Positions 1 through 64,000 of a stretch of 64,000 nucleotides of DNA are shown one piece after another. The DNA comes from Pigmentiphaga kullae (lineage in GTDB: Bacteria > Pseudomonadota > Gammaproteobacteria > Burkholderiales > Burkholderiaceae_B), in assembly GCF_004216695.1 (NCBI RefSeq), contig NZ_SGXC01000001.1:124001-188000 (forward strand). Direction: 5' to 3'. The notes under the pieces are model-generated. The model worked only from the letters and a program-made list of their open reading frames with translations. It was not told the origin of the DNA and did not search any database. A program made the position numbers and the translations under genes. The first letter of the stretch is position 1; each line of letters opens with the position of its first letter.

Positions 1-120
1 GAAATCGTAGCCCGCGGTCTTCATGATGCGCGCGATGTCCACGGTGCGGGCCTGGCGCACCGCGACGCCCAGCACGGTCTGCGAGGCGGCGAGTTTCTTG
101 ACGAGGGGGTTGGGAATCAT
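1..120 (-). CDS. HpcH/HpaI-family aldolase, N-terminal fragment
   Basis: Only the first 40 codons are in the window; the gene runs off the left edge. The N-terminus begins MIPNPLVKKLAA and continues with an alternation of small and basic residues (VAVRQARTVDIARIMKTAGY), which resembles the start of HpcH/HpaI (2-keto-3-deoxy acid) aldolases, a family of metal-dependent TIM barrels that cleave or form 2-keto-acids. The ATG overlaps the stop codon of the upstream TPP enzyme as ATGA, so the two are almost certainly translationally coupled. An aldolase beside a 2-keto-acid-type TPP enzyme and a dehydrogenase fits a small keto-acid catabolic operon. The family call rests on 40 residues and remains tentative. 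Confidence 0.6.
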   Translation of the reverse strand, partial: MIPNPLVKKLAASQTVLGVAVRQARTVDIARIMKTAGYDF

Positions 121-1859
121 GATGGCGTTCTCGGGATCCAGGGTTGGGAAACATGCTGCCGCTCGGCGGCGAGCGCGCGGTCGCGGACGGCCGACAGCCG
201 GCTCTGGGCGCTGAGGTGCTCGATGTCCGTGGGCAGTTCGATCAGGCTCGGTACGCCGGCTTCCAGCGCGCGCCGCAGCGCAGGCGCGAAATCTTCATGG
301 CGCTGGACCCGTTCGGCGGACAGGCCGAATGAGCGGGCCAGCGCCACGAAGTCCGGATTGCCGATGTCGGTCGCGTAGACTCGCCCGGGAAAGCGGCGCT
401 CCTGGTGGGCGCGGATGGTGCCGTACGAGCCGTTGGCCACGACCACGATGACGATGGCGGCGTTGTAGCGAACGGCCGTCTCCAGTTCCTGCACATTCAT
501 CAGGAAGCAGCCGTCGCCCGCCAGGCACACCACCTGACGCCCCGGCTCGTGGATCTTGGCGGCGATGGCCGCGGGCAGGCCGTAGCCCATGGCGCCGTTC
601 AGCGGCGCGAGCTGGCCGCGGAAGTGCTTGTACCGGTAGTGCCGGTGCAGCCACGTCGTGTAGTTGCCGGCGCCGTTGGTCACGATGGCATCCGGCGCGA
701 GTTCCTGGTCCAGCGCCGCCACCACCTGGGCCATGTCCAACGAGCCGCCCTCGCGCGTGGGCGCGAGGAAGCGCAGATAATCGGACCTGGCCTCGCGGGT
801 CCAGTCCTGCCACGGCGCAACATCCCCAAGCGACGGCGGGCGGGCGGCCAGCGCCGCGCGCAGAAAGGCCTCCGGCGTCGCGGGTACGAGAACGTCGGCC
901 TGGTAGACGTGGCCCAGTTCGTCGACGTCGGCATGTACGTGGATCATCCGCTGCTTCGGCCGGGGTACGTCCACCAGCCGATAGCCGCCGGTCAGCGCTT
1001 CCGACAACCGCCCGCCCAGTACCAGCAACAGGTCGCTGTCGCGCACGCGGGCCGCCAGCGCCGGATTGGTCGACAGCCCCAGGTCGCCGGCATAGCTGTC
1101 GTGGCGGTTGTCCAGGTAGTCCTGGCAGCGGAATTCGGCCACGACGGGCAGTCGCAGCGCGCGCGCGAAATCGGCCAGGGCTTCCGAGGCCTGCGCGCTC
1201 CATCCACCGCCGCCGACGATCAACAGCGGCTTGCGGGCGCGCGCCAGTTCGCCGTACACGCCGGCCAGCGCGGCCGCCGTCGGTTCGATGCCTAGCCGGG
1301 ACCACGCGCGCGCCGGCGCGACGCAAGCGGGGGCGCGCGCTTCCAGCACGTCTTCGGGCAGCGCCAGCACGACCGGCCCGGGCCGGCCGCCGGCCGCGAC
1401 CTGGAAGGCGCGAGCGACGATTTCGGGCAGCCGGGCCGGGTCGTCCACCTGGGCCACCCATTTCGCCATGCCGCCGAACATGGCGCGGTAATCGACCTCC
1501 TGGAACGCGCCGCGCCCCATGTGTCCCCGCGCGACCTGTCCGACGAACAACACCAGCGGCGTCTCGTCCTCGTGCGCCGTATGCACGGCGATGCTGGCAT
1601 GCGTGGCGCCGGGTCCGCGCGTGACGAAACACACGCCCGGCTTGCCGGTCAGCTTGCCGTAGGCCTCGGCCATGTTGGCGGCCCCCGCCTCGTGGCGGCA
1701 TACGACCAGGCGCAGCCGCTCGCGCTGCGCGAACAGCGCGTCCAGGGCATCCAGATAGCTTTCGCCGGGCACGCAGAAGGCAAGGTCCACCTGCTGCCCG
1801 ATCAGGCAACGCACCAGCAGCTCGCCGCCGCTCGGCGATGCCGCCGCGGATTCGTTCAT
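117..1859 (-). CDS. Thiamine-pyrophosphate-dependent enzyme, acetolactate-synthase-like
   Basis: A 580-residue member of the acetohydroxyacid synthase/benzoylformate decarboxylase superfamily, with the usual three domains. The N-terminal PYR domain carries the catalytic glutamate (VCRHEAGAANMA, Glu57). The C-terminal PP domain carries the TPP/Mg motif AGDGCFLMN followed about 25 residues later by ANGSYGT. The start at 1859 is preferred over an upstream in-frame start at 1889 because GGAGAGG lies just upstream of 1859 and the longer form would overlap the SDR gene. It is third in a leftward operon (Bug, SDR, this enzyme, HpaI aldolase). No regulatory small subunit is nearby, so biosynthetic acetolactate synthesis is unlikely. 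A catabolic keto-acid decarboxylase, carboligase or oxalyl-CoA-decarboxylase-like role is equally possible. The substrate is unknown. Confidence 0.85.
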   Translation of the reverse strand: MNESAAASPSGGELLVRCLIGQQVDLAFCVPGESYLDALDALFAQRERLRLVVCRHEAGAANMAEAYGKLTGKPGVCFVTRGPGATHASIAVHTAHEDETPLVLFVGQVARGHMGRGAFQEVDYRAMFGGMAKWVAQVDDPARLPEIVARAFQVAAGGRPGPVVLALPEDVLEARAPACVAPARAWSRLGIEPTAAALAGVYGELARARKPLLIVGGGGWSAQASEALADFARALRLPVVAEFRCQDYLDNRHDSYAGDLGLSTNPALAARVRDSDLLLVLGGRLSEALTGGYRLVDVPRPKQRMIHVHADVDELGHVYQADVLVPATPEAFLRAALAARPPSLGDVAPWQDWTREARSDYLRFLAPTREGGSLDMAQVVAALDQELAPDAIVTNGAGNYTTWLHRHYRYKHFRGQLAPLNGAMGYGLPAAIAAKIHEPGRQVVCLAGDGCFLMNVQELETAVRYNAAIVIVVVANGSYGTIRAHQERRFPGRVYATDIGNPDFVALARSFGLSAERVQRHEDFAPALRRALEAGVPSLIELPTDIEHLSAQSRLSAVRDRALAAERQHVSQPWIPRTPS

Positions 1860-1872
1860 TGCATCCTCTCCA

Positions 1873-2649
1873 TCAGATATAGGTCCCACCGTCGATGACG
1901 TGCCTGCGCCCCGTCACATAGCCTGCCTGCGTGCCGCACAGGAACGCGCAATAGGCGCCAAGCTCCTGCGGACGGCCGGATCGCCGCACGGGTATCGACG
2001 CCACGCGGCGCGCGCGCAGTTCGTCGGCGCCGACTCCCAGGTTGGCGGCCTCCGCCGCCAGGTTGTCGCTCAGCCTTTGCGTCTCGATGCTGTGCGGTAG
2101 CAGATGGTTCACCGTCACGCCGTGCGGCGCGACCTCGCGCGCCAGCAGATCGCAGAAGGCAATGAGCGCCGCGCGCGGCGACACCGACAGCGCGAACCCG
2201 GAGCGTGGGCTCAGCACCGCGGCGGAAGAGATGTTGACGATGCGGCCGAAGCCCCGCGCGCGCATCTCGTCCACGCAGGCGCCGATCAATGCCCTGGGAC
2301 CGTGGAAGAGGCCGTTCATCGCCGATTCCCATAGCGCGCCGTCGATGCCGGTCGCGTCATGCCGTACGGGCGGCCCGCCGCCATTGATGACGAGGATGTC
2401 CGGAACGCCGGTGCGGCGCGGCAGCTCGCCGCACACCCGTGGATCCGACAGATCGGCGACGACGGTCGCCACCGCCGCCTTGGCGCCGGTGCCGGCGATG
2501 TGCCGCGCCGCGGCGTCCAGCCGGGCCTGGTCCCTTCCGACGATGGCCACCTCCACGCCCTCGCCGGCCAGCGCCTCCGCACAGGCCAGCCCGAGGCCGC
2601 TGCTGGCCGCGCATACGACGGCGCGGCGTCCTTGAAGACCGAGATCCAT
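1873..2649 (-). CDS. SDR-family oxidoreductase
   Basis: A 258-residue short-chain dehydrogenase. The Rossmann nucleotide-binding segment is unusual (AASSGLGLACAEAL in place of the usual TGxxxGxG). The NNAG-type motif reads INGGG. The catalytic Ser of the SDR set is in the ISSAA segment, but the usual Tyr-x-x-x-Lys is not evident: the region reads SVSPRAALIAF. This active-site substitution is typical of divergent SDRs that lack classical dehydrogenase activity, so oxidoreductase function should not be assumed. The C-terminus, YVTGRRHVIDGGTYI, is typical of the family. The gene lies 2 bp after the Bug receptor and 13 bp before the TPP enzyme, so it is part of the same operon. Confidence 0.75.
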   Translation of the reverse strand: MDLGLQGRRAVVCAASSGLGLACAEALAGEGVEVAIVGRDQARLDAAARHIAGTGAKAAVATVVADLSDPRVCGELPRRTGVPDILVINGGGPPVRHDATGIDGALWESAMNGLFHGPRALIGACVDEMRARGFGRIVNISSAAVLSPRSGFALSVSPRAALIAFCDLLAREVAPHGVTVNHLLPHSIETQRLSDNLAAEAANLGVGADELRARRVASIPVRRSGRPQELGAYCAFLCGTQAGYVTGRRHVIDGGTYI

Positions 2650-2651
2650 GC

Positions 2652-3617
2652 CTATTCCACCTTCAGGTTGGCATCGCGGACGATCTGCAGGTACTTGGCC
2701 TGTTCCCGCTCCACGAACGCGCGGCTCTCGTCCGGCGACGCCGGGACCGGCACCGCGCCCACGTCCAGCAGCCGCCTGCGCACCGGCTCGGCGACCAGGA
2801 TGCGGGCCGATTCGGCGGCCAGGCGCTTGACGACGGAACGCGGCGTGCCCTTGAGCACCGCGATGGTGTTCCACACGCCCACGTCGTAGTCGGCGTATCC
2901 GGATTCCGCGATGGTCGGCAGGTCCGGCAGCGCGGGCAGACGCTGGGGCGTCGACACGGCCAGGGCCCGCAGCTTGCCGGACTGGATGTACGGCAGGGTG
3001 GTCGTCACGGGATCGATCATGAAATCGAGCTGCCCGGCGATCAGGTCGGTGATCGACTGCGAGCTGCCCCGATAGGGCACGTGCACGGCCCGGAACCCGG
3101 CCCGCGAGGCGAAGATCTCGACCGCCAGATGCGGCGCCGAACCGATGCCCGACGAGCCGTAGGACAACTTGCCCGGATTCTTCTTCGCGTGGTCCACGAG
3201 TTCGGCCACCGTGCGTATCGGCGATTTCGCGTTCACGACCAGCAACTGCGGCACGGTGATCAGCATGGTCACGTAGTCCAGGTCGCCCGGCGCATAGCGC
3301 AGGTTCGGCAGCAGCGCGGGATTGATGGCCTGGGTGCCTATGGTCGCCAGCATCAGGGTGTAGCCGTCCGGCGCCGCCTGCTTGACCGCATCCATCGCCA
3401 CCGCGCCAGCCGCGCCCGTCTTGTTCTCCACCACCACCGCCTGCCCCAGCCCCTTGGCCAGCTCGCTGGCATAGATGCGCGCCACCAGGTCGGTGACACC
3501 GCCGGCCGAGAAAGGAACGATCAGGCGCAGGGCCCGGTCCGGGTAGTCCTGGGCCTGCGCGGGAGGGTTGAGCACGGCCAATACGCCAAGCATGACGAGT
3601 ACCCGGATGAAAGCCAT
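2652..3617 (-). CDS. Bug/TctC-family tripartite tricarboxylate receptor
   Basis: A 321-residue periplasmic solute-binding protein. A hydrophobic signal peptide (residues 1 to about 22) ends at PPAQAQ. The mature part opens with DYPDRALRLIVPFSAGG and contains VVVENKTGAAG and PYIQSGKLRALAVS, the hallmarks of the Bug (Bordetella uptake gene) fold. Bug proteins bind small carboxylates and pass them to TctAB-type permeases, but no such permease is in this window. The start at 3617 has AGGAGAC about five bases upstream; longer in-frame extensions run into the divergent LysR gene and are rejected. It is the first gene of the leftward operon, so it probably captures the compound that the downstream enzymes metabolise. 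Confidence 0.9.
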   Translation of the reverse strand: MAFIRVLVMLGVLAVLNPPAQAQDYPDRALRLIVPFSAGGVTDLVARIYASELAKGLGQAVVVENKTGAAGAVAMDAVKQAAPDGYTLMLATIGTQAINPALLPNLRYAPGDLDYVTMLITVPQLLVVNAKSPIRTVAELVDHAKKNPGKLSYGSSGIGSAPHLAVEIFASRAGFRAVHVPYRGSSQSITDLIAGQLDFMIDPVTTTLPYIQSGKLRALAVSTPQRLPALPDLPTIAESGYADYDVGVWNTIAVLKGTPRSVVKRLAAESARILVAEPVRRRLLDVGAVPVPASPDESRAFVEREQAKYLQIVRDANLKVE

Positions 3618-3677
3618 GGCATGTCTCCTGTGCTTTGTGTTGTGGCTCCACTCTACTGGCCCGTACCCCGTCCATGA

Positions 3678-3691
3678 ATACAAGTTCGTAT
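3678..3691. promoter_or_regulatory. Candidate LysR-type operator
   Basis: ATAC-AAGTTC-GTAT is a short dyad with 4-bp arms, in the A+T-rich intergenic space between the divergent Bug operon and the LysR gene. LysR regulators usually bind such interrupted dyads in divergent promoters. The arms are short, so the call rests mainly on position. Confidence 0.35.
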
Positions 3692-3726
3692 ACTTACTAT
3701 TCAAAATCAAATAGGAAGCATCGACC

Positions 3727-4692
3727 GTGAAATTCGGGGAACTCCAGAATGCCGACTTCACCTCGCTGCACTTCTTCGTGCTGGCCGCGCAGGCGGGATC
3801 GCTGTCGCGCGGCGCCCTGGGCGCCGGCGTCAGCCAGCCGACGTTCAGCCGCCACGTCCTGAAGCTGGAACGCGAGATGCACGCCCGCCTGTTCGAACGC
3901 GTGGGCCGGGGCGTGACGCTGACGGCGGCGGGGCGGCGCCTGTATGAGGCCGTGCTGCCGGGCTTCGAACAGCTCTTGAACGGACGCCGGCTGGCGATGG
4001 CGGAAGTCGACGACGCCGGCCTGCGCCAGGTCACCATGGGCCTGCCGCCCTCGGTCGCCAACATCCTGGGCCCCCGGCTGCTGGACACCGTGCGGACCAC
4101 GCTGCCGACGCTGCGCATGCACGTCGTCGAGGGCTTCCACCGGGCCCTGGTCGACTCCCTGCATCGGGGGCACCTCGATTTCGCGCTGCTCTACACGATG
4201 ATCCCGATCGCCGGCCTGCATGCCGACCCGCTGATGGACGAAGAACTGTGCCTGGTCATGACGCCCGCGCGCGCCCGCAACAAGAAATCCGTCAGCTTTT
4301 CGCAGCTGGGGGATTTTCCCCTGTCCCTTCCCAGCCGCCCGCACGGCCTGCGCGAGCTGCTGGAAGACCAGGCCGCGGTGCACCGGGTGCGCCTGGACGT
4401 GCGCCACGAATTCGATACCTCGCTGACGCTGACCAAGCAGATGCCGATGACGGACCTCGCCTGCACGGTGCTGCCGTTCTCCGGCGTACATGACGAGGTG
4501 GAAGGCGGCCGGCTCGCGGCGCTGCCCATCCGCAAGCCCGACCTGTCCCGCCGGCTCGTGATCGCCTACGCGAACAACCGGTCGATGACGCCCGGACTGT
4601 GGCAGTTCCTGCGGATGCTGCGGTCGCAGTGCGAAATGCTGGTGGCCGATGGCACCTGGAAAGGCGCCCGCATGGTGGTGCCGGGGCCGTGA
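3727..4692 (+). CDS. LysR-family transcriptional regulator
   Basis: A 321-residue regulator. The N-terminal winged helix-turn-helix covers about residues 10-70 (SLSRGALGAGVSQPTFSRHV, then LFERVGRGVTLTAAGRRLYE). The remainder is the periplasmic-binding-protein-like effector domain. It is transcribed divergently from the Bug-SDR-TPP-aldolase operon 109 bp away, the classic LysR arrangement, so it probably controls that operon in response to its substrate. The first helix begins unusually far in (FGELQNADFTSLHFFVLAAQ), which supports the start chosen. A dyad in the shared intergenic region could be its binding site. Confidence 0.9.
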   Translation: MKFGELQNADFTSLHFFVLAAQAGSLSRGALGAGVSQPTFSRHVLKLEREMHARLFERVGRGVTLTAAGRRLYEAVLPGFEQLLNGRRLAMAEVDDAGLRQVTMGLPPSVANILGPRLLDTVRTTLPTLRMHVVEGFHRALVDSLHRGHLDFALLYTMIPIAGLHADPLMDEELCLVMTPARARNKKSVSFSQLGDFPLSLPSRPHGLRELLEDQAAVHRVRLDVRHEFDTSLTLTKQMPMTDLACTVLPFSGVHDEVEGGRLAALPIRKPDLSRRLVIAYANNRSMTPGLWQFLRMLRSQCEMLVADGTWKGARMVVPGP

Positions 4693-4703
4693 CAGTCGAA
4701 CCA

Positions 4704-4730
4704 GGGAATACCCTTATTTCTTCATTGGAT
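4704..4730 (+). promoter_or_regulatory. Candidate ECF-type promoter for the sigma-factor operon
   Basis: GGGAATA at 4704-4710 lies 56 bp upstream of the sigma-factor start and resembles the GGAA-type -35 element of ECF sigma factors. The region about 16 bp downstream (TTGGAT) is where a -10 would be. Autoregulation of an ECF operon from such a site is common. No second copy was found for comparison, so this is only a candidate. Confidence 0.3.
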
Positions 4731-4765
4731 GGAATGAAACCCCGCTCAATGCGCTCTTCTACAAC

Positions 4766-5311
4766 ATGATCTCTTCCGCCGAGTCGCGCTACAACCAATG
4801 GGTGCGCGAACACTACCGCTTCCTGCTGCGCAGCGCCTGGGCCCTGACCGGCTCCCGGGCGATCGCCGAGGACGTGGTGCAGGACTGCTTCACCAGCGCC
4901 TGGCGCTTTCGCGACCAGTTGCGCGATCCCGCCATGGCACGCGCCTGGCTGTTCCAGATCATGCGGCGCCATGCGTACCGCAATCTCGATCCGGCCCAGG
5001 CGGCGCCCCAGGGGGACGGCCAGGTCGAGGAAGAAGCCGATCCCCGCGCGCATGCGCTGGACGAACAACTGGACGTGGTCAAGGCCCTGTCCCGCATCGC
5101 CCCCATCCACCGCGAAGTCCTGGTGCTCTATTACTTCGACGACATGCCCACCGCCTTGATGGCCGAAGCGCTGGACATCGCGCCCGGCACCGTGCTGTCG
5201 CGCCTGGCACGCGCCCGCGATGCCCTGAAGGCCGCCCTGCAGGCTCCTCCGCGCCCTGCCGCGCCGGAAACGGCGGCCAGTGTCATTCCGCTGCGAAAAC
5301 AGACTCCATGA
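4766..5311 (+). CDS. ECF-family RNA polymerase sigma factor
   Basis: A 181-residue sigma-70-family factor of the extracytoplasmic function type. Region 2 contains AIAEDVVQDCFTSAWRF (core binding and -10 recognition). Region 4 contains HREVLVLYYFDDMP and a helix-turn-helix ending in GTVLSRLARARDALKAAL (-35 recognition). The start at 4766 (MISSAESRYNQWV) is chosen because it gives a normal ECF N-terminus; the upstream in-frame extension reads through the LysR terminus. Its stop overlaps the start of the next gene as ATGA, which fits sigma/anti-sigma coupling. The downstream SorAB-like genes suggest it governs a periplasmic oxidative or sulfite stress response. Confidence 0.92.
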   Translation: MISSAESRYNQWVREHYRFLLRSAWALTGSRAIAEDVVQDCFTSAWRFRDQLRDPAMARAWLFQIMRRHAYRNLDPAQAAPQGDGQVEEEADPRAHALDEQLDVVKALSRIAPIHREVLVLYYFDDMPTALMAEALDIAPGTVLSRLARARDALKAALQAPPRPAAPETAASVIPLRKQTP

Positions 5312-5898
5312 ATTGCGACGACAGCCTCCAAGATACGGAATTCGACCTGCGCGCCCGCGCCGAACTGGCCCTGGCGTTCGAGCCGGGCGATCCGCCGCCG
5401 CACCTGCTGCGCCATACCCCCTGGCACGCGCGGCGCGGCCTGCGCGGCATGCTGGCCACCCTGCTGGTCGGCTGCTCCGCGGCGGGCGCCGTCTTCGCCA
5501 TGCGCCCGCCCGACCTGGTGCGCTCCGCCATCGAGCATGAATACTACGAGCGCACGCTGCGCGGCAGCTTCATTTCCGCCACCGACATGGCGCGCCACCT
5601 GGACCTGCCGCCGCAGCAGGCACTGCCCGGCTACATCCAGTTGATGCGACCCTGCGACATCGACCGCGAACGCGCCTACCACCTGACCACTTTTTTCGAG
5701 AAAGGCGGCATCGTCACCGTGCTGTCCTTCGAGCAGTTCCAGCGCATCCCCGACGGCGAAGGCTGGTGGGCCAACACCTACTGGAAAGTCGTGCGCTCGC
5801 ACGAAGGCCGTCCGCTGATACTCATCGCCCAGAAGAAACAGGCCCTGTCCGTGGCCTCGCGCGCGCTGGGGCGGCCCGAAGCCGCCCCCGCCTCCTGA
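5308..5898 (+). CDS. Single-pass membrane protein, probable anti-sigma factor
   Basis: A 196-residue protein with one predicted transmembrane segment (GMLATLLVGCSAAGAVFAM, about residues 46-64). About 45 residues are on the N-terminal side, presumably cytoplasmic; about 130 would be periplasmic. The topology and the ATGA overlap with the ECF sigma gene are typical of anti-sigma factors. I recognise no zinc-binding ZAS motif (H-x3-C-x2-C), so it would be a non-ZAS type. The periplasmic part has a single Cys (MRPCDIDRERAY) near a HLTTFF segment that might sense redox state. The role is inferred from position and topology, not from homology. Confidence 0.6.
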   Translation: MNCDDSLQDTEFDLRARAELALAFEPGDPPPHLLRHTPWHARRGLRGMLATLLVGCSAAGAVFAMRPPDLVRSAIEHEYYERTLRGSFISATDMARHLDLPPQQALPGYIQLMRPCDIDRERAYHLTTFFEKGGIVTVLSFEQFQRIPDGEGWWANTYWKVVRSHEGRPLILIAQKKQALSVASRALGRPEAAPAS

Positions 5899-5933
5899 TT
5901 TCCCGTTCTCATCCACAACAACAAGGAGAGACC

Positions 5934-7157
5934 ATGCACGACACCACCCCCACCTCCCTGCCCCGCCGCCGCCTGCTTACCGGCGGCGCCACGGCGGTCG
6001 CCACCGCCGGACTGGCGGGCCTGCACGGCCAGGCGCTGGCCCAGGCCGCCGCCGCGCCCGCGGCGGCCAAACCCCTGCCAGGCTACGCCGGCTGGAAGAA
6101 TGCCGACGCCGTCGTCGTGCACAGCAGCACCACGATCGAGACCAAGCGCAGCGCCTTCGGCACCAGCGTGGTCACGCCCACCAACCAGCTCTACGTGCGC
6201 AACAACCTGCCCACGCCCGCCGACACCATCGTGGCCGACCGCGACGCCTGGCAATTGCAGGTCTCGGGCGTCAAGCAGCCCCGGACCGTCAGCCTGCGCG
6301 AACTCAAGACCATGGGCCTGGAAACCGTGACCATGGTGCTGCAATGCTCGGGCAACGGCCGCGGCTTCTTCCCCAGCAAGCCCAGCGGCACCCCGTGGAC
6401 CGTCGGCGCCGCCGGCTGCGTGACCTGGAGCGGCGTGCCCGTGCGCGACGTCGTCCAGGCCCTGGGCGGCCTGATGGACGGCGTGCCCTACATGACCGGC
6501 ACCGGCGGCGAAGTGCTGCCGGCCGGCATCGACCCCAAGACCGTCATCGTCGAACGCTCCGTGCCCGTCGCTGCCATGCAGGATGCCATCCTGGCCTGGG
6601 AACTGAACGGCGAGCCCATCCCCCTGGCCCACGGCGGCCCGCTGCGCCTGATCGTGCCCGGCTACACCGGCGTCAACAACATCAAGTACATCAAGCAGCT
6701 TGCCTTCACCCCCAAGGAAAGCGACGCGCGCATCATGTCGCACGGCTATCGCATCACGCCCCCCGGCGGCAAGGGCGACCCCAGCCAACCGTCGGTGCAG
6801 GAGATGAGCGTCAAGTCCTGGATCAACAGCCCTGTCCCCGAAGACGGGGCCCAGGCGGCCGGCACCGTGCAGATCCACGGCGTGGCCTTCGGCGGCCTGC
6901 ATGGCATCAAGGGCGTGGAAGTCTCGCTGGACGGCGGCAAGACCTGGCGCGCCGCGCGCCTGGTGGGCCCCGACATGGGCAAATACGCCTGGCGCCAGTT
7001 CGTACTGCAAGCCACCCTGCCCAAGGGCAAGCACGTACTGGCCAGCCGCGCCACCGACGACCGGGGCAACGTCCAACCCGAGACGCGCGGTGAAAACCAG
7101 AGCGGCTACAACAACACCAGCTGGGCCGACCACGCCGTCACCATCACCGTCGCCTAA
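5934..7157 (+). CDS. sorA: Sulfite-oxidase-like molybdopterin oxidoreductase, Tat-exported (SorA-like)
   Basis: A 407-residue exported molybdoenzyme. The N-terminus has a Tat signal (PRRRLLTGGATAVATAG, cleavage near ALAQAAA). The central molybdopterin domain contains VLQCSGNGRGFF, whose Cys138 is the expected molybdenum ligand. It also has the conserved AHGGPLRLIVPGYTGVNNIKYI segment and a C-terminal Ig-like dimerisation domain (GVEVSLDGGKTWRAARL). AAGGAGAG precedes the start. The cytochrome c gene follows after 64 bp, as in SorAB sulfite dehydrogenases, where the cytochrome accepts electrons from sulfite oxidation in the periplasm. SoxC or another SOX-family substrate is an alternative. The ECF sigma pair upstream suggests stress-induced expression. 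Confidence 0.85.
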   Translation: MHDTTPTSLPRRRLLTGGATAVATAGLAGLHGQALAQAAAAPAAAKPLPGYAGWKNADAVVVHSSTTIETKRSAFGTSVVTPTNQLYVRNNLPTPADTIVADRDAWQLQVSGVKQPRTVSLRELKTMGLETVTMVLQCSGNGRGFFPSKPSGTPWTVGAAGCVTWSGVPVRDVVQALGGLMDGVPYMTGTGGEVLPAGIDPKTVIVERSVPVAAMQDAILAWELNGEPIPLAHGGPLRLIVPGYTGVNNIKYIKQLAFTPKESDARIMSHGYRITPPGGKGDPSQPSVQEMSVKSWINSPVPEDGAQAAGTVQIHGVAFGGLHGIKGVEVSLDGGKTWRAARLVGPDMGKYAWRQFVLQATLPKGKHVLASRATDDRGNVQPETRGENQSGYNNTSWADHAVTITVA

Positions 7158-7169
7158 GCGACGGTACGC

Positions 7170-7191
7170 CCCGGGGAGAGCACTCCCCGGG
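7170..7191 (+). terminator. Strong hairpin between sorA-like and cytochrome c genes
   Basis: CCCGGGGAG-AGCA-CTCCCCGGG forms a perfect 9-bp G+C stem with a 4-base loop, 12 bp after the sorA-like stop and 30 bp before the cytochrome start. No U-tract follows, so it may be an mRNA-stabilising or attenuating hairpin that sets unequal expression of the two subunits rather than a full terminator. Confidence 0.55.
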
Positions 7192-7221
7192 CATGTTTCC
7201 CATCAAGCCACCACTCTCGAA

Positions 7222-7551
7222 ATGAAGAACGTCCTCACCTTCTGTACGCTGGCCCTCTCGGCCCTGGCCGCCACCCCGGCGCATGCCGCCGACGACGCCG
7301 CGCAAATGGCGCGCGGCAAGAAACTGTTCACCACCGCCACCCCGGCCTGCGCCGTGTGCCACACGCTCAAGGACGCCGGCGCCGAAGGCGCCATCGGCCC
7401 CGTGCTGGACGAACTGAAACCCGACGCCCCCCGCGTCGCCCGCGCGCTGCGCGACGGCATCGGCAGCATGCCGTCGTTCAAGGCCACGATGAGCGATGCG
7501 GATATCGAGGCGCTGGCGCTGTATGTGAGCAAGGCCAGCCGGGGAAATTGA
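7222..7551 (+). CDS. sorB: Small periplasmic cytochrome c (SorB-like)
   Basis: A 109-residue class I c-type cytochrome. The signal peptide spans residues 1 to about 22, ending TPAHAA. One haem-attachment motif, CAVCH (Cys43, Cys46, His47), is present, and GSMPSFKATM supplies the likely axial methionine (Met83 or Met90). ALALYVSKA is the usual C-terminal helix. It lies downstream of the molybdoenzyme gene and is the probable electron acceptor of that enzyme, passing electrons toward cytochrome oxidase. In the SorAB family the cytochrome is an integral subunit. The start is chosen by the signal peptide; the longer in-frame extension would read through sorA. Confidence 0.9.
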   Translation: MKNVLTFCTLALSALAATPAHAADDAAQMARGKKLFTTATPACAVCHTLKDAGAEGAIGPVLDELKPDAPRVARALRDGIGSMPSFKATMSDADIEALALYVSKASRGN

Positions 7552-7597
7552 GTGGACCTGGGCAGGCAGCCCTATCCGGACGGCTCCGAGCCCGGCG

Positions 7598-8086
7598 CTA
7601 TTGGATCCTGTCGTAGCGCCGGCTGATGGTCTCGGCGACGCACGCGGGCTTGGACATACCGTCGCACTCGATACTGGACTCCCAGATCAGTTCGACGACC
7701 CTGACCTCAGGCTGACCCGCCATGGCCGGCAGCCAGCGCATATCCTTGAGCTTGATACGGGCCCGCAACATGCTGCCTTGAGGTACAGGCGCGGGAAAGC
7801 GGACCTTGTTGAGCCCATAGTTGATGCTCATCTCCGAAGGAGGAAGGGTCACCGCCTGGCTCATCAGATCCGGCAAGAGCGAAAGCGTCAGATAGCCGTG
7901 CGCAATGGTCGTGCCGAATGCCGACTCCTGGCTTGCCCGCTCCTGATCCACATGTATCCATTGATGGTCGCCCGTAGCTTGGGCGAACAGATCTATCCGC
8001 TGTTGGTCCACCCGTACCCACGGACTGATGGCAACCTCCTTTCCTATCTGTTCACGCAGTTCATCGAGCGTCCGGATTGTCCGCAT
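7598..8086 (-). CDS. MaoC-like hotdog-fold dehydratase
   Basis: A 162-residue single-hotdog protein with the hydratase-2 signature ATGDHQWIHVDQERA (catalytic Asp and His about residues 39-45) and an AHGYLTLSLLPDL segment. Such enzymes add water to or remove it from enoyl-CoA thioesters with R stereochemistry. It is the last gene of the long leftward CoA operon, and its start lies inside the crotonase gene (26-bp overlap), with AGGAGACAAGG as ribosome binding site. In steroid side-chain catabolism MaoC proteins act with DUF35 proteins and thiolase-like aldolases. Both partners occur in this operon, so hydration immediately before a retro-aldol cleavage is a reasonable inference. Confidence 0.88.
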   Translation of the reverse strand: MRTIRTLDELREQIGKEVAISPWVRVDQQRIDLFAQATGDHQWIHVDQERASQESAFGTTIAHGYLTLSLLPDLMSQAVTLPPSEMSINYGLNKVRFPAPVPQGSMLRARIKLKDMRWLPAMAGQPEVRVVELIWESSIECDGMSKPACVAETISRRYDRIQ

Positions 8087-8894
8087 CCTTGTCTCCTGCT
8101 AATGAAAAAAGGGGCCATTGGTAAGGCAGCGGCTCCCGCGCCAACAGCCTTCCGGCTGCGTCCGCGTGATAGCTCGTGGAGTAGGCGATGGCCTGCGCCG
8201 ATGTTTCCGTATCGCACATCGAGTCGAGATCGGCGGACAGGGATCTGGCCAGAGCCGCTTTGGTCATGGCGAACGCACTGCGCGGCAGCCGGGTCAGCGC
8301 CCGTGCGATCATTCCGGTGCGATGGTCAAGCGCGTCGGGCGAAACGACTTCGCTGGCAATGCCCAGTTGCAATGCTTCTTCCGCACCGATTTCGCGGTTC
8401 GAATACAGCAGCGCCTTGGCGCGCGCCCATCCCACGATGCGCGGCAGCGTGAACAACGAGCACAGGTCGGGCACCAGGCCGATGCGCAGGAACGACATGG
8501 CAAGCCGAACCCGGTCCGTCGCGATCACGAGGTCGGCCGCCAGCACCAGGCTGCAGCCCGCGCCATAGGCGCATCCGTCCACCGCCATGACAACCGGCTT
8601 GGGGAGTTCCAGCAGGCGGCGCGCGCCGGCCGTGGCGGAAAGAATGCGGTCGCGGCCCGCCTCGGCGTCCAGCTCGCCGGGACGCATGTCCGCAATATCC
8701 CCACCGGCGCAGAAGTGACCGCCCTCGGCGCGCACCAGAACCGCCCGGACACACTCGTCGCTCCCGGCGCGATCGAACGATCGCCAGAGTTCGTCGCGCA
8801 TGGCTCGGTTCATGGCATTGCGCTTTTCCGGCCGCGCCAGGGTGATGGACGCAACGTGCCCGTCGACGCGATAGTGAACGAATGACTGGCTCAT
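8061..8894 (-). CDS. Enoyl-CoA hydratase/isomerase (crotonase) family
   Basis: A 277-residue crotonase-fold protein. The first oxyanion-hole segment is HFCAGGDIADM; the second is VDGCAYGAGCSLVLAADLVIA. The first catalytic Glu position of classical hydratases is not conserved. The segment GLVPDLCSLFTLPR carries Asp where PaaG-type isomerases have Asp, so double-bond isomerisation is at least as likely as hydration. The start at 8894 (MSQSFVHYRVDGHVAS) is chosen because it begins at the usual family N-terminus; the longer form overlaps the LysR gene. It sits between the embedded LysR gene and the MaoC gene in the same leftward operon. Confidence 0.88.
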   Translation of the reverse strand: MSQSFVHYRVDGHVASITLARPEKRNAMNRAMRDELWRSFDRAGSDECVRAVLVRAEGGHFCAGGDIADMRPGELDAEAGRDRILSATAGARRLLELPKPVVMAVDGCAYGAGCSLVLAADLVIATDRVRLAMSFLRIGLVPDLCSLFTLPRIVGWARAKALLYSNREIGAEEALQLGIASEVVSPDALDHRTGMIARALTRLPRSAFAMTKAALARSLSADLDSMCDTETSAQAIAYSTSYHADAAGRLLAREPLPYQWPLFSLAGDKDADNPDAR

Positions 8895-8904
8895 CTCAGG
8901 CCTC

Positions 8905-9807
8905 TCAGTCCAGTTGGCAGGACAGCCGTTTCCTGGCGAGCGCGATGAAGCGCTCCCGCAGCTGGGACTCGACGCTGCCATTCCATGCAAGCGCCAGCGT
9001 CAAGGTAAGCGGGCCCGCCGGCCCGGCCAACGGCCGGAATGTGACTTGTTTCATCTTGATGTTCTTCGACGAAGAGGGCACAAGCGCCACCCCCATCCCG
9101 CTCGATACGAGCATGATCATGCTGGGTATGTCGCCCACTTCCTGGGCGACACGGGGATGGAAGCCCGCGTCATTGCAGAGGCGGGTGATGCGGTGCGAGA
9201 GCGAGGAGTCCAGGGCTCGGCCGAACGTGATCAACGGTTCGCCGGCCAACAGGGCGATGTCTATCTTTTCGCGCTGGGCCAGCGGGTGGCCCGCCGGGAG
9301 CGCCACGACTAGGTGTTCCCTGGCGAAAGGGAGCAGCTCGATATCGGGCGAGGCGACGGGCGGCCGCACGATGCCCAGATCCAGTTTTCCCTGGAGAATG
9401 GCCTCCACTTGCTGGGGCGTCAGCATGCTGTCGTGCAGTTCCAACTGGACCTGGGGGTACTGACTGCGATAGTCGGCAAGCAGCCGCGGCAGCTCGGAGT
9501 AAATGGCCGAGTTGGTGAAGCCCAGGCTGAGCCTGCCCATCTGCCCCGCGTCGGCGCGTATGGCCGTGTCGCGCGCGCGCTCGGCCGCCCTCAGGATGTC
9601 CCTGGCCTCGGGAAGAAAGGCGCGGCCGGCGTCCGTCAGTTCCACATGCCGTTTGGTCCGGACGAACAGCACGACGCCCAGGGATTCCTCCAAAAGCCGG
9701 ATTTGCCGCGACAGCGGCGATTGGGCGATGTGCACGCGCTCGGCCGCGCGGCCGAAGTGGAGTTCTTCGGCAACGGCAAGAAAATAACGGAGTTGTCTCA
9801 AATCCAT
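8905..9807 (-). CDS. LysR-family regulator embedded in the catabolic operon
   Basis: A 300-residue LysR regulator of the BenM/CatM type. The N-terminus is MDLRQLRYFLAVAEELHFG, followed by the HTH RAAERVHIAQSPLSRQIRLL. The effector domain follows (SLGFTNSAIYSELP). An in-frame start eight codons upstream exists, but MDLRQLRYF is the standard family N-terminus. It is transcribed with the operon, between the CoA-transferase (27 bp upstream) and crotonase (10 bp downstream) genes, rather than divergently. Expression may therefore rise together with the pathway, giving positive feedback. It is the natural candidate to control the operon, but no binding site was identified. Confidence 0.92.
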   Translation of the reverse strand: MDLRQLRYFLAVAEELHFGRAAERVHIAQSPLSRQIRLLEESLGVVLFVRTKRHVELTDAGRAFLPEARDILRAAERARDTAIRADAGQMGRLSLGFTNSAIYSELPRLLADYRSQYPQVQLELHDSMLTPQQVEAILQGKLDLGIVRPPVASPDIELLPFAREHLVVALPAGHPLAQREKIDIALLAGEPLITFGRALDSSLSHRITRLCNDAGFHPRVAQEVGDIPSMIMLVSSGMGVALVPSSSKNIKMKQVTFRPLAGPAGPLTLTLALAWNGSVESQLRERFIALARKRLSCQLD

Positions 9808-9834
9808 GGCCGGGGCCGCTCCAGTGAACATTTG

Positions 9835-11283
9835 CTAGGATGACCACCGCGGCAGGCTTGCTCCCAGTAGCAGAGGAGGGTCGCTCCAGAAGGCCGGAGT
9901 ACTCGAGAACTGGGTGATCGGAGCAAGATAATCGAGCTTCCCGAAGGGGCTGTCCATCTGCAGCACGTCCGGCTCCAGCGGCGCCGCCGGTGCGCCGGCC
10001 CCCACCAGGCCCATGTCCTGGACCCACATGCACGTCCGGGCCAGCGCCAGGCTGACGCGATAACTGCCCCCGTCGGCCGCGCGGCGCCGCAGCGCGGCCA
10101 GCACGCCCGCAGCGCCCAGGTAGGCTGTGGTGTAGTCCGCCACCAGGGTGGTGGGCGGCAGGCGAGGAGAATCCGGCCCGCCCTCCACCCAACTGATACC
10201 CGTCGTCGACTGCGCGTTGTGGTCGAATCCCACACGGTGCGCCCATGGCCCGCCGGCATCGCCATAGGCGCTCAATTCGACGTAGACCAGACCGGGATGG
10301 CCGGCGATCATGTGCTCGAACGACAGGCCCCGCCGCGCAAGACTGCCGGGGCTGTACGATTGAACGACGACGTCCGCGCCGGCAATCAGTTCACGGACGG
10401 TGGCCAGGTCCCTGGGCGTATCGAGGTCGAGGAAGGCGCTGCGTTTGCCGAAGCCGGTATCCAGCATGAAGTTCAGCGGATCCGTCTGGGTCGGGGCGGA
10501 AATACGCAGGACGTCGGCGCCTTGCTCCGCCAGCGTCCGGGTCAGCCCCGGGCCGGCAAGAATATGGCTCAGGTCCAGTACCCGCAGCCCGGCCAGCGGC
10601 CGAGGACCGGTCTGGCGCCACAACCGGGGAGCACCCCGCGCCGCCCGTTCGATATGGATCACGGGAAGCCTGGACAGGGCCCGGGCGTGCGGGTGGAGGC
10701 GCCATTCTTCCGGCGAACGGACCAGCGACACCGGCAAGTTGGCTGCGATGCACGCATCCTCGAGCTCTTGCCCGGACCAAGCGGCGACCGCCTGCGCCAC
10801 CGCATCCCGGTTGTTCGGAGCGCCCAACAGCGTCAGCAACTCGTTGCGCAATTGCGGGCGAGTGAAAACCAGATACACCCACCGGCCGTCCCGCGTCCGG
10901 AAATAGCCATTGCCGGGCTCGTTGAAGGTGAAGTCGAAACCTATCGGATAGCCGTTCTGCTTGAGGTATCGCGAAGGGTGCAGCGCATGCGCCGCCCGCC
11001 CGATCTCCACGGACACGTCCTGGCCGGCATGCCCCAGTTCCCTGGCGAGACTGGCCAGCGCGGTTCCCTGCGCCGCCGCGGCGACCGCCATGGCGCCCGC
11101 CAGCCGATGGGGGCTGTCGATGGCGGGGTCGGCCCCGGTGATAGACACCTCGCCGCCGGCATCCGTTCGCTTCAATCCCAGGACCGCCAGGCATGCGTCC
11201 AGTTGCGCATCGGCGACCGGGTCGGCATCGGGGCGCGCGCCGGCCGGAATCCGTGCGGCCCATAGGCTTGATTCGGACGTCAT
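9835..11283 (-). CDS. CaiB/BaiF-family (class III) CoA transferase with permuted layout
   Basis: A 482-residue class III CoA transferase, a family that exchanges CoA between two acyl groups through an aspartyl-CoA intermediate. The motif PLAGLRVLDLSHILAGP, normally close to the N-terminus, starts only at about residue 229. The preceding 225 residues (for example YFRTRDGRWVYLVF and VSLVRSPEEWRLHPHA) resemble the usual C-terminal half. Asp383 in LVADYTTAYLG is the probable catalytic residue. The halves therefore appear swapped or partially duplicated. The start overlaps the ligase stop as ATGA. Within the operon it could activate the growth substrate with a CoA drawn from a pathway product, as an alternative to the ATP-dependent ligase. 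Confidence 0.85.
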   Translation of the reverse strand: MTSESSLWAARIPAGARPDADPVADAQLDACLAVLGLKRTDAGGEVSITGADPAIDSPHRLAGAMAVAAAAQGTALASLARELGHAGQDVSVEIGRAAHALHPSRYLKQNGYPIGFDFTFNEPGNGYFRTRDGRWVYLVFTRPQLRNELLTLLGAPNNRDAVAQAVAAWSGQELEDACIAANLPVSLVRSPEEWRLHPHARALSRLPVIHIERAARGAPRLWRQTGPRPLAGLRVLDLSHILAGPGLTRTLAEQGADVLRISAPTQTDPLNFMLDTGFGKRSAFLDLDTPRDLATVRELIAGADVVVQSYSPGSLARRGLSFEHMIAGHPGLVYVELSAYGDAGGPWAHRVGFDHNAQSTTGISWVEGGPDSPRLPPTTLVADYTTAYLGAAGVLAALRRRAADGGSYRVSLALARTCMWVQDMGLVGAGAPAAPLEPDVLQMDSPFGKLDYLAPITQFSSTPAFWSDPPLLLGASLPRWSS

Positions 11284-12836
11284 GCGTTCTCCACGCGGCG
11301 ATCGCTATCGTCGCCATATCGCCGCTTCAGCGTGAGCTTGTCGACCTTGCCTGCCCCATTCTTGGGCAGCTCGTCCACGATGACGATCTTCGTCGGCTGC
11401 TTGTAGCGGGCGAGCCTGCCTTGCAGATGGCCCATGATTCGATGTTCGTCCAGGCCACATCCCGGAACCGGACTGACGACGGCGCAAACGGTCTCGCCCC
11501 ATTTCGGGTGCGAAATCCCGATGACGGCGGACTCCAGCACGTCCGGATTCTCGGCCAGCCTGGCTTCCACCTCGGCGGCGTAGATGTTCTCGCCGCCGCT
11601 GACGATCATTTCCTTGATGCGTCCGGCCACGGTCAGGAAACCGTCACCGTCCAGCCGCCCCAGGTCGCCCGTTCGAAGCCATCCGTCTTCGAACGCGGCC
11701 GCCGATTCGGCTGGTTGGTCCCAATAGCCGAGCATAACGTTGGGGCCCCGCATCTGGATCTCGCCGATCCCGTCGATGCCGGCGGCCGCGATGCGGACGT
11801 CGCCGAACATGGGCGCCTGGCCGGCCGTCATCGCCTTGGCGGCGGGCGCGCCCGGGGCAAGGGCGGTCACCAGCGGCGCGGCCTCGGTCAGGCCGTAGCG
11901 CTGGATCACGGCGATGCCTCGGTCGTGATAACGCTTGATCAGCGTGTCGGGAACGGGAGCTCCCCCTACGATGATGCCGCGCAGGCTGGACAGGTCCGCG
12001 CGGTGGAAGTCGTCCTGTTCCGCGAGGAACTGGTACATGGCCGGTACGCCGGCAATGATGGAGATGCGCTCCGAGGCGATGCGCCCGATGATGCTGCCGG
12101 GATCGAACGACTTCTCCAGGTGAATCGTCGCACCGCGCAAGAAACTTTCCATCACCGTCGAGACCGGGGCCGCATGGAACAGGGGCGCGGAGACGAGCAC
12201 TTTGTCGGTGGGCAGCCCGCCCTGGATGAGAATGGTGTTGAGGGTGTTCCAGAAGATGTTGCCGTGGCTCAACATGACACCCTTGGGACGGCCCGTGCTG
12301 CCCGATGTGTAGAGCAGCCAGGCGGTCTCGTCCCATCCGGCCAGCCGACGGCTCGCGTGGGCGTCCGGCGCGGCCGAGCAAGCGTGGGCGAATTCGTCGC
12401 CGCCTTGGCGGTCCGAACGCAGGAAAAGACGGCACTCGGTCTGCCGCGCCACCTCCGCCTGGATGGGCGCGAATTCCGCGCCATGGATCAACAGCGCGGC
12501 GCTGCAGTCTTGCACCATCGCCACCACCTCGGGCGTACTCAGCCGGAAATTCAGCGGAACGAAGATCGCGCCGATGCTGGCGGCGGCGAACATCGTCACC
12601 AGAAATCGCACGTCGTTGAAGTCCAGCAGCGCGACGCGATCGCCGGGCCGCACGCCCGCCGCGCGCATCCAGGCCGCCAAGCCTTGCGTCATCCGGTGCA
12701 TGTGCCCATATGTCCAGCGCTCCGTTTCCTCCCCCTGTCTCCAATAGACTACCGACAGGGCATCGGGACTTCTTTGCGCATGTTTGGCCAGCCAATGCTG
12801 GAGATTCGGATCGGGCATGGCCCACGGGTGCTTCAT
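11280..12836 (-). CDS. Acyl-CoA synthetase (AMP-dependent ligase)
   Basis: A 518-residue ANL-superfamily ligase that forms an acyl-adenylate and then an acyl-CoA. The P-loop-like A3 motif is LLYTSGSTGRPKGVMLSHG. The A5 motif is QRYGLTEA. The A7/A8 region contains GWLRTGDLGRLDGDGF and GRIKEMIVSGGENI. The A10 lysine is in PKNGAGKVDK near the C-terminus. The length and motifs fit medium/long-chain or aryl-acid ligases (FadD/feruloyl-CoA synthetase types); specificity cannot be read from the sequence. It overlaps by 4 bp both the upstream lyase gene and the downstream CoA-transferase gene, indicating tight coupling. It is probably the entry step, converting an acid captured by the operon's Bug receptors to a CoA thioester. 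Confidence 0.92.
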   Translation of the reverse strand: MKHPWAMPDPNLQHWLAKHAQRSPDALSVVYWRQGEETERWTYGHMHRMTQGLAAWMRAAGVRPGDRVALLDFNDVRFLVTMFAAASIGAIFVPLNFRLSTPEVVAMVQDCSAALLIHGAEFAPIQAEVARQTECRLFLRSDRQGGDEFAHACSAAPDAHASRRLAGWDETAWLLYTSGSTGRPKGVMLSHGNIFWNTLNTILIQGGLPTDKVLVSAPLFHAAPVSTVMESFLRGATIHLEKSFDPGSIIGRIASERISIIAGVPAMYQFLAEQDDFHRADLSSLRGIIVGGAPVPDTLIKRYHDRGIAVIQRYGLTEAAPLVTALAPGAPAAKAMTAGQAPMFGDVRIAAAGIDGIGEIQMRGPNVMLGYWDQPAESAAAFEDGWLRTGDLGRLDGDGFLTVAGRIKEMIVSGGENIYAAEVEARLAENPDVLESAVIGISHPKWGETVCAVVSPVPGCGLDEHRIMGHLQGRLARYKQPTKIVIVDELPKNGAGKVDKLTLKRRYGDDSDRRVENA

Positions 12837-14215
12837 GCGGATCGGCCTTCCGAAGTGTTTGCGGGACGGCGGCCGTCAGCCGCCAGCATGCCGTCGACCA
12901 TGGCGAGCGTACTGCCCAGGTAGGATTCCGGGCTGCACAGCCGTCTGATACCCTCCTCGCCACCCAGCGCGTCGCGCATATTCGCCTGTCCGGCCAGGAT
13001 TTCCCAAAGCGGTCGCGCACTTTCCGCCGCCTGCTTGCAGGCATCGTAGACGCGCTCATGGGCAGCCTGCCGGCCCAATGCTTTGGCGGCGGCCATCATG
13101 ACGGCTTCCGCCACGATCAGCCCGCCGGTAAGATCCAGGTTCCGGCACATGCGCTGTTTGTCGACGGTCAGGCCTTCGAGCATGAAAATCGCGTTCGCGC
13201 AGGCGCCCGCTGCCAGCACGAAGCTTTGCGGAATGGCCAGCCATTCCGCCTGCCAGGGACCAGTCGAACGCTCGAAGTCGTGCACGGCCGCATCGAACAT
13301 CAGGGCGGCGTTCTGGCGTACCGCCTTGGCGTTCGCGATGATCACCTCGCACGAAATGGGATTGCGTTTCTGCGGCATCGTGCTGGATGCGCCCCGGCCA
13401 GGCACGAATGGCTCGGCCACTTCGCCGAATTCGTTGGCCATCATGAGCGATACGTCGGTGGCGATCTTGGCGAGCGACCCCGTCAGCAGGGCCAGCAGGC
13501 CGACCGCCTCGGCCAGGTTGTCGCGCGCCACGTGCCAGGTGATCGCGGGAATGCCGAGACCCAGTTCCTCGCACAGGGCGCGCTGTACTTGCAGGCCATG
13601 GTCTCCCAGCGACGCGAGCGTGCCGGCCGCCCCCGAGAACGATCCCACCAGCAACCTGGGCTTGAGCTCTTGCAGCCTGGCCATATGGCGGTCGAACATC
13701 GACAGCCACACCGCCGCCTTGTAGCCGAACGTAATAGGCAGCGCGTGCTGCAAATGCGTGCGACCCGCCAGCAGGGTCTCGCGATGCTCGCCAGCCATGC
13801 GCGCGAGCACGGCCCGAAGAGTGCCGATCTGTTCCTCTGTCAGCTGCAACGCTTGCCGAAGCTGCAGAACCAGCGCGGTGTCCATGATGTCCTGTGTCGT
13901 GGCGCCCCAGTGCACGTAGCGTCCCGCGTCTCCCGCCGCTTCGGACAATTGCCTGACGAGGGGGAGGATGGGATAGCCGACGATCAGCGTCTCGCGCGCC
14001 AGTCGGTCGAAGTCGGCGGTGAAGGCGCTCGCGGCGCGGGTGATGTCGGCTGCTGCCTGGGCGGGGATGATGCCGACGCGGGCTTGCGCCCGGGCCAATG
14101 CCGCCTCGACCTCCACATAGCGGCCGACCAGGGCGTCATCGCAGAAAACCCCACGCATGTCGGCCGTGCCGAACATATCGCCGAAGATCCGCGAATCGAT
14201 GGGAGTCGTGCTCAT
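12833..14215 (-). CDS. Fumarase/aspartase-superfamily lyase, carboxymuconate-cycloisomerase-like
   Basis: A 460-residue all-helical lyase. The superfamily signature SSTMPQKRNP is present, and HWGATTQDIMDTALVL is the second conserved segment (Thr-Gln-Asp). AGRTHLQHALPITFG is the third. The combination is closest in style to 3-carboxy-cis,cis-muconate cycloisomerase (PcaB) and adenylosuccinate lyase; I saw no other pca or pur genes. The enzymes of this superfamily eliminate or add a group beta to a carboxylate. Within a CoA pathway this is unusual and may act on a dicarboxylic intermediate or release a side group before CoA activation. It overlaps the ligase gene by 4 bp. Confidence 0.82.
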   Translation of the reverse strand: MSTTPIDSRIFGDMFGTADMRGVFCDDALVGRYVEVEAALARAQARVGIIPAQAAADITRAASAFTADFDRLARETLIVGYPILPLVRQLSEAAGDAGRYVHWGATTQDIMDTALVLQLRQALQLTEEQIGTLRAVLARMAGEHRETLLAGRTHLQHALPITFGYKAAVWLSMFDRHMARLQELKPRLLVGSFSGAAGTLASLGDHGLQVQRALCEELGLGIPAITWHVARDNLAEAVGLLALLTGSLAKIATDVSLMMANEFGEVAEPFVPGRGASSTMPQKRNPISCEVIIANAKAVRQNAALMFDAAVHDFERSTGPWQAEWLAIPQSFVLAAGACANAIFMLEGLTVDKQRMCRNLDLTGGLIVAEAVMMAAAKALGRQAAHERVYDACKQAAESARPLWEILAGQANMRDALGGEEGIRRLCSPESYLGSTLAMVDGMLAADGRRPANTSEGRSA

Positions 14216-14245
14216 GCTTGTCTCTCTATCCTTTGTCCGTGGGCC

Positions 14246-15157
14246 TCAAACCGGATCCCAGCTGAATACGTCTGCGGAGCGGTCCAGCGCGTAGAAACCG
14301 GAACGCATGGCGGGTATGGCATGCTCCGCGATCGCCTCGGGCGTCCATCCTTCGCTGCGTTGCACCGAGCGAAGCGGACGGTTCTGGCTGATCAGGAAGA
14401 GCTCATTGGCGCGCACGGCGAATATCTGTCCGGTCACGTCGCCGGCGGCTTCCGAGCCGAGGTAGACGATCATGGGAGCGATCTTGGCGGTCTCCATGGT
14501 CTTGATCTTTTCGACCCGGGCCTGCTCCTGCGGCGTGTCGGCGGGAATGGAGCCGATGAGCCGGCTCCAGGCGAAAGGACACACCGCGTTGGCGGTGACG
14601 CCGTAGCGCGCCATATCCAGGGCCACCGATTTCGCCAGCGCCACGGCGCCCAGCTTGGCCGCCGCGTAATTGGCCTGTCCGAAATTACCCACCAGCGCCG
14701 AGGCCGAAGTCATGAATACGTAGCGGCCGCCGTTGCGGGCCTTGAAGTGCGGTGCCGCCGCGCGGCTGACGTAGAACGAGCCGTTCAGATGCACATCGAC
14801 GACGGCTTTCCATTCTTCCACCGACATCTTGTGGAAGATGCGGTCGCGAACGATGCCGGCATTGTTGACCACCACGTCGAGCTGCCCGAAGTGGCGGATC
14901 GCGGTATCCACCATGTTCTGCGCCGAATCCCAATCCGACACCGAGTCGGTATTGGCAATGGCCTCTCCTCCGGCCGCGCCTATCTCGCGGACGACTTCGG
15001 CGGCCGGGCCGGAGTCGGTCCCGCTGCCGTCCAGCGCCGTGCCGAGATCGTTGACCACGACTTTCGCGCCATGCGCGGCCATGGCCAATGCAATGTCGCG
15101 GCCGATACCCCGTCCCGCGCCCGTCACGAGCGCGACTTTTCCATCCAGCATGCCCAT
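14246..15157 (-). CDS. SDR-family 3-hydroxyacyl-CoA dehydrogenase-like
   Basis: A 303-residue SDR with an intact set of motifs. These are TGAGRGIGRD (cofactor loop), VNNAG, an SA pair with the catalytic Ser (MTSASALVG) and YAAAKLGAVAL (Tyr-x-x-x-Lys). The segment VVVNDLGTALDGSGTDSGPA and the extended C-terminus resemble the dehydrogenase domain of peroxisomal multifunctional enzyme type 2 and related FabG-like hydroxyacyl-CoA dehydrogenases. The MFE-2 type works together with MaoC-type hydratases, and a MaoC gene occurs in the same operon. It would oxidise a hydroxyacyl-CoA to the keto form. It is separated by 30 bp from the lyase gene and 38 bp from the thiolase-like gene. Confidence 0.88.
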   Translation of the reverse strand: MGMLDGKVALVTGAGRGIGRDIALAMAAHGAKVVVNDLGTALDGSGTDSGPAAEVVREIGAAGGEAIANTDSVSDWDSAQNMVDTAIRHFGQLDVVVNNAGIVRDRIFHKMSVEEWKAVVDVHLNGSFYVSRAAAPHFKARNGGRYVFMTSASALVGNFGQANYAAAKLGAVALAKSVALDMARYGVTANAVCPFAWSRLIGSIPADTPQEQARVEKIKTMETAKIAPMIVYLGSEAAGDVTGQIFAVRANELFLISQNRPLRSVQRSEGWTPEAIAEHAIPAMRSGFYALDRSADVFSWDPV

Positions 15158-15195
15158 TGTCTTTCCTCAGTCTTCAGATGATGTGGCAGGCGGCA

Positions 15196-16350
15196 TCAAA
15201 GCGTGCCCGCGCTGCCGAAGAGCGCCGTGCACTGGCTCGACAGGACGGCGCCGTTGCCATGCGCCAGGCCGACGTCGCAGGAAGCAACCTGGCGCTCGCC
15301 GCACTCCCCGCGTATCTGCCGCACGATCTCTATCATGGCGAGCAAGCCGTACATGCCGGGGTGGCAGTACGACAAACCGCCGCCATTGGTGTTGACGGGC
15401 AGGCGCCCGCCCGGCGCGATCGCGCCATCGGCGACGAATGCGCCGCCATCCCCCTTCGCGCAGAAGCCCAGGTCCTCCAAGAACAAGATGGGCGTGATCG
15501 TGAAAGCGTCGTAGAGACCTAGAACGTCCACGTCGGCAGGCCCGAACCCCGCCATGGCGAAAGCCGCCTGCCCCGATTGGACGGCGCAGGTCGTGGTCAG
15601 CTCGGGCATGTTCGAAATCGTGCCGTGCCCCAGCGCTTCGCCCACCCCGAGCACATAGACCGGGGGTTTGCGCAATGAACGGGCGCGGCTCGCCGAGGTC
15701 AGCACCATCGCGCCGCCGCCATCCAGGACCAGACAGCAGTCGCGCACCGTCAACGGTTCAGAGACCATGCGCGACGACAGCACCTGCTCGACGGCGAGCG
15801 GCTCTTTCTCCCAGGCCTTGGGGTTCAGGAGCGCCCATTGCCTGGCCGCCACGGCCACTTCCGCGAGATGCCGGCGCGTCGTCCCGTATTCATGCATGTG
15901 GCGCGAGGCGGCCAGGGCATAGGCGCTGACCGGAAGCAGCGGCCTGAACGGATCCTCGTAGGGGTTCGGGTCGGGACGAGATGCCGTGGTCCGCGACACC
16001 GACCGCTGGGTGCTTCCATAGGCGATCAAGGCGACCTGGCAGGCGCCGGCCTCGATGGCCTGCACCGCATGGGCCACATGGGACATGAACGACGAGCCGC
16101 CGATCTGTGTGCCGTCGAAGCAGCGCGGCGAAATGCCCAAGTATTCCGCCAGCATCATCGGCCCGAACCGGACCTGCGCGCTGGCGACGAACAGGCCGTC
16201 CACGTCCCGCAGCGACAAGCCCGCGTCCGCCAGGGCCCGCGTCGTGGCCTGGGCCATCAGGTCCAGCGGCGTGGTGCCGGCCGCCATCTGACCGAGATCG
16301 GACTCCGCGATGCCGGCTACCGCCACGCGTCCGCGCATCGAAGCATTCAT
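15196..16350 (-). CDS. Thiolase-like protein of the SCP-x/Ltp2 type, no nucleophilic Cys
   Basis: A 384-residue thiolase-fold protein. The position of the acyl-accepting cysteine reads GGSSFMSH (residues 84-91), so the nucleophile is missing. Other conserved elements remain: LYDAFTI (Tyr280), GLSYCHPG (His330) and LAHGNGAV (residues 362-369). Loss of the cysteine is characteristic of Ltp2-type proteins, which with a DUF35 partner catalyse retro-aldol cleavage in steroid side-chain degradation instead of thiolysis. The DUF35 gene lies immediately upstream and overlaps by 4 bp, as in the known two-subunit aldolases. It is therefore more likely an acyl-CoA retro-aldolase subunit than an acetyltransferase. 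Confidence 0.85.
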   Translation of the reverse strand: MNASMRGRVAVAGIAESDLGQMAAGTTPLDLMAQATTRALADAGLSLRDVDGLFVASAQVRFGPMMLAEYLGISPRCFDGTQIGGSSFMSHVAHAVQAIEAGACQVALIAYGSTQRSVSRTTASRPDPNPYEDPFRPLLPVSAYALAASRHMHEYGTTRRHLAEVAVAARQWALLNPKAWEKEPLAVEQVLSSRMVSEPLTVRDCCLVLDGGGAMVLTSASRARSLRKPPVYVLGVGEALGHGTISNMPELTTTCAVQSGQAAFAMAGFGPADVDVLGLYDAFTITPILFLEDLGFCAKGDGGAFVADGAIAPGGRLPVNTNGGGLSYCHPGMYGLLAMIEIVRQIRGECGERQVASCDVGLAHGNGAVLSSQCTALFGSAGTL

Positions 16351-16799
16351 GGCTCTCGCTCCTCTCGGGGCGACGGCGAATCCGGCCCGTCGACGTCGAA
16401 TACCGGATAAGGCGGGCCTTCATCCGGACGATGAACGCGCATCCGTACGCGCATACCGATCCTGACCTCCGAAGCCGGGGTGCCTTCGACCCGGCTCATC
16501 AGCCGGAACCCTTCGTCCATGTCGATGAGCGAGACGTTCAGCGGCGCTTCACCGCGGTAATGAATCGTGGTGATGGCATGGACAGTGCCCGTCCCCGCCG
16601 AGATTTCCCATGCCAGGCCGCAGGCGCCCGTGCCCGGTGCGGTCACCCGTGGATAGAAGACGGCGCGGCCGGTCTCGGGCTCACGCTGGAACGCCAGCTT
16701 TCCTTGCTCGAGAAACGCCAGGTAACGTCCGTATGGCGATTCTTCGGCCAGGCGATTCAGACTGTCATAGGCGTAGTCGCCTGCTTGGGGTCGGCTCAT
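16347..16799 (-). CDS. DUF35 OB-fold protein, zinc ribbon lost
   Basis: A 150-residue DUF35 protein. DUF35 proteins normally have an N-terminal rubredoxin-like zinc ribbon (QRCxxCG and a later Cys pair) followed by an OB fold. Here the ribbon region reads LAFQREPETGRAVFYPR and only Cys60 survives, so zinc binding is improbable. The OB-fold part is intact (GTVHAITTIH, VSLIDMDEGFRLMSRVEG, IGMRVRMRV). DUF35 subunits stabilise and complete the active site of thiolase-like aldolases and of MaoC hydratases. It overlaps the thiolase-like gene and the next SDR gene by 4 bp each, so stoichiometric synthesis is expected. Confidence 0.85.
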   Translation of the reverse strand: MSRPQAGDYAYDSLNRLAEESPYGRYLAFLEQGKLAFQREPETGRAVFYPRVTAPGTGACGLAWEISAGTGTVHAITTIHYRGEAPLNVSLIDMDEGFRLMSRVEGTPASEVRIGMRVRMRVHRPDEGPPYPVFDVDGPDSPSPREEREP

Positions 16800-17695
16800 G
16801 CCTGGCCTCCCGCCTTGACGTCCACCGACCTCTGCCTGCGGTCCGCCTCGGTCTGCGCCTTGATCCGCTCACGCGACTCGCGCCATTGCTCGTCCCCCCA
16901 CTCCATGTAGTGGGTGAAATACGCGCCTTGCGCCAAGTGGTACGCGCCGTCTATGGCGATGGTCTCGCCGCTCAGCCATTCGCAGCCGTCCGCCATCAGA
17001 AAAGCCGCGAGGTTCGCCAGTTCGTGCATCTGGCCGAGCCGCCCCGAGGGGTTGTCCGCGATCTCGCGGGCGTGCGGGTCGCTCCCCGGGCGCAAGCGGG
17101 CCGTCGCACCCTCGGTCGGAAAGATCCCCGGCGCAATCGCGTTGAAGCGAATGCCATGGCGCCCCCACTCGGTGGCCAACGACTTGGTCATGGCGTCCAC
17201 CCCGGCCTTGGACATGGCCGACGGCACGACGAAGGGCGATCCGGTACGCACCCAGGTCGTGACGATGGAAAGCACCGACCCCTTTCTCTTTTGCTCGATC
17301 CAGCGCTTGCCGACCGATTGCGTCACATAGAAAGTGCCATGCAGCACGATGTTGGCAATGGCGTCAAAACCGTTCGCCGACAGGTCTTCGGTGCGGCTGA
17401 CGAAATTTCCGGCCGCATTGTTAACCAGGCCGGTCAGCGGGCCGTCTTCCCAGATCCGTGCCACCATCGCATCGACGGCCCTGGCGTCGCGTATGTCGAC
17501 GGCCACTGGAATGACCTGTCCCCCGTAGCGCTGTTGCAGTTCATCGGCGGCATCCCGCAGCACGCTCTCGCGCCGACCGCAGATGTACAGGGTGGCTCCC
17601 AGCTCCAGCAGCCGGCCGCCGATCTCCTTGCCGAGACCGGATCCGCCGCCGGTGACGAGAATCCGATGTCCCTTGAAAATGCCCGGTGCAAACAT
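16796..17695 (-). CDS. SDR-family oxidoreductase, 2,4-dienoyl-CoA-reductase-like
   Basis: A 299-residue SDR with TGGGSGLGKEIGGRL at the cofactor site, LVNNAAGNFVS, and FNAIAPGIFPTEGA. The NNAAGNF and PGIFPTEGA segments and the longer C-terminal tail resemble 2,4-dienoyl-CoA reductases (DECR/PECI type). These lack the standard Tyr active site; here the usual Tyr-x-x-x-Lys position reads SAMSKAGV, with Met in place of Tyr, matching that family. The enzyme would reduce a conjugated dienoyl-CoA using NADPH. It is the first enzyme gene after the two Bug receptors. Its presence suggests an unsaturated or ring-derived substrate. Confidence 0.85.
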   Translation of the reverse strand: MFAPGIFKGHRILVTGGGSGLGKEIGGRLLELGATLYICGRRESVLRDAADELQQRYGGQVIPVAVDIRDARAVDAMVARIWEDGPLTGLVNNAAGNFVSRTEDLSANGFDAIANIVLHGTFYVTQSVGKRWIEQKRKGSVLSIVTTWVRTGSPFVVPSAMSKAGVDAMTKSLATEWGRHGIRFNAIAPGIFPTEGATARLRPGSDPHAREIADNPSGRLGQMHELANLAAFLMADGCEWLSGETIAIDGAYHLAQGAYFTHYMEWGDEQWRESRERIKAQTEADRRQRSVDVKAGGQA

Positions 17696-17724
17696 GTCCT
17701 ATTCGTTCCTTAGTGAGGCGAAGG

Positions 17725-18681
17725 CTAGTCTTCCGACAGGCCGAGTTCCTGGATCTTCTGTCGGTAGACGGTGTCCTGCTCGGCGATGAGCCGTTCGAAT
17801 TCCTGCCTGGAGGATGCATTGAGTTCGAAGCCCGCGGCGCGCGCCGCCTGCGCGACTTCTTTGTTGACCAGCGCCTTGTTGACGATCTCATGCAAGCGAT
17901 CGGCCGTGACGGGCGGCACGCCAGCGGGGCCAAACAGCCCGGCCCATGGCACAATGTCCAAGGGAGGAACGCCCAATTCGGCCAGCGTGGGGGTGTCGGG
18001 CAGCAGCTCCGCGCGCCGCGGTCCCATGACCGCGAGGGCGCGCAATCGGCCGCTCTCCACGTAGGGAATCCCCATGGTCGTCGCAACGATGGCTTGCACG
18101 CGCCCCGCGATGATTTCCTGGATGGCGGGTGGCTCTCCCTTGAACGGGACTCGGGTCATCTCCAACCCCGATTTCTGGCTCAGATGGGCAAAGGCCATCA
18201 GGTTGGTGTTGGAGCCTGTTCCGTAGTTGTACTGGCCCGGCTTGTGCTTGACCTGGGCGACGAACTCGGCGTAGTTGCGCGCCGGAAAGCTCGCGCTCGT
18301 GTACAGCAGATAGGTGTAGCGCCCGACGTCGGCGATGGTGGTGAAGTCCCGATGGACTTCATAGGGCGGCTGGCGGCGAATGTGCGGCGCGATGGACAGA
18401 TTGCCGGAGGTGGCGAACAGCAGCCGGCAGCCATCGGGCTTTGCCTTGAGCACGTCAAGCGCCGCGATCTGGCCTTCGGCGCCGGGCTTGTTCTCGACAA
18501 CGATGGCCGTGGCAAGCTGCTTGCCCATGTCCTTGGCAAGCGCGCGGGCAATCGTATCGGTGGTCGAACCGGCGGGAAACGGCGCGACCAGCGTGATGAC
18601 GGAGCAGTCGGCCGCTTTCGCGGCAGAAGCGGCGGCGAGCAGAGCCAGGACGGCGCCGCGCGCGAATCGGGCGATGAGCAT
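17725..18681 (-). CDS. Bug/TctC-family receptor (second in operon)
   Basis: A 318-residue periplasmic binding protein. The signal peptide spans residues 1 to about 23 (AVLALLAAASAAKA). The mature N-terminus, ADCSVITLVAPFPAGSTTD, lacks the DYP-type start of most Bug proteins but keeps IVVENKPGAEG and YVESGRLRALAVMG. GGGAGAA precedes the start. Tandem Bug genes usually mean two related ligands or a gene duplication with divergence; the two here are clearly different. It is 30 bp downstream of the first receptor and 30 bp upstream of the SDR gene, so it is cotranscribed with the catabolic genes and probably binds a substrate or intermediate of the pathway. Confidence 0.9.
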   Translation of the reverse strand: MLIARFARGAVLALLAAASAAKAADCSVITLVAPFPAGSTTDTIARALAKDMGKQLATAIVVENKPGAEGQIAALDVLKAKPDGCRLLFATSGNLSIAPHIRRQPPYEVHRDFTTIADVGRYTYLLYTSASFPARNYAEFVAQVKHKPGQYNYGTGSNTNLMAFAHLSQKSGLEMTRVPFKGEPPAIQEIIAGRVQAIVATTMGIPYVESGRLRALAVMGPRRAELLPDTPTLAELGVPPLDIVPWAGLFGPAGVPPVTADRLHEIVNKALVNKEVAQAARAAGFELNASSRQEFERLIAEQDTVYRQKIQELGLSED

Positions 18682-18710
18682 CGGAAGTTCTCCCTATCGT
18701 TCGTTGGCGC

Positions 18711-19706
18711 CTAGAGCTGTTCGATCTTTGCGCTCTTGACGATGCGCGACCACAACTCGATCTCTTCCTTCTGGCGGGTGCGGAGCGCGGCAGCTCCGCC
18801 GCCCGGGACTTCCGCGCCGCGCTCGGTGAAGAACTTGCGGGCGGCGGGATCGTTGGCGATCTTGGCGAACAATTGTTCAAGCCTGGCGAGCCGGGCCGCG
18901 GGAACCTGGGCCGGCGCAACAGCCGCGACCCAGGTGGAGGCCACGAAGTCGGGAAGACCTGCCTCGGCCGTAGTAGGCACGCTGGGAAGCAGCGGGAGCC
19001 GTTCCCGGGATGCTACGGCCAGAGCCTGAATCGTTCCGCCCTGCACCGACCCCAGCGCGCTCGTCGCGTCGACGATCGAAAAGTCGACTTCCTTGCCGAT
19101 CAGCGCATTGAGCGCCGCGCCCACGCCTTTATAAGGAATCGCGCGAGCGGTGAAGGACGCCTTTTCCTGGAGCAACTCACCCATCAACTGATAGCTCGTC
19201 GCACCGGCGGCGTAGTTCAACGAATCGGGTTTGGCGCGGCCGGCCTTCACCAGCGCTTCGATGCTGGAGCGCTCGGACCCCACGGGTACGGCGATGACGC
19301 TCGGCACCGAAGCCATCATGCCCAATGCCGCCAGATCCTTGAGCGGATCGTAGGGAAGAGCCCGGTACAGCGCGACGTTGGTTGCCAGGATGGAGGTCGT
19401 TCCCACCAGCATCGTGTAGCCATCGTGCGGCGCGTTCAGCACGGCGCTGACACCGATGAGACCATTTCCGCCCGCCTTGTTCTCCACGACGACCGACTGG
19501 CCCGTCTCCTCACCCAGCCGCTTGGCGTAATAGCGGGCGGCAATGTCGGTGATACTGCCGGGCACGAACGGAACGACGAACCTGATGGAGCGGGAAGGAA
19601 AATCATCGGCCACCGCCGTGCCGCCAGCCGCGCCGGCCGCTATCGCGAATGCAAGGGCCAGCATGCGAGGGAGCAAGCCGGCGCGTGGGCGTTGGGAAAA
19701 GAACAT
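18711..19706 (-). CDS. Bug/TctC-family receptor (first gene of the 12-gene operon)
   Basis: A 331-residue periplasmic receptor with a long signal peptide (MLALAFAIAAGAAGGTAVA). The mature part begins DDFPSRSIRFVVPFVPGS and contains VVVENKAGGNG. AGGAGA lies upstream of the start. The usual ligand-loop segment (VQGGTIQALAVASRERLP) and a C-terminal helix pair are present. It is the first gene of the leftward operon, directly downstream of the intergenic space holding the left copy of the 71-bp repeat, so its promoter must lie within 19707-19889. No TctA/TctB permease accompanies it, as is frequent for Bug proteins in Bordetella relatives. Confidence 0.9.
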   Translation of the reverse strand: MFFSQRPRAGLLPRMLALAFAIAAGAAGGTAVADDFPSRSIRFVVPFVPGSITDIAARYYAKRLGEETGQSVVVENKAGGNGLIGVSAVLNAPHDGYTMLVGTTSILATNVALYRALPYDPLKDLAALGMMASVPSVIAVPVGSERSSIEALVKAGRAKPDSLNYAAGATSYQLMGELLQEKASFTARAIPYKGVGAALNALIGKEVDFSIVDATSALGSVQGGTIQALAVASRERLPLLPSVPTTAEAGLPDFVASTWVAAVAPAQVPAARLARLEQLFAKIANDPAARKFFTERGAEVPGGGAAALRTRQKEEIELWSRIVKSAKIEQL

Positions 19707-19818
19707 GATCGTCTCCTGTGCGACTGGCTACGCCAGCCATGGCCTTGTTGTGAGGCTATGGTAGGAGGACGATCCATGCTCGTCTAACACTTAAATTCGC
19801 ATGATTAAGACCTAACAG

Positions 19819-19889
19819 ATCTTTATTGCCACGACTGGGTCAGCGCATACGATGGGAATCGTTCTTGTCAATATGCTCCACCCTGCGCA
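19819..19889 (+). repeat. 71-bp direct repeat, left copy (degenerate Fur-regulated promoter)
   Basis: These 71 bp match 24365-24435 in the same orientation at 58 of 71 positions by hand count, without gaps. Twelve of the 13 differences are transitions. The -35-like TTGCCA is kept, but the -10 has decayed to TACGAT (19848-19853). The Fur-box register falls from 14 to 11 matches of 19 compared with the right copy. The copy ends exactly where the stop codon of the leftward LysR gene begins. It points toward that gene's 3' end and so has no function there that I can see. It is most likely the scar of a duplication, insertion or recombination at the fec-type promoter. Confidence 0.8.
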
Positions 19890-20777
19890 CTAGTCGTAGT
19901 CCTTCAGAAATTCGGCAACCAGGCCCACGAACGCCTGCGTGACCAGCGAACGGGGCTTTCCCGCCGGAAACAGCATCGCGAAGTCATTGAAGAAGGCCGG
20001 CTCGAACCGGCGCGCGACCACGCCGCGGCCCGAGAAATCGTGAGCCGTGACGGGATCGACGATGCTGTAGCCCACGCCTTCGGCCACGAACGCGCACATC
20101 GACGCGAACAGCGGCGTCTCGACCTTGATCGACAAGGTGGCACCGTTCTCGGCGAACAGCTCCTGCAGGCGCTGCGTGCGGATGTGGTCGCGCGGCGCGG
20201 TCACGATGGGTAGTCCGCTCAGGTCGGCCGGGCGAATGACCTCGTTGCCCGCCAGCGGATGCTGCGCGGGCAGGACACAGACGCAGCGCAGGCGCAGTTT
20301 TTCGGCGTCGACCCAGCCTGGGTCATACGCCGTCTCCGAGAATCCGATGTCGAACTGCTGGGTGGTGACCAGGGTCACGACCGTGGGGGAGCTGCGTGCC
20401 TGCAAGGTAACGTTGACGCCCGGATAGTCCCGCAGGAAGTGGGCGGCGACGCGCGGCAGGAACTCGAGCGCCAACATCGGAAGCGCCGCGATCCGCAAGC
20501 TGCCCGCCTTCGCATCGCGGATATCTGCCGCCAGCTGCTCTATGCCGCCCAGCCCTTGAAGCGCGCCCACCACCGCGCCGTGCAGATACTTGGCCTCTTC
20601 GGTAGGCTGCAGGCGGTTCTTTTCGCGCACGAACAGGCCAAAGCCAAGGTCGGACTCCAGCCCCGCTATCAGGGTGCTGATGGCGGGCTGCGACAACCCG
20701 AGCCGCGCGGCGGCCCCCGTCACGGTTCCCGCGACCATCACTGCGTGGAAAGCCTCGAGCTGACGCACTTTGAACAT
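19890..20777 (-). CDS. LysR-family regulator of the dipeptidase/oxidase cassette
   Basis: A 295-residue LysR regulator. The HTH is in MFKVRQLEAFHAVMVAG and AARLGLSQPAISTLIAGLE. The style (AVMVAGTVTGAAARLGLSQPAIS) matches the OccR/NocR group, which senses amino-acid-like compounds. It is divergent from the Bug-dipeptidase-oxidase genes, with 132 bp between starts, and is the natural regulator of that cassette. Its stop codon sits directly against the left 71-bp repeat, so the gene forms one exact edge of the cassette. Confidence 0.9.
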   Translation of the reverse strand: MFKVRQLEAFHAVMVAGTVTGAAARLGLSQPAISTLIAGLESDLGFGLFVREKNRLQPTEEAKYLHGAVVGALQGLGGIEQLAADIRDAKAGSLRIAALPMLALEFLPRVAAHFLRDYPGVNVTLQARSSPTVVTLVTTQQFDIGFSETAYDPGWVDAEKLRLRCVCVLPAQHPLAGNEVIRPADLSGLPIVTAPRDHIRTQRLQELFAENGATLSIKVETPLFASMCAFVAEGVGYSIVDPVTAHDFSGRGVVARRFEPAFFNDFAMLFPAGKPRSLVTQAFVGLVAEFLKDYD

Positions 20778-20909
20778 GGCGGGACCAGGTATAGGCGATT
20801 TTTATGGATTCAGAAAAAAACAGGATTGGATCGCGGATTTCGGCGTCTGTATGCTGGGGACAGTAGCGCATCCACAGAAATGATAGTGCTCGAACCCGGG
20901 GGAAGAATC

Positions 20910-21911
20910 ATGAAACATGCAACAGCGTGGGGCTTGAAGTTCTCTCTGGAGGCGTCGATGGCCGCGGTCGTGGCGGGCGGGCTGGCCTTCGCGCCCGGCG
21001 CAGGCGCGGCCGACGACTACCCCAGCCGGCCGATCCGCATGCTGGTCGGCTTCTCGGCGGGTGGCGCCACCGACCTGTCCGCGCGCATGATCGCGCTGCA
21101 ACTGTCCGAGCGGCTCGGGCAGTCGGTCGTCGTGGAAAACCGTCCCGGCGCAGGCGGCAGCATCGCGGCCAGCGCCGTGGCGAAGGCTCCCGCCGACGGC
21201 TACACCCTTCTTTACACCTCGGCGGCCCACGCCATCAATGCCGCGCTCTACAAATCGCTGCCCTTCGATCCCGTGGCCGATTTCCAGCCCATCACGACGG
21301 TGACCACCACGCTCAATGCGCTGATCGCCCACCCGTCCCTGCCTGTGCGCGGCGCCGCGGAGTTCATCGCCTATGCGAAGGCGGCCCCGGGCGGCGTCAG
21401 CATGGCCTCGACCGGCATCGGCTCGTCCAGCCACATGGCGCAGGTCCTGTTCACCAGCATGGCCGGCATCAAGGTCAATCACGTGCCCTACAAGGGCACG
21501 GGCGAAGCCATACGCGACATCGTTTCCGGCGAGGTCAAGGTCACCATCGACGCCGTCACCGCCTACCTGCCTTACCTGAGGAACGGCAGCCTCAAGGTGG
21601 TCTGCCTGGGCGACGTCCGACGCAGCGCGCTGCTGCCCGATGCCCCCACCTGCGACGAGACGGGCCTGCCGGGCTACGCGGTCAGGAGCTGGCAGGGCGT
21701 GCTCACCACGGCCAACGTCCCGCGCAATATCGTCGACCGGCTCAATCGCGAGATCAACGCGATCCTGAAGTCGCCAGAAACGATCCGGCAGATGCAGGCA
21801 GCGGGCGCCCGTCCGCTGGGTGGCACGCCGGAGGAGTACGCGGCGATCATCAAGCAGGACATCGCGAAGCTCAAGGAACTGGTCTCCCTGGCCGGCATCC
21901 AGCCTCAATAA
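20910..21911 (+). CDS. Bug/TctC-family receptor of the D-amino-acid-type cassette
   Basis: A 333-residue periplasmic receptor. The signal sequence is long (KFSLEASMAAVVAGGLAFA, cleavage near GAGA). The mature part begins DDYPSRPIRMLVGFSAGG and contains VVVENRPGAGGS and YLPYLRNGSLKVVCLG. The start at 20910 follows GGGGGAAG; an in-frame ATG at 20880 lacks a comparable site. It is divergent from the LysR gene and 13 bp upstream of the dipeptidase-like gene, so it is the first gene of a three-gene operon. It likely binds the compound processed by the two enzymes, plausibly an N-acylated or peptidic amino acid, but this is inferred from context. Confidence 0.9.
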   Translation: MKHATAWGLKFSLEASMAAVVAGGLAFAPGAGAADDYPSRPIRMLVGFSAGGATDLSARMIALQLSERLGQSVVVENRPGAGGSIAASAVAKAPADGYTLLYTSAAHAINAALYKSLPFDPVADFQPITTVTTTLNALIAHPSLPVRGAAEFIAYAKAAPGGVSMASTGIGSSSHMAQVLFTSMAGIKVNHVPYKGTGEAIRDIVSGEVKVTIDAVTAYLPYLRNGSLKVVCLGDVRRSALLPDAPTCDETGLPGYAVRSWQGVLTTANVPRNIVDRLNREINAILKSPETIRQMQAAGARPLGGTPEEYAAIIKQDIAKLKELVSLAGIQPQ

Positions 21912-21924
21912 GACGGGGACAACC

Positions 21925-23145
21925 ATGAACAGACCGACTCCCACGGCGGCCCAGGCAGAGGAAACCGCCCGCCGCATCCACGCCGAGCACATCGTCATCG
22001 ATTCGCTCGCGCCCAGCTTCGTCGACGAATGGGCGCTGACGCCCGCCATGATCGAGATCGGCAAGGCCTTGCAGGCCCAGGGCGGCTCGCGCCCGGCCAT
22101 CAAGAAGGCCATGGCCGAACATCTCATCGCCCAGTGCGCGCAGGATCCCGAAACGCGCGAAACCTATCTTTCGTACTGGCGGCGCTCGGGTGTCACGGCA
22201 TGCAACTACACCTTGTACGCATCCGGTCCGCCCGACACTGCCCTGGATGCGACGATCACCAGCGCGCGGCGCGCCGCAACGCTCATGGCCTCGCTGGGCG
22301 GACAGGTGACGCTGGCCACCAACGCCGCGCAACTCGAAGCCGCGCACCGCGACGGCCGGCACGCCGTCATGTACAACCTGCAGAACGCCGAGCCCGTCGG
22401 GGCCGACCTCGATCGGGTGGAAGTCCTGCACGAACTCGGCGTGCGCAGCATGCAGCTCACGTACAACCTGCGCACCCGCTTCGCCGACGGCTGCCTGGAG
22501 ACGAACGACGGCGGCCTGAGCCGCTTCGGCGCCGCGCTGATCGAGAAGATGAATGCGTGCCGCATGATGGTCGACCTCTCGCACGCCAGCGCGAACACAG
22601 CGCGCGACGCGGTGGCCGCATCCAGGACGCCGATCGTGGCCACCCACACCGCCGCCCGCGCGCTCAGCGGCCACCCCCGAGGCCTGCCCGACGACGTACT
22701 GAAGGGCATCGCCAACGGCGGGGGCTACGCCGGCGTGGTGGTGCTGCCGGCCTTCATCCTGCCGGCCGAAGGCGACGGCCGCGCCGAGAAACACGGCAAG
22801 CCGCGCAGCTGGGCCACGCTCGACACCGTCGTCGACCACCTCCAGCACCTGGTCAATGTGATGGGCGAGGATCACGTCGGCGTCGGTACCGACTGGGGCA
22901 AGCCCTACTACAACGCACTGGCCTGGACGCCGTCGATGATCCGGCCCGAGAGCGGCAGTTTCAACTGGGTAGGCTGGCGCCCGCAGGACCGCTTCGATCC
23001 GAACGCGCAGACCCTGGACCTGGAAACCTGGGACAAGTGGCCCAACCTGACCGCCGCCATGCTGCGCCGGGGCATGGCCGAATCCACCGTCGTCAAGATC
23101 GTCGGCGCGAACTACATGCGCGTATTCCGCGAGATATGCGGATAG
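21925..23145 (+). CDS. M19 (renal-dipeptidase-like) metallohydrolase with altered metal site
   Basis: A 406-residue TIM-barrel protein of the M19 dipeptidase family. Recognisable ligands are His220 in DLSHAS, His241 in VATHTAARAL and Asp323 in GVGTDW. The first-site motif of classical enzymes (HxD in DGHND) is replaced by IDSLAP (residues 25-30). The bridging glutamate is apparently Gln153 (NLQNAEPVG). A normal binuclear zinc centre is therefore unlikely; either one metal remains or the chemistry differs. No signal peptide is present, so it is cytoplasmic. M19 enzymes hydrolyse dipeptides, including ones with a C-terminal D-residue, which suits the D-amino-acid-dehydrogenase-like partner overlapping its 3' end. 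Confidence 0.85.
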   Translation: MNRPTPTAAQAEETARRIHAEHIVIDSLAPSFVDEWALTPAMIEIGKALQAQGGSRPAIKKAMAEHLIAQCAQDPETRETYLSYWRRSGVTACNYTLYASGPPDTALDATITSARRAATLMASLGGQVTLATNAAQLEAAHRDGRHAVMYNLQNAEPVGADLDRVEVLHELGVRSMQLTYNLRTRFADGCLETNDGGLSRFGAALIEKMNACRMMVDLSHASANTARDAVAASRTPIVATHTAARALSGHPRGLPDDVLKGIANGGGYAGVVVLPAFILPAEGDGRAEKHGKPRSWATLDTVVDHLQHLVNVMGEDHVGVGTDWGKPYYNALAWTPSMIRPESGSFNWVGWRPQDRFDPNAQTLDLETWDKWPNLTAAMLRRGMAESTVVKIVGANYMRVFREICG

Positions 23146-24380
23146 CGGCAACGCCATCGCCCGGCCCGGAACAGCGTATCGCCGTGATAGGCGCGGGCAT
23201 CGTCGGCGCATGTATCGCTCATGCCTTGCGCCGACGTGGCGCCGACGTCGTGCTGATCGACCGTGACGAGCCTGGCCGCGGTTGCAGCTTCGGCAACCTG
23301 GGCGCGATCAGCATGAGTTCCGTCGCCCCGCTGGCCATGCCCGGCATCCTGGCCTCGCTGCCCAGCATGCTGCGCGATCCCGAAAGCCCGCTATTCCTTC
23401 CCCTGGGCTACCTGCCTCGAGCGCTGCCCTGGCTGCTCAGGTTCCTGGCGTCGGCCCGCGCCGCCAAGGTCGCGGAAGCGTCGCGCACGCTGGCACGCCT
23501 GCACGCCGGCGCCGTCGCGGCGCACCAGGCCCTTGCCCGCGAAGTCGGCGTCCCGGAACTCATCCTTCAGCGCGGCCAGCTTCACCTCTATCCCGACAGC
23601 CGTGCCCACGCCCAGGACGAAGCCGCGTGGCGGCTACGCGCCTCGCACGGCTTGCCCTTCACGCTGCTCGACCGTCCCGGCATCCTGGAACTGGAACCGC
23701 ATGTGGGCAAGCGCTACACGGTTGGCGTATTCCTGCCCGACGACGGAACCATCCTCAATCCGCTGCGCTATGTCCAGGCCATCGTGCGGGCGTTCGCCGC
23801 GCGCGGCGGCGAGGTACGGCGCGACGAGGTGCGGGCGCTCAAGCGCGACGGCCAAGGATGGGAGCTGGTTTGCGGGCGCGGCAGCGAACGCTTTTCCCGC
23901 GTCGTCGTGGCGGCCGGCGGGTGGTCGACGCGCCTGCTGGATCCGCTCGGCATACGGCTGCCGCTGGAAAGCCAGCGCGGCTATCACGCACAGTTCTCGG
24001 GCTGTGCCGGGCTGGTCTCGCGCTCGGTGGTGCTGGCCGACCGCAAGATATTCCTTGCCCCCATGGAGGACGGACTGCGGGTAGGCGGCACGGTCGAGAT
24101 CGCGGGCCTCGACCGTCCCCCGGACATGCGCCGCGCGCGCCTGCTCGAACGCATCGTGCGCGAAACCTTCGACGGACTGGCTAACGCAACGGCTACGCAC
24201 TGGATGGGCCATCGTCCCTGCATGCCCGATTCGCTGCCCGTCATCGGCCCGGCCACCGAGCCAGGTCTCTGGCTGGCGGTGGGACACGGTCATCTTGGCA
24301 TGACCGACTCGGTCAATACCGCGCGGAGGATTGCGGATGGGATGCTGGGGCCGGATGTCGAGCCATCTTTATTGCCATAA
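23136..24380 (+). CDS. FAD-dependent oxidoreductase, D-amino-acid dehydrogenase (DadA)-like
   Basis: A 414-residue flavoprotein of the D-amino-acid oxidase superfamily. The dinucleotide-binding motif is VIGAGIVGACIAHALRRRGADVVLID. The family C-terminal segments are MGHRPCMPDSLPVIGPA and VAVGHGHLGMT-like (LAVGHGHLGMT). DadA-type enzymes deaminate D-amino acids and pass electrons to the respiratory chain. The start at 23136 overlaps the dipeptidase gene by 10 bp in another frame. Its last codons (SLLP and the stop) are encoded inside the right 71-bp repeat, and the stop TAA directly follows the -35 of the fecI-like promoter. The present C-terminus may therefore be a product of the rearrangement that created the repeat. 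Confidence 0.88.
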   Translation: MRIAATPSPGPEQRIAVIGAGIVGACIAHALRRRGADVVLIDRDEPGRGCSFGNLGAISMSSVAPLAMPGILASLPSMLRDPESPLFLPLGYLPRALPWLLRFLASARAAKVAEASRTLARLHAGAVAAHQALAREVGVPELILQRGQLHLYPDSRAHAQDEAAWRLRASHGLPFTLLDRPGILELEPHVGKRYTVGVFLPDDGTILNPLRYVQAIVRAFAARGGEVRRDEVRALKRDGQGWELVCGRGSERFSRVVVAAGGWSTRLLDPLGIRLPLESQRGYHAQFSGCAGLVSRSVVLADRKIFLAPMEDGLRVGGTVEIAGLDRPPDMRRARLLERIVRETFDGLANATATHWMGHRPCMPDSLPVIGPATEPGLWLAVGHGHLGMTDSVNTARRIADGMLGPDVEPSLLP

Positions 24381-24435
24381 TCAGGTCAACGCATATAATG
24401 AGAATCGTTCGCATCAATATGCTCCACCCCGCGCA
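24365..24435 (+). repeat. 71-bp direct repeat, right copy (functional-looking fec promoter)
   Basis: This is the intact-looking copy of the element also found at 19819-19889. It covers the last five codons of the oxidase gene, a sigma-70 promoter and a Fur-box-like sequence, and ends 8 bp before the FecI-like sigma start. The two copies enclose exactly the LysR-Bug-dipeptidase-oxidase cassette (19890-24364). Confidence 0.8.
24372..24412 (+). promoter_or_regulatory. Sigma-70 promoter with overlapping Fur box for the FecI-like operon
   Basis: The -35 is TTGCCA (24372-24377) and the -10 is a perfect TATAAT (24394-24399), with a 16-bp spacer. TATAATGAGAATCGTTCGC (24394-24412) matches 14 of 19 positions of the Fur consensus GATAATGATAATCATTATC and covers the -10, so iron-loaded Fur would block the promoter. 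This is the expected control for an iron-starvation sigma factor. Confidence 0.75.
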
Positions 24436-24443
24436 GGCCCCAC

Positions 24444-24968
24444 ATGCCCTCCGGCGACACCACCGTCAAGTTCCACGCCCTGTACAGCGACCACCACGGC
24501 TGGCTGCAGGGCTGGCTGCGCCGGCGCGTGGGCCACGCGGGGGATGCGGCCGACCTGGCGCATGACACCTTCCTGCGCATCCTGCTGACGGGAAGAGCGC
24601 CGGAGGCCGACCAATCGCGCGCCCACCTGACGCAAGTCGCCAAAGGTCTGGTGATCGACCTCCACCGCCGTCGGCTGGTGGAAGCCGCCTATCTGGAGGC
24701 CCTGGCGCACCGGCCTCAGGCGCAGGTCCCCTCGGCTGAACAACGGGCGCTGATCATCGAAGAACTGCTGCTGGTGGACCGCGTGCTGGGCGCGCTGCCG
24801 GCCAAGGTGCGCCAGACGTTCCTGCTGTCGCAGCTCGACGGACTGACGTATTCCCGGATCGCCGAAACCCTGGGCATTTCATTCGCCACGGTGCGCAAGT
24901 ACATGCTGCGGACGGCGCAATCGCTGCACGCAGCCATGTTGGCCGCGGAAGGGGGGAACGAGCGATGA
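24444..24968 (+). CDS. FecI-like ECF sigma factor (iron starvation)
   Basis: A 174-residue sigma factor. Region 2 contains GDAADLAHDTFLRILLTG. Region 4 contains KVRQTFLLSQLDGLTYSRIA, with the HTH ending FATVRKYMLRTAQSLH. This combination (HDTFLR, QLDGLTYxxIAxxLG) is the FecI subgroup. It is followed with a 4-bp overlap by a FecR-like gene and a TonB-dependent receptor with an STN domain, the full cell-surface-signalling set. In this family the sigma is activated when the receptor binds its ferric ligand, and then transcribes the receptor gene. Its own gene is predicted to be Fur-repressed through the box in the upstream repeat. Confidence 0.93.
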   Translation: MPSGDTTVKFHALYSDHHGWLQGWLRRRVGHAGDAADLAHDTFLRILLTGRAPEADQSRAHLTQVAKGLVIDLHRRRLVEAAYLEALAHRPQAQVPSAEQRALIIEELLLVDRVLGALPAKVRQTFLLSQLDGLTYSRIAETLGISFATVRKYMLRTAQSLHAAMLAAEGGNER

Positions 24969-25981
24969 GTGCCGCGCATGCTTCACCGGCCCCGGAATCT
25001 TCCGGCGTCCCGGAGTCCGCGGTGCAGCGGGCGCTGGAATGGCAGGTGACATTCTGGTCGGGCGAAGTCACGCCGCGCGAGCGCGCCGCATTCGACCGCT
25101 GGCTGGCGCAGGACACCGACCATGCGCGGGCCTGGAGCCAGGTACAACGCACCGGCCAGCGCGTCCGGTCGCTGACCGGACCGGTGGAAGGCGAAGCGCT
25201 GCGCGCGGCGGATGACGCGCGTCGGGCCGCCACCCGCCGCACCCTGCTGCGGACCGCGGGATTGTTCGCGACAGCAGGCGTGGCCGCCTACGCGGCGCGA
25301 AACACGGCACCGATGCAATCCATGCTGGCCGAGCATCGCACGAGCCGCGGCGAACGCCGGGACCTGCTGCTGCCCGACGGCACGCGCCTGGTGCTCAACA
25401 CCGACAGCGCGATCGACCTGCGGTTCACGGCGCAGGCGCGCGACGTGCTCCTGCGCACGGGCGAGGTCTTCATCGCGACGGCGCCGGACCCGCTGGGCTC
25501 CGGGGGTCTTGCCTCGCGCCCTTTCACCGTACATACCCGGCACGGTGCCGTGCGGGCCATCGGCACGCGATTCACCGTGCGGCTGTCCGACGGCAGATCG
25601 ATGGCGTCGGTCGACGAAGGCGCGGTGCGGATCCAGCCGCTCCTGGCCGCCGCGGGCCCGGTACGGCTTGAAGCGGGACAGCGTGCATGGTTCTCCGCGT
25701 CGACGGTGGACTCGCCGGGGGCATCCTTGCCTGGGGATTCCGCCTGGACACGTGGACGGCTGGTGGCCGAGCGCATGCGGTTGCGGGACTTCCTGGCGGA
25801 GTTGGGCCGCTATCGCAGCGGCCTGCTGCGCTGCGACCCGGCGGTGCAGGACCTCGTCGTCTCCGGCGTGTACCCGCTCGACGATACGGACCTGGCCCTG
25901 TCGACCCTGGCCCATGCGCTGCCGGTGCGCATCGACAGCGTGACGCGGTACTGGGTGACGGTCCGCGCGCGGGCGGGTTAA
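24965..25981 (+). CDS. FecR-like transmembrane anti-sigma/signal transducer
   Basis: A 338-residue FecR protein. The cytoplasmic N-terminal DUF4880 part contains RALEWQVTFWSGEVTPRERAA-type sequence and the motif FDRWLAQDTDHARAWSQV. A single transmembrane segment lies about residues 92-108 (LLRTAGLFATAGVAAYA). The periplasmic FecR domain contains LLLPDGTRLVLNTDSAID and VHTRHGAVRAIGTRFTV. The C-terminal part is the STN-contacting region. The N-terminal part holds or activates the sigma factor; the periplasmic part contacts the receptor STN domain. It starts within the sigma gene and is 121 bp upstream of the receptor gene, where a FecI-type promoter would be expected. Confidence 0.92.
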   Translation: MSAAHASPAPESSGVPESAVQRALEWQVTFWSGEVTPRERAAFDRWLAQDTDHARAWSQVQRTGQRVRSLTGPVEGEALRAADDARRAATRRTLLRTAGLFATAGVAAYAARNTAPMQSMLAEHRTSRGERRDLLLPDGTRLVLNTDSAIDLRFTAQARDVLLRTGEVFIATAPDPLGSGGLASRPFTVHTRHGAVRAIGTRFTVRLSDGRSMASVDEGAVRIQPLLAAAGPVRLEAGQRAWFSASTVDSPGASLPGDSAWTRGRLVAERMRLRDFLAELGRYRSGLLRCDPAVQDLVVSGVYPLDDTDLALSTLAHALPVRIDSVTRYWVTVRARAG

Positions 25982-26102
25982 CCGCCACGTCGAACCGATT
26001 ATTTTTTCTTTTGCCGTAGCACTTTTTCCTTTTCATCCGGGATACCAGGAAAGGCCCTCGCGCAGATACGAGGCCGCAACGCTCCCCTCGGAAAGGAAAA
26101 CC

Positions 26103-28598
26103 ATGCATCCGCGCCACCGCAGCCGACCCCATACCCCGCCCTCTTGCCCGCGCACGCCGCTGGCGCGCGCGGCGCTGATGCTCTGCCTGGCGGCGGGCAC
26201 GCTGGCACTGCCCGCCGCGACCCGGGCCCAGGCCGCGGCGCAAGGCGATGCGGTACTTCGGCACGAGATTCCCTCGGGCACGCTGGACCAGGCACTCAAT
26301 CGCTTCGCCGCCGCCGCGGGTATCACGCTGTCGATCGACGGCTCGCTCACCGCCGGCAAGACCAGCCGGGGCCTGTCGGGCAATTTCGGCGTACGCGACG
26401 GCCTGGCGCATCTGCTGGCCGGCTCGGGGCTGGAAGCCGTGGCCACGGCCGGCGGTGGCTATGTCCTGCGCGCCGCGCCGCTCCTGCCATCGGCCAGCGA
26501 TACGATGCTGCCGACCATCACCGTGACGGCGCGCGGCGAATCCGAAGCCGAACTTCCGCCGCCGTACGCCGGCGGACAGGTCGCGCGCGGCGGCCGGCTG
26601 GGCCTGCTGGGCAATCAGGACGTGATGGACACGCCCTTCAATGTGGCGAGCTACACCAGCGAACTGATGCAGAACCAGCAGTCAGCCACCCTTGCCGATG
26701 TCCTGGACAACGACCCCGCCGTGCGCATGAGTTCGCGCGGGCGCAATACCAGCGTGGGCGGCGGCGACAACTTCTTCCTGCGCGGCTTCGGACTGGGCAA
26801 CCGCGATATCTCTCTCAATGGCCTGTACGGCGTCCTGCCCTATGGCACGCTGTCGCTGGAAACGGTAGAACGCGTGGAGGTGCTCAAGGGTCCCAGCGCG
26901 CTGTTGACAGGCATGGCCCCCAGCGGTGGAGTGGGCGGAGCCATCAACGTGGTGCCCAAGCGCGCGACCGACGCGCCCATCACGCGGCTGACGGGCAGCT
27001 ATGCCTCTGATTCGCTGTGGGGAACGCATGTGGACCTGGGCCGGCGATTCGGCGAACAGAATCAGTTCGGCGTGCGGGCCAATGGCGTCTATCGCAGCGG
27101 AGACACCGCGACGTCGGGACAATCGGTCAAGCTGGGCGCGGCGTCGCTGGGCCTGGACTACCGGGGCGAGCGGCTTCGCGCCTCGCTGGATCTCGGATAC
27201 CAGTCCGACGACGCGCGCGCCGCGTCCGTGGGCTATCGCCTGGCGCCCGCGCTCACGGCCGTGCCCGCCGCGCCGAAGACCGGCGCGCGCTTCGCCCAGG
27301 ACTGGGAACGGCGCAAGTATGTGGACGACTACCAGGTCGCGCAAATGGAGTTCGACGTGTCGTCGTCGCTCATGGTCTACGGCGCCGCTGGCGCGCGCGA
27401 CCACCGCCACAGCAACTACCGCACCGAGTCTCGCATCCTCAACCCGGCGGGTGATCTTGCCACTTCGCCCGTCAACTATCCGGAAACATCCAAGTCCAAA
27501 TCGTTCCTGGCGGGCGCCCGGATGAAGTTCGAGGCGCTGAACGCCCTGCACGAAATCAACGTGGCGGCATCCTCGCTGGACACCACGGCCGGTTACGGAT
27601 TTGCACAATGGGCGGGTACCGCCTCCAACCTGTACAACCCCGCCAGGATCCCGGACCCGCTGCAAGCCGGCGCGCCGTTCGCGGGCTTTCTGGATACCCG
27701 CAAGGCCTCGGAAACGCAGTTGTCGTCGGTGGGCATCTCGGACAGCATTTCCTGGAACGACGATGCGGTGCGGCTCATTCTGGGCGTGCGCCGGCAGAAG
27801 ATCAGCGTGGACAACTATGCGGCCACCGCGCCCGTGAATCCGCGCACTTCCGGCTACGAACGCACGGTCAACTCGCCCGCTGTCGGCCTGGTGGTCAAGC
27901 CCTGGAACCACGTCTCGCTGTATGCCAACTACATCGAAGGGCTGAGCCCCGGCGCCACCGCACCGGCCGATGCCGAGAACAGCGGAGAGACCTTTCCGCC
28001 GGTCAAGACCAAGCAGAAGGAACTGGGCGCCAAGATCGACTTCGGACGGGTGATCGGCACCGTATCCCTCTTCGAGCTCAAGCAGCCCAACGCGATCACC
28101 GTGCCCGGCAGCACGCCGCTGGCCTATCGCTACGTGATGGACGGGGAACAGCGCAACCGGGGGATGGAACTCAGCGCCTTCGGCGAACTGGCGCGCGGCG
28201 TGCGGCTGCTGGGGGGCATGACCTACCTGCAGGCCAAGCAGATACGCACGCAGGGCGGTACCAACGACGGCAAGGACGCCATCGTGGCGCCGCGCTGGAT
28301 CGCCAACGTCGGCCTGGAGTGGGACGCCCCCTTCCTGCCCGGCCTGACGCTGACCACGCGCGTGCTCGCCACCGGCAAGCAATACGTCAATGCGGCCAAC
28401 ACCCTGCGGCTGCCCGGCTGGACCCGCTGGGACGCCGGCGCGCGCTACCGGACGCGGGCGCTCGGGTACCCCGTCACCCTGCGCGCGAACGTGCTGAACC
28501 TGGCCAACAGCAGCTACTGGGAAGGCAGCGCGGGATCCGGCGGCATCGTCCTGTCGGCGCCGCGCACGGTCTACCTCTCGGCCACGATCGACTTCTGA
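26103..28598 (+). CDS. TonB-dependent ferric-siderophore receptor with STN signalling domain
   Basis: An 831-residue outer-membrane receptor. The signal peptide covers about residues 1-45. The STN domain spans about residues 50-125 (HEIPSGTLDQALNRFAAAAG, LSGNFGVRDGLAHLLAGSG). The plug begins near ITVTARGE and contains RGFGLGNRDISLNG, then VERVEVLKGPSALLTGM. The C-terminal 22-strand barrel ends with YLSATIDF, the usual terminal aromatic residue. The STN domain shows it signals to FecR as well as transporting. The plug segments are of the FhuE/FpvA siderophore type, so a hydroxamate or mixed siderophore taken from other microbes is likely; the ligand is unknown. The preceding intergenic 121 bp hold A+T-rich runs but no promoter I could define. 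Confidence 0.92.
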   Translation: MHPRHRSRPHTPPSCPRTPLARAALMLCLAAGTLALPAATRAQAAAQGDAVLRHEIPSGTLDQALNRFAAAAGITLSIDGSLTAGKTSRGLSGNFGVRDGLAHLLAGSGLEAVATAGGGYVLRAAPLLPSASDTMLPTITVTARGESEAELPPPYAGGQVARGGRLGLLGNQDVMDTPFNVASYTSELMQNQQSATLADVLDNDPAVRMSSRGRNTSVGGGDNFFLRGFGLGNRDISLNGLYGVLPYGTLSLETVERVEVLKGPSALLTGMAPSGGVGGAINVVPKRATDAPITRLTGSYASDSLWGTHVDLGRRFGEQNQFGVRANGVYRSGDTATSGQSVKLGAASLGLDYRGERLRASLDLGYQSDDARAASVGYRLAPALTAVPAAPKTGARFAQDWERRKYVDDYQVAQMEFDVSSSLMVYGAAGARDHRHSNYRTESRILNPAGDLATSPVNYPETSKSKSFLAGARMKFEALNALHEINVAASSLDTTAGYGFAQWAGTASNLYNPARIPDPLQAGAPFAGFLDTRKASETQLSSVGISDSISWNDDAVRLILGVRRQKISVDNYAATAPVNPRTSGYERTVNSPAVGLVVKPWNHVSLYANYIEGLSPGATAPADAENSGETFPPVKTKQKELGAKIDFGRVIGTVSLFELKQPNAITVPGSTPLAYRYVMDGEQRNRGMELSAFGELARGVRLLGGMTYLQAKQIRTQGGTNDGKDAIVAPRWIANVGLEWDAPFLPGLTLTTRVLATGKQYVNAANTLRLPGWTRWDAGARYRTRALGYPVTLRANVLNLANSSYWEGSAGSGGIVLSAPRTVYLSATIDF

Positions 28599-28605
28599 GC
28601 CCGGC

Positions 28606-29820
28606 ATGCGCTTACGGCCGGCAATCGCGCGGCTGCACCGCTGGATCGGACTGGTGACCGCGGGCTTCCTGCTGGTCGCGGGCCTGACCGGTGCGCTGTT
28701 GGCCTGGTACGACGAGCTGGATGCCTTGCTCGCACCACGGCTGTTGACGGCGCACCCGTCTCCCGGCGCCGCGCAGCCGCTGGATGCCCTGGCGCTGCGC
28801 GCACGGGTGGCGCAGGCGTATCCGCACCGGCGGGTCAACCATGTACCGTTGAGCCAACCTCCAGGCCGCTCGGCGGTCTTCTTTGCCGCGCCCGGTCCTG
28901 ACGATACCGACAAGCCTGTCCCGCCGGTGGCGCAGGTGCTGGTCCAGCCCTATACCGGCCAGGTGCTCGGCGACCGTGTCCTGGGGCAGGCCGCACCTGG
29001 CGTCCGGTACATCATGCCCTTCATCTATCGCCTACACCATTCGCTGGCGCTGGGCTTGGCGGGCACGCTGATGCTGGGCGCCGCGGCGCTGCTCTGGACG
29101 GTGGACTGCTTCGTCGGCCTGTGGCTGACCCTGCCGGCCGCTTCGGCCTCGCCGCGGCGGGCCGGCGGAATGGCCGGCAAATCCTGGCTGCGGCGATGGA
29201 TGCCTGCGTGGTGGGTACGCTGGCAAGGCGGCAGCTACAAACTCACGTTCGACCTGCATCGGGCGGGCGGCCTCTGGGTCTGGGCCGCACTCTTCGTTTT
29301 CGCGTGGAGCAGCGTTGCGTTCAACCTGGCGCCGGCCTACGACGCGGTCATGGCACGCGGCGGCCTGTCGTTCCAGGCCACCACGCGCTCATTGCCGATG
29401 CTGGCTGTACCGCAAGTTCAGCCCGGTCTGAGCTGGCAACAGGCGCTGGAGACTGGCCGACGATTGATGGGACAGCAGGCGTCGTCAAGGGGATTCTCCG
29501 TGCACCGCGAGGATCTGCTGTACTACGACCCACGGCGCGCGCTGTTCAGCTACTACGTGCTCAGCAGCCTGGACGTGCGCGAGCGCGTGGGCCGTACTGT
29601 CGTCGCCTTCGATGGCAACACGGGCGAGCTGCGTCTGTCCTGGTTTCCCACCGGCGCCGCCAACGGCGACACGATCACCAGTTGGCTGGCCGGCCTGCAC
29701 ATGGCTGCGCGGTGGGGTTGGCCGCTTCAGGCGCTCGTTGCGATGGCCGGGGTGATGGTCGCCATGCTGAGCGCGACGGGCGTCCTGGTCTGGCGGCGGA
29801 AGGTAAGGGTTCGCAGGTGA
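28606..29820 (+). CDS. PepSY-domain inner-membrane protein (siderophore/iron reductase-like)
   Basis: A 404-residue protein of the PepSY-associated transmembrane family (PiuB/FoxB/FsqB-like). The first transmembrane helix is in IARLHRWIGLVTAGFLLVAGLTGALLAW. Others lie near GLAGTLMLGAAALLWTVDCF, LWVWAALFVFAWSSVAFN and LQALVAMAGVMVAMLSATG. PepSY folds occupy the two periplasmic stretches. It starts 7 bp after the receptor stop and is thus cotranscribed. Proteins of this family next to siderophore receptors reduce or release iron from the imported ferric siderophore at the inner membrane; histidines in the first and third helices could ligate haem. The role here is inferred from the neighbourhood. 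Confidence 0.88.
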   Translation: MRLRPAIARLHRWIGLVTAGFLLVAGLTGALLAWYDELDALLAPRLLTAHPSPGAAQPLDALALRARVAQAYPHRRVNHVPLSQPPGRSAVFFAAPGPDDTDKPVPPVAQVLVQPYTGQVLGDRVLGQAAPGVRYIMPFIYRLHHSLALGLAGTLMLGAAALLWTVDCFVGLWLTLPAASASPRRAGGMAGKSWLRRWMPAWWVRWQGGSYKLTFDLHRAGGLWVWAALFVFAWSSVAFNLAPAYDAVMARGGLSFQATTRSLPMLAVPQVQPGLSWQQALETGRRLMGQQASSRGFSVHREDLLYYDPRRALFSYYVLSSLDVRERVGRTVVAFDGNTGELRLSWFPTGAANGDTITSWLAGLHMAARWGWPLQALVAMAGVMVAMLSATGVLVWRRKVRVRR

Positions 29821-29855
29821 TCAAAAGCAGATCCCGCTCCCGCCGACATGCAGCC

Positions 29856-30092
29856 TTAGGCGCCGGATACGGACGCACACGCCTGCCCGGCGCTGGCAGT
29901 CAGGCTTGCAAGAATGCTTTCGAACGAGTCCTCGGCGAGTCGATGTAGTTCCGCGGTCGTGCAGTTCTGCATGGGATGCGGCACGTAACGCGATGCCCCT
30001 TCAAAGCCGATCGCCGCGCATTGCTTGGCAAAGGCATCGCGGAACTCGGTCGTCAGCACACTTACCCCCGGCAAGCCCCGTTGATCCAGGTC
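29856..30092 (-). pseudogene. C-terminal remnant of a UGSC-like gene
   Basis: The minus-strand frame ending at 29856 reads GLPGVSVLTTEFRDAF, then SRYVPHPMQNCTTAELHRLAE and ends in a helix (DSFESILASLTA). This looks like the C-terminal end of UGSC-family or related proteins, which have a VTTEF strand followed by a PHP motif. Upstream of about 30092 the frame turns into low-complexity arginine/proline-rich sequence without family resemblance. At that point another frame carries a different gene's beginning. It is therefore a fragment with no start of its own. The family assignment is from memory of the motif and is modest. Confidence 0.45.
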
Positions 30093-30265
30093 GCCACGTC
30101 GAATTCCGCGCCCCATTCGATTTCCGACTGGAGGTCGGCTATGGTGCCCATACGCAGCGTCACGGCTCGCCCGGCCGCTTCTTCCAGGCGGGGCAACAGG
30201 CGGACCAGTGCATTCTTCACCGCCATCGTCGCCATGACGGTACAGCCGAACGAGTTCCCGACCAT
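30062..30265 (-). pseudogene. N-terminal remnant of a ModA-like substrate-binding protein
   Basis: A 67-codon frame with MATMAVKNALVRLLPRLEE, VTLRMGTIADLQSEIE and GAEFDVATW matches the first domain of ModA/extracellular-solute-binding proteins (normally about 250 residues). It then stops after TWINGACRG. No signal peptide precedes it. The break at about 30090 coincides with the start of similarity of the neighbouring UGSC-like remnant in another frame, so a deletion seems to have joined two genes. The 134 bp between this remnant and the monooxygenase stop (30266-30399) hold nothing recognisable. Confidence 0.55.
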
Positions 30266-30399
30266 GCTTCAGATTCGCGCCAACATAGTGATGAGCCATG
30301 CTATGGCGCGAAGCCCCGGCCACCAAGCGACCATTTCTTAATGCTCGAATAGGCCTGCTAAATTCGTACGGGGCGGCTGACCCGGGCGAGGATCGGAGC

Positions 30400-31593
30400 C
30401 TACGCAGAAACAGGGCCAAGGCGGAGCAGCTTGATGGCCTCCTTCTCGATATCGTAGTCGTACAGCGACTTGCGCAACATCGCGGAGTTGGCGATCTCCC
30501 GGTCGCGCTGTCCGAGATCCGCGTACTTGGAGTCATAGCGCAAGCCATTCTTCCGGGCCTCGGCCTGAACCATGGCGGTACGCGGGCGCCGCAGCGCCTC
30601 ATAGCGCTTCAGCGCGTCCTGGACCGAGTCGCCATCGGCGCATCCTTGCAGCAGGACCGCCAGGGCCGTTCCATCTTCGATGGCCTGGTTCGCGCCTTGC
30701 CCCAGGTGGGGAAGCATCGGATGGGCCGCATCGCCAAGCAATGCCAGGCGTCCGTTCACCCATTTCTCGAGCGGCTTGCGGTCGAACAGTCCCCACCAGA
30801 AACACGTTTCGACTTTGGCGAGCAATCCGGTCACGCGCGGGTCCCAGCCGGCGAATGACGCCGCCAGCTCATCACGGTCGCCGACGGCGGACCAGGATTC
30901 TGCCGTCTCGCTCGTTGTCGGGACGAAACCGACGTAGTTCACCATTTCGCCTCGGCGGACCGGGAACACCATGAAATGCTTGCCGTCCCCCATCCAGACC
31001 TGGTGCGCCTCCCGTCTCCATTCAGGAATCCGGTCAGAGGAGATCAAGCCCCGGTACGCCCGGAAGCCCGCGTATTCAGGGGCCGAGGGTTCCACGACGT
31101 ACTTCTGCAAGACCGAATTGATGCCATCGGCCCCGATCACGACGTCCGCGCGCGCGACATGGCCGTTGTCGAAGGTCAGGCTTGCTCCCGCTTCATCCTG
31201 GCTGAAGCCGATGCACCGATGACCGGTATGTATGGACCCCGCGGGCATCGCATCCTCCAATACCTTCAGGAGATCGGCGCGATGCATGCCATACATCCCG
31301 TTCCAGCCGCTCGAGTCGGTGGTCAGTATCTTGCCGACGACCGAACCGTCCATGCGGTAATACTCCGACCCCTGGCCCACCCTGGCGCCGACCCGGGCCA
31401 GGGCTTCGCCCAGGCCGATCCGCTCGAGCTGCCTCAGGCTGTTGGGATAGACAAAGAGGCCTGCGCCGACTTCCCGCAGCACGCTCGACTGTTCATAGAC
31501 CGCGACTTGGATTCCTCGATAGGACAACGCCACTGCGGCGGCGAGCCCGCCGATGCCGCCACCCACAATGGCTACCTGAATGCTTTTCGACAT
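30400..31593 (-). CDS. FAD-dependent aromatic monooxygenase, salicylate-hydroxylase-like
   Basis: A 397-residue class A flavoprotein monooxygenase. It shows the GxGxxG motif (VAIVGGGIGGLAAAVALSYRG), the DG motif (DVVIGADGINSVLQ) and the GD motif (LALLGDAAHPMLPHLGQGANQAIED). The length and the GQGANQAIED form are those of salicylate, 3-hydroxybenzoate and 6-hydroxynicotinate hydroxylases. It uses NAD(P)H and O2 to hydroxylate an aromatic acid, sometimes with decarboxylation. It starts 10 bp after the Bug gene stop and is the last gene of the operon with the tannase-like lipoprotein. Sequential ester cleavage, capture and hydroxylation of an aromatic acid is the simplest reading. Confidence 0.9.
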   Translation of the reverse strand: MSKSIQVAIVGGGIGGLAAAVALSYRGIQVAVYEQSSVLREVGAGLFVYPNSLRQLERIGLGEALARVGARVGQGSEYYRMDGSVVGKILTTDSSGWNGMYGMHRADLLKVLEDAMPAGSIHTGHRCIGFSQDEAGASLTFDNGHVARADVVIGADGINSVLQKYVVEPSAPEYAGFRAYRGLISSDRIPEWRREAHQVWMGDGKHFMVFPVRRGEMVNYVGFVPTTSETAESWSAVGDRDELAASFAGWDPRVTGLLAKVETCFWWGLFDRKPLEKWVNGRLALLGDAAHPMLPHLGQGANQAIEDGTALAVLLQGCADGDSVQDALKRYEALRRPRTAMVQAEARKNGLRYDSKYADLGQRDREIANSAMLRKSLYDYDIEKEAIKLLRLGPVSA

Positions 31594-31603
31594 CACTGAT
31601 CCT

Positions 31604-32569
31604 TCATTTTCCGTTCTTTGAAGTGGGACCGAGCAGCTCCTTGATGGATCGATACTCGGTGGCAATTTCCTCGGCCAGCGCCTGGCGGGATCCCCATTCC
31701 TGCGTCATGCCCGATGGGAGCAATTGCGCCGAGACGGCGGGGCTGCGTGCCGCCTGTTCCAGCGCGGGAAGCAAGGTGTCGATGACGTGCCCGGGAACGC
31801 CGGCGGGCATGAAAAAGCCGAACCATACGCCCAGGAGATCGGCGTTGTATCCGAGCTTGCGCAGCGTCGGGATGGCGGGAAAATCCGGGAACGGCGACGA
31901 GATCGCCAAAGCGCGCAACGATCCGCTGCGGATATGGGCGCTTACGGCGCCCAGCGCAAGGATCACCGCATCGATGTAGCCGCCGAGCAGATCGGTCACG
32001 GCGGGAGCCGCGCCCTTGTAGTTCACCGAATTCAACGGGGCGCCCACCGCCGCATTCATCAACTGGACGCTTATCTCGCCGACGGATCCGGGTCCGGCAT
32101 TTCCGATGTTGATGCCGCCGGAACGCTGCCGTGCGAGGTCGACCATTTCCTTGATGGTCTTGAAAGGCGCGTCTTTGTGGACCACCAGTACCGACGGGCT
32201 TCTGGTCGTCAGCGCCAGTGGCGTCAGGTCCGTCAATGGATCGTAGTTGGCCGCCTCGGGATCGATCACGCGCCGGATGGTCAACGGGCTGTTCTGTGCG
32301 TAGAGCAAGGTATATCCATCCTTGGGCGCCCGGATGACGGCTTGGGTCCCCAGCGAACCACCGGCGCCCGGGCGGTTCATGACCGTGACGGCAACGCCCA
32401 GCGACTTCGAGAGTTCCTGCCCGATCAGGCGCGCCGCGCGGTCCGCGGCATCCCCCGCCGCGAGCGGGGTCACCAGGTTGATCGGCATCCGCGGGTAATC
32501 ATTCGCGCGCGAGATCAGCGGGACGGCCAACAGCGAGGACATGCCCAGGAATGTTCGTCTCTTTATCAT
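31604..32569 (-). CDS. Bug/TctC-family receptor with Tat-like signal
   Basis: A 321-residue Bug protein. The N-terminus MIKRRTFLGMSSLLAVPLIS carries a twin-arginine-like motif (KRRTFLG), unusual in a family that normally uses Sec. The mature part begins NDYPRMPINLVTPLAAGDAAD and contains VTVMNRPGAGGS and HIRSGSLRALAISS. The start at 32569 is preferred to longer in-frame forms because it begins directly at the signal. It lies between the tannase-like gene (44 bp upstream) and the monooxygenase gene (10 bp downstream), so it likely binds the aromatic acid that links them. Confidence 0.9.
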   Translation of the reverse strand: MIKRRTFLGMSSLLAVPLISRANDYPRMPINLVTPLAAGDAADRAARLIGQELSKSLGVAVTVMNRPGAGGSLGTQAVIRAPKDGYTLLYAQNSPLTIRRVIDPEAANYDPLTDLTPLALTTRSPSVLVVHKDAPFKTIKEMVDLARQRSGGINIGNAGPGSVGEISVQLMNAAVGAPLNSVNYKGAAPAVTDLLGGYIDAVILALGAVSAHIRSGSLRALAISSPFPDFPAIPTLRKLGYNADLLGVWFGFFMPAGVPGHVIDTLLPALEQAARSPAVSAQLLPSGMTQEWGSRQALAEEIATEYRSIKELLGPTSKNGK

Positions 32570-32613
32570 TTGCCTATGCCCTGAAAAGTTGATGAATACG
32601 GACGATCCCCGGT

Positions 32614-34251
32614 CTAGCCGCAGTAGAAGCTGTCGGCCGACTGCGTTTCGCCACTGCCCCTGTAGACAGCCTGACGGGGGTACGGACACATCAGGCGCTG
32701 CAACATCACCGGCTTGGTGACGTCGCCGTCCTGGAACTTCGTCGCGACGAATTTTTCCGGCGCGGTGCCCTTCTCCACCCAATTGCGCAGTGCCAGGACG
32801 GCGTCATGTTCGGCATCGCCCGCCACGGCCTGTTGCGCAATCGCCCCGAAGTGCCATGCACCTTCGCCGGCGCCTCCGTGCCCGACTCCTGACATCATGA
32901 ACAGGCGATAGAAGCTTTGCTCCGCGGCAAGGTCGCCACCTGTCGTGCGGTTCCGGACCTCTTCGTAGTACTGGACGATGCGTTCCGGCATCGTCACCGC
33001 GTCTTGCCAGCCGTGGTACTGGATGAGCTTGCCCCCGGCCTGCCTGAACGCGCTCAGGTCAGCCTGCTGGTCGGCGTTCATGAAGCCCAGCGTGGCCTCG
33101 ACCTGGGGCAGGTCAGAGTGAACGTCGAACGTGGAAGCATCCCAGTCGGGCTTCCCCAGCGCGATCTTGTAGACCGTGGCCGCGTGTGCAGGCGTGCCAT
33201 TCACGTAGCCAAACCCTGTCCAGTCGTTTTCGAACCCATGCAGGTACCCCGGGTACAGGTATTCGAGCGTGACCGGGTCGCGCAACGGGGACAGGACTGT
33301 CGTCAGCGCATCGGCTTGCAGGCTGGTCAGGCAGCTCGATGGGTCTTGTCCGGCATGGCACAGAAGCGCGTGAGGATCCCATCGGCAGGAGCGCGGATCC
33401 CGCAAGATGCCGTCTGAAGTACCGTCGGCGGCATCGCATGCGGCGATGGCCGTTTTCCTTGCCAGATCCAGCAAGGAGGCGCCCGCCGCGCCCTGGATCC
33501 CTGCCTTCAGCAACTGTTGACTCGCGTAGAGCTTCTGCGTCGCCACGCGGGTCCAGTTGATCAGCGCCGAGCCGGCAAGCACGCCATTGAAGTCCGTCGG
33601 GAATTTCTGCGCCGACATCAGGCCATCTCTGCCCCCGGTCGAAGCGCCATTGAAGTAGGAGTAGACCGCGGACTTCCCGTAGAACCCCTTGATGATCGCC
33701 TTGGACGCGACCGCCGTCTCATGCGTGGCGCGATACGCGAAATCAACGATGCGCTCCGGAAAGCCGATCGCCCACGTGGCATCGGTGACGGCAGTCGCGG
33801 CGTGCCCTCCGTCGGTGATGGCGATGGCGTAGCCGTTCCGGAGATGAGGCGCCATCGAGCTCCAGTAGGAGGAGAATGCCGTGCCCCAGCCGTTCTGCCC
33901 CAACTGCTGGTACCGGCCATTCCAAGACGTGGCGGGCAGCCATAGCTCGACGCCGATCCTGGACCCCGGTACCGGCGCCAGACTGGCAGTCACCCTGCAG
34001 AATGCGGGAAGATTGCCGAAAGCCGCGGTGCTTCCAGCCGGTTGGTAAGTCCCCGCAGGCACGGCCTGGGCGGCGGTGACCTCGACGTTCTGCAGCCGAA
34101 GGCTCCGGAGGCTTTCACAACTGGTGGCGGCGGCGAAAGTTTCTGCCGGAGCAGCGGCCGGCGCACTGCCGTCTCCTCCGCAACCCGCCATCCCCATCAA
34201 GCCCAGCAAGGCGGAAATCGCCAGTACGCGGACAAGTTGCTCTTTGAACAT
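32614..34251 (-). CDS. Tannase/feruloyl-esterase-family lipoprotein lacking the conserved disulfide
   Basis: A 545-residue alpha/beta hydrolase of the tannase family. The signal ends LLGLMGMAGC with a plausible lipidation Cys24, so it is probably anchored in a membrane facing the periplasm or the outside. The nucleophile is Ser204 in NGASTGGRDG, the acid Asp417 in YHGWQDAVTMP, and the base His458 in SGVGHGGAG. Classical family members have CS-D-HC, in which a disulfide joins the residues next to Ser and His; here these are Ala203 and Gly459, so both cysteines are missing together. The triad itself is intact. It would hydrolyse an aromatic ester. It is divergent from a LysR gene and first in the operon. 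Confidence 0.88.
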   Translation of the reverse strand: MFKEQLVRVLAISALLGLMGMAGCGGDGSAPAAAPAETFAAATSCESLRSLRLQNVEVTAAQAVPAGTYQPAGSTAAFGNLPAFCRVTASLAPVPGSRIGVELWLPATSWNGRYQQLGQNGWGTAFSSYWSSMAPHLRNGYAIAITDGGHAATAVTDATWAIGFPERIVDFAYRATHETAVASKAIIKGFYGKSAVYSYFNGASTGGRDGLMSAQKFPTDFNGVLAGSALINWTRVATQKLYASQQLLKAGIQGAAGASLLDLARKTAIAACDAADGTSDGILRDPRSCRWDPHALLCHAGQDPSSCLTSLQADALTTVLSPLRDPVTLEYLYPGYLHGFENDWTGFGYVNGTPAHAATVYKIALGKPDWDASTFDVHSDLPQVEATLGFMNADQQADLSAFRQAGGKLIQYHGWQDAVTMPERIVQYYEEVRNRTTGGDLAAEQSFYRLFMMSGVGHGGAGEGAWHFGAIAQQAVAGDAEHDAVLALRNWVEKGTAPEKFVATKFQDGDVTKPVMLQRLMCPYPRQAVYRGSGETQSADSFYCG

Positions 34252-34366
34252 GCTGTCTCCTTGTTCTTTGGGCGGTGATCTCTCAAGGCCCTATAGGCAC
34301 CGGATCGTTACGCCGCAGCCATTCTATTGAGGCCAAGTCGTTCCAAAAATAGCTTTTCCGGATAAC

Positions 34367-34388
34367 ATTGTTCCCAACCAGGAACAAT
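34367..34388. promoter_or_regulatory. Perfect 22-bp dyad, LysR operator
   Basis: ATTGTTCC-CAACCA-GGAACAAT has perfect 8-bp arms and a 6-bp spacer. It ends 10 bp before the LysR start and lies within the 147-bp divergent intergenic region. T-N11-A pairs typical of LysR boxes fit inside it. It is probably the site at which the regulator binds to control itself and the tannase-like operon. Confidence 0.7.
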
Positions 34389-34398
34389 CAAGATCGTC

Positions 34399-35304
34399 AT
34401 GAAACCCCACCTGATTCATCACGTCCGCGTTTTTCTCGAGGTCGCGAAAACGGGCAGCTTCACGGCGGCGGCGAACGCGCTGGAAATGCCGAAGTCGTCG
34501 ACCTCCCGCAGCATTACTGCCCTGGAGAGAGAGCTGGGCATCAAATTGATCAATCGCACCACCCGGACGCTGGTGCTGACGGAAGAGGGACAGCGCTACT
34601 TCGAACAATGCAACCGGGGGATGAATGAAATCGCCATGGCAACGCAGTTGGCACAGACGGCGCCGTCCCGGCCCAATGGCCCCTTGCGCATCGCAGCTCC
34701 CATCGATTTCACGGTCCGCCTCACCGCGGACAAGGTGCGGGAATTCCTCGATCGGTACCCCGACGTCACGCTGGACCTGCACTTCACTCCCAAGTGGATG
34801 GATCCGCTTGCGGAGCGGTATGACGTCACGGTGCGCATGGGAGAGCTTCCCGATTCATCGCTCGTCATCCGGCGCCTTGGCGACTTGCCCAGGCGGCTGT
34901 ATGCCTCTCCCGACTACCTTGCTCGCTTCGGGCATCCGCGCATCCCGCAGGACCTGACGAAGCACCAGTGCGTGCTTCGCAGCGAACGCGGTTCCGACCA
35001 GATCGAGCGGCGTTGGACGTTGCGAGCCTCTCGACGCTCCGTGGAAGTCGAAGTTCGGGGTCGCGCGGCAGCCAATAACGTGGGCTTCATCCGCAATCTG
35101 GCCGTGGCGGGGAATGGCATTGCCGTCATGGCCGATGTTTTCGCCATTCCGGAAGTCGAGGCCGGCCGGTTGGTTCCTGTGCTTTGCGATTGGAGTGCCA
35201 CGAGCCTGCCGGTCTACGCGGTGACGACCTCCCAGCTGTTGCCTGCCAAGACTCGAGCGTTGCTCGACTTTCTGTCCGACCTGCTCGCTCCACTTCGCAG
35301 ATAG
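34399..35304 (+). CDS. LysR-family regulator of the tannase-like operon
   Basis: A 301-residue LysR protein of the DsdC/AaeR-like group. It has the N-terminal HTH (FLEVAKTGSFTAAANALEMP, then SSTSRSITALERELGI) and NRTTRTLVLTEEGQRYFE. The C-terminal effector domain contains YDVTVRMGELPDSSLVIRRL. It is divergent from the tannase-like/Bug/monooxygenase operon, with a perfect dyad just upstream of its start. It converges with the large FAD hydroxylase gene, the two stops being 26 bp apart with no clear terminator. Confidence 0.92.
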   Translation: MKPHLIHHVRVFLEVAKTGSFTAAANALEMPKSSTSRSITALERELGIKLINRTTRTLVLTEEGQRYFEQCNRGMNEIAMATQLAQTAPSRPNGPLRIAAPIDFTVRLTADKVREFLDRYPDVTLDLHFTPKWMDPLAERYDVTVRMGELPDSSLVIRRLGDLPRRLYASPDYLARFGHPRIPQDLTKHQCVLRSERGSDQIERRWTLRASRRSVEVEVRGRAAANNVGFIRNLAVAGNGIAVMADVFAIPEVEAGRLVPVLCDWSATSLPVYAVTTSQLLPAKTRALLDFLSDLLAPLRR

Positions 35305-35330
35305 GGCAAGAATCCTACGACAGCCATTGT

Positions 35331-37256
35331 TCAAGGCGTTTTTGCGCGCGCTTTTTGTGCGGCCTCTACCGCATGCACCGCCCGCTCGAAAGCCTCGGCG
35401 TCCCCCAAGTCCACGCCTAGCCGCAACGCCAGGGCCGTCAGTGTTTCCAGCTTGTTCTGCGTGCGATCCAGCAACTCGCCCAAACTGTTGTACACCCGCT
35501 CCGTCGCGCTGAGCGCCGGCTGCGGCAGTGTCGGCTCGTGGTTCACCGCCGTCTTCAAGACGAGACGGTTCACGGCCTCCTGCACGCTGCGAAGGTCCGG
35601 CCGCTTCCAGCGTGCCGCGATGTTATGGTCTGGCCTGACCAAGTACAGGGCACCGGAATCGGCCGCCATGCGGTCACGCAATGTTCCGTCAAGGTCATGG
35701 ACCTGCTCGCCGCCCGCAGGTACCGCGCGCTCTGTGACGACGATGACGTCCAGGCCGAGTCGTTGCAGCGCTGCCTTCGTCAGGCCGGTGTCGGCCGGAT
35801 CCCGAAACCATATCGCGCACGGGCGGGTCGAGATCGCCGCCAGCAGATGGCCTTGCGGCAGCGTGGGCAACTGCAGGTCGGGAAGCACTTCGCCCGGAGC
35901 GGGTCCGCCCGTCCATTCGTCGCGATCCGGCGTGGACAAGGGGGACTGCCTCAACGGCACATAGGCGGCCTGCCGCGGATTGAGCAAGTCCTGCAAAGGC
36001 GTGTCGCCAAGCGCCAGCACGAGGGCCGCGTCGCGTACCTGCCGCATCCCCGCCGATGTCGGCGTCATGAATGCGGCGTTGCGGTTCGCCGCCGCCGCAT
36101 TCTCGTCGAAGACCGCGCGCCGCTCCTGCGAGTACACCTCCAGCAGGGACTCCGGGGCCGTGCCCTGCAACACCTGGGCCAGCTTGTCGCCAAGACTCCA
36201 GGCGTCCTCGACGCCAGAATTGAGGCCGCGGATGCCGAAGATGGGCATGAGGTGGGCGGCATCGCCGGCAAACAGCACTCGGCCGCTGCGGAAGCTGCGC
36301 AGCGACCGGCTGTGCACGCGATAGTGGCTCACGTCCTCGAGACGCCATGCGGCCGTCTCCCCGATGTAGTCCAGGTGTTGCTGGATGCGCCGGTACACCT
36401 GTGCGGGCTCGACGGCGCGCTTCGGGTCTTCCCCCGCGCCGAGTTGATAGTCCAGGCGCCAGATTCCGCCGGGTTGGCCGTGCATCAGGACGCTCAGCCC
36501 CGGATTGGAAGGGGGGTCGAACCAGCAGCGCCGCTCGGTCGCGGCATCGGTATCCATCTCGATATCGGCAATGACGTAATCCGCTTCGTAGGAAGTCCCC
36601 TCCAGCTTGAGACCCATGGCGGCTCGCACGGCGCTGCGCGCTCCATCGCAGGCGGCGACATGGCTGGCCTGCAGCGCGTAGCTGCCCTGCGGCGTCTCGA
36701 CCTCCAGCCGGACGGTATCACCTTCCTGACGCAGACCCGTGAAGCGGCTCTGCCAGCGCAGATCGATCAATGGCGACATCGCGGCCCGGGACACCAGGAA
36801 CTGCTCGGAGTAACACTGTTGCAGGTTGAGCATCGGGCGGTGCCGCACCGCACCGTCGTCAGGCATCTCGAACTGCAGGATGGTCCGCCCGGCGAAGAAG
36901 CTGCGCCCACCGTTCCACCGCTTGCCGGACGCCACCACCGGCTCGGCCGCCCCCAGGGCGTCCCAGATTTCCAGTGTGCGCCGCGACAGGCCCAGGGCGC
37001 GGCTGCCGCCACAGACGCGATCGTCGTTCTCGAGCACCACGGAGCGGACGCCCGCACGCGCCAGCGTCAACGCCAGCGTGAGTCCGACGGGCCCGGCACC
37101 GACAATCACGACCGGGTGCGGGTGTGGCGTCCCTTGGCCGCCGAGTTCCGGCGGAGGCGTGAAGGGATAGGTTGCCAACAGGGCTGGGCCGAGCGGCGGG
37201 ATCCGAGGCAAGTCGCTGTTTCCTGTGGCCGGGGCGACGTGGGTAGGCTGCGTCAT
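35331..37256 (-). CDS. FAD-dependent aromatic hydroxylase, MhpA/phenol-hydroxylase type
   Basis: A 641-residue flavoprotein monooxygenase. It has the GxGxxG motif (VVIVGAGPVGLTLALTLARAG at about residue 48), a DG-type motif (HVAACDGARSAVRAAMG) and the GD motif (VLFAGDAAHLMPIFGIRGLNSGVEDA). The C-terminal thioredoxin-like domain contains PGEVLPDLQLPTLPQGHLL. This architecture is that of 3-(3-hydroxyphenyl)propionate and chlorophenol hydroxylases, which hydroxylate a phenol ring. An N-terminal extension of about 45 residues precedes the FAD fold, and the C-terminus carries an extra helical tail. It is divergent from the IclR regulator, and a dyad identical to one upstream of the amidohydrolases lies 23 bp before its start. 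Confidence 0.9.
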   Translation of the reverse strand: MTQPTHVAPATGNSDLPRIPPLGPALLATYPFTPPPELGGQGTPHPHPVVIVGAGPVGLTLALTLARAGVRSVVLENDDRVCGGSRALGLSRRTLEIWDALGAAEPVVASGKRWNGGRSFFAGRTILQFEMPDDGAVRHRPMLNLQQCYSEQFLVSRAAMSPLIDLRWQSRFTGLRQEGDTVRLEVETPQGSYALQASHVAACDGARSAVRAAMGLKLEGTSYEADYVIADIEMDTDAATERRCWFDPPSNPGLSVLMHGQPGGIWRLDYQLGAGEDPKRAVEPAQVYRRIQQHLDYIGETAAWRLEDVSHYRVHSRSLRSFRSGRVLFAGDAAHLMPIFGIRGLNSGVEDAWSLGDKLAQVLQGTAPESLLEVYSQERRAVFDENAAAANRNAAFMTPTSAGMRQVRDAALVLALGDTPLQDLLNPRQAAYVPLRQSPLSTPDRDEWTGGPAPGEVLPDLQLPTLPQGHLLAAISTRPCAIWFRDPADTGLTKAALQRLGLDVIVVTERAVPAGGEQVHDLDGTLRDRMAADSGALYLVRPDHNIAARWKRPDLRSVQEAVNRLVLKTAVNHEPTLPQPALSATERVYNSLGELLDRTQNKLETLTALALRLGVDLGDAEAFERAVHAVEAAQKARAKTP

Positions 37257-37278
37257 GGGTAGGTCATTTTTTCATATA

Positions 37279-37295
37279 AATATCAAAAATAGATA
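37279..37295. promoter_or_regulatory. 17-bp IclR-type operator, copy 1
   Basis: AATATCAAAAATAGATA contains the dyad TATC-AAAAATA-GATA. The identical 17 bp occur at 38346-38362, upstream of the first amidohydrolase. This copy is 23 bp upstream of the hydroxylase start in a strikingly A+T-rich intergenic region. It is the probable binding site of the IclR regulator encoded alongside. An additional TATC directly follows (GATACTATC). Confidence 0.7.
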
Positions 37296-37395
37296 CTATC
37301 ACTTGTTTTTCTAATAAAAAAACTTTTTCACTATCAAATTTCAACACTTCAATCCTGGAACTGCTACCCGTATGAGCCTCAAGTAAACTCCGGCC

Positions 37396-38178
37396 ATGTC
37401 CCAGTTCCAGAAAGTCTTCGACGTGCTCGACCTCTTCACCGAGGAGCGGACCACATTGAGTGCCGAGGAGGTCAGCGATCTGCTGGCTGTTTCTCGACCT
37501 ACCGCCTTTCGTTACCTGAGATGGCTTACCGAAACGGGCCTGGTGTCGCGGCTGTCGGGCCGTTACGCGATCGGCGCCCGGATCATGGAACTGGACTACC
37601 GCAGCCGGCGATCGGACCCGCTGCTGCTTGCCGCGCGGGATGTCATGGCCCGGCTGACCGAGGAAACCCAATGCTCGGCCATGCTGTCGGGCGTCTTCGG
37701 CGACAAGGTGGTGAACATCCATCAGGACGAACATCGCGCGCACGTCTCCGCCAGCTTCGGCAGGGGCCGCGCGCTGCCGCCGTTTCGCGGCGCCGCGTCC
37801 AAGGTCGTTCTCGCGCACCTGGGGTCGGCCAGGTTGAAACGGCTCTTCGACGAGCACGGGAATGAGCCGGACGTGCTGGCCCTGGGGCAGGACTGGCCGG
37901 CATTCAGCAAGTACTTCCGAGCCATCCGCCAGCGCGGTTTCTATGTCTCGAAAGGCGAGGTCGACAGCGACGTGGCCGGCGTGGCGGCCCCCATCTTCAA
38001 CGCCGAGGGCGGGGTAGCGGGCGCCTTGACCCTGCTTCTACAACTTCCGCACGGCGAATTCCTGGATACGAACCGGCTCGGCAACCTGGTGATGGAGCGT
38101 GCGCGCGAGATCTCCGATCACCTCGCCCTGTCGCCGCTGCCCGCGGATGCGGCCGCCGCGGTGGAAAACCCGGCGTAA
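37396..38178 (+). CDS. IclR-family transcriptional regulator
   Basis: A 260-residue IclR protein. The N-terminal winged HTH has LSAEEVSDLLAVSRPTAFRYL and LTETGLVSRLSGRYAIG. The effector domain has MLSGVFGDKVVNIHQDEHRAHVS and GVAAPIFNAEGGVAGALTLLLQ. IclR regulators of aromatic pathways act as activators or repressors on short dyads. It is flanked by the divergent hydroxylase and by the downstream amidohydrolase operon, and identical candidate operators occur at both promoters, so it probably controls both sides. A hairpin follows 2 bp after the stop. Confidence 0.92.
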   Translation: MSQFQKVFDVLDLFTEERTTLSAEEVSDLLAVSRPTAFRYLRWLTETGLVSRLSGRYAIGARIMELDYRSRRSDPLLLAARDVMARLTEETQCSAMLSGVFGDKVVNIHQDEHRAHVSASFGRGRALPPFRGAASKVVLAHLGSARLKRLFDEHGNEPDVLALGQDWPAFSKYFRAIRQRGFYVSKGEVDSDVAGVAAPIFNAEGGVAGALTLLLQLPHGEFLDTNRLGNLVMERAREISDHLALSPLPADAAAAVENPA

Positions 38179-38180
38179 CG

Positions 38181-38215
38181 GCGGCTCGGCCGGGCACGGG
38201 CTGGGCCCGAGCCGC
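38181..38215 (+). terminator. Hairpin after the IclR gene
   Basis: GCGGCTCGG at 38181-38189 pairs perfectly with CCGAGCCGC at 38207-38215 (9-bp G+C stem, 17-base loop), directly after the IclR stop at 38178. No U-tract follows, so termination would be partial or factor-assisted. Confidence 0.45.
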
Positions 38216-38345
38216 GGCACTCTCCCAGACCTGGAGTTCTGCATGCAGGCCATCACGCCCTGCGGTGCCCGGTTCGTCCTGCGCTTCGTCCAGAGTCCCC
38301 TCATAAGCACGTGCGTCTACACGCACGCCGCGCCAGAACCCATTG

Positions 38346-38362
38346 AATATCAAAAATAGATA
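38346..38362. promoter_or_regulatory. 17-bp IclR-type operator, copy 2
   Basis: This is an exact copy of the 17-bp dyad at 37279-37295, here extended to 5-bp arms (ATATC-AAAAATA-GATAT). It lies directly upstream of a candidate promoter (TTGAAA at 38371-38376, AATAAT at 38395-38400, 18-bp spacer) and 93 bp before the amidohydrolase start. Activator-like placement upstream of the -35 is apparent. Confidence 0.7.
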
Positions 38363-38454
38363 TTTTTTTCTTGAAAAAATAAAAATCATGATGCAATAAT
38401 CTCATTATTAGAAACTCAAAAGATGCCTGAGCAGACCGATTCGGCTCCTTGGGC

Positions 38455-39405
38455 ATGGACATCCCCATGATCGACGTCCACCAGCACCTCCTTCCCGCCC
38501 GGTACGTCCAGGAAGTCGGCGAGGCCTACATCACCGCGCAAGGCTCATCGACGCGCCTGCCGCCCTGGAGCGTGGAAGGCGCTCTGCAGGGCATGGACGC
38601 GGCGGGCATCCGCACGGCCATCAACTCCATCTCGGCGCCCGGCTTCGCCCCCCTGGCCGCGGCACCTGCCGCCGCGCTGGCGCGCTGGTGCAACGAGCTT
38701 GCCGCGCAGATCGGCACCGACCATCCAGGGCGGTTCGGATTCTTCGCCGCGCTGCCGCTGCCGGATATCGACGCCAGCCTGCGCGAGGTGGAGCATGGCT
38801 TCGACCGCCTGGGCGCGGATGGCGTGTGCGTGCTGACCAATCACGGTGGGCACTACCTCGGATCGCCCGTCTACGATCCCCTGTACGAGGAGCTGGATCG
38901 CCGTAGCGCGGTCGTGTTCGTCCATCCCACGACTCCGGCCAGCATGCAATTGGTCGCCGGCCTGTCGCCGTCGACGCTCGAATTTCCGTTCGACACCACC
39001 CGCGCGGTCGCCGACATCGTGCTTGCCGGCGTCCTGATCCGCTATCCCCGCATCCGCTGGATCTTTTCGCACGCGGGGGGCGCCATTCCCTACCTGGCGG
39101 GGCGGGTCGAGATGCTCACCACCAACAAGCCCGAGCTGCGGAAGTGGATCCCGCAGGGTTTCTCGGCGGAACTGCGCAAGCTGTATTTCGATTGCGCCTT
39201 GTCCTTGTCGCCGACCACGCTCGATGCGTTGGTCGCCGAGGTCGGGATGGAGCGCCTGCTGTTCGGCAGCGACTACCCGTTCGGCCCCAAGGACCAGATG
39301 GCCACCGCGGCACGCGGCATCGCCGCGCTGCCTTGGTCCGAGGACCGCAAACGGCAACTGCGTTCCGGAAACGCCGAACTGCTGTTTCCGCGCTGGCGGG
39401 CTTGA
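38455..39405 (+). CDS. ACMSD-type amidohydrolase/decarboxylase, first copy
   Basis: A 316-residue TIM-barrel metal enzyme of the amidohydrolase_2 family. Metal ligands are the HxH in IDVHQHLLP, His in VFVHPTTP, His in FSHAGGAIPYL and Asp in LLFGSDYPF. Members decarboxylate aromatic or muconate acids (ACMSD, gamma-resorcylate decarboxylase) or hydrolyse lactones. Alternative starts exist at TTG 38449 and ATG 38467; 38455 is a compromise because no clear ribosome binding site is visible. It heads an operon with a Bug receptor and a second amidohydrolase. With the IclR-linked hydroxylase it suggests breakdown of a hydroxylated aromatic acid. Confidence 0.87.
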   Translation: MDIPMIDVHQHLLPARYVQEVGEAYITAQGSSTRLPPWSVEGALQGMDAAGIRTAINSISAPGFAPLAAAPAAALARWCNELAAQIGTDHPGRFGFFAALPLPDIDASLREVEHGFDRLGADGVCVLTNHGGHYLGSPVYDPLYEELDRRSAVVFVHPTTPASMQLVAGLSPSTLEFPFDTTRAVADIVLAGVLIRYPRIRWIFSHAGGAIPYLAGRVEMLTTNKPELRKWIPQGFSAELRKLYFDCALSLSPTTLDALVAEVGMERLLFGSDYPFGPKDQMATAARGIAALPWSEDRKRQLRSGNAELLFPRWRA

Positions 39406-39455
39406 CGCGTCCGGCCTGTCCGGCCGGCAACCTTAAAAAATACCTGGAGACACCG

Positions 39456-40439
39456 ATGAAGCTGACCTTCAAAATGGCCGTGGGCGCGTGCTCCGCGCTG
39501 GCCGCTTTAGCGGCCACGGCACAGCCGGCGCCGAACGATGCCTACGCGACCCAGCCCGTGAAGCTGGTAGTGACCGGCCCTCCGGGATCGGTGCCCGACT
39601 TCCTGGGGCGCACCATTGCGCAAAGCCTGGAGGAAGTCCGCCGAGGCACGTCGGTGATCGTCGAGTCCCGACCCGGCGCCAATGGCGTGGTCGGGGCGAG
39701 CCAGGTCATGCGCGCGCCGGCCGACGGGACCACGCTCCTGCTGGCGTCCGACTCCCTCCTGACCATGCTGCCCTACGTCAACGACAAGCTGCCGTTCCGG
39801 CCCCAGGCCGACTTCAAACCGATCGCCCAGGCGGTCGATGCAGCCGTGGTTCTCGTCGTGCCGCCGCAACTGGGCGTGCGCACCCTGAAAGAGTTCGTCG
39901 CAAAGGCCAAGGCTGCCCCGGATGGGCTGACTTATGCCTCGCAAGGGCCCGCCTCGGTGCACAACCGGTCCATGCTCCGGCTGCAGCAGATGGCGGGCAT
40001 CCGCCTGCTGCACGTGCCCTACGGCAACAAGTCGCCGCTGGTGGACCTGGCGGGCAACCAGGTGAACGCGATGTGGTCCGGCATTGCCGGCGCCTACCCG
40101 CTCATCCGGCAAGGCAAGCTGATTCCGCTCGCGGTCAGCACCGGCACCCGCGCCAGCGCCCTGCCGGAGGTCCCGACCGCCGCGGAACAGGGTTATCCGG
40201 GGTTCGACCTGAAGAACTGGTTCGGCTTCGTCGCGCCGGCCGCCATTCCGCCCGCGGTGGCGCACCGCATCGAGTCCGACCTGCTCAAGGCGATGGACAA
40301 GCCTGCCGTTCGCGAACTCATCTCCGCGCAGGGCATGGAGGTTCGCGTCGGGGCCGCGGATGCGATGGCGAAAGCGATCCGCGCGGAATCCGAGAGCAAC
40401 AAGGCGCTCGTGGCCAGTGGGGTCATTCCCAAGGAGTAG
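39456..40439 (+). CDS. Bug/TctC-family receptor between two amidohydrolases
   Basis: A 327-residue periplasmic receptor with a signal peptide (MAVGACSALAALAATAQ). The mature part contains QPVKLVVTGPPGSVPDFLGR instead of the usual IVPFxAGG, so the ligand-binding loop is divergent. VIVESRPGANG and LIRQGKLIPLAVS are typical. The start at 39456 follows TGGAGA. It is 50 bp after the first amidohydrolase and 2 bp before the second, so the three genes are one operon. It probably captures the acid degraded by the flanking enzymes. Confidence 0.9.
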   Translation: MKLTFKMAVGACSALAALAATAQPAPNDAYATQPVKLVVTGPPGSVPDFLGRTIAQSLEEVRRGTSVIVESRPGANGVVGASQVMRAPADGTTLLLASDSLLTMLPYVNDKLPFRPQADFKPIAQAVDAAVVLVVPPQLGVRTLKEFVAKAKAAPDGLTYASQGPASVHNRSMLRLQQMAGIRLLHVPYGNKSPLVDLAGNQVNAMWSGIAGAYPLIRQGKLIPLAVSTGTRASALPEVPTAAEQGYPGFDLKNWFGFVAPAAIPPAVAHRIESDLLKAMDKPAVRELISAQGMEVRVGAADAMAKAIRAESESNKALVASGVIPKE

Positions 40440-40441
40440 TC

Positions 40442-41419
40442 ATGGGCACACGTGAACAGAAGAACACGACCACCTCCGGCAAGATCGACTTGCATCATCA
40501 TTTCAACGCGCCGGGTGGGCGCGGCCAGCCTGACTGGACACCCGAGAAGGCGATCGGCGAGATGGACGCGGCGGGCGTGGAACTGGCGATGGGGTGGCCC
40601 GGGCCGGTCGTTGCCGAGACGGTGCAGGCGGCACGCGATCGCGCCCGCATGCTCAACGAGTTCGGCGCGAAGATCGTCCAGGGACGGCACAAGCGTTTCG
40701 GCCTGTTCGCATCGCCGCCCCCGCTGACGGACGTGGACGGCGCGCTGCGCGAGATCGAATATTCGCTCGACGTACTGAAGGCGAACGGCATCGGCTTGAT
40801 CACCCATTACGCGCGCTCGTGGTTGGGAGATGCCGCCTTCGAACCTGTCTGGAACGAGCTGGACCGCCGCGAGGCCGTGGTGTTCGTGCATCCGCAAGGA
40901 TGGGCGGGCGCCTGCGACTGCGGCATCCTCGACTACCAGGCGCCGCACCTGAGCGATGCCTGGCTGGAATATCCCTTCGACACCGCCCGGACGATCCTGC
41001 ACCTGATGGTGACCGGCACACTGCGCAAACACCCGCGCATCAAGTTCGTGTTCTGCCACGGCGGCGGCGCTTTCACCCCGTTGATCGCGCGCCTGGAAGG
41101 CTTCTCGGGTTGGGTCACGGTGGGGCCTGAGCGCATGGCCGAACTGTTTCCCGAAGGCATCACGGCGGAGTTCCGCCGCTTGTACTTCGAATGTGCACAG
41201 GCCTATTCCCCGGAACAGATGGCGCTGCTCATGAGCCGGGTCCCCGTCAGCCAGCTCCTGTTCGGCAGCGACTACGACCGGTTCCCGTTGCGGCATGCGG
41301 TGGAGCAGATGGATAGGCTCGAGCTGTCGCCGGAGCATCGTGCGGCGATCGAAAGCGGTAATGCCAGGCGGCTGCTGCGGCTCGATTCGGTGGACCTGCC
41401 TTGGGTTGCGCAAGCCTGA
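40442..41419 (+). CDS. ACMSD-type amidohydrolase/decarboxylase, second copy
   Basis: A 325-residue homologue of the first amidohydrolase, with all metal ligands in place: HxH in IDLHHHFNA, His in VFVHPQGW, His in FCHGGGAFTPLI and Asp in LLFGSDYDRF. The two share layout but differ widely in sequence, so they probably perform successive or alternative steps rather than being recent duplicates. The start is 2 bp after the Bug stop. The gene ends the IclR-controlled operon; the convergent GFA gene follows after 8 bp. Confidence 0.88.
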   Translation: MGTREQKNTTTSGKIDLHHHFNAPGGRGQPDWTPEKAIGEMDAAGVELAMGWPGPVVAETVQAARDRARMLNEFGAKIVQGRHKRFGLFASPPPLTDVDGALREIEYSLDVLKANGIGLITHYARSWLGDAAFEPVWNELDRREAVVFVHPQGWAGACDCGILDYQAPHLSDAWLEYPFDTARTILHLMVTGTLRKHPRIKFVFCHGGGAFTPLIARLEGFSGWVTVGPERMAELFPEGITAEFRRLYFECAQAYSPEQMALLMSRVPVSQLLFGSDYDRFPLRHAVEQMDRLELSPEHRAAIESGNARRLLRLDSVDLPWVAQA

Positions 41420-41427
41420 CGGCAAGG

Positions 41428-41835
41428 CTACGGCTGCCCGTCGACCTCATCAACGCCGTCGAGCGGCGGCATCCAGCTGACACGGCGGCGCGTCCAGATT
41501 TGCGTCTGCGGCCCCCCCACCTGATCCCGCTGCGCAAGGGTGCCGACCCGCAGCGAATAGCGCTTTGGAGTACCCGGATCGGTCGCATAGAGTTGCGTGC
41601 CGCAGTGCTCGCAAAAACCCGTGACCCGCTGCGCACCGCTGTCGGCGGTCTTCACATAGTGGCGCGGCTTGCCTTGCAGTAAGCGAAACGTCTCGGCCGG
41701 CGCGGCGATGTTCGTGCGGAAGGCCGAACCCGACATGATCTGGCAGTCCGAACAATGACAAATCCGCATCGATCCAGGTTGGACCTCGGCCTCGTAGCGG
41801 ATCGCGCCGCAATGGCATTGCCCCTGTACTTTCAC
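41428..41835 (-). CDS. GFA/CENP-V-family zinc protein
   Basis: A 135-residue protein with the cysteine pattern of the glutathione-dependent formaldehyde-activating (GFA) family. The metal-binding groups are GQCHCGAIRY, ICHCSDCQIMSGSAFRTN and GFCEHCGTQLYA. The family binds zinc and in one member condenses glutathione with formaldehyde, but most members have no proven activity. It is transcribed leftward, convergent with the amidohydrolase operon and 26 bp downstream of the chromate-transporter gene, so the two could share a transcript. No formaldehyde dehydrogenase gene is near. Confidence 0.88.
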   Translation of the reverse strand: MKVQGQCHCGAIRYEAEVQPGSMRICHCSDCQIMSGSAFRTNIAAPAETFRLLQGKPRHYVKTADSGAQRVTGFCEHCGTQLYATDPGTPKRYSLRVGTLAQRDQVGGPQTQIWTRRRVSWMPPLDGVDEVDGQP

Positions 41836-41861
41836 TGCTCTCTCCCATGACGCTTTGGCGT

Positions 41862-43310
41862 TTAGGCCATGAAGGAAACTACCAGGCCAACTACTGCACT
41901 CCCAACGATAACTTGGATCACCCCGCGTTTATAGCGGAACAACGCCACTGCCGCCGCTACCACTATGATCGCCGACACCCAGTCGAATCGCCCGGTCAAC
42001 CCCGTGGGCCATAACACGTGGTAGCCGAAAAACAGTGCCAGATTGATGATGACGCCGACCACCGCGGCCGTTATGGCAACCAGCGGCGCAGTGAAATTCA
42101 AGTCCTCTTTGGTTGCCTCCACCACAGCCCCCCCTGCGAGAATGAACACAAATGACGGCAGGAAGGTGAACCACGTAACCAGGGTCGCGCCCAAAGCGCC
42201 TGCGATGAACGGGGACGCCGAGCCCAGCAATTCATGGAAATAGGCGGCCACAAAGCCCACGAAGGCGACGACCATGATCAGGGGGCCCGGTGTGGTCTCT
42301 CCCAATGCCAGACCATCAATCATCTGGGTGGGCGTAAGCCAGGCGTAATGCTCCACGGCCCCCTGAAAAATATAAGGCAAAACAGCGTAAGCTCCCCCAA
42401 AGGTAAGCAGTGCAGCTTTGGTGAAGAACCAGCCCATCTGCGTATAGGCTCCATGCCACCCAAATAACACGGTGAGCACAGCCATTGGGCCCCCCCAAAG
42501 GGCAAGGCCGACAATTAGCAGGATGCAGAGCCGCGACCAGCGAAAACGCGCATGTTCGGGCGTCGGAGTGTCATCGTCGATGAGCGCCACTACCCCGCCT
42601 TCCTGGGCCGCTGCGTGATGCCCGCTAGCCGTTCGAAATAGCTCCGGCCGCCACCTTCCGCCCAGATACCCCGTCAGTGCCGCGATGGCCACAATAAGCG
42701 GAAATGGGGCGTTAAACGCGAAGATGGCGAGGAACGCCGCTCCTGCTATGAGCCAATGCGCATGGTTCTTCAGGGCTCGGGAGCCAATGTGATGCGCTGC
42801 GTGCAACACGATGGCAGTGACTGCAGGTTTGATTCCGTAGAACAAGCCTGCGACCACGGGCAGGTTGCCGTATGCGGCATAGATCCATGACAGCGCGATC
42901 AGGAGGAACAAGGAAGGAAGAACAAAAAGAACCCCGGCGGCCACGCCCCCCCACGTGCGGTGTAGAAGCCACCCGATATAGGTCGCCAGCTGCTGGGCCT
43001 CCGGGCCGGGCAGCAACATGCAATAGTTCAACGCATGAAGAAACCGCCCTTCGCTGATCCAACGTCGGCGTTCAACGAGCTCGGTATGCATGATGGCGAT
43101 CTGCCCCGCCGGACCGCCGAAGCTGATAAACCCCAGCTTCAGCCAAAAGCGCAAAGCGGTGCCCAGCGAAAGCTGGCGCGAAGCGATATCTGAAGGAATG
43201 GATGCTGACGTAGCGGTGTCCACGGATAACTCCGGCTGAGAGTACCAGCGCTTGGACGGGACACCGTCTATCTTGGAAGAGCGGGAGGCTGAAATCCCGA
43301 GTGAATTCAT
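41862..43310 (-). CDS. chrA: Chromate transporter ChrA (long, two-domain CHR)
   Basis: A 482-residue inner-membrane protein with two homologous CHR domains, each starting with an FxGGxxA-type motif. The first has LGFISFGGPAGQIAIMH and the proline-rich LLPGPEAQQLATYIGW. The second has LTFGGAYAVLPYI and GETTPGPLIMVVAFVGF. About ten to thirteen hydrophobic segments are present. ChrA expels chromate and gives chromate resistance; sulfate may compete. No chrB, chrC or chrF regulator gene is nearby. The gene is visibly richer in A+T than its neighbours and uses more A/T-ending codons, which suggests acquisition by transfer. The ribosome binding site before 43310 is weak and the first 45 residues are not conserved, so the true start may be later. 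Confidence 0.9.
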   Translation of the reverse strand: MNSLGISASRSSKIDGVPSKRWYSQPELSVDTATSASIPSDIASRQLSLGTALRFWLKLGFISFGGPAGQIAIMHTELVERRRWISEGRFLHALNYCMLLPGPEAQQLATYIGWLLHRTWGGVAAGVLFVLPSLFLLIALSWIYAAYGNLPVVAGLFYGIKPAVTAIVLHAAHHIGSRALKNHAHWLIAGAAFLAIFAFNAPFPLIVAIAALTGYLGGRWRPELFRTASGHHAAAQEGGVVALIDDDTPTPEHARFRWSRLCILLIVGLALWGGPMAVLTVLFGWHGAYTQMGWFFTKAALLTFGGAYAVLPYIFQGAVEHYAWLTPTQMIDGLALGETTPGPLIMVVAFVGFVAAYFHELLGSASPFIAGALGATLVTWFTFLPSFVFILAGGAVVEATKEDLNFTAPLVAITAAVVGVIINLALFFGYHVLWPTGLTGRFDWVSAIIVVAAAVALFRYKRGVIQVIVGSAVVGLVVSFMA

Positions 43311-43445
43311 CTTAGCATGAGGCGATGGGGATCATGCACATCGCACACGCCCACAAAAATCTCTACACCAGTCTGTGGGTGTATTCACCGAAATGACAGG
43401 CGACGGTACGGGCCGGGGTACGGTCGCTGTCCCGCGAACGGCTGC
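43311..43445. other. Intergenic space without recognised gene
   Basis: These 135 bp upstream of chrA hold no frame that resembles a protein. They must contain the chrA promoter, but I could not assign -35 and -10 elements with confidence. Confidence 0.5.
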
Positions 43446-44171
43446 CTATCCGTCTACCGCAATCGAAGCAGCGGCCTGAGCCAGGCGAGTAGGCACCTCT
43501 GCGTCCCGGTCCGGCTGCAATCGGCTGGCATGCGAAATGATGGTCAGGGCCATGATCATGTTCCCCAGGCTGTCGCGAATCGGAACACTGAATGCGGTCA
43601 CTGCGAAGCCCTGTATCGGCGACGGCCCGGGGTCTGCTGATCGCGCCACGCCACTGGCCCTCGCCTGCTCCATCTCAAGCTCGAATGCCGCCTGCTGCGC
43701 CGCCGCATCTTCCATTGAAGTACGCGAAAGCCGCAGATCCTCCGCCACGAAGCTGCGTGTGATGTCGGTGGGAAGGAAGGCCGCGAACGCACGGCCGGCG
43801 GCCGACCGCGTCACACTCACGACCAATCCCGTGCGCAGGTCGCCGCTGACCGGTTGCGCCCCCGGCTCAAAGTGGATGGCCGTGGGACCGTGGTTACCCC
43901 ACACGGACAGGCAGAGCGTGTGATCACCCAGCGCAGTGCTGATGCCGGGCATCGCGTCGATGGCCGTACGCAGCGCCTGCGGCTTCACCGGAGGCGCCAG
44001 GCCCAGCCCCAACGACCGCGGCCCAAGGTCGTGCGCATACGGAACCATGTAGCGTCCCTGCCCGAACGCCAAAGGCCGTCGACCACCCTGGCCAATACGC
44101 TCGACGCGGCCCAGGTAGACGACGTGGTCACCACCTGGGTAGGTCGCAACTTTCGTGCACTCGAGATGCAA
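43446..44171 (-). pseudogene. 5'-truncated flavin reductase fused to an IclR-type effector domain
   Basis: The first 50 residues (HLECTKVATYPGGDHVVYLG, then PLAFGQGRYMVPY) are the C-terminal end of the flavin-reductase (HpaC-like) domain, which is normally about 160 residues. From about residue 66 the sequence is an IclR-type effector domain (AIDAMPGISTALGDHTLCLSV, AFAAFLPTDI, GFAVTAFSVPIRDSLGN). Only a TTG could serve as start, and upstream codons to tRNA-Phe show no flavin-reductase similarity. The gene thus lost its FMN-binding half about 180 bp from the tRNA. In complete reductases of this kind the effector domain regulates FMNH2 supply to a monooxygenase. Confidence 0.7.
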
Positions 44172-44316
44172 GCGGCGCGAAGAGCGACCGATCGACCCGG
44201 AGCTACCGGCGCAGGTCTTCGAAGCGATGAGGAGGCGCGTGGATCGGGCACTGACCCCGGAAACCGATTACCGTGTCTGACGCTTGGTGATCTACCCGTA
44301 CCCGCAAGAAATGAAA

Positions 44317-44341
44317 ATGCCCAGCTTTTAAGGCTGGGCAT
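44317..44341 (-). terminator. Rho-independent terminator of tRNA-Phe
   Basis: On the minus strand ATGCCCAGC-CTTAAAA-GCTGGGCAT forms a perfect 9-bp stem followed by TTTCATTT, beginning 8 bp after the tRNA 3' end. It has the form of a normal intrinsic terminator. Confidence 0.85.
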
Positions 44342-44349
44342 CGAATCCT

Positions 44350-44425
44350 TGGTGGCCTGGGGCGGAATCGAACCACCGACACGCGGATTTTCAATCCGCT
44401 GCTCTACCAACTGAGCTACCAGGCC
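44350..44425 (-). tRNA. tRNA-Phe (GAA)
   Basis: The 76-nt cloverleaf reads GGCCTGG acceptor, D-arm GCTC-AGTTGGTA-GAGC, anticodon arm GCGGA-TTGAAAA-TCCGC, T-arm GGTGG-TTCGATT-CCGCC, acceptor CCAGGCC and A73, with an encoded CCA. The anticodon GAA decodes phenylalanine. Truncated and possibly foreign genes lie on its 3' side (43446-44171, chrA), as is common at tRNA integration sites, but I found no direct repeat of the tRNA 3' end in the window. Confidence 0.97.
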
Positions 44426-44499
44426 ATGTCGCAACGAGCGCTGCAACGAAGCTTCACCGGCCGCGGCGTCAATTACGCGCGTCCCGTAAAGAACGCAGG

Positions 44500-44528
44500 A
44501 TATTACACACTTTTTGGGCCGTTGGCAA
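44500..44528 (-). promoter_or_regulatory. Sigma-70 promoter of tRNA-Phe
   Basis: On the minus strand TTGCCA (44523-44528) and TAATAT (44500-44505) are separated by 17 bp. Transcription would begin near 44493, about 68 nt before the mature tRNA 5' end. Confidence 0.7.
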
Positions 44529-44600
44529 AACGCTCCGCCAAATCCCCCGTTACCCCACCCTAGCGACCCCGCGTCGCACCCCTCCTCCCTCCCTACCCTT

Positions 44601-44606
44601 TATAAT
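44601..44606 (+). promoter_or_regulatory. -10 element of the hemA promoter
   Basis: A perfect TATAAT lies 45 bp upstream of the hemA start. I see no convincing -35 at the proper distance; the following GGCGGG does not form an extended -10. Confidence 0.45.
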
Positions 44607-44651
44607 GGCGGGTGGCCCTTGTCATTCGTGGCCTTTTTCCCCTCCTGTCCC

Positions 44652-45929
44652 ATGTCCGTCGACGTTCTTACATTCGGCCTGAATCACGTCTCCGCCCCGG
44701 TCTCGGTGCGGGAACGGGTGTCGCTGCCGCTGGAGCTGGTCAGCCCGGCGCTGGCGGGGCTGCGGTCGGCGTTCGGCGGCGCGGTGCGCGAGGCGGCCAT
44801 CCTGTCCACCTGTAACCGCACCGAGATCTACTGTGCGGCCGAACCGGGCGTGGCCGAGCATCTGCCGGCCTGGCTGGCGAGCTATCGGCAGTTCGACGAC
44901 CGGTCGCTGCAACCGCATCTTTATCGCCACATCCATCACGACGCCGTCCGGCACGCGTTCCGCGTGGCCAGCGGGCTGGATTCGATGGTGCTGGGCGAAC
45001 CGCAGATTCTCGGGCAGATGAAGGACGCAGTGCGCGCCGCCGAGGAAGCCGGGGCGATGGGCACGCTGTTGCACCAGTTGTTCCAGCGCACGTTCTCGGT
45101 GGCCAAGGAAGTCCGTTCGCAAACCGCGATCGGCGCGCAGTCGGTGTCGATGGCCGCGGCAGCGGCGCGGCTGGCCGAGCGGGTGTTCGGCGACCTGGCC
45201 GAAGTCAATGTGCTGCTGATCGGCGCGGGCGAGATGATCGAGCTCTGTGCGACGCACCTGGCCGCGCATCATCCGAAGAAGATGGTGGTGGCCAATCGCA
45301 CGGTGGAACGGGCCGAGACGCTGGCCTCGAAATTCTCGGCCGGCGCGATGCGGCTGTCGGAGCTGCCCGAGAAGCTGGCGGATTTCGACGTGGTGGTGTC
45401 GAGCACGGCCAGTTCGCTGCCCATCCTGGGGCTGGGCATGGTGGAACGCGCCACCAAGACGCGCCGCCACCGGCCGATGGTGATGATAGACCTGGCGGTG
45501 CCGCGCGACATCGAACCCGAGGTCGGCCGGCTGGACGACGTGTATCTGTATTCGGTGGACGATCTGGGCCGGCTGGTGCAGAACGCGTCCGATGCACGCA
45601 AGGCGGCGGTGGTGCAGGCCGAGGCCATCATCGAGACGCGGGTGCAGAATTTCATGCACTGGATGGATACGCGCACGGTGGTGCCGGTCATCCGCGACCT
45701 GCATCAGGCGGCCGACGCGATGCGGCAGGCCGAGCTGGACCGCGCCCGCAAGGCGCTGGCCCGTGGCGATGCCCCGGAACAAGTCCTGGAACAACTGGCA
45801 CACGGCCTGACGCAGAAGTATCTGCACGGCCCGCTGTCCGCCCTCAACCATAGCGAAGGCGCCGACCGCCAGCAGCTGCTGGCCTGGTTGCCGCGCCTGT
45901 TCTCGTCGCGTTCCGAGCGCAACCATTAG
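44652..45929 (+). CDS. hemA: Glutamyl-tRNA reductase
   Basis: A 425-residue enzyme that reduces glutamyl-tRNA(Glu) to glutamate-1-semialdehyde with NADPH, the first step of tetrapyrrole synthesis. The catalytic Cys54 lies in [26 protein letters not shown] is the conserved substrate-domain segment. The NADPH site is [17 protein letters not shown] with [10 protein letters not shown]. The C-terminal helical dimerisation domain is complete. The start at 44652 gives the standard [13 protein letters not shown]-terminus. The order hemA-prfA-prmC is typical of beta- and gammaproteobacteria; prfA starts 6 bp downstream. Confidence 0.97.
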
Positions 45930-45935
45930 TCTTTC

Positions 45936-47015
45936 ATGAAAGCATCGATGCGGGCCCGGCTCGAGCAGTTGTCTCGACGCCTTGCCGAACTGGACGCGTT
46001 GCTCGCGGCGCCTGAAACCGCCAGCGACATGGACACCTTCCGCAAGCTGTCGCGCGAACGCTCGGAAATCGAACCTGTTGCCAATGGCTTCAAGCAGTAC
46101 GAAGGCACCGAGGCCGACATCCAGACGGCCCAGGAGATGCTGGGCGATCCCGACATGAAGTCCATGGCCGAGGAAGAGCTGCGGGCGGGCAAGGAACGGC
46201 TGGAGGAGTTGGAAGGCGAGCTGCGCATCCTGCTGCTGCCGCGCGACCCCGACGACAGCCGCAGCCTGTTCCTGGAAGTGCGCGCCGGCACGGGCGGCGA
46301 CGAGAGCGCGCTGTTCGCGGGCGACCTGTTGCGCATGTATACCCGCTATGCCGAGCGCAATCGCTGGCAGGTGGAAATCATGTCGATGAGCGAGTCGGAA
46401 CTGGGCGGCTACAAGGAAGTGATCGCGCGCATCGCGGGCGACGGCGCTTACGGCAAGCTCAAGTTCGAATCGGGCGGGCATCGCGTGCAGCGGGTCCCGG
46501 CCACGGAAACGCAGGGCCGCATCCACACTTCGGCCTGCACGGTGGCGATCATGCCGGAAGCCGACGAGGTGGCCGAGGTGCAGATCAACCCCGCCGACCT
46601 GCGCATCGACACCTTCCGCGCCAGCGGCGCGGGCGGGCAGCACATCAACAAGACCGATTCGGCGGTGCGCATCACCCACCTGCCCACGGGCATCGTGGTC
46701 GAATGCCAGGACGACCGTTCGCAGCACCGCAACCGCGACAAGGCGATGAAGGTGCTGGCGGCGCGGATCAAGGACAAGGAGCAGCGCGAGCGCCATGCCA
46801 AGGAAGCCGCGCACCGCAAGAGCCTGGTTGGCTCAGGCGACCGTTCCGAGCGCATCCGCACCTACAACTTCCCGCAGGGCCGGGTGACCGACCACCGCAT
46901 CAACCTGACGCTGTACAAGCTGCAGAACGTGCTGGACGGCGACCTGGAGGAGCTGATCTCCGCCCTGGCCTCGGAACACCAGGCCGAACTCTTGGCCGCG
47001 CTGGGCGACGACTGA
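45936..47015 (+). CDS. prfA: Peptide chain release factor 1
   Basis: A 359-residue class I release factor that recognises UAA and UAG and triggers peptidyl-tRNA hydrolysis. The codon-recognition tripeptide is in [15 protein letters not shown] (Pro-Ala-Thr, the RF1 type). The catalytic GGQ is in [16 protein letters not shown]. The length is normal. The methyltransferase that modifies the GGQ glutamine is the next gene, 5 bp downstream. Confidence 0.97.
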
Positions 47016-47020
47016 GCGCC

Positions 47021-47842
47021 ATGGCCACCGCGCGCGAGCTGATCGCCGGCAGCGGCCTGCCGCTGCTGGAGGCCCGCATGCTGCTGGAGCGGGCCCTGGA
47101 CGTCGGCCGTGCGTGGCTGATCGCTCACGACGGCGAAGCCCTGCCCGACGACCGGGCCGCGGTCTTCCGGGACTGGGCGCGGCGGCGCGGCAATGGCGAG
47201 CCCATGGCCTATCTGCTGGGCGAGCGCGAGTTCATGGGCCACGATTTCCAGGTGTCGCCGGCGGTGCTGATTCCCCGCCCCGAAACCGAGCTGCTGGTGG
47301 AAACCGCGCTGGAGCACCTGCGCGGCCGGGCCACCCCGCGTGTGCTGGACCTGGGCACCGGCAGCGGCGCCATCGCCGTCTCGATCGCGCTGGCGCGTCC
47401 CGACGCGGCGGTCCAGGCCACGGACCTGAGCGCCGAGGCGCTGGCGGTGGCCGCCGCCAACGCCTCGCGGCTGGGCGCTGCCGTCACGTTCGCCCGGGGA
47501 GACTGGTACGGGGCCTTGAACGGTGCCGCGCCCGCCCCCACCTATGACGTGATCGTCTCCAATCCGCCCTACATCGCCGCCGCCGATCCGCACCTGTCGC
47601 AAGGCGACCTGCGCCATGAACCGCCGCTGGCCCTGACGGACCGGGCCGACGGGCTGGAGGCGCTGCGCGCCATCGTCCGCGGCGCCCCGGCCTGGCTCAA
47701 GCCCGGCGGCGCGCTCTGGATGGAGCATGGCTGGGACCAGGCCGCCCGGGTGCGGGACTTGCTGCACGCGGCCGGATTCGCCCGCGTCGAAAGCCGCCGC
47801 GACCTGGCGGGCATCGAGCGGATTTCCGGCGGGTACCTATAA
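47021..47842 (+). CDS. prmC: Release factor glutamine methyltransferase
   Basis: A 273-residue SAM-dependent methyltransferase that methylates the GGQ glutamine of release factors. The N-terminal helical domain binds the release factor. The SAM motif is VLDLGTGSGAIAVSIAL, and the catalytic NPPY is at residues 181-184 (VSNPPYIAAADPHL). LIPRPETELLVE is the characteristic PrmC segment. The start lies 5 bp after the prfA stop, in the same operon. Confidence 0.96.
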   Translation: MATARELIAGSGLPLLEARMLLERALDVGRAWLIAHDGEALPDDRAAVFRDWARRRGNGEPMAYLLGEREFMGHDFQVSPAVLIPRPETELLVETALEHLRGRATPRVLDLGTGSGAIAVSIALARPDAAVQATDLSAEALAVAAANASRLGAAVTFARGDWYGALNGAAPAPTYDVIVSNPPYIAAADPHLSQGDLRHEPPLALTDRADGLEALRAIVRGAPAWLKPGGALWMEHGWDQAARVRDLLHAAGFARVESRRDLAGIERISGGYL

Positions 47843-47879
47843 TCGACATCATCACCTTTCACTCTGTACGAGGATCGCC

Positions 47880-48206
47880 ATGAGCGACGTGCAAGATTTC
47901 ATCCGGCAGACCGTTACCGACAACCCTGTCGTGCTGTTCATGAAGGGCACCGCCCAGTTTCCGCAATGCGGCTTCTCGGGGCGCGCCATCCAGCTGCTCA
48001 AGGCCAACGGCGTGCGCCAGTTGGCCACCGTGAACGTGCTGGAAGACGACGCGGTCCGCCAGGGCATCAAGGAATATTCCAACTGGCCCACCATCCCGCA
48101 GCTCTACATCAAGGGCGAGTTCATCGGCGGCTCGGACATCCTGGCCGAATTGCACGAAAGCGGCGAACTGAAGCAGTTGCTGACGGACGCCGGCGTCGTG
48201 GCCTGA
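47880..48206 (+). CDS. grxD: Monothiol glutaredoxin (Grx4 type)
   Basis: A 108-residue monothiol glutaredoxin with the CGFS active site (Cys30, QFPQCGFSGRA) and the glutathione-binding WPTIPQLYI and GGSDILAEL segments. Such proteins bind and transfer [2Fe-2S] clusters. It is 37 bp after prmC. The spacer has CGAGGAT before the start and a TATAAT (47837-47842) that overlaps the prmC end, so it could have its own promoter. Confidence 0.95.
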   Translation: MSDVQDFIRQTVTDNPVVLFMKGTAQFPQCGFSGRAIQLLKANGVRQLATVNVLEDDAVRQGIKEYSNWPTIPQLYIKGEFIGGSDILAELHESGELKQLLTDAGVVA

Positions 48207-48222
48207 TCCGGAACCGCCCGCC

Positions 48223-48741
48223 ATGCGGATCTACCTGGCCGGGCCGGACGTATTCCGGCCCGACGCCCGCGCCCATGGCCAACGGCTGAAGGCGGCCTGC
48301 GCCCGGCACGGCCATGAAGGGCTGTTTCCCCTGGATGAACCGGTTACGCACGCCGCGTCCCCGGACGCGGCGCGGGGCATCTACCGGGCCAACCTGGCGC
48401 TGCTGGAGCGGGCCGACGTGGTGATGGCCAATCTGGCGCCTTTCCGTGGCCAGGAGCCGGATTCGGGCACGGCGTTCGAGATCGGCTATGCGGCCGCGCG
48501 GGGCAAGCCCGTCTGGGCCTACGCCGACGATACGCGGCCGCTGGCGCAGCGCGTCGCCACCGGCACGGATGCCCAAGGCCGTCCGGTCGACGCCGGGGGC
48601 CACCTGGTCGAGAATTTCGGACTGGGCCTGAACCTGATGCTGGCCTGCAGCGTCACCCTGGTCCAGGGTGGCCCCGACGACTGCCTGCAAGCCATTGCCG
48701 CAGCGCATGCGGCCTCTCCCTCTCACCAGGAGTCATCATGA
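48223..48741 (+). CDS. Nucleoside 2-deoxyribosyltransferase
   Basis: A 172-residue protein of the NDT family with MRIYLAGPDVF at the N-terminus and DSGTAFEIGYAAARGKPVW containing the probable catalytic Glu86. The fold exchanges or hydrolyses the glycosidic bond of 2'-deoxynucleosides; some relatives are nucleotide hydrolases (RCL/DNPH1). It overlaps the next gene by 4 bp. Its link with the upstream translation genes is positional only. Confidence 0.85.
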   Translation: MRIYLAGPDVFRPDARAHGQRLKAACARHGHEGLFPLDEPVTHAASPDAARGIYRANLALLERADVVMANLAPFRGQEPDSGTAFEIGYAAARGKPVWAYADDTRPLAQRVATGTDAQGRPVDAGGHLVENFGLGLNLMLACSVTLVQGGPDDCLQAIAAAHAASPSHQESS

Positions 48742-49127
48742 ATGTCACGCGCAACGCGCTCGCGGCCGTGGCGCTGGCCGCCGCGCTCCATGCCCCCCAA
48801 GGCCATGCCGCCGACGCGGCCGCCATCGAGACCGAGACGCAGATGCTCAAGACACTGCTGACGGCCATCGAAGCCGGCAACTACCAGCAATTCGTGTCCT
48901 CGGGCAGCGCCGATTTCGCCAAGCTGGACCGCGCCCAGTTCGATGCCGTGGCGACGCAGCTGGGACCGCGCCTGCATGCCGGCTACCAGGTGCAGCGCCT
49001 GGGCGACTACCGGCAGCAGTCCTACGAATTCTCGCTGTGGAAGATCACGTTCAAGGACGGCGGCGACGACCTGGTGGGCACGCTGAACCTGCAGGGCGGC
49101 AAGGTCGGCGGCTTCGTGCTGCGCTGA
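48738..49127 (+). CDS. Small exported protein of unknown function
   Basis: A 129-residue protein with a Sec signal (ALAAVALAAALHAPQGHAAD). The mature domain of about 105 residues is a mixed alpha/beta unit (FSLWKITFKDGGDDLVGTLNLQ) resembling DUF3887/NTF2-like periplasmic folds, which usually bind small molecules or assist other proteins. No cysteine or enzyme motif is present. It starts inside the deoxyribosyltransferase gene (ATGA overlap), and its stop directly abuts that of the convergent efflux gene. I do not recognise the family with certainty. Confidence 0.75.
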   Translation: MNVTRNALAAVALAAALHAPQGHAADAAAIETETQMLKTLLTAIEAGNYQQFVSSGSADFAKLDRAQFDAVATQLGPRLHAGYQVQRLGDYRQQSYEFSLWKITFKDGGDDLVGTLNLQGGKVGGFVLR

Positions 49128-50345
49128 TCAGGCCCGCCGGTGGGCGGCCGCGGGCAGCCGCCGCACCCAGAACGCATACAGGGACAGGGCCGACAGCGTG
49201 CACACGGCCATGATGCCGGTGATGGCCCGCGCGCTGTGGCCGTCGTACAGCATGGTCACCAGCGATCCCGACAGCGCACCCACCGCCATCATCACGCAGC
49301 TGACCACGGCCGAGGCCACGCCCGCCACCTCGGGCAGCGGTTCCACCGCCGCGTGCGAGGCGTTCGGCGCGATCATGCCGAACGAGAAAGTGTTCAGCAT
49401 CAGCAGCGGCACCAGCGACCACGCCGACAGGGCATCGGCGAACCCCAGCACCGCCAGCAGCACGCTGGTCGAGCTCGACAGGATCAGTCCGGTCCACAGG
49501 AGCTTGTGGGGCGCGATGCCGCGCGCGTTCAGGCGGCCGTTGATGAGCGAGGCCGCCATGATGCCGAATGCCGTCATCGCGAACACGGCACCGAAGGCCT
49601 GCGGCGACATGCCCAGCAGCTGCATCATCAAGAGCGGCGATCCGGTGATGTAGGCGAACTGGCAGCCGAAGGTCAGCGCGTTGACCAGGGTGTTGCCCAG
49701 CAGGACGGGATTGCTCAGCACCCGCGCGTAGGTGCGCAGCAGCGCGCCCACCGAGATGCGCACGGGCGCGGCATCCGCCGGCCGGGTCTCGGCCATGCCC
49801 AGGTACACCGCCAGGGTCGTCGCCACGCCCGCCAGGGCCATCACCCCGTAGATCGAGCGCCAGCCGGCGAAGTACATGACCCAGCTGCCCAGCGTGGGCG
49901 CGATCATCGGCGCGACGATGCGCATGCTGGCGACATACGACAGGCGGGCGCGCGCGATGTGGCCCTGGAACAGGTCGCGCACGATGGTCAGCGACATGAC
50001 CGAGCCGGCGCCCGCCCCCACCCCTTGCAGCACCCGGAAGACCAGCAGCGAAGCCAGGCTGGGCGCCAGTGCGCACGCCGCGCTGGCCAGCGAGAACAGC
50101 ACCCCGCCGAACAGTACGATGGGGCGGCGGCCGTAGCGGTCGGCCAGGGGGCCGTAGGCCAGCGGCGCGATGGCGAAGCCGGCCAGGAACAGGCTAAGGG
50201 TCAGGGCGGCGCTGGAGGGAGGAACGTGCAGGTCCAGGCCGATGGCGGCCAGGGCGGGCAGCGCCATGTCGGTGGAGAGCGCCGGCAGCGCGGACAATGA
50301 GGCCAGAAGCAGAACGAATGCCGCGGAGTCGGGACGTATGCGCAT
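49128..50345 (-). CDS. Bcr/CflA-family drug-resistance MFS transporter
   Basis: A 405-residue 12-helix major facilitator of the drug:H+ antiporter-1 group. The first loop carries GPLADRYGRRPIV (motif A). ALSTDMALPALAAIGLDL in helix 1 and RVLQGVGAGAGSVMSLTIVRD in helix 4 (motif B and C region) are typical of Bcr/CflA pumps such as those exporting bicyclomycin or chloramphenicol. It is transcribed leftward downstream of the TonB receptor, from which a hairpin separates it. The substrate is unknown. Confidence 0.9.
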   Translation of the reverse strand: MRIRPDSAAFVLLLASLSALPALSTDMALPALAAIGLDLHVPPSSAALTLSLFLAGFAIAPLAYGPLADRYGRRPIVLFGGVLFSLASAACALAPSLASLLVFRVLQGVGAGAGSVMSLTIVRDLFQGHIARARLSYVASMRIVAPMIAPTLGSWVMYFAGWRSIYGVMALAGVATTLAVYLGMAETRPADAAPVRISVGALLRTYARVLSNPVLLGNTLVNALTFGCQFAYITGSPLLMMQLLGMSPQAFGAVFAMTAFGIMAASLINGRLNARGIAPHKLLWTGLILSSSTSVLLAVLGFADALSAWSLVPLLMLNTFSFGMIAPNASHAAVEPLPEVAGVASAVVSCVMMAVGALSGSLVTMLYDGHSARAITGIMAVCTLSALSLYAFWVRRLPAAAHRRA

Positions 50346-50378
50346 GGCCGGCAGTTTACCGCCTTTGCCCCGGCCGGC

Positions 50379-50399
50379 CCGGCCCCCGGTCGGGGCCGG
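50379..50399 (-). terminator. Hairpin after the TonB-dependent receptor gene
   Basis: CCGGCCCC-CGGTC-GGGGCCGG has a perfect 8-bp stem and lies 13 bp past the receptor stop on the minus strand. The sequence beyond it is G+C-rich with no U-tract. It separates the receptor from the efflux gene and probably ends or attenuates the receptor transcript. Confidence 0.5.
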
Positions 50400-50412
50400 A
50401 CCACGGGCCGCG

Positions 50413-52629
50413 TCAGAACGTGATGTTGGCGGCCAGCCAGAACGTGCGGCCCGGCTGGATGGTGCCCCGGGTCGATTGCGAGGAATGGATGTACTCGTTC
50501 AGGTACACCGTGTCGCCCGCGCCGTTCACGTAGGACTTGAACTTCATGAAGTCCTTGTCCAGCAGGTTGTAGACCGTGCCGGTCAGGGTCACCGTCTTCG
50601 AGACCTTGTAGGACCCGCCCAGGTGCAGCAGCGAATAGGCCTTCAGGTCGCCCACCGCCTGCTGGGCCCGCAGGTTGTCGCCGGTAAGCGCGGCCGGATC
50701 GCCGTCGAAACGGCGGCTCTTGCCGCGGAATTCGGCGCGCAGCCACATGGCGAACTTGTCGGTGGCCTGCCAGCGCAGGTTGGCGTTGGCCATGTGCTTG
50801 GGCGTGTCGGCCAGCTTGCCGCCGTAGACGCCGCCGTTCTTCACCTCGCTGTCGGTGAAGGTGTAGTTCAGCCCCAGCGTCCAGCGCGGAGCCAGCGGCA
50901 CGCGGGTGCCCAGCTCCAGGCCGCGCGTGGTGGCCTGCTCCAGGTTGACCTGCTGGCCGAACTCCGCCTGGGTGGGCAGCGCGCCGATCGAGATGCAGCC
51001 CGGCTGGTTGGGGTTGGCCGCGTAGTCGCAGTTGGGAATGCCGTTGGCCGCGGCGGAGATCTTGTCCTTGAAGCGGTTGTGGAACAGCGTCGCGTTGGCG
51101 GTCAGGCCGGCCAGGTTGTCGTAGTTGACGCCGACTTCCGTGCTGGTGCTGACCTCGGGCTTGAGGTTGGGGTTGCCGATGGTAAGCGTGCGGCCCTGGC
51201 CGCTGATGCCGTTGATGCCGTCGTGCAACTGGTTCAGGCGCGGCGTGCGATAGCCGCGGCTGACGCCGCCCTTGACCGTCCAGTTGGGGGTGGTGTTCCA
51301 CACCAGGTAGCCGCGCGGGCTGAAATGGCCGCCGAAGGCATCGTGGTGGTCGTAGCGCACGCCGGTGGTCAGGGCCAGGTCCTCGCGCAGGCGCCATTCG
51401 TCTTCGGCGAACAGCGACTTGGTGGCCTGCTTGTAGCGCTTGGTGGCCAGGCCGTCCGTCATCTCGGCATCCCAGTACTGGCCGCCCACGGTCAGCATGT
51501 GCGCATCGCCGATGGCCTTGACCAGCTTGGTGTCGAGCACGACGTTGGTGGTTTCCAGCTTGCGGGGCGCGCCCGGCACCAGCACCGCCGCCAGCGGCGA
51601 ATTGGCCGCGATGTTGGGCACGGTACGGCCCAGCGTCTCGGTATTGTTGTACATCAGGCTCGACTGCACGGTGCCGAACTCGAACCGGCTGGTGTGGCCC
51701 ACGGCCACCTGGTCGCGGTTGAAGCGCAGGTCGCGGCCGTAGCCGTTGTAGGTGTTGGTGGACGGATCGTCCAGCGTGCCGAGCTGGCTTTCGTCGTTGT
51801 TGTACCACTGGCGCGAACGGTCGACGTCCAGCCAGAAATCGTGCTGCTTGTTCGGCGTCAGCGTGAGTTTGGCGCCGGCCGTGTAGATACGCGACTCCAC
51901 CGGCGCCGGGCCGCGCTTGCTGATGCTGCCCGTGCCTTCGGGCAGGTCGATGTCGGTCGCGCCGCGGTTGAAGATGCTGCCGCGCACGGCCAGGCCCAGC
52001 ATTTCAGGCACCAGGGGACCGCTTACGTAGAAATTCGCGTTGGAGGTGTCGCCGAAGTCGCTGTTCTGCGGGATGCCTTTGTCGAAAGTGACCGAGCCGC
52101 CCCAGGCCGTGGCGACCTTCTTGGTGATGATGTTGACCACCCCGCCCATGGCGTCCGAGCCGTAGAGCGTGGACATGGGCCCGCGGATGACCTCGATGCG
52201 CTCGATGGCCGAGAGCGGCGGCATGAAGCTGGTGCTGGTCTCGCCGAAGCCGTTGGGCGTCACGTCGCCGGCGGCATTCTGGCGCCGGCCGTCGATCAGG
52301 ATCAGCGTGTATTCGCTGGGCAGGCCGCGGATGCTGATGTTCAGGCCGCCGGTCTTGCCGGTATTGCCGCGCACGTCCACCCCCTCGACCTCGCTCAAGG
52401 CCTCCGCCAGGTTGTTGTAGCGCTTCTCCTGCAGGGCTTCCTGCCCGATCACGGTGATGCTGGCGGGAGCGTTCTTGAGTTCCTGTTCGTATCCCGTCGC
52501 CGTCACGACGATGGGCGCGAGTTCGGTCGTGGGTTCCTGAGCCAGGACCTTGCCGGAGGCGAGCGCGGCAAGGACGGCAAGATGGGACGTGGACAACAGG
52601 AAAGGAACGCCCCGGTTGGCTAAAGCCAT
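50413..52629 (-). CDS. TonB-dependent receptor, ferric-enterobactin/colicin type
   Basis: A 738-residue outer-membrane receptor with a signal peptide ending KVLAQ. The TonB-box region is ELAPIVVTATG. The plug has NISIRGLPSEYTLILIDG and IERIEVIRGPMSTLYGSDA. The barrel ends FWLAANITF. It lacks an STN domain, so it does not signal. The style is that of FepA/IrgA/BfeA-like catecholate receptors. The start at 52629 follows TGGAGA. A Fur-box-like sequence lies about 100 bp upstream, so it is predicted to be iron-repressed. An alternative ligand such as haem or colicin-type compounds cannot be excluded. Confidence 0.9.
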   Translation of the reverse strand: MALANRGVPFLLSTSHLAVLAALASGKVLAQEPTTELAPIVVTATGYEQELKNAPASITVIGQEALQEKRYNNLAEALSEVEGVDVRGNTGKTGGLNISIRGLPSEYTLILIDGRRQNAAGDVTPNGFGETSTSFMPPLSAIERIEVIRGPMSTLYGSDAMGGVVNIITKKVATAWGGSVTFDKGIPQNSDFGDTSNANFYVSGPLVPEMLGLAVRGSIFNRGATDIDLPEGTGSISKRGPAPVESRIYTAGAKLTLTPNKQHDFWLDVDRSRQWYNNDESQLGTLDDPSTNTYNGYGRDLRFNRDQVAVGHTSRFEFGTVQSSLMYNNTETLGRTVPNIAANSPLAAVLVPGAPRKLETTNVVLDTKLVKAIGDAHMLTVGGQYWDAEMTDGLATKRYKQATKSLFAEDEWRLREDLALTTGVRYDHHDAFGGHFSPRGYLVWNTTPNWTVKGGVSRGYRTPRLNQLHDGINGISGQGRTLTIGNPNLKPEVSTSTEVGVNYDNLAGLTANATLFHNRFKDKISAAANGIPNCDYAANPNQPGCISIGALPTQAEFGQQVNLEQATTRGLELGTRVPLAPRWTLGLNYTFTDSEVKNGGVYGGKLADTPKHMANANLRWQATDKFAMWLRAEFRGKSRRFDGDPAALTGDNLRAQQAVGDLKAYSLLHLGGSYKVSKTVTLTGTVYNLLDKDFMKFKSYVNGAGDTVYLNEYIHSSQSTRGTIQPGRTFWLAANITF

Positions 52630-52731
52630 TCTTGAAATTCTCCAGGTGAAGGGGAATCCGCCCGGGCGCCGCAGAACGCCTTGGACGAACCTGACAAAAA
52701 ACTGACTTACAACAAGCTGAAACACACGAAT

Positions 52732-52750
52732 AGTAATCATTCTTATCATC
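52732..52750 (-). promoter_or_regulatory. Fur box of the TonB-dependent receptor gene
   Basis: GATGATAAGAATGATTACT on the minus strand matches 13 of 19 positions of the Fur consensus, about 100 bp upstream of the receptor start. It lies in an A+T-rich patch that also contains likely promoter elements. Confidence 0.65.
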
Positions 52751-52793
52751 ATTTGTCGAATCGAGGCCCCGCCTCGTTTCTGGGCACTTTCGT

Positions 52794-52819
52794 GGTGCAT
52801 TGCACAAGATTGGGGTGCG
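52794..52819 (+). promoter_or_regulatory. NtrC-like half-sites upstream of the nrt/nas operon
   Basis: GGTGCA (52794), TGCACA (52801) and GGTGCG (52814) resemble NtrC half-sites (consensus TGCACC-N5-GGTGCA), although the spacing is 7 rather than 5 bp. They would lie about 66-91 bp upstream of the predicted sigma-54 start, an enhancer-like distance. Confidence 0.45.
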
Positions 52820-52859
52820 CAAGCGGCGCCATTCCCGCGTTTCCCTGCCATGTGGCCGG

Positions 52860-52876
52860 TGGCACGCCTATTGCTT
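52860..52876 (+). promoter_or_regulatory. Sigma-54 promoter of the nrtABC-nasTS operon
   Basis: TGGCACGCCTATTGCTT matches the -24/-12 consensus TGGCACG-N4-TTGCW at every defined position, with GG at 52861-52862 and GC at 52873-52874. Transcription is predicted from about 52885, immediately before the first leader hairpin. Confidence 0.85.
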
Positions 52877-52887
52877 GATGGAAATGC

Positions 52888-52981
52888 CGGCCAATGAGGG
52901 CCGACAGACAACTCAGCGGTAGGAACAACGGCGTTCCGCGGCGACCAGGCACGGCCTTGTTCGCGCGGAACGCTTTTTTTT
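52888..52981 (+). promoter_or_regulatory. ANTAR-type antitermination leader (NasT target)
   Basis: The first hairpin is CGGCC-AATGAG-GGCCG (52888-52903). The second is GGAAC-AACGGC-GTTCC (52922-52937). Both have 6-base loops with A at position 1 and G at position 4, the known ANTAR-protein recognition feature. The terminator stem GCGTTCCGCG (52931-52940) with CGCGGAACGC (52964-52973) is a perfect 10 bp followed by eight Ts (52974-52981). It shares bases 52931-52937 with the second hairpin, so the two are mutually exclusive. Binding of the ANTAR protein NasT, encoded in this operon, would favour read-through. It lies just before the nitrate-binding protein gene. Confidence 0.85.
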
Positions 52982-52995
52982 GCCTGGAGCGCCGG

Positions 52996-54276
52996 ATGAA
53001 ACCCACCCCTACGCATGACTCTTCCCCCGTAGCCGCCACGCCCGACGGCGGGCGGCGCAGGCTGCTGGCCGCCGGTGCCGCCACGGGCCTCATGAGCCTG
53101 GTCGATCCGCTGGTACGCGCCGGCGCCTGGGCGGCGGGCTCGGACGCCCCCGAGAAGGCCGAGGTCAAGATCGGCTTCATCCCGCTGACCGACTGCGCCT
53201 CGGTGGTGATGGCGTCGACGCTGGGCCTGGACAAGAAGTACGGCGTGAAGATCACGCCGGTGAAGGAAGCATCGTGGCCCGGCGTGCGGGACAAGCTGGT
53301 CAACGGCGAACTGGACCTGGCCCACGTGCTGTACGGCCTGATCTACGGCGTGCAGCTGGGCATAGGCGGCCCGCGCAAGGACATGGCCGTGCTCATGAAC
53401 CTGAACAACAACGGCCAGGCCATCACCATTTCGAACAAGCTGCGGGACAAGGGCGCCCGCGACGGCGCCTCGCTGGCAAAGCTGATGAAGAGCGAGAAGG
53501 CCGAATACACCTTCGCCCAGACCTTCCCCACCGGCACCCACGCGATGTGGATCTATTACTGGCTGGCCACCTACGGCATCAACCCCATGCGCGACGCCAA
53601 GGTGATCACGGTGCCCCCGCCGCAGATGGTTGCGAACATGCGGGTGGGCAACATGGATGGCTTCTGCGTGGGCGAGCCCTGGAACGCGCGGGCCATCATC
53701 GACAAGATCGGATTCACCGCCACCACCACGCAAGGGATCTGGACCGACCATCCCGAGAAGGTCCTGGGCACGACCGCGGAGTTCGTGCAGTGCTATCCGA
53801 ATACCGCGCGGGCCGTGACGGCGGCGGTGCTGGAGGCGGGCAAGTTCATCGACGCCTCGGCCTCCAACCGCCGCAAGACGGCCGAGACCATCGCCGCCAA
53901 ATCCTATGTGAACACCGACATGGACGTGATCCTGGACCGCATGCTGGGCCGCTATTCGGACGGCCTGGGCAAGACCTGGGACGACCCCGACGCGATGAAA
54001 TTCTTCAACGACGGCGCCGCCAACTTCCCCTATCTGTCGGACGGCATGTGGTTCCTGACGCAGCACAAGCGCTGGGGCCTGCTCAAGAGCCATCCCGACT
54101 ATCTGGCGACGGCGCGGCAGGTCAATCGCATCGACGTCTACAAGCAGGCGGCGAGCGCGGCCGGCGTCTCGCTGCCCAAGTCCGAGATGCGTTCGTCCAA
54201 GCTCGTCGACGGAATCGTCTGGGACGGCAAGAATCCCGCCGCCTATGCCGACGGCTTCAAGATCAACGCGGCCTGA
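52996..54276 (+). CDS. nrtA: Nitrate/nitrite ABC transporter substrate-binding protein
   Basis: A 426-residue periplasmic protein of the NrtA/NasF family. A Tat-type signal is in GGRRRLLAAGAATGLMSLVD. The mature part has VKIGFIPLTDCASVVMA, LNGQ-type FQT segments such as FAQTFPTGTHAMWIYYW, and VGEPWNARAI. It captures nitrate for the permease and ATPase encoded next. It is closely similar in layout to the cytoplasmic NasS-like protein four genes downstream. The start at 52996 follows TGGAG directly after the leader terminator. Binding of nitrate versus nitrite or cyanate is not distinguishable here, but the nas context favours nitrate. Confidence 0.9.
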   Translation: MKPTPTHDSSPVAATPDGGRRRLLAAGAATGLMSLVDPLVRAGAWAAGSDAPEKAEVKIGFIPLTDCASVVMASTLGLDKKYGVKITPVKEASWPGVRDKLVNGELDLAHVLYGLIYGVQLGIGGPRKDMAVLMNLNNNGQAITISNKLRDKGARDGASLAKLMKSEKAEYTFAQTFPTGTHAMWIYYWLATYGINPMRDAKVITVPPPQMVANMRVGNMDGFCVGEPWNARAIIDKIGFTATTTQGIWTDHPEKVLGTTAEFVQCYPNTARAVTAAVLEAGKFIDASASNRRKTAETIAAKSYVNTDMDVILDRMLGRYSDGLGKTWDDPDAMKFFNDGAANFPYLSDGMWFLTQHKRWGLLKSHPDYLATARQVNRIDVYKQAASAAGVSLPKSEMRSSKLVDGIVWDGKNPAAYADGFKINAA

Positions 54277-54298
54277 GCGCCGCCCCGGGAGCCCCGCC

Positions 54299-55219
54299 AT
54301 GACCGCCACGGTCCGTACCCTTTCCGCCGGCCCCGCCGCCGCCCCGCCCGTCGCCGAGGTCATCGACCTGCATGCGGCGTCGCCTTCGCCGCCGGCCGCC
54401 GCGGCGCCGTCCCGCCTCCCCCTGCTCGCCCGCGTCGACTGGCGCGGCGTCTGGGAAACCTTGGTCAAGACCGTGGCCGGCCCCTGCCTGGGCTTTGCCC
54501 TGCTGATCCTGGGCTGGCAACTGGTGTCCAACGCGATCCCCGAGATCCCCTCCCCCGCCGTGACGGGCAAGGCGGCCCTGGCGCTGTTCGCCGATCCTTT
54601 CTACGACAACGGCCCGAACGACCAGGGCATAGGCTGGAACCTGCTGTCGTCGCTGCGGCGCGTGGCCATCGGCTTCGGCCTGGCGGCGCTGGTGGGCATT
54701 CCGGCCGGCTTCGTCATCGGCCGCTTCGCCGCGGTCAGCGCGGTGGTCTCGCCCCTTATCAGCCTGCTGCGCCCGGTCTCGCCGCTGGCCTGGCTGCCGC
54801 TGGGCCTGCTGCTGTTCAAGGCGGCCAACCTGGCCGCCATCTGGGCCATCTTCATCTGCTCCATCTGGCCGATGATCATCAACACCGCCGTCGGCGTGAC
54901 GCGCGTGCCGCAGGACTACATGAACGTGGCGCGGGTGCTGAAGCTGTCGGAATGGAAGGTGATGACGCGCGTGCTGCTTCCGGCCGTTCTGCCCTATATG
55001 CTGACCGGCGTGCGGCTGTCCATCAGCACCGCCTGGCTGGTGATCGTGGCGGCGGAAATGCTGACCGGCGGCGTGGGCATCGGCTTCTGGCTGTGGGACG
55101 AATGGAACAACCTCAAGGTCGAGCACATCGTGATCGCCATCTTCGTGATCGGCATCGTCGGCCTGGTGCTGGAGGTCCTGCTGACGCAATTGGTCAAGCG
55201 CTTCACCTACGCCGACTGA
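54299..55219 (+). CDS. nrtB: Nitrate ABC transporter permease
   Basis: A 306-residue inner-membrane permease with about six transmembrane helices and the binding-protein-dependent EAA-like loop ([19 protein letters not shown]). A long low-complexity N-terminal extension (about 40 residues rich in Ala and Pro) precedes the first helix ([20 protein letters not shown]). It pairs with the binding protein (22 bp upstream) and ATPase (17 bp downstream) to import nitrate across the inner membrane. Confidence 0.92.
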
Positions 55220-55236
55220 CATCTCAAGGAATCGCC

Positions 55237-56037
55237 ATGGACAAGTTCCTCAGCATCGAAAACGTGGGCCAGGTCTTCAAGACGCGCAAGGGCAGCTTCG
55301 TGGCCCTGCGCGACATCGACCTGACCGTCGCCAAGGGCGAATTCATTTCCCTGATCGGCCACTCGGGCTGCGGCAAGTCGACGCTGCTCAATCTCGTAGC
55401 GGGGCTGACGCGGCCGACCTCCGGCGCGCTGATCTGCGCCGGACGGGAGATCGACGGCCCGGGTCCCGAGCGCGCGGTGGTGTTCCAGAACCACTCCCTG
55501 CTGCCGTGGCTGAGTTGCTACAAGAACATTCACCTGGGCGTGGAACGGGTGTTCGGCGCCACCGAAAGCAAGGCCCGGCTGCGCGAGCGCACGCTGGCCG
55601 CGCTGCAACTGGTAGGCCTGGCCCATGCCGAGCACAAGCTGCCGCACGAGATATCGGGCGGCATGAAGCAGCGCGTGGGCATCGCCCGCGCGCTGGCGAT
55701 CGAGCCCGACGTGCTGCTGATGGACGAACCCTTCGGCGCGCTGGACGCGCTGACCCGCGCGCACCTGCAGGACGAGCTGCTGGAGATCGTGGCCAAGACC
55801 GGCAGTACGGTGATCATGGTCACCCACGACGTGGACGAAGCGGTGCTGCTGTCGGACCGGATCGTGATGCTGACCAACGGCCCGGCCGCCACCATAGGCG
55901 AGATCCTGGACGTGCGCCTGCCGCGGCCGCGCAGCCGGATCGAGCTGGCCGACGACGAGCGCTACCATGCCTGCCGCACGGCCGTCATCGATTTCCTGTA
56001 CCGTAAACAGAGCCATCCCGCGCGCGAGGCGGCCTGA
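55237..56037 (+). CDS. nrtD: Nitrate ABC transporter ATP-binding protein
   Basis: A 266-residue ABC ATPase. Walker A is GHSGCGKST, the Q-loop [11 protein letters not shown], the signature [14 protein letters not shown] and Walker [16 protein letters not shown], with the H-loop [14 protein letters not shown]. It powers the nrtB permease. Unlike cyanobacterial NrtC it carries no fused binding-protein domain. The downstream NasT gene starts 9 bp later, so regulation and transport are cotranscribed. Confidence 0.93.
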
Positions 56038-56046
56038 CCGTCTTCC

Positions 56047-56625
56047 ATGCCCCGAGTCCTGCTGGTCAACGATACCGACAAGCCCATCGCCGAACTGCGC
56101 GAGGCCTTGCAGCGGGCCGGCTACGAGATCCTGGCCGACGTCGCGCACGCCCGCGCGCTGCTGCACGCGGTCGAGACCCAGCGGCCGGACGTGATCCTGA
56201 TCGATACCGAATCGCCCACCCGCGATACGCTGGAACAACTGGCGGTCATGAATGCCGCGGCGCCCCGGCCGGTGGTCATGTTCTCGGACGCCGCCGACCA
56301 GTCCGTCATCCGGGCCGCGGTGCGCGCCGGCGTCACGACCTACGTGGTCGACGGCATGGCGCCCGCCAAGCTGGCGCCCATCCTGGAAGTGGCCTGTGCC
56401 CGCTTCGACGAGGAAGACAAGCTGCGGCGGCGCCTGGCCGAGGTCGAGCAGCAGCTGGCCGACCGCAAGGACATCGACCGCGCCAAGGGATGGCTGATGG
56501 ACAGGCACGGGCTGAGCGAAGCCGAGGCGTTCGAGCTGCTGCGCGGCCAGGCCATGAAACAAGGCGTCAGGCTGGGCGACGTCGCGCGGCAACTGCTGTC
56601 GATGCCGGGCCAGCCGGGCCCATGA
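56047..56625 (+). CDS. nasT: NasT-like ANTAR RNA-binding antiterminator
   Basis: A 192-residue response-regulator-like protein. The N-terminal receiver-like domain has the phospho-acceptor position Asp53 in VILIDTESPTRD. The C-terminal ANTAR domain covers about residues 125-185 (LAEVEQQLADRKDIDRAKGWL, HGLSEAEAFELLRGQAM). ANTAR domains bind paired hexaloop hairpins and prevent termination; NasT is normally held inactive by NasS until nitrate is present. Two matching leader RNAs lie in this window, upstream of this operon and of nirB. It precedes nasS with a 4-bp ATGA overlap. Confidence 0.93.
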   Translation: MPRVLLVNDTDKPIAELREALQRAGYEILADVAHARALLHAVETQRPDVILIDTESPTRDTLEQLAVMNAAAPRPVVMFSDAADQSVIRAAVRAGVTTYVVDGMAPAKLAPILEVACARFDEEDKLRRRLAEVEQQLADRKDIDRAKGWLMDRHGLSEAEAFELLRGQAMKQGVRLGDVARQLLSMPGQPGP

Positions 56626-57800
56626 ACGGAGATTCCCCGATGTCTTCCTCTCCTCCGACGCCGCTGGCGGGCCACGTGATCGCCGGGTCCGACGCACCCG
56701 AGAAGCCTCAGTTGCGCGTGGGCTTCATCGCGCTGACCGATTGCGCGCCGCTGGTCATCGCCGTGGCGCGGGGCTACGACCGCAAGTACGGGCTGGAGAT
56801 CGTCCTGCAACGGCAGCCTTCGTGGGCAGCGGTGCGCGACAGGCTGTTGTCGGGCGACCTGGATGCCTCGCACGCCCTGTACGGACTGGGATACGGCATC
56901 CAGCTGGGATTGGGCGGCCCGCAGCGCGACATGGCGATGCTGATGTCGCTGAACCAGGGCGGCCAGGCCATCACGCTGTCGCGCGCGCTGGCCTCCCGGG
57001 CACGCAACGGCGCGGCGCTGGCCCGACACATCCACGGATCGCCCGAACGCCCGACCTTCGCCCATACGTTTCCGACCGGCTCCCACGCCATGCTGCTGTA
57101 CTACTGGCTGGCCGCGCACGGCATCCATCCGCTGCATGACGTGCGCAGCACCGTCATCCCGCCGCCCCAGATGGCCGAGGCCCTGAGGCGCGGCGACGTG
57201 GACGGCTATTGCGTGGGCGAACCCTGGAACGCGCTGGCGCAGAGCGAGGGCCAGGGCATCACCGTCGCGCTGACTTCCGAAGTGTGGCCCAATCATCCCG
57301 AGAAGGTGCTGGCCTGCACCCGCGACTTCGCCGATCGCCATCCGAACACGGCGCGAGCCCTGATCATGGCGCTGCTGGAAGCCTGCCGCTACCTGGACGT
57401 ACCGGCCCACCGGGAGGAAGCGGCCTCGTGGCTGGCGCTGCCCGATTTCGTCGATGCGCCGCGCGACGTGATCGCCTCGCGCCTGCTGCCGGAGAAGGCC
57501 GCCGACGGCAGCGCACCGGGCATACGCTTCTTCGCCGACGGCGAGGCGAATTTTCCGTATCTGTCGGACGGCATGTGGATGGCCACTCAGTACCGGCGGT
57601 GGGGCATGCTGCGCGAGGACCCCGACTACCTGGGCATTGCGCAGTCCATCAACCGCCTGGACCTGTATCGCGAAGCCGCCGCGCAGCTGGGCGTGCCGGT
57701 ACCCGTCTCCACCATGCGCTCGAGCCGGCTCATCGACGGCCGGATCTGGGACGGCAGCCACGCCGCGGGCTACGCGCGCGGTTTCGATATCCAGGCCTGA
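56622..57800 (+). CDS. nasS: NasS-like cytoplasmic nitrate sensor
   Basis: A 392-residue protein homologous to the NrtA binding protein but without any signal peptide, so cytoplasmic. It shows LRVGFIALTDCAPLVIA, FAHTFPTGSHAMLLYYW and VGEPWNALAQ. In known NasS-NasT systems NasS binds NasT and releases it when nitrate or nitrite binds. The start may be 56622 (ATGA overlap with nasT) or 56640 (GGAGA eight bases upstream). In many organisms the order is nasS-nasT; here it is reversed. Having its target leader in front of its own operon makes the sensor pair autoregulated. Confidence 0.9.
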   Translation: MNGDSPMSSSPPTPLAGHVIAGSDAPEKPQLRVGFIALTDCAPLVIAVARGYDRKYGLEIVLQRQPSWAAVRDRLLSGDLDASHALYGLGYGIQLGLGGPQRDMAMLMSLNQGGQAITLSRALASRARNGAALARHIHGSPERPTFAHTFPTGSHAMLLYYWLAAHGIHPLHDVRSTVIPPPQMAEALRRGDVDGYCVGEPWNALAQSEGQGITVALTSEVWPNHPEKVLACTRDFADRHPNTARALIMALLEACRYLDVPAHREEAASWLALPDFVDAPRDVIASRLLPEKAADGSAPGIRFFADGEANFPYLSDGMWMATQYRRWGMLREDPDYLGIAQSINRLDLYREAAAQLGVPVPVSTMRSSRLIDGRIWDGSHAAGYARGFDIQA

Positions 57801-57858
57801 CGCCGCGCGCGGGGATCGGGCGCGGGCCGCCCCGCCGGGGTGCGCCTCGCGCCCGGAA

Positions 57859-57875
57859 TGCACAAGGCCGGTGCG
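57859..57875 (+). promoter_or_regulatory. NtrC-like enhancer upstream of nirB
   Basis: TGCACA-AGGCC-GGTGCG has the 17-bp spacing of the NtrC site (TGCACC-N5-GGTGCA) with one mismatch per half. It lies about 102-118 bp upstream of the predicted sigma-54 start, a typical enhancer distance. GGTGC-GCC-GCACC overlaps as a further dyad. Confidence 0.6.
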
Positions 57876-57951
57876 CCGCACCGGACCCGCTCCCCCCATC
57901 GACCCGGCCTCCCGCCCGCGCACAGCAGGCATCCCTGGTTTTCCGCCGGCC

Positions 57952-57968
57952 CGGCACGCCCCTTGCTT
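57952..57968 (+). promoter_or_regulatory. Sigma-54 promoter of the nirBD-nasA operon
   Basis: CGGCACGCCCCTTGCTT matches TGGCACG-N4-TTGCW with one mismatch at the first base. GG is at 57953-57954 and GC at 57965-57966, the required 12 bp apart. Transcription is predicted from about 57977, immediately upstream of the leader hairpins. Confidence 0.8.
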
Positions 57969-57980
57969 AGTACGGGATAC

Positions 57981-58050
57981 GGCCGCAGGCGCGGCCCGAA
58001 CCCGGACAACGGCGTCCCCTCGCAGCCCTGCTGCGGCGGGACGCCGTTGT
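57981..58050 (+). promoter_or_regulatory. Second ANTAR-type leader, upstream of nirB
   Basis: A first hairpin (GGCCGC-AGGC-GCGGCC, 57981-57996) is followed by GGAC-AACGGC-GTCC (58004-58017), whose loop is identical to that of the second hairpin in the nrt leader. A perfect 13-bp stem, ACAACGGCGTCCC (58006-58018) with GGGACGCCGTTGT (58038-58050), would absorb that hairpin, so they are mutually exclusive. No U-tract follows the long stem, and the first loop lacks A1, so this leader is less canonical than the first. It probably links nirB expression to NasT. Confidence 0.65.
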
Positions 58051-58080
58051 CGCTTCCGGAACAGTCTGACCGAGTCGAAC

Positions 58081-60528
58081 ATGATGAACAGAGCGAAACT
58101 GGTTGTGGTGGGCAACGGCATGGCGGGCATACGCACGCTGGAAGAGCTGCTGGCGCTGGCGCCCGACCGCTACGACATCACCGTCTTCGGCGCCGAGCCG
58201 CACCCGAACTACAACCGCATCCTGCTGTCGCCGGTCCTGGCCGGCGAACAGGATTTCCAGGACATCGTGCTCAATCCCGTGTCCTGGTACGAAGAGCACG
58301 GCATCGCCCTGCGCACCGGCACGCCGGTCGCGCGCATCGACAGGCGCCGCCGCGTGGTGGTGGCCGCCGACGGCACCGAGGCCCCCTACGACCGCCTGCT
58401 GCTGGCCACCGGGTCCAACCCCTTCATCCTGCCGATCCCGGGCAAGGACCTGGACGGGGTCATTACCTATCGCGACATCCAGGACACGCAGAAGATGATC
58501 GCGGCGGCCCGCACCCAGCGCCGCGCGGTCGTCATCGGCGGCGGCCTGCTGGGCCTGGAGGCGGCCAACGGTCTGAAGCTGCGCGGCATGGACGTCAGCG
58601 TGGTGCATCTGGGCGAGTGGCTGCTGGAGCGCCAGCTCGACCGCACGGCGGGCAAGATGCTGGAGGCCTCGCTGGCCGATCGCGGACTGGATTTCCTGCT
58701 GGGCCGCTCGACCAGCGAGATCCTGGGCGACGAAGGCGGCCGCGTGCGCGGCGTGCGCTTCAAGGACGGCTCGGAAATCGACACCGACCTGGTGGTGATG
58801 GCCGTGGGCATCCGGCCCAACACCGCGCTGGCCGAAGCGGCCGGCCTGCACTGCCGCAACGGCGTCGTCGTCAACGACGTGCTGCAGACCTTCGATCCGC
58901 GCATCTACGCGGTGGGCGAATGCGTCAACCATCGCGGCACGGCGTATGGCCTGGTGGCCCCGCTGTTCGAGATGGCCAAGGTGGCCGCCAACCACCTGGC
59001 CGAGCTGGGCTATGGCGCGTACAAGGGCTCGGTGCTGTCGACCAAGCTCAAGGTCACGGGCATAGACCTGTTCTCGGCCGGCGACTTCACCGGCGGCGGG
59101 AACACCGAGGACATCGTGCTGTCCGACCCGGCCGGCGGCGTCTACAAGCGACTGGTCATCAAGGACGACCGGCTGGTGGGCGCCTGCCTGTACGGCGACA
59201 CCGTGGACGGCGCGTGGTACTTCAAGCTCCTGCGCGAAGGCCGCGCCATCGGCGAACTGCGCGACCGGCTGATGTTCGGCGAATCGAGCGTGGGCGACGC
59301 CGGCGTGCAGGGGCAAAGCCGCGCGGCCGCCATGCAGGACGCCGACGAGGTCTGCGGCTGCAACGGCGTCTGCAAGGGCACCATCGTGCGCGCCATCCAG
59401 GACCAGGGCCTGTTCACCGTGGACGACGTCAAGAAGCACACCAAGGCCGCGAGTTCCTGCGGCTCGTGCACCGGCCTGGTTGAACAGATCCTGATGAACA
59501 CGCTGGGCTCCAATTTCCAGGAGGCACCCAAGACCAAGGCGGTATGCGGCTGTACCGACCACAGCCACGCGGCGCTGCGCCAGGCCATACGCGAGCACCG
59601 GCTGCTGAGCCACGCCCAGGTCCACGACTTCATGGACTGGCGCACGCCCAACGGCTGCAGCACCTGCCGGCCCGCGATCAACTACTACCTGGTCTCGACC
59701 TGGCCGCACGAGGCGGTGGACGACCCGCAAAGCCGCTTCATCAACGAGCGCGCGCACGCCAACATCCAGAAGGACGGCACCTTCTCGGTGGTGCCCCAGA
59801 TGAAGGGCGGCGTGACCAACGCCGCCGAGCTGCGCCGCATCGCCGACGTGGCCGACAAGTACGCCATCCCCATGGTCAAGGTTACGGGCGGACAGCGCAT
59901 CGACCTGCTGGGCGTGAAGAAGGAAGACCTGGTGTCCGTCTGGCGCGACCTGGGCATGAACTCCGGCCATGCCTACGGCAAGTCCATCCGCACCGTGAAG
60001 ACCTGCGTGGGCATGGAGTTCTGCCGCTTCGGCACGCAGAACAGCACGCAGATGGGCATCGAACTGGAGACCATGCTGGCCAACATGTGGAGTCCGCACA
60101 AGGTCAAGCTGGCGGTGTCGGGCTGCCCGCGCAACTGCGCCGAGTCCGGCATCAAGGACGTGGGCGTGATCGCGGTCGACAGCGGCTGGGAGATCTACGT
60201 GGGCGGCAACGGCGGCATCAAGACCGAAGTGGCGCAGTTCCTGGTCAAGGTGCGGACGCCGGACGAGGTCAGGGAATACGCCGGCGCCTTCCTGCAGCTC
60301 TACCGGGAAGAGGCCTGGTACCTGGACCGGACCGTGCACTACATCGAGCGCGTGGGCCTGGACTACGTCAAGCGCCGGATCGTCGAGGACGCCGACGGCC
60401 GCCGCGCGCTGCACGAGCGCCTGCTGCATGCCCTGCAGGGCCTGCGCGACCCCTGGGCCGAACGGGTGGACGGCAAGGCCGCCCGCGAATACATCCCGCT
60501 GAAACTGGTCTCCGAGGAAATCGCATGA
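58081..60528 (+). CDS. nirB: NADH-dependent assimilatory nitrite reductase, large subunit
   Basis: An 815-residue cytoplasmic enzyme that reduces nitrite to ammonium with NADH. The FAD site is VVVGNGMAGIRTLEEL and the NAD site VVIGGGLLGLEAANGLKLRG. Two BFD-like [2Fe-2S] domains follow (CGCNGVCKGTIV with SCGSCTG, then CGCTDHS with GCSTCRPAI). The sirohaem/[4Fe-4S] part has TCVGMEFCRFGTQNS and SGCPRNCAES, supplying the four cluster cysteines. A second in-frame ATG (58084) immediately follows the first. It lies downstream of a sigma-54 promoter and leader RNA and overlaps nirD as ATGA. Confidence 0.96.
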   Translation: MMNRAKLVVVGNGMAGIRTLEELLALAPDRYDITVFGAEPHPNYNRILLSPVLAGEQDFQDIVLNPVSWYEEHGIALRTGTPVARIDRRRRVVVAADGTEAPYDRLLLATGSNPFILPIPGKDLDGVITYRDIQDTQKMIAAARTQRRAVVIGGGLLGLEAANGLKLRGMDVSVVHLGEWLLERQLDRTAGKMLEASLADRGLDFLLGRSTSEILGDEGGRVRGVRFKDGSEIDTDLVVMAVGIRPNTALAEAAGLHCRNGVVVNDVLQTFDPRIYAVGECVNHRGTAYGLVAPLFEMAKVAANHLAELGYGAYKGSVLSTKLKVTGIDLFSAGDFTGGGNTEDIVLSDPAGGVYKRLVIKDDRLVGACLYGDTVDGAWYFKLLREGRAIGELRDRLMFGESSVGDAGVQGQSRAAAMQDADEVCGCNGVCKGTIVRAIQDQGLFTVDDVKKHTKAASSCGSCTGLVEQILMNTLGSNFQEAPKTKAVCGCTDHSHAALRQAIREHRLLSHAQVHDFMDWRTPNGCSTCRPAINYYLVSTWPHEAVDDPQSRFINERAHANIQKDGTFSVVPQMKGGVTNAAELRRIADVADKYAIPMVKVTGGQRIDLLGVKKEDLVSVWRDLGMNSGHAYGKSIRTVKTCVGMEFCRFGTQNSTQMGIELETMLANMWSPHKVKLAVSGCPRNCAESGIKDVGVIAVDSGWEIYVGGNGGIKTEVAQFLVKVRTPDEVREYAGAFLQLYREEAWYLDRTVHYIERVGLDYVKRRIVEDADGRRALHERLLHALQGLRDPWAERVDGKAAREYIPLKLVSEEIA

Positions 60529-60854
60529 TGAACGCCCACGACGCACACCCCTGGATACGCCTGTGCCGGGTGGACGACATCCCGCGCCTGGGCAGCCGCG
60601 TCGTCGAGCGCGCGGAAGGCAATCTGGCGGTGTTCCGCACCGCCCAGGACAAGGTCTTCGCGCTGCTGGACCGCTGTCCCCACAAGGCCGGACCGCTGTC
60701 GCAAGGCATCGTGCACGGCGAGTCGGTAACCTGCCCGCTGCACGGCTGGCAGCTCGGCCTGGAGGACGGCCGCGCCCGGGCTCCCGACGAGGGATGCGCG
60801 CGACGCTTCCCCGTGCGCGTGGACGAGGGCGTGGTGTACCTGAGCCTGGATTGA
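60525..60854 (+). CDS. nirD: Nitrite reductase small subunit (Rieske-like)
   Basis: A 109-residue Rieske-fold subunit with an apparently complete [2Fe-2S] ligand set: Cys51-x-His53 (RCPHKAGPL) and Cys70-x2-His73 (TCPLHGWQ). NirD of enteric bacteria lacks these ligands, so this one may hold a cluster and carry electrons. It starts within nirB (ATGA overlap), with an alternative ATG one codon later, and is followed 14 bp later by nasA. Confidence 0.94.
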   Translation: MMNAHDAHPWIRLCRVDDIPRLGSRVVERAEGNLAVFRTAQDKVFALLDRCPHKAGPLSQGIVHGESVTCPLHGWQLGLEDGRARAPDEGCARRFPVRVDEGVVYLSLD

Positions 60855-60868
60855 GGACGGGAGGAGAC

Positions 60869-63577
60869 ATGGGCGAGCCACGAACCACCGCATCGACCTG
60901 CTGCTACTGCGGCGTGGGCTGCGGCGTCCTGATCGACAGCGAGGGCGGCCGCATCACGGGCGTGCGCGGCGATCCCGATCACCCCGCCAATGCCGGCAGG
61001 CTGTGCTCGAAGGGCTTGTCGCTGGCGCAGACCGCGCACAGCGATGCCGGCCGCGCGCTGCGTCCGGCCTGGCGGCCGCGGCGCGATGCGCCGCTCGCGC
61101 CGGTCGACTGGGACACCGCGCTGGACCACGTGGCCACCCGGCTGGCCGACGTCGTGCGGCGGCACGGCCCCGATGCCGTGGCCTTCTATGTATCCGGGCA
61201 GTTGCTGACCGAAGACTACTACGTCTTCAACAAGCTGGCCAAGGGATTGGTCGGCACCAACAACATCGACACCAACTCGCGCCTGTGCATGTCCAGCGCC
61301 GTGACCGGCTACAAGCTGTCGCTGGGGGCCGACGGGCCGCCCACCTGCTACGAGGATCTGGATCACGCGCACACGGTGCTGATCGCGGGCAGCAACATGG
61401 CCTATGCGCATCCCGTGCTGTATCGCCGGCTGGAAGCCGCGCGCGAGGCGCGGCCGGGCACGCGCTGGATCGTCGTGGACCCGCGGCGCACCGACACCGC
61501 GGCGATGGCCGACCTGCACCTGCCCATACAGCCGGGCACCGACGTCGCGCTGTTCAACGGCATGCTGCACCACCTGATCTGGGAAGGCTGGCTGGACGCC
61601 GCGCACATCGCGGACAGCACCGAAGGCTTCGACGCCGTCAAGCGCCTGGTGCGCGACACGCCCCCGTCGGTGGCCGCGGCGTTGTGCGGCATCCGCGAGC
61701 GCGACCTGTGCCAGGCGGCGGAGTGGTTCGCCCGCAGTCCGGCCACGCTGTCGCTGTACTGCATGGGCCTGAATCAGTCCAGCCATGGCACGGACAAAAA
61801 CCTGGCCCTGATCAACCTGCACCTGGCCACCGGCCAGATCGGCCGCGCAGGCGCGGGTCCCTTTTCGCTGACCGGCCAGCCCAACGCCATGGGCGGCCGC
61901 GAGGTGGGCGGCATGGCGACCATGCTGGCCGCCCACCGGGACATCGCCAGCGAGGCGGACCGCGCCGAAGTGGCGGCCTTCTGGGGCGTCGACACGGTTT
62001 CCGACCGGCCGGGACTGACCGCCATCGACATTTTCCGGGCCCTGGAGGCCGGCAAGGTCAAGGCGATATGGATAGCCTGCACCAACCCGGCCCATTCCCT
62101 GCCGGATCTCTCGGCCGTGCGCCGCGCGCTGCGCCAGGCCGAACTGGTGGTGGTGCAAGAAGCCTATGCCGACACCGACACGGTCGCCTACGCCGACGTG
62201 CTGTTGCCGGCATCGAGCTGGGGCGAGAAGGACGGCACCGTGACCAATTCGGAACGCCGCATCTCGCGCGTGCGGCCCGCCGTGGCGCCGCCCGGCGAGG
62301 CCCTTGCCGACTGGCGCATCGCGGCCGAGGTCGGACGGCGCATGCAGGCCCTGCTCCGTCCAGCCGCGCCGGACCTGTTCCCCTACCAGGCGCCGCGCGA
62401 GATCTTCGACGAACACCGGGCGCTGACGCGCGGGCGCGACCTGGACATCGGCGGCCTGGATTACGGCCTGCTCGAGGCGCACGGGCCGCAACAATGGCCC
62501 TTCCCCGCCGGCCAGGGCCGGGGTCTCGCGCGCCGTTACACCGACGGCCGCTATGCCACCGACACCGGACGCGCGCGCTTTCAGCCCGTGGCCTACCGGC
62601 CCGTGGCGATGGCGACCAGCGCGCGCCTTCCTTTCCACCTGACGACGGGCAGGCTGCGCGACCAATGGCACGGCATGAGCCGCACCGGCCGCATTGCCCA
62701 GGCGTTCTCGCACGCGCCCGACCCCACGCTGGACATGCACCCGGCCGACGCCGTCCGGCGCGGACTGTCCGACGGCGACCTGGTGCGCGTGGCCAGCCGC
62801 GACGGCGCGATGGTGCTGCCGCTGCGGCTGACCGACGACGTGCCGCCGGGCTGCCTGTTCGCCGCCATGCACTGGAACGCACAGTTCCTGAACAGCGGCG
62901 GCATCAACGAAGTCTGCAATGCCGCCGTGGACGACAAGTCCTTCCAGCCCGAGCTCAAGCACAGCGCGGTCCGGGTCGAGAAGGCCGACCTGGGGTGGCG
63001 GATACGCGCCGCGATCGAGGCCACCGACCAGGACGACGCGCTGCGGCTGCGCGCCGCACTGCAGCCCCTGCTGGCGCCTTGCGGCTACGCGGCGCTGGGC
63101 CTGCGCGGCGACGCCGCGCGCTGCGTGCTGGCGTTGACCGCCGCGATGGCGGCTCCGGACGAGGCCTGGCTGGACGCGCTGGCCGGCGCGCTGGGCATGG
63201 GAGCGAGTCCCGACGTCCTGGAGTACCGCGATCGCGGCCAGGGCGTGCGCAAGTGCGCGCGCTGGGAAACCGGCCGGCTGCGCGCCTTCCTGTTGGCCGG
63301 CGATGCCAGTCATGCGGATCCGCTGATCGAGCGCCTGCTGTCCGACGCGCCGTGGAGCGGCTCGCGCCTGCGGGTGTTCACCCCGGACGGCAGCGCCCCC
63401 GCGCGTGACCGCACGATCTGCCAATGCAAGGGTGTGCCGGAGTCGGCCATTGCCGCCGCCATCGCGCGCGGCGCCGATGTCCCGGCGCTGAAAGCCACGC
63501 TGGGCTGCGGGACCGTGTGCGGATCCTGCGTGCCGGAACTGTCCCGCCTGTGCGGGAACTCGCGGATGTCGGCATGA
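60869..63577 (+). CDS. nasA: Assimilatory nitrate reductase catalytic subunit
   Basis: A 902-residue Mo-bis-MGD enzyme that reduces nitrate to nitrite in the cytoplasm. The N-terminal [4Fe-4S] motif is Cys11-x2-Cys14-x3-Cys18 with the fourth Cys in RLCSKG. The molybdenum-site region has NTNSRLCMSSAVTGYK (Cys ligand). The C-terminal extension carries a BFD-like [2Fe-2S] domain (TICQCKGVPESAI with GCGTVCGSCVPEL). GGAGGAG lies upstream of the start. No separate NasB reductase gene is in the window, so electrons probably come through the BFD domain from an unlinked reductase, ferredoxin or NirB itself. Confidence 0.95.
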   Translation: MGEPRTTASTCCYCGVGCGVLIDSEGGRITGVRGDPDHPANAGRLCSKGLSLAQTAHSDAGRALRPAWRPRRDAPLAPVDWDTALDHVATRLADVVRRHGPDAVAFYVSGQLLTEDYYVFNKLAKGLVGTNNIDTNSRLCMSSAVTGYKLSLGADGPPTCYEDLDHAHTVLIAGSNMAYAHPVLYRRLEAAREARPGTRWIVVDPRRTDTAAMADLHLPIQPGTDVALFNGMLHHLIWEGWLDAAHIADSTEGFDAVKRLVRDTPPSVAAALCGIRERDLCQAAEWFARSPATLSLYCMGLNQSSHGTDKNLALINLHLATGQIGRAGAGPFSLTGQPNAMGGREVGGMATMLAAHRDIASEADRAEVAAFWGVDTVSDRPGLTAIDIFRALEAGKVKAIWIACTNPAHSLPDLSAVRRALRQAELVVVQEAYADTDTVAYADVLLPASSWGEKDGTVTNSERRISRVRPAVAPPGEALADWRIAAEVGRRMQALLRPAAPDLFPYQAPREIFDEHRALTRGRDLDIGGLDYGLLEAHGPQQWPFPAGQGRGLARRYTDGRYATDTGRARFQPVAYRPVAMATSARLPFHLTTGRLRDQWHGMSRTGRIAQAFSHAPDPTLDMHPADAVRRGLSDGDLVRVASRDGAMVLPLRLTDDVPPGCLFAAMHWNAQFLNSGGINEVCNAAVDDKSFQPELKHSAVRVEKADLGWRIRAAIEATDQDDALRLRAALQPLLAPCGYAALGLRGDAARCVLALTAAMAAPDEAWLDALAGALGMGASPDVLEYRDRGQGVRKCARWETGRLRAFLLAGDASHADPLIERLLSDAPWSGSRLRVFTPDGSAPARDRTICQCKGVPESAIAAAIARGADVPALKATLGCGTVCGSCVPELSRLCGNSRMSA

Positions 63578-63601
63578 CTCCGCATCGACGAGGACGATGA
63601 C

Positions 63602-64000
63602 ATGAAGCCAGGACGAGTGATCCTGATGGGCGCCGGCCCCGGCGACCCCGACCTGCTGACTCGCAAGGCCGTGCGCGCGCTGTTGTCGGCCGACGTGCTG
63701 CTGCTGGACGAACTGGTTCCCCCCGACATCGCCGAACTCGCGCCCCAGGCGCGCGTGCTGCGCGTGGGCAAGCGCGGCGGCTGCCGCTCCACGCCCCAGC
63801 CCTTCATCCAGCGGCTGATGCGCCGCTACGCGCTGCAAGGCCGGACGGTGGTCCGCGTCAAGGGTGGCGAAGCCCTGATGTTCGGGCGCGCGGGCGAGGA
63901 AATCGCCTTCCTGGAAGCCGCCGGCATCGAGGTCGAACTGGTGAACGGCATCAGCGCCGGCATGGCGGCCGCCGCGGCCCTGGGCATCTCGCTCACGCAC
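63602..64000 (+). CDS. cobA: Uroporphyrinogen-III C-methyltransferase, N-terminal part
   Basis: The first 133 codons are in the window; the gene continues past the right edge. It has VILMGAGPGDPDLLTRKAV (SAM-binding entry motif), VLLLDELV, VRVKGGEALMFGR and NGISAGMAAAAALGIS, the standard SUMT segments. The enzyme makes precorrin-2, the precursor of sirohaem required by NirB. Its N-terminus begins directly with the methyltransferase, so it is a CobA/NasF-type single enzyme or a CysG-like fusion with a different order. It follows nasA by 24 bp and completes the operon logic. Confidence 0.95.
   Translation, partial: MKPGRVILMGAGPGDPDLLTRKAVRALLSADVLLLDELVPPDIAELAPQARVLRVGKRGGCRSTPQPFIQRLMRRYALQGRTVVRVKGGEALMFGRAGEEIAFLEAAGIEVELVNGISAGMAAAAALGISLTH

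Follow-up and report, generated by a model that had tools for sequence, protein, structure and literature searches.

A probable fec operon-start relic at a spot where Pigmentiphaga species appear to swap gene clusters

In the genome of Pigmentiphaga kullae, four genes lie exactly between two 71-bp direct repeats, the second of which is the promoter of a fec-like operon. This arrangement raises the question of whether the repeats belong to the four-gene cassette, as the ends of a mobile unit, or to the genes on either side of it. A sequence-only reading of the locus had proposed that the cassette entered at the fec promoter, possibly as a mobile unit without its own recombinase. We compared the window, by which we mean the whole 64,000-nucleotide stretch analysed (contig NZ_SGXC01000001.1, positions 124,001 to 188,000), with the corresponding places in 11 Pigmentiphaga genomes, including its own (G000). 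In our preferred reading, to which we give roughly two chances in three, the left repeat is the relic of a fec operon start at a spot where Pigmentiphaga species swap gene clusters, and the modules now found there were stacked by recombination.

A repeat search aligned the left (P_L) and right (P_R) copies over 71 nucleotides with no gaps and 58 identical positions (82%), the same figures as had been read from the sequence. Used as a query against the whole 6.2-Mb genome, P_R found just these two places, with E values of 6.5e-31 and 2.3e-13, which puts the pair far beyond chance. Over the 69 columns compared, the copies differ by 12 transitions and one transversion, in keeping with the earlier view that the left copy has decayed mainly by transitions. 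A promoter scan gave TTGCCA-16-TATAAT in P_R (11 of 12) and TTGCCA-16-TACGAT in P_L (9 of 12). P_R stands ahead of the fecI, fecR, TonB receptor and PepSY genes, which bears out the assignment of the right copy as the promoter of the fecI-like operon; its putative Fur box is a dyad recognised by eye in the sequence. The gene content of the cassette was likewise confirmed, since Pfam finds only LysR, TctC/Bug, Peptidase_M19 and DAO proteins between the repeats. As had been described, the last base of P_L adjoins the LysR stop codon (19890–19892) and P_R begins in the last codons of the oxidase gene (Table 1).

Table 1. Features of the window around the two repeats.
Feature	Position	Strand	Basis and remarks
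LF block, left-flank catabolic cargo	7548..19818	mostly minus	Pfam
LF genes: MaoC, LysR, CoA-transferase III, AMP-binding ligase, lyase, two SDRs, thiolase, OB-fold protein, two TctC/Bug			Pfam
P_L, left repeat	19819..19889	+	Probable fec promoter relic; TTGCCA 19826-19831, TACGAT 19848-19853; without fecI behind it in the window
Cassette LysR-family regulator	19890..20777	-	Pfam LysR_substrate and HTH_1; stop codon abuts P_L
TctC/Bug substrate-binding protein	20910..21911	+	Pfam TctC; start codon from sequence/frames
M19 membrane-dipeptidase-like protein	21925..23145	+	Pfam Peptidase_M19; start codon from sequence/frames
DadA-like FAD oxidase	23136..24380	+	Pfam DAO; start codon from sequence/frames; last codons and stop inside fec promoter region
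P_R, right repeat	24365..24435	+	fec promoter; TTGCCA 24372-24377, TATAAT 24394-24399; Fur-box-like dyad just after
fecI-like ECF sigma factor	24444..24968	+	Pfam Sigma70_r2, Sigma70_r4_2
fecR-like regulator	24965..25981	+	Pfam FecR, DUF4880
TonB-dependent receptor with STN domain	26103..28598	+	Pfam STN, Plug, barrel
PepSY-TM protein, last gene of fec-like operon	28606..29820	+	Pfam PepSY_TM

By Pfam, the fec-like operon carries an ECF sigma factor, FecR and an STN-bearing TonB receptor in FecIR order. It resembles FecIR-type iron uptake operons in joining these three genes and a PepSY-TM gene in that order, and Comamonas composti and Ottowia thiooxydans have the same four-gene order; it differs from such operons in that an oxidase gene ends inside its promoter. 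The sequence-only reading had seen no transposase, and our Pfam scan of the 29 window proteins encoded from 2652 to 35304 found neither a transposase nor an integrase. The sole tRNA gene of the window is at 44350–44425.

With P_R as the query, six of the 11 Pigmentiphaga genomes gave promoter matches, G000 at two places and G002, G006, G007, G008 and G009 at one each; a second copy in G009 and a shortened left copy in G006 lie outside that match list and were found on reading the loci. None of the promoter matches in the genus lies away from this locus, and none marks a second site bounded by the repeat. The other five genomes have neither a promoter match nor an M19 match at E ≤ 1e-130.

The interval from the end of the gene at 7547 to the LysR gene or the promoter shows five different arrangements in the six matching genomes. 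In the window, the backbone up to 7547 is followed by the LF genes, P_L, the cassette, P_R and the fec operon. G006 has a window-like order, but its left copy is only about 32 bp long and is followed by about 23 bp of other sequence. In G009, the backbone leads through 5.0 kb to the LF genes, a left copy of 69 bp and 34 bp of fecI; then come other genes over about 10.5 kb, the cassette and the right copy. G008 has 734 bp between the backbone and the cassette, and G002 has 14.6 kb of other genes there; in both, the cassette is followed by the right copy and the fec operon. G007 is without the cassette: its backbone runs through 2.7 kb, with TetR-, SDR- and thiolase-type genes as read from the translations, straight to the promoter and the fec operon. 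The LF genes are present at about 93–97% identity in G006 and G009 and are absent from the corresponding place in G002, G007 and G008.

Several smaller observations concern the sequence around these modules. The stretch left of the cassette in G008 (L010:3941-4674) reads as a LysE-type gene, and a 57-bp piece similar to it lies right of the broken fec operon of G009 (L033); the two may be remnants of past shuffling. Between backbone and cassette, G002 (L034, L008) has an open frame of 3909 amino acids, which we take to resemble a filamentous haemagglutinin-type protein and which adjoins an ECF-sigma-like gene. To the right of the fec operon, most of the window stretch 29860–35346 is without a match in G006 and G008 at this place; G002 shares the window sequence to 33471, the end of the compared stretch, and G007 shares pieces of it.

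The cassette is present in five of the 11 genomes and is joined to the fec promoter every time. The earlier claim that it entered at this promoter is supported: G007 has the promoter and fec operon without it, beside other genes, and in all five cassette genomes the DadA gene ends inside the fec promoter region. The -10 region contains the DadA stop codon in G006, G008 and G009; in the window and G002, this codon adjoins the -35 hexamer. Among three more distant DadA proteins, two at 63–64% identity (from Cupriavidus and from G086, a genome of another genus of the family) end sooner, and that of G001, at 49%, has an equally long tail. A DadA–promoter joint common to all five argues that the cassette reached the upstream edge of this promoter only once.

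The left repeat follows the LF genes (7.6–19.8 kb) and not the cassette. All three LF genomes have P_L in full or in part (window, 71 bp; G009, 69 bp; G006, about 32 bp), and both cassette genomes that lack LF, G002 and G008, are without it. A near-full match to the LF gene at 18711–19706 and its promoter (92–100%) was found in three of the 11 genus genomes, the remainder giving short stretches only, mostly of related Bug genes. The LF promoter was found in no other of 268 family genomes; four genomes matched, the match in G002 being to the fec promoter only.

This distribution bears directly on whether the cassette could be a mobile unit with 71-bp repeat ends, moved by a recombinase supplied from elsewhere. 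In the window, the repeats do fit the four genes exactly. However, the window is the only one of the five cassette genomes with full repeat copies directly at both cassette ends, in G002 and G008 the cassette occupies the same joint with no left copy at its other end, the promoter matches of the genus all lie at this locus with no second repeat-bounded site, and the related gene cluster of G086 is without such a repeat. We thus regard a mobile unit of this kind as very improbable. The proposal that the repeats bound the cassette is unsupported for the further reason that the left copy accompanies LF and, in G009, runs into fecI. Composite transposons and repeat-bounded cassettes likewise hold genes between two direct repeats; here there is no transposase among the proteins scanned, the repeats do not travel with the four genes, and one of the two is most likely what is left of a promoter.

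The sequence-only reading had named the arrangement that would favour entry of a repeat-bounded cassette, namely the gene at 18711–19706 joined to a single promoter copy without the cassette, and this was found in none of the 11 genus genomes. The nearest approach is G009, in which LF adjoins the promoter and a fecI fragment, and about 10.5 kb separate these from the cassette. The same reading had held that it would be refuted if most relatives had the four genes and a single promoter copy in synteny, with the left repeat absent or explained as another gene's regulatory region: the repeat is absent from two of the four other cassette genomes, while G006 keeps a shortened copy and G009 a copy far from the cassette.

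The nature of the left copy is indicated by what lies behind it in G009. There, P_L is directly followed, on the same strand, by 34 bp matching nucleotides 93–126 of fecI, with 31/34 identities to fecI of G000 and G002, 32/34 to that of G006 and G008, and 30/33 to that of G007. Against the G000 gene, the piece scores 28, the best of 1000 shuffles scoring 15. This fecI piece is known from one genome, G009, whose estimated contamination is 8%. Because the G009 copy runs into fecI sequence, the left copy looks like the start of a former copy of the fec operon, and we read P_L as most probably what remains of such a start. Two further candidate remnants did not hold: the 22 bp after the shortened left copy of G006 are not supported as fec sequence, as 613 of 1000 shuffles score as well, and a 26-bp fecR-like match in G009 is, judged by eye, likely a chance similarity inside the coding sequence of a Bug gene.

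P_L is probably without function. The evidence, though weak, speaks against a regulatory role of P_L for the LF genes: G006 has lost about half of the repeat and retains the LF promoter. Between the window and G009, P_L differs at 7 of 69 sites and the adjoining bases at 3 of 113 (Fisher p = 0.044), all three of the latter differences falling within the six bases next to P_L. A trimmed local alignment that omits two of them gives 1/111 and p = 0.0055, a stronger contrast than the full count of 3/113 sustains. The comparison hints weakly that P_L is drifting.

A fec operon start could also have been left behind if the operon had been duplicated in tandem at this spot and its first copy had then been largely deleted, the cassette being situated between the two. 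Such a history would account for the presence of two promoters and for the fecI remnant behind one of them. Deletion of a fec operon has also occurred in the genus: beyond the right copy of G009, the start of fecI passes into the end of the PepSY gene across an 11-bp overlap (L033, about 13.8 kb), so that the operon has been lost there by deletion between short matching stretches in the two genes, with the overlap as the joint. By itself, however, tandem duplication leaves the position of the cassette between the copies unexplained, and no genome has two close fec copies, the five genus members with a close FecR (86–100%) giving one match each. We consider this course of events decidedly unlikely.

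In a tree of rpoB and its flanks, G002 falls outside G009, G000 and the pair of G006 and G008 (support 0.87); G000 groups with G006 and G008 at 0.956, and G006 with G008 at 0.993. G008 thus lies inside the LF-bearing group, and it has either lost LF and P_L, or LF has moved between species. Along the backbone (4726–7540), the window is 96.0–96.4% identical to G006 and G008 and 94.0% to G002. For the TonB receptor gene, the window is 99.6% identical to G002 and 91% to G006 and G008, which points to a recent exchange between species.

The change of allegiance can be followed through the cassette at 439 sites where G002 differs from a base shared by G006 and G008. From 19890 to 20389, the window is G006/G008-like at 18 of 24 sites. 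It is then mixed up to 22139 (48 sites G002-like, 38 G006/G008-like, one other), and from 22140 to 25981 it is G002-like at 246 of 328 sites (70 G006/G008-like, 12 other), with three 250-base bins, at 23890, 24890 and 25890, contrary or even. The cassette of the window is thus a mosaic of two alleles, and this pattern suggests that homologous recombination has placed crossovers within both the cassette and the fec operon. The earlier suggestion of entry by duplication or homologous recombination was therefore right in that homologous recombination acts here, and unsupported in taking the repeats as the bounds of the cassette.

The age of the left copy relative to the cassette bears on a second way of doubling the promoter. 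Here, an ancestor with LF, promoter and fec operon would have received a fragment or circle carrying the cassette, the promoter and the fecI start, integrated by a single homologous crossover. This is the idea of the sequence-only reading with a longer original repeat, in that promoter and fecI start would be doubled around the cassette. The product, LF followed by promoter, fecI start, cassette, promoter and fec operon, would also explain the fecI piece in G009, and the cassette is indeed an addition upstream of fec relative to G007. On the other side, G002, which lies outside the other four cassette genomes (0.87 by rpoB), is without LF and P_L, so that an extra loss is needed. If it dated from the arrival of the cassette, P_L should moreover fall outside all five right copies. 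The three trees that keep the five right copies together are 9–10 log units worse, with p-AU of 0.027–0.039 on 71 columns (5000 resamplings, which the program warned were too few), but two of them are retained when 50 or 56 columns are used. In the promoter tree itself, 93% of bootstraps on all 69 columns place the left copies with P_R of the window and of G002, but either grouping receives 35% when the columns are cut to 44. As the grouping changes with the columns used, this tree is weak evidence only, and the origin of P_L is poorly dated; the tree leans towards a left copy that was not made when the cassette arrived. On balance, a single-crossover integration of this kind seems unlikely to us.

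The four-gene cluster itself has relatives elsewhere. M19 matches at E ≤ 1e-130 occur in six of 268 family genomes, one each: the five cassette genomes at 94–100%, all at this locus, and G086 at 62%. Homologues of the LysR, Bug, M19 and DadA genes (61–63%) are ordered in G086, and oriented relative to one another, as they are here, and the 18 kb examined there contain neither a fec gene nor a match to the promoter. At order level, six of 399 genomes, including the window's own and G086, have an M19 match at E ≤ 1e-140. In three of the other four (from two families; G587 was left out), a Bug gene at 52–53% adjoins the M19 gene, a comparison in which only matches above 45% identity are visible and weaker LysR or DadA relatives would not show. 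Given the same cluster in G086 and the Bug–M19 pairs elsewhere in the order, the cluster is older than this locus. A plasmid origin of LF, the cassette or fecIR was not borne out: none of the plasmid records covers 80% of either query, with partial matches in 93 and 28 records, and the best record, from Cupriavidus campinensis, has only a DadA homologue (64%) in the 13 kb examined.

We propose the following course of events for the stacking of modules that we favour. The interval from 7547 to the fec promoter would be a cargo-exchange spot whose content is turned over by ordinary recombination. The four-gene cassette would be one cargo module, already attached to the fec promoter at its upstream edge by the time the five species that carry it diverged. 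LF would be another, whose right end brought its own copy of the fec promoter and the fecI start. The two were presumably joined side by side later, when an LF–promoter–fecI allele recombined with a cassette–promoter–fec allele through one homologous and one non-homologous joint. Deletion of the first fecI start would have followed, the left repeat remaining as a scar, and the cassette and fec operon of the window would also have exchanged DNA with a G002-like lineage by homologous recombination. Counting against this stacking, none of the 11 genus or 268 family genomes showed LF attached to an intact promoter and fec operon in the absence of the cassette.

Homology-facilitated illegitimate recombination combines one homologous with one non-homologous joint. 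It would give modules side by side with a leftover fecI start, as here; the difference is that at this locus only the presumed products, and not the event, are visible. Among the matches listed for the Pigmentiphaga genome literature, judged by title and start of abstract, nothing concerns this locus.

Chromosomal hotspots of gene transfer that lack mobile elements and are driven by recombination are described in an excerpt of Oliveira et al. 2017 (PMC5635113). As far as that excerpt goes, our locus resembles them in its variable content and its signs of recombination, a likeness drawn at this interval alone. Gene content differs between conserved flanks, with five arrangements in six genomes; the part scanned has no recombinase gene, and the flanking operon bears signs of homologous recombination. 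It differs from the hotspots of the excerpt in that species of a genus, and not strains of one species, are compared, and in that the right anchor is an accessory iron-uptake operon with a promoter relic left as a scar.

For the interpretation of such loci, it follows that a gene cluster can be enclosed exactly by direct repeats without being mobile, as a repeat can be a scar carried by the neighbouring genes. We further suggest, as a speculation that we hold rather doubtful, that the iron-uptake operon, with its species-swapped receptor, serves as the recombination anchor, each swap dragging along or exchanging the adjoining catabolic cargo. If so, selection on the receptor would drive the turnover of unrelated metabolic genes, and promoter relics next to iron-uptake operons would be countable scars, usable as markers of past cargo stacking at recombination-driven hotspots.
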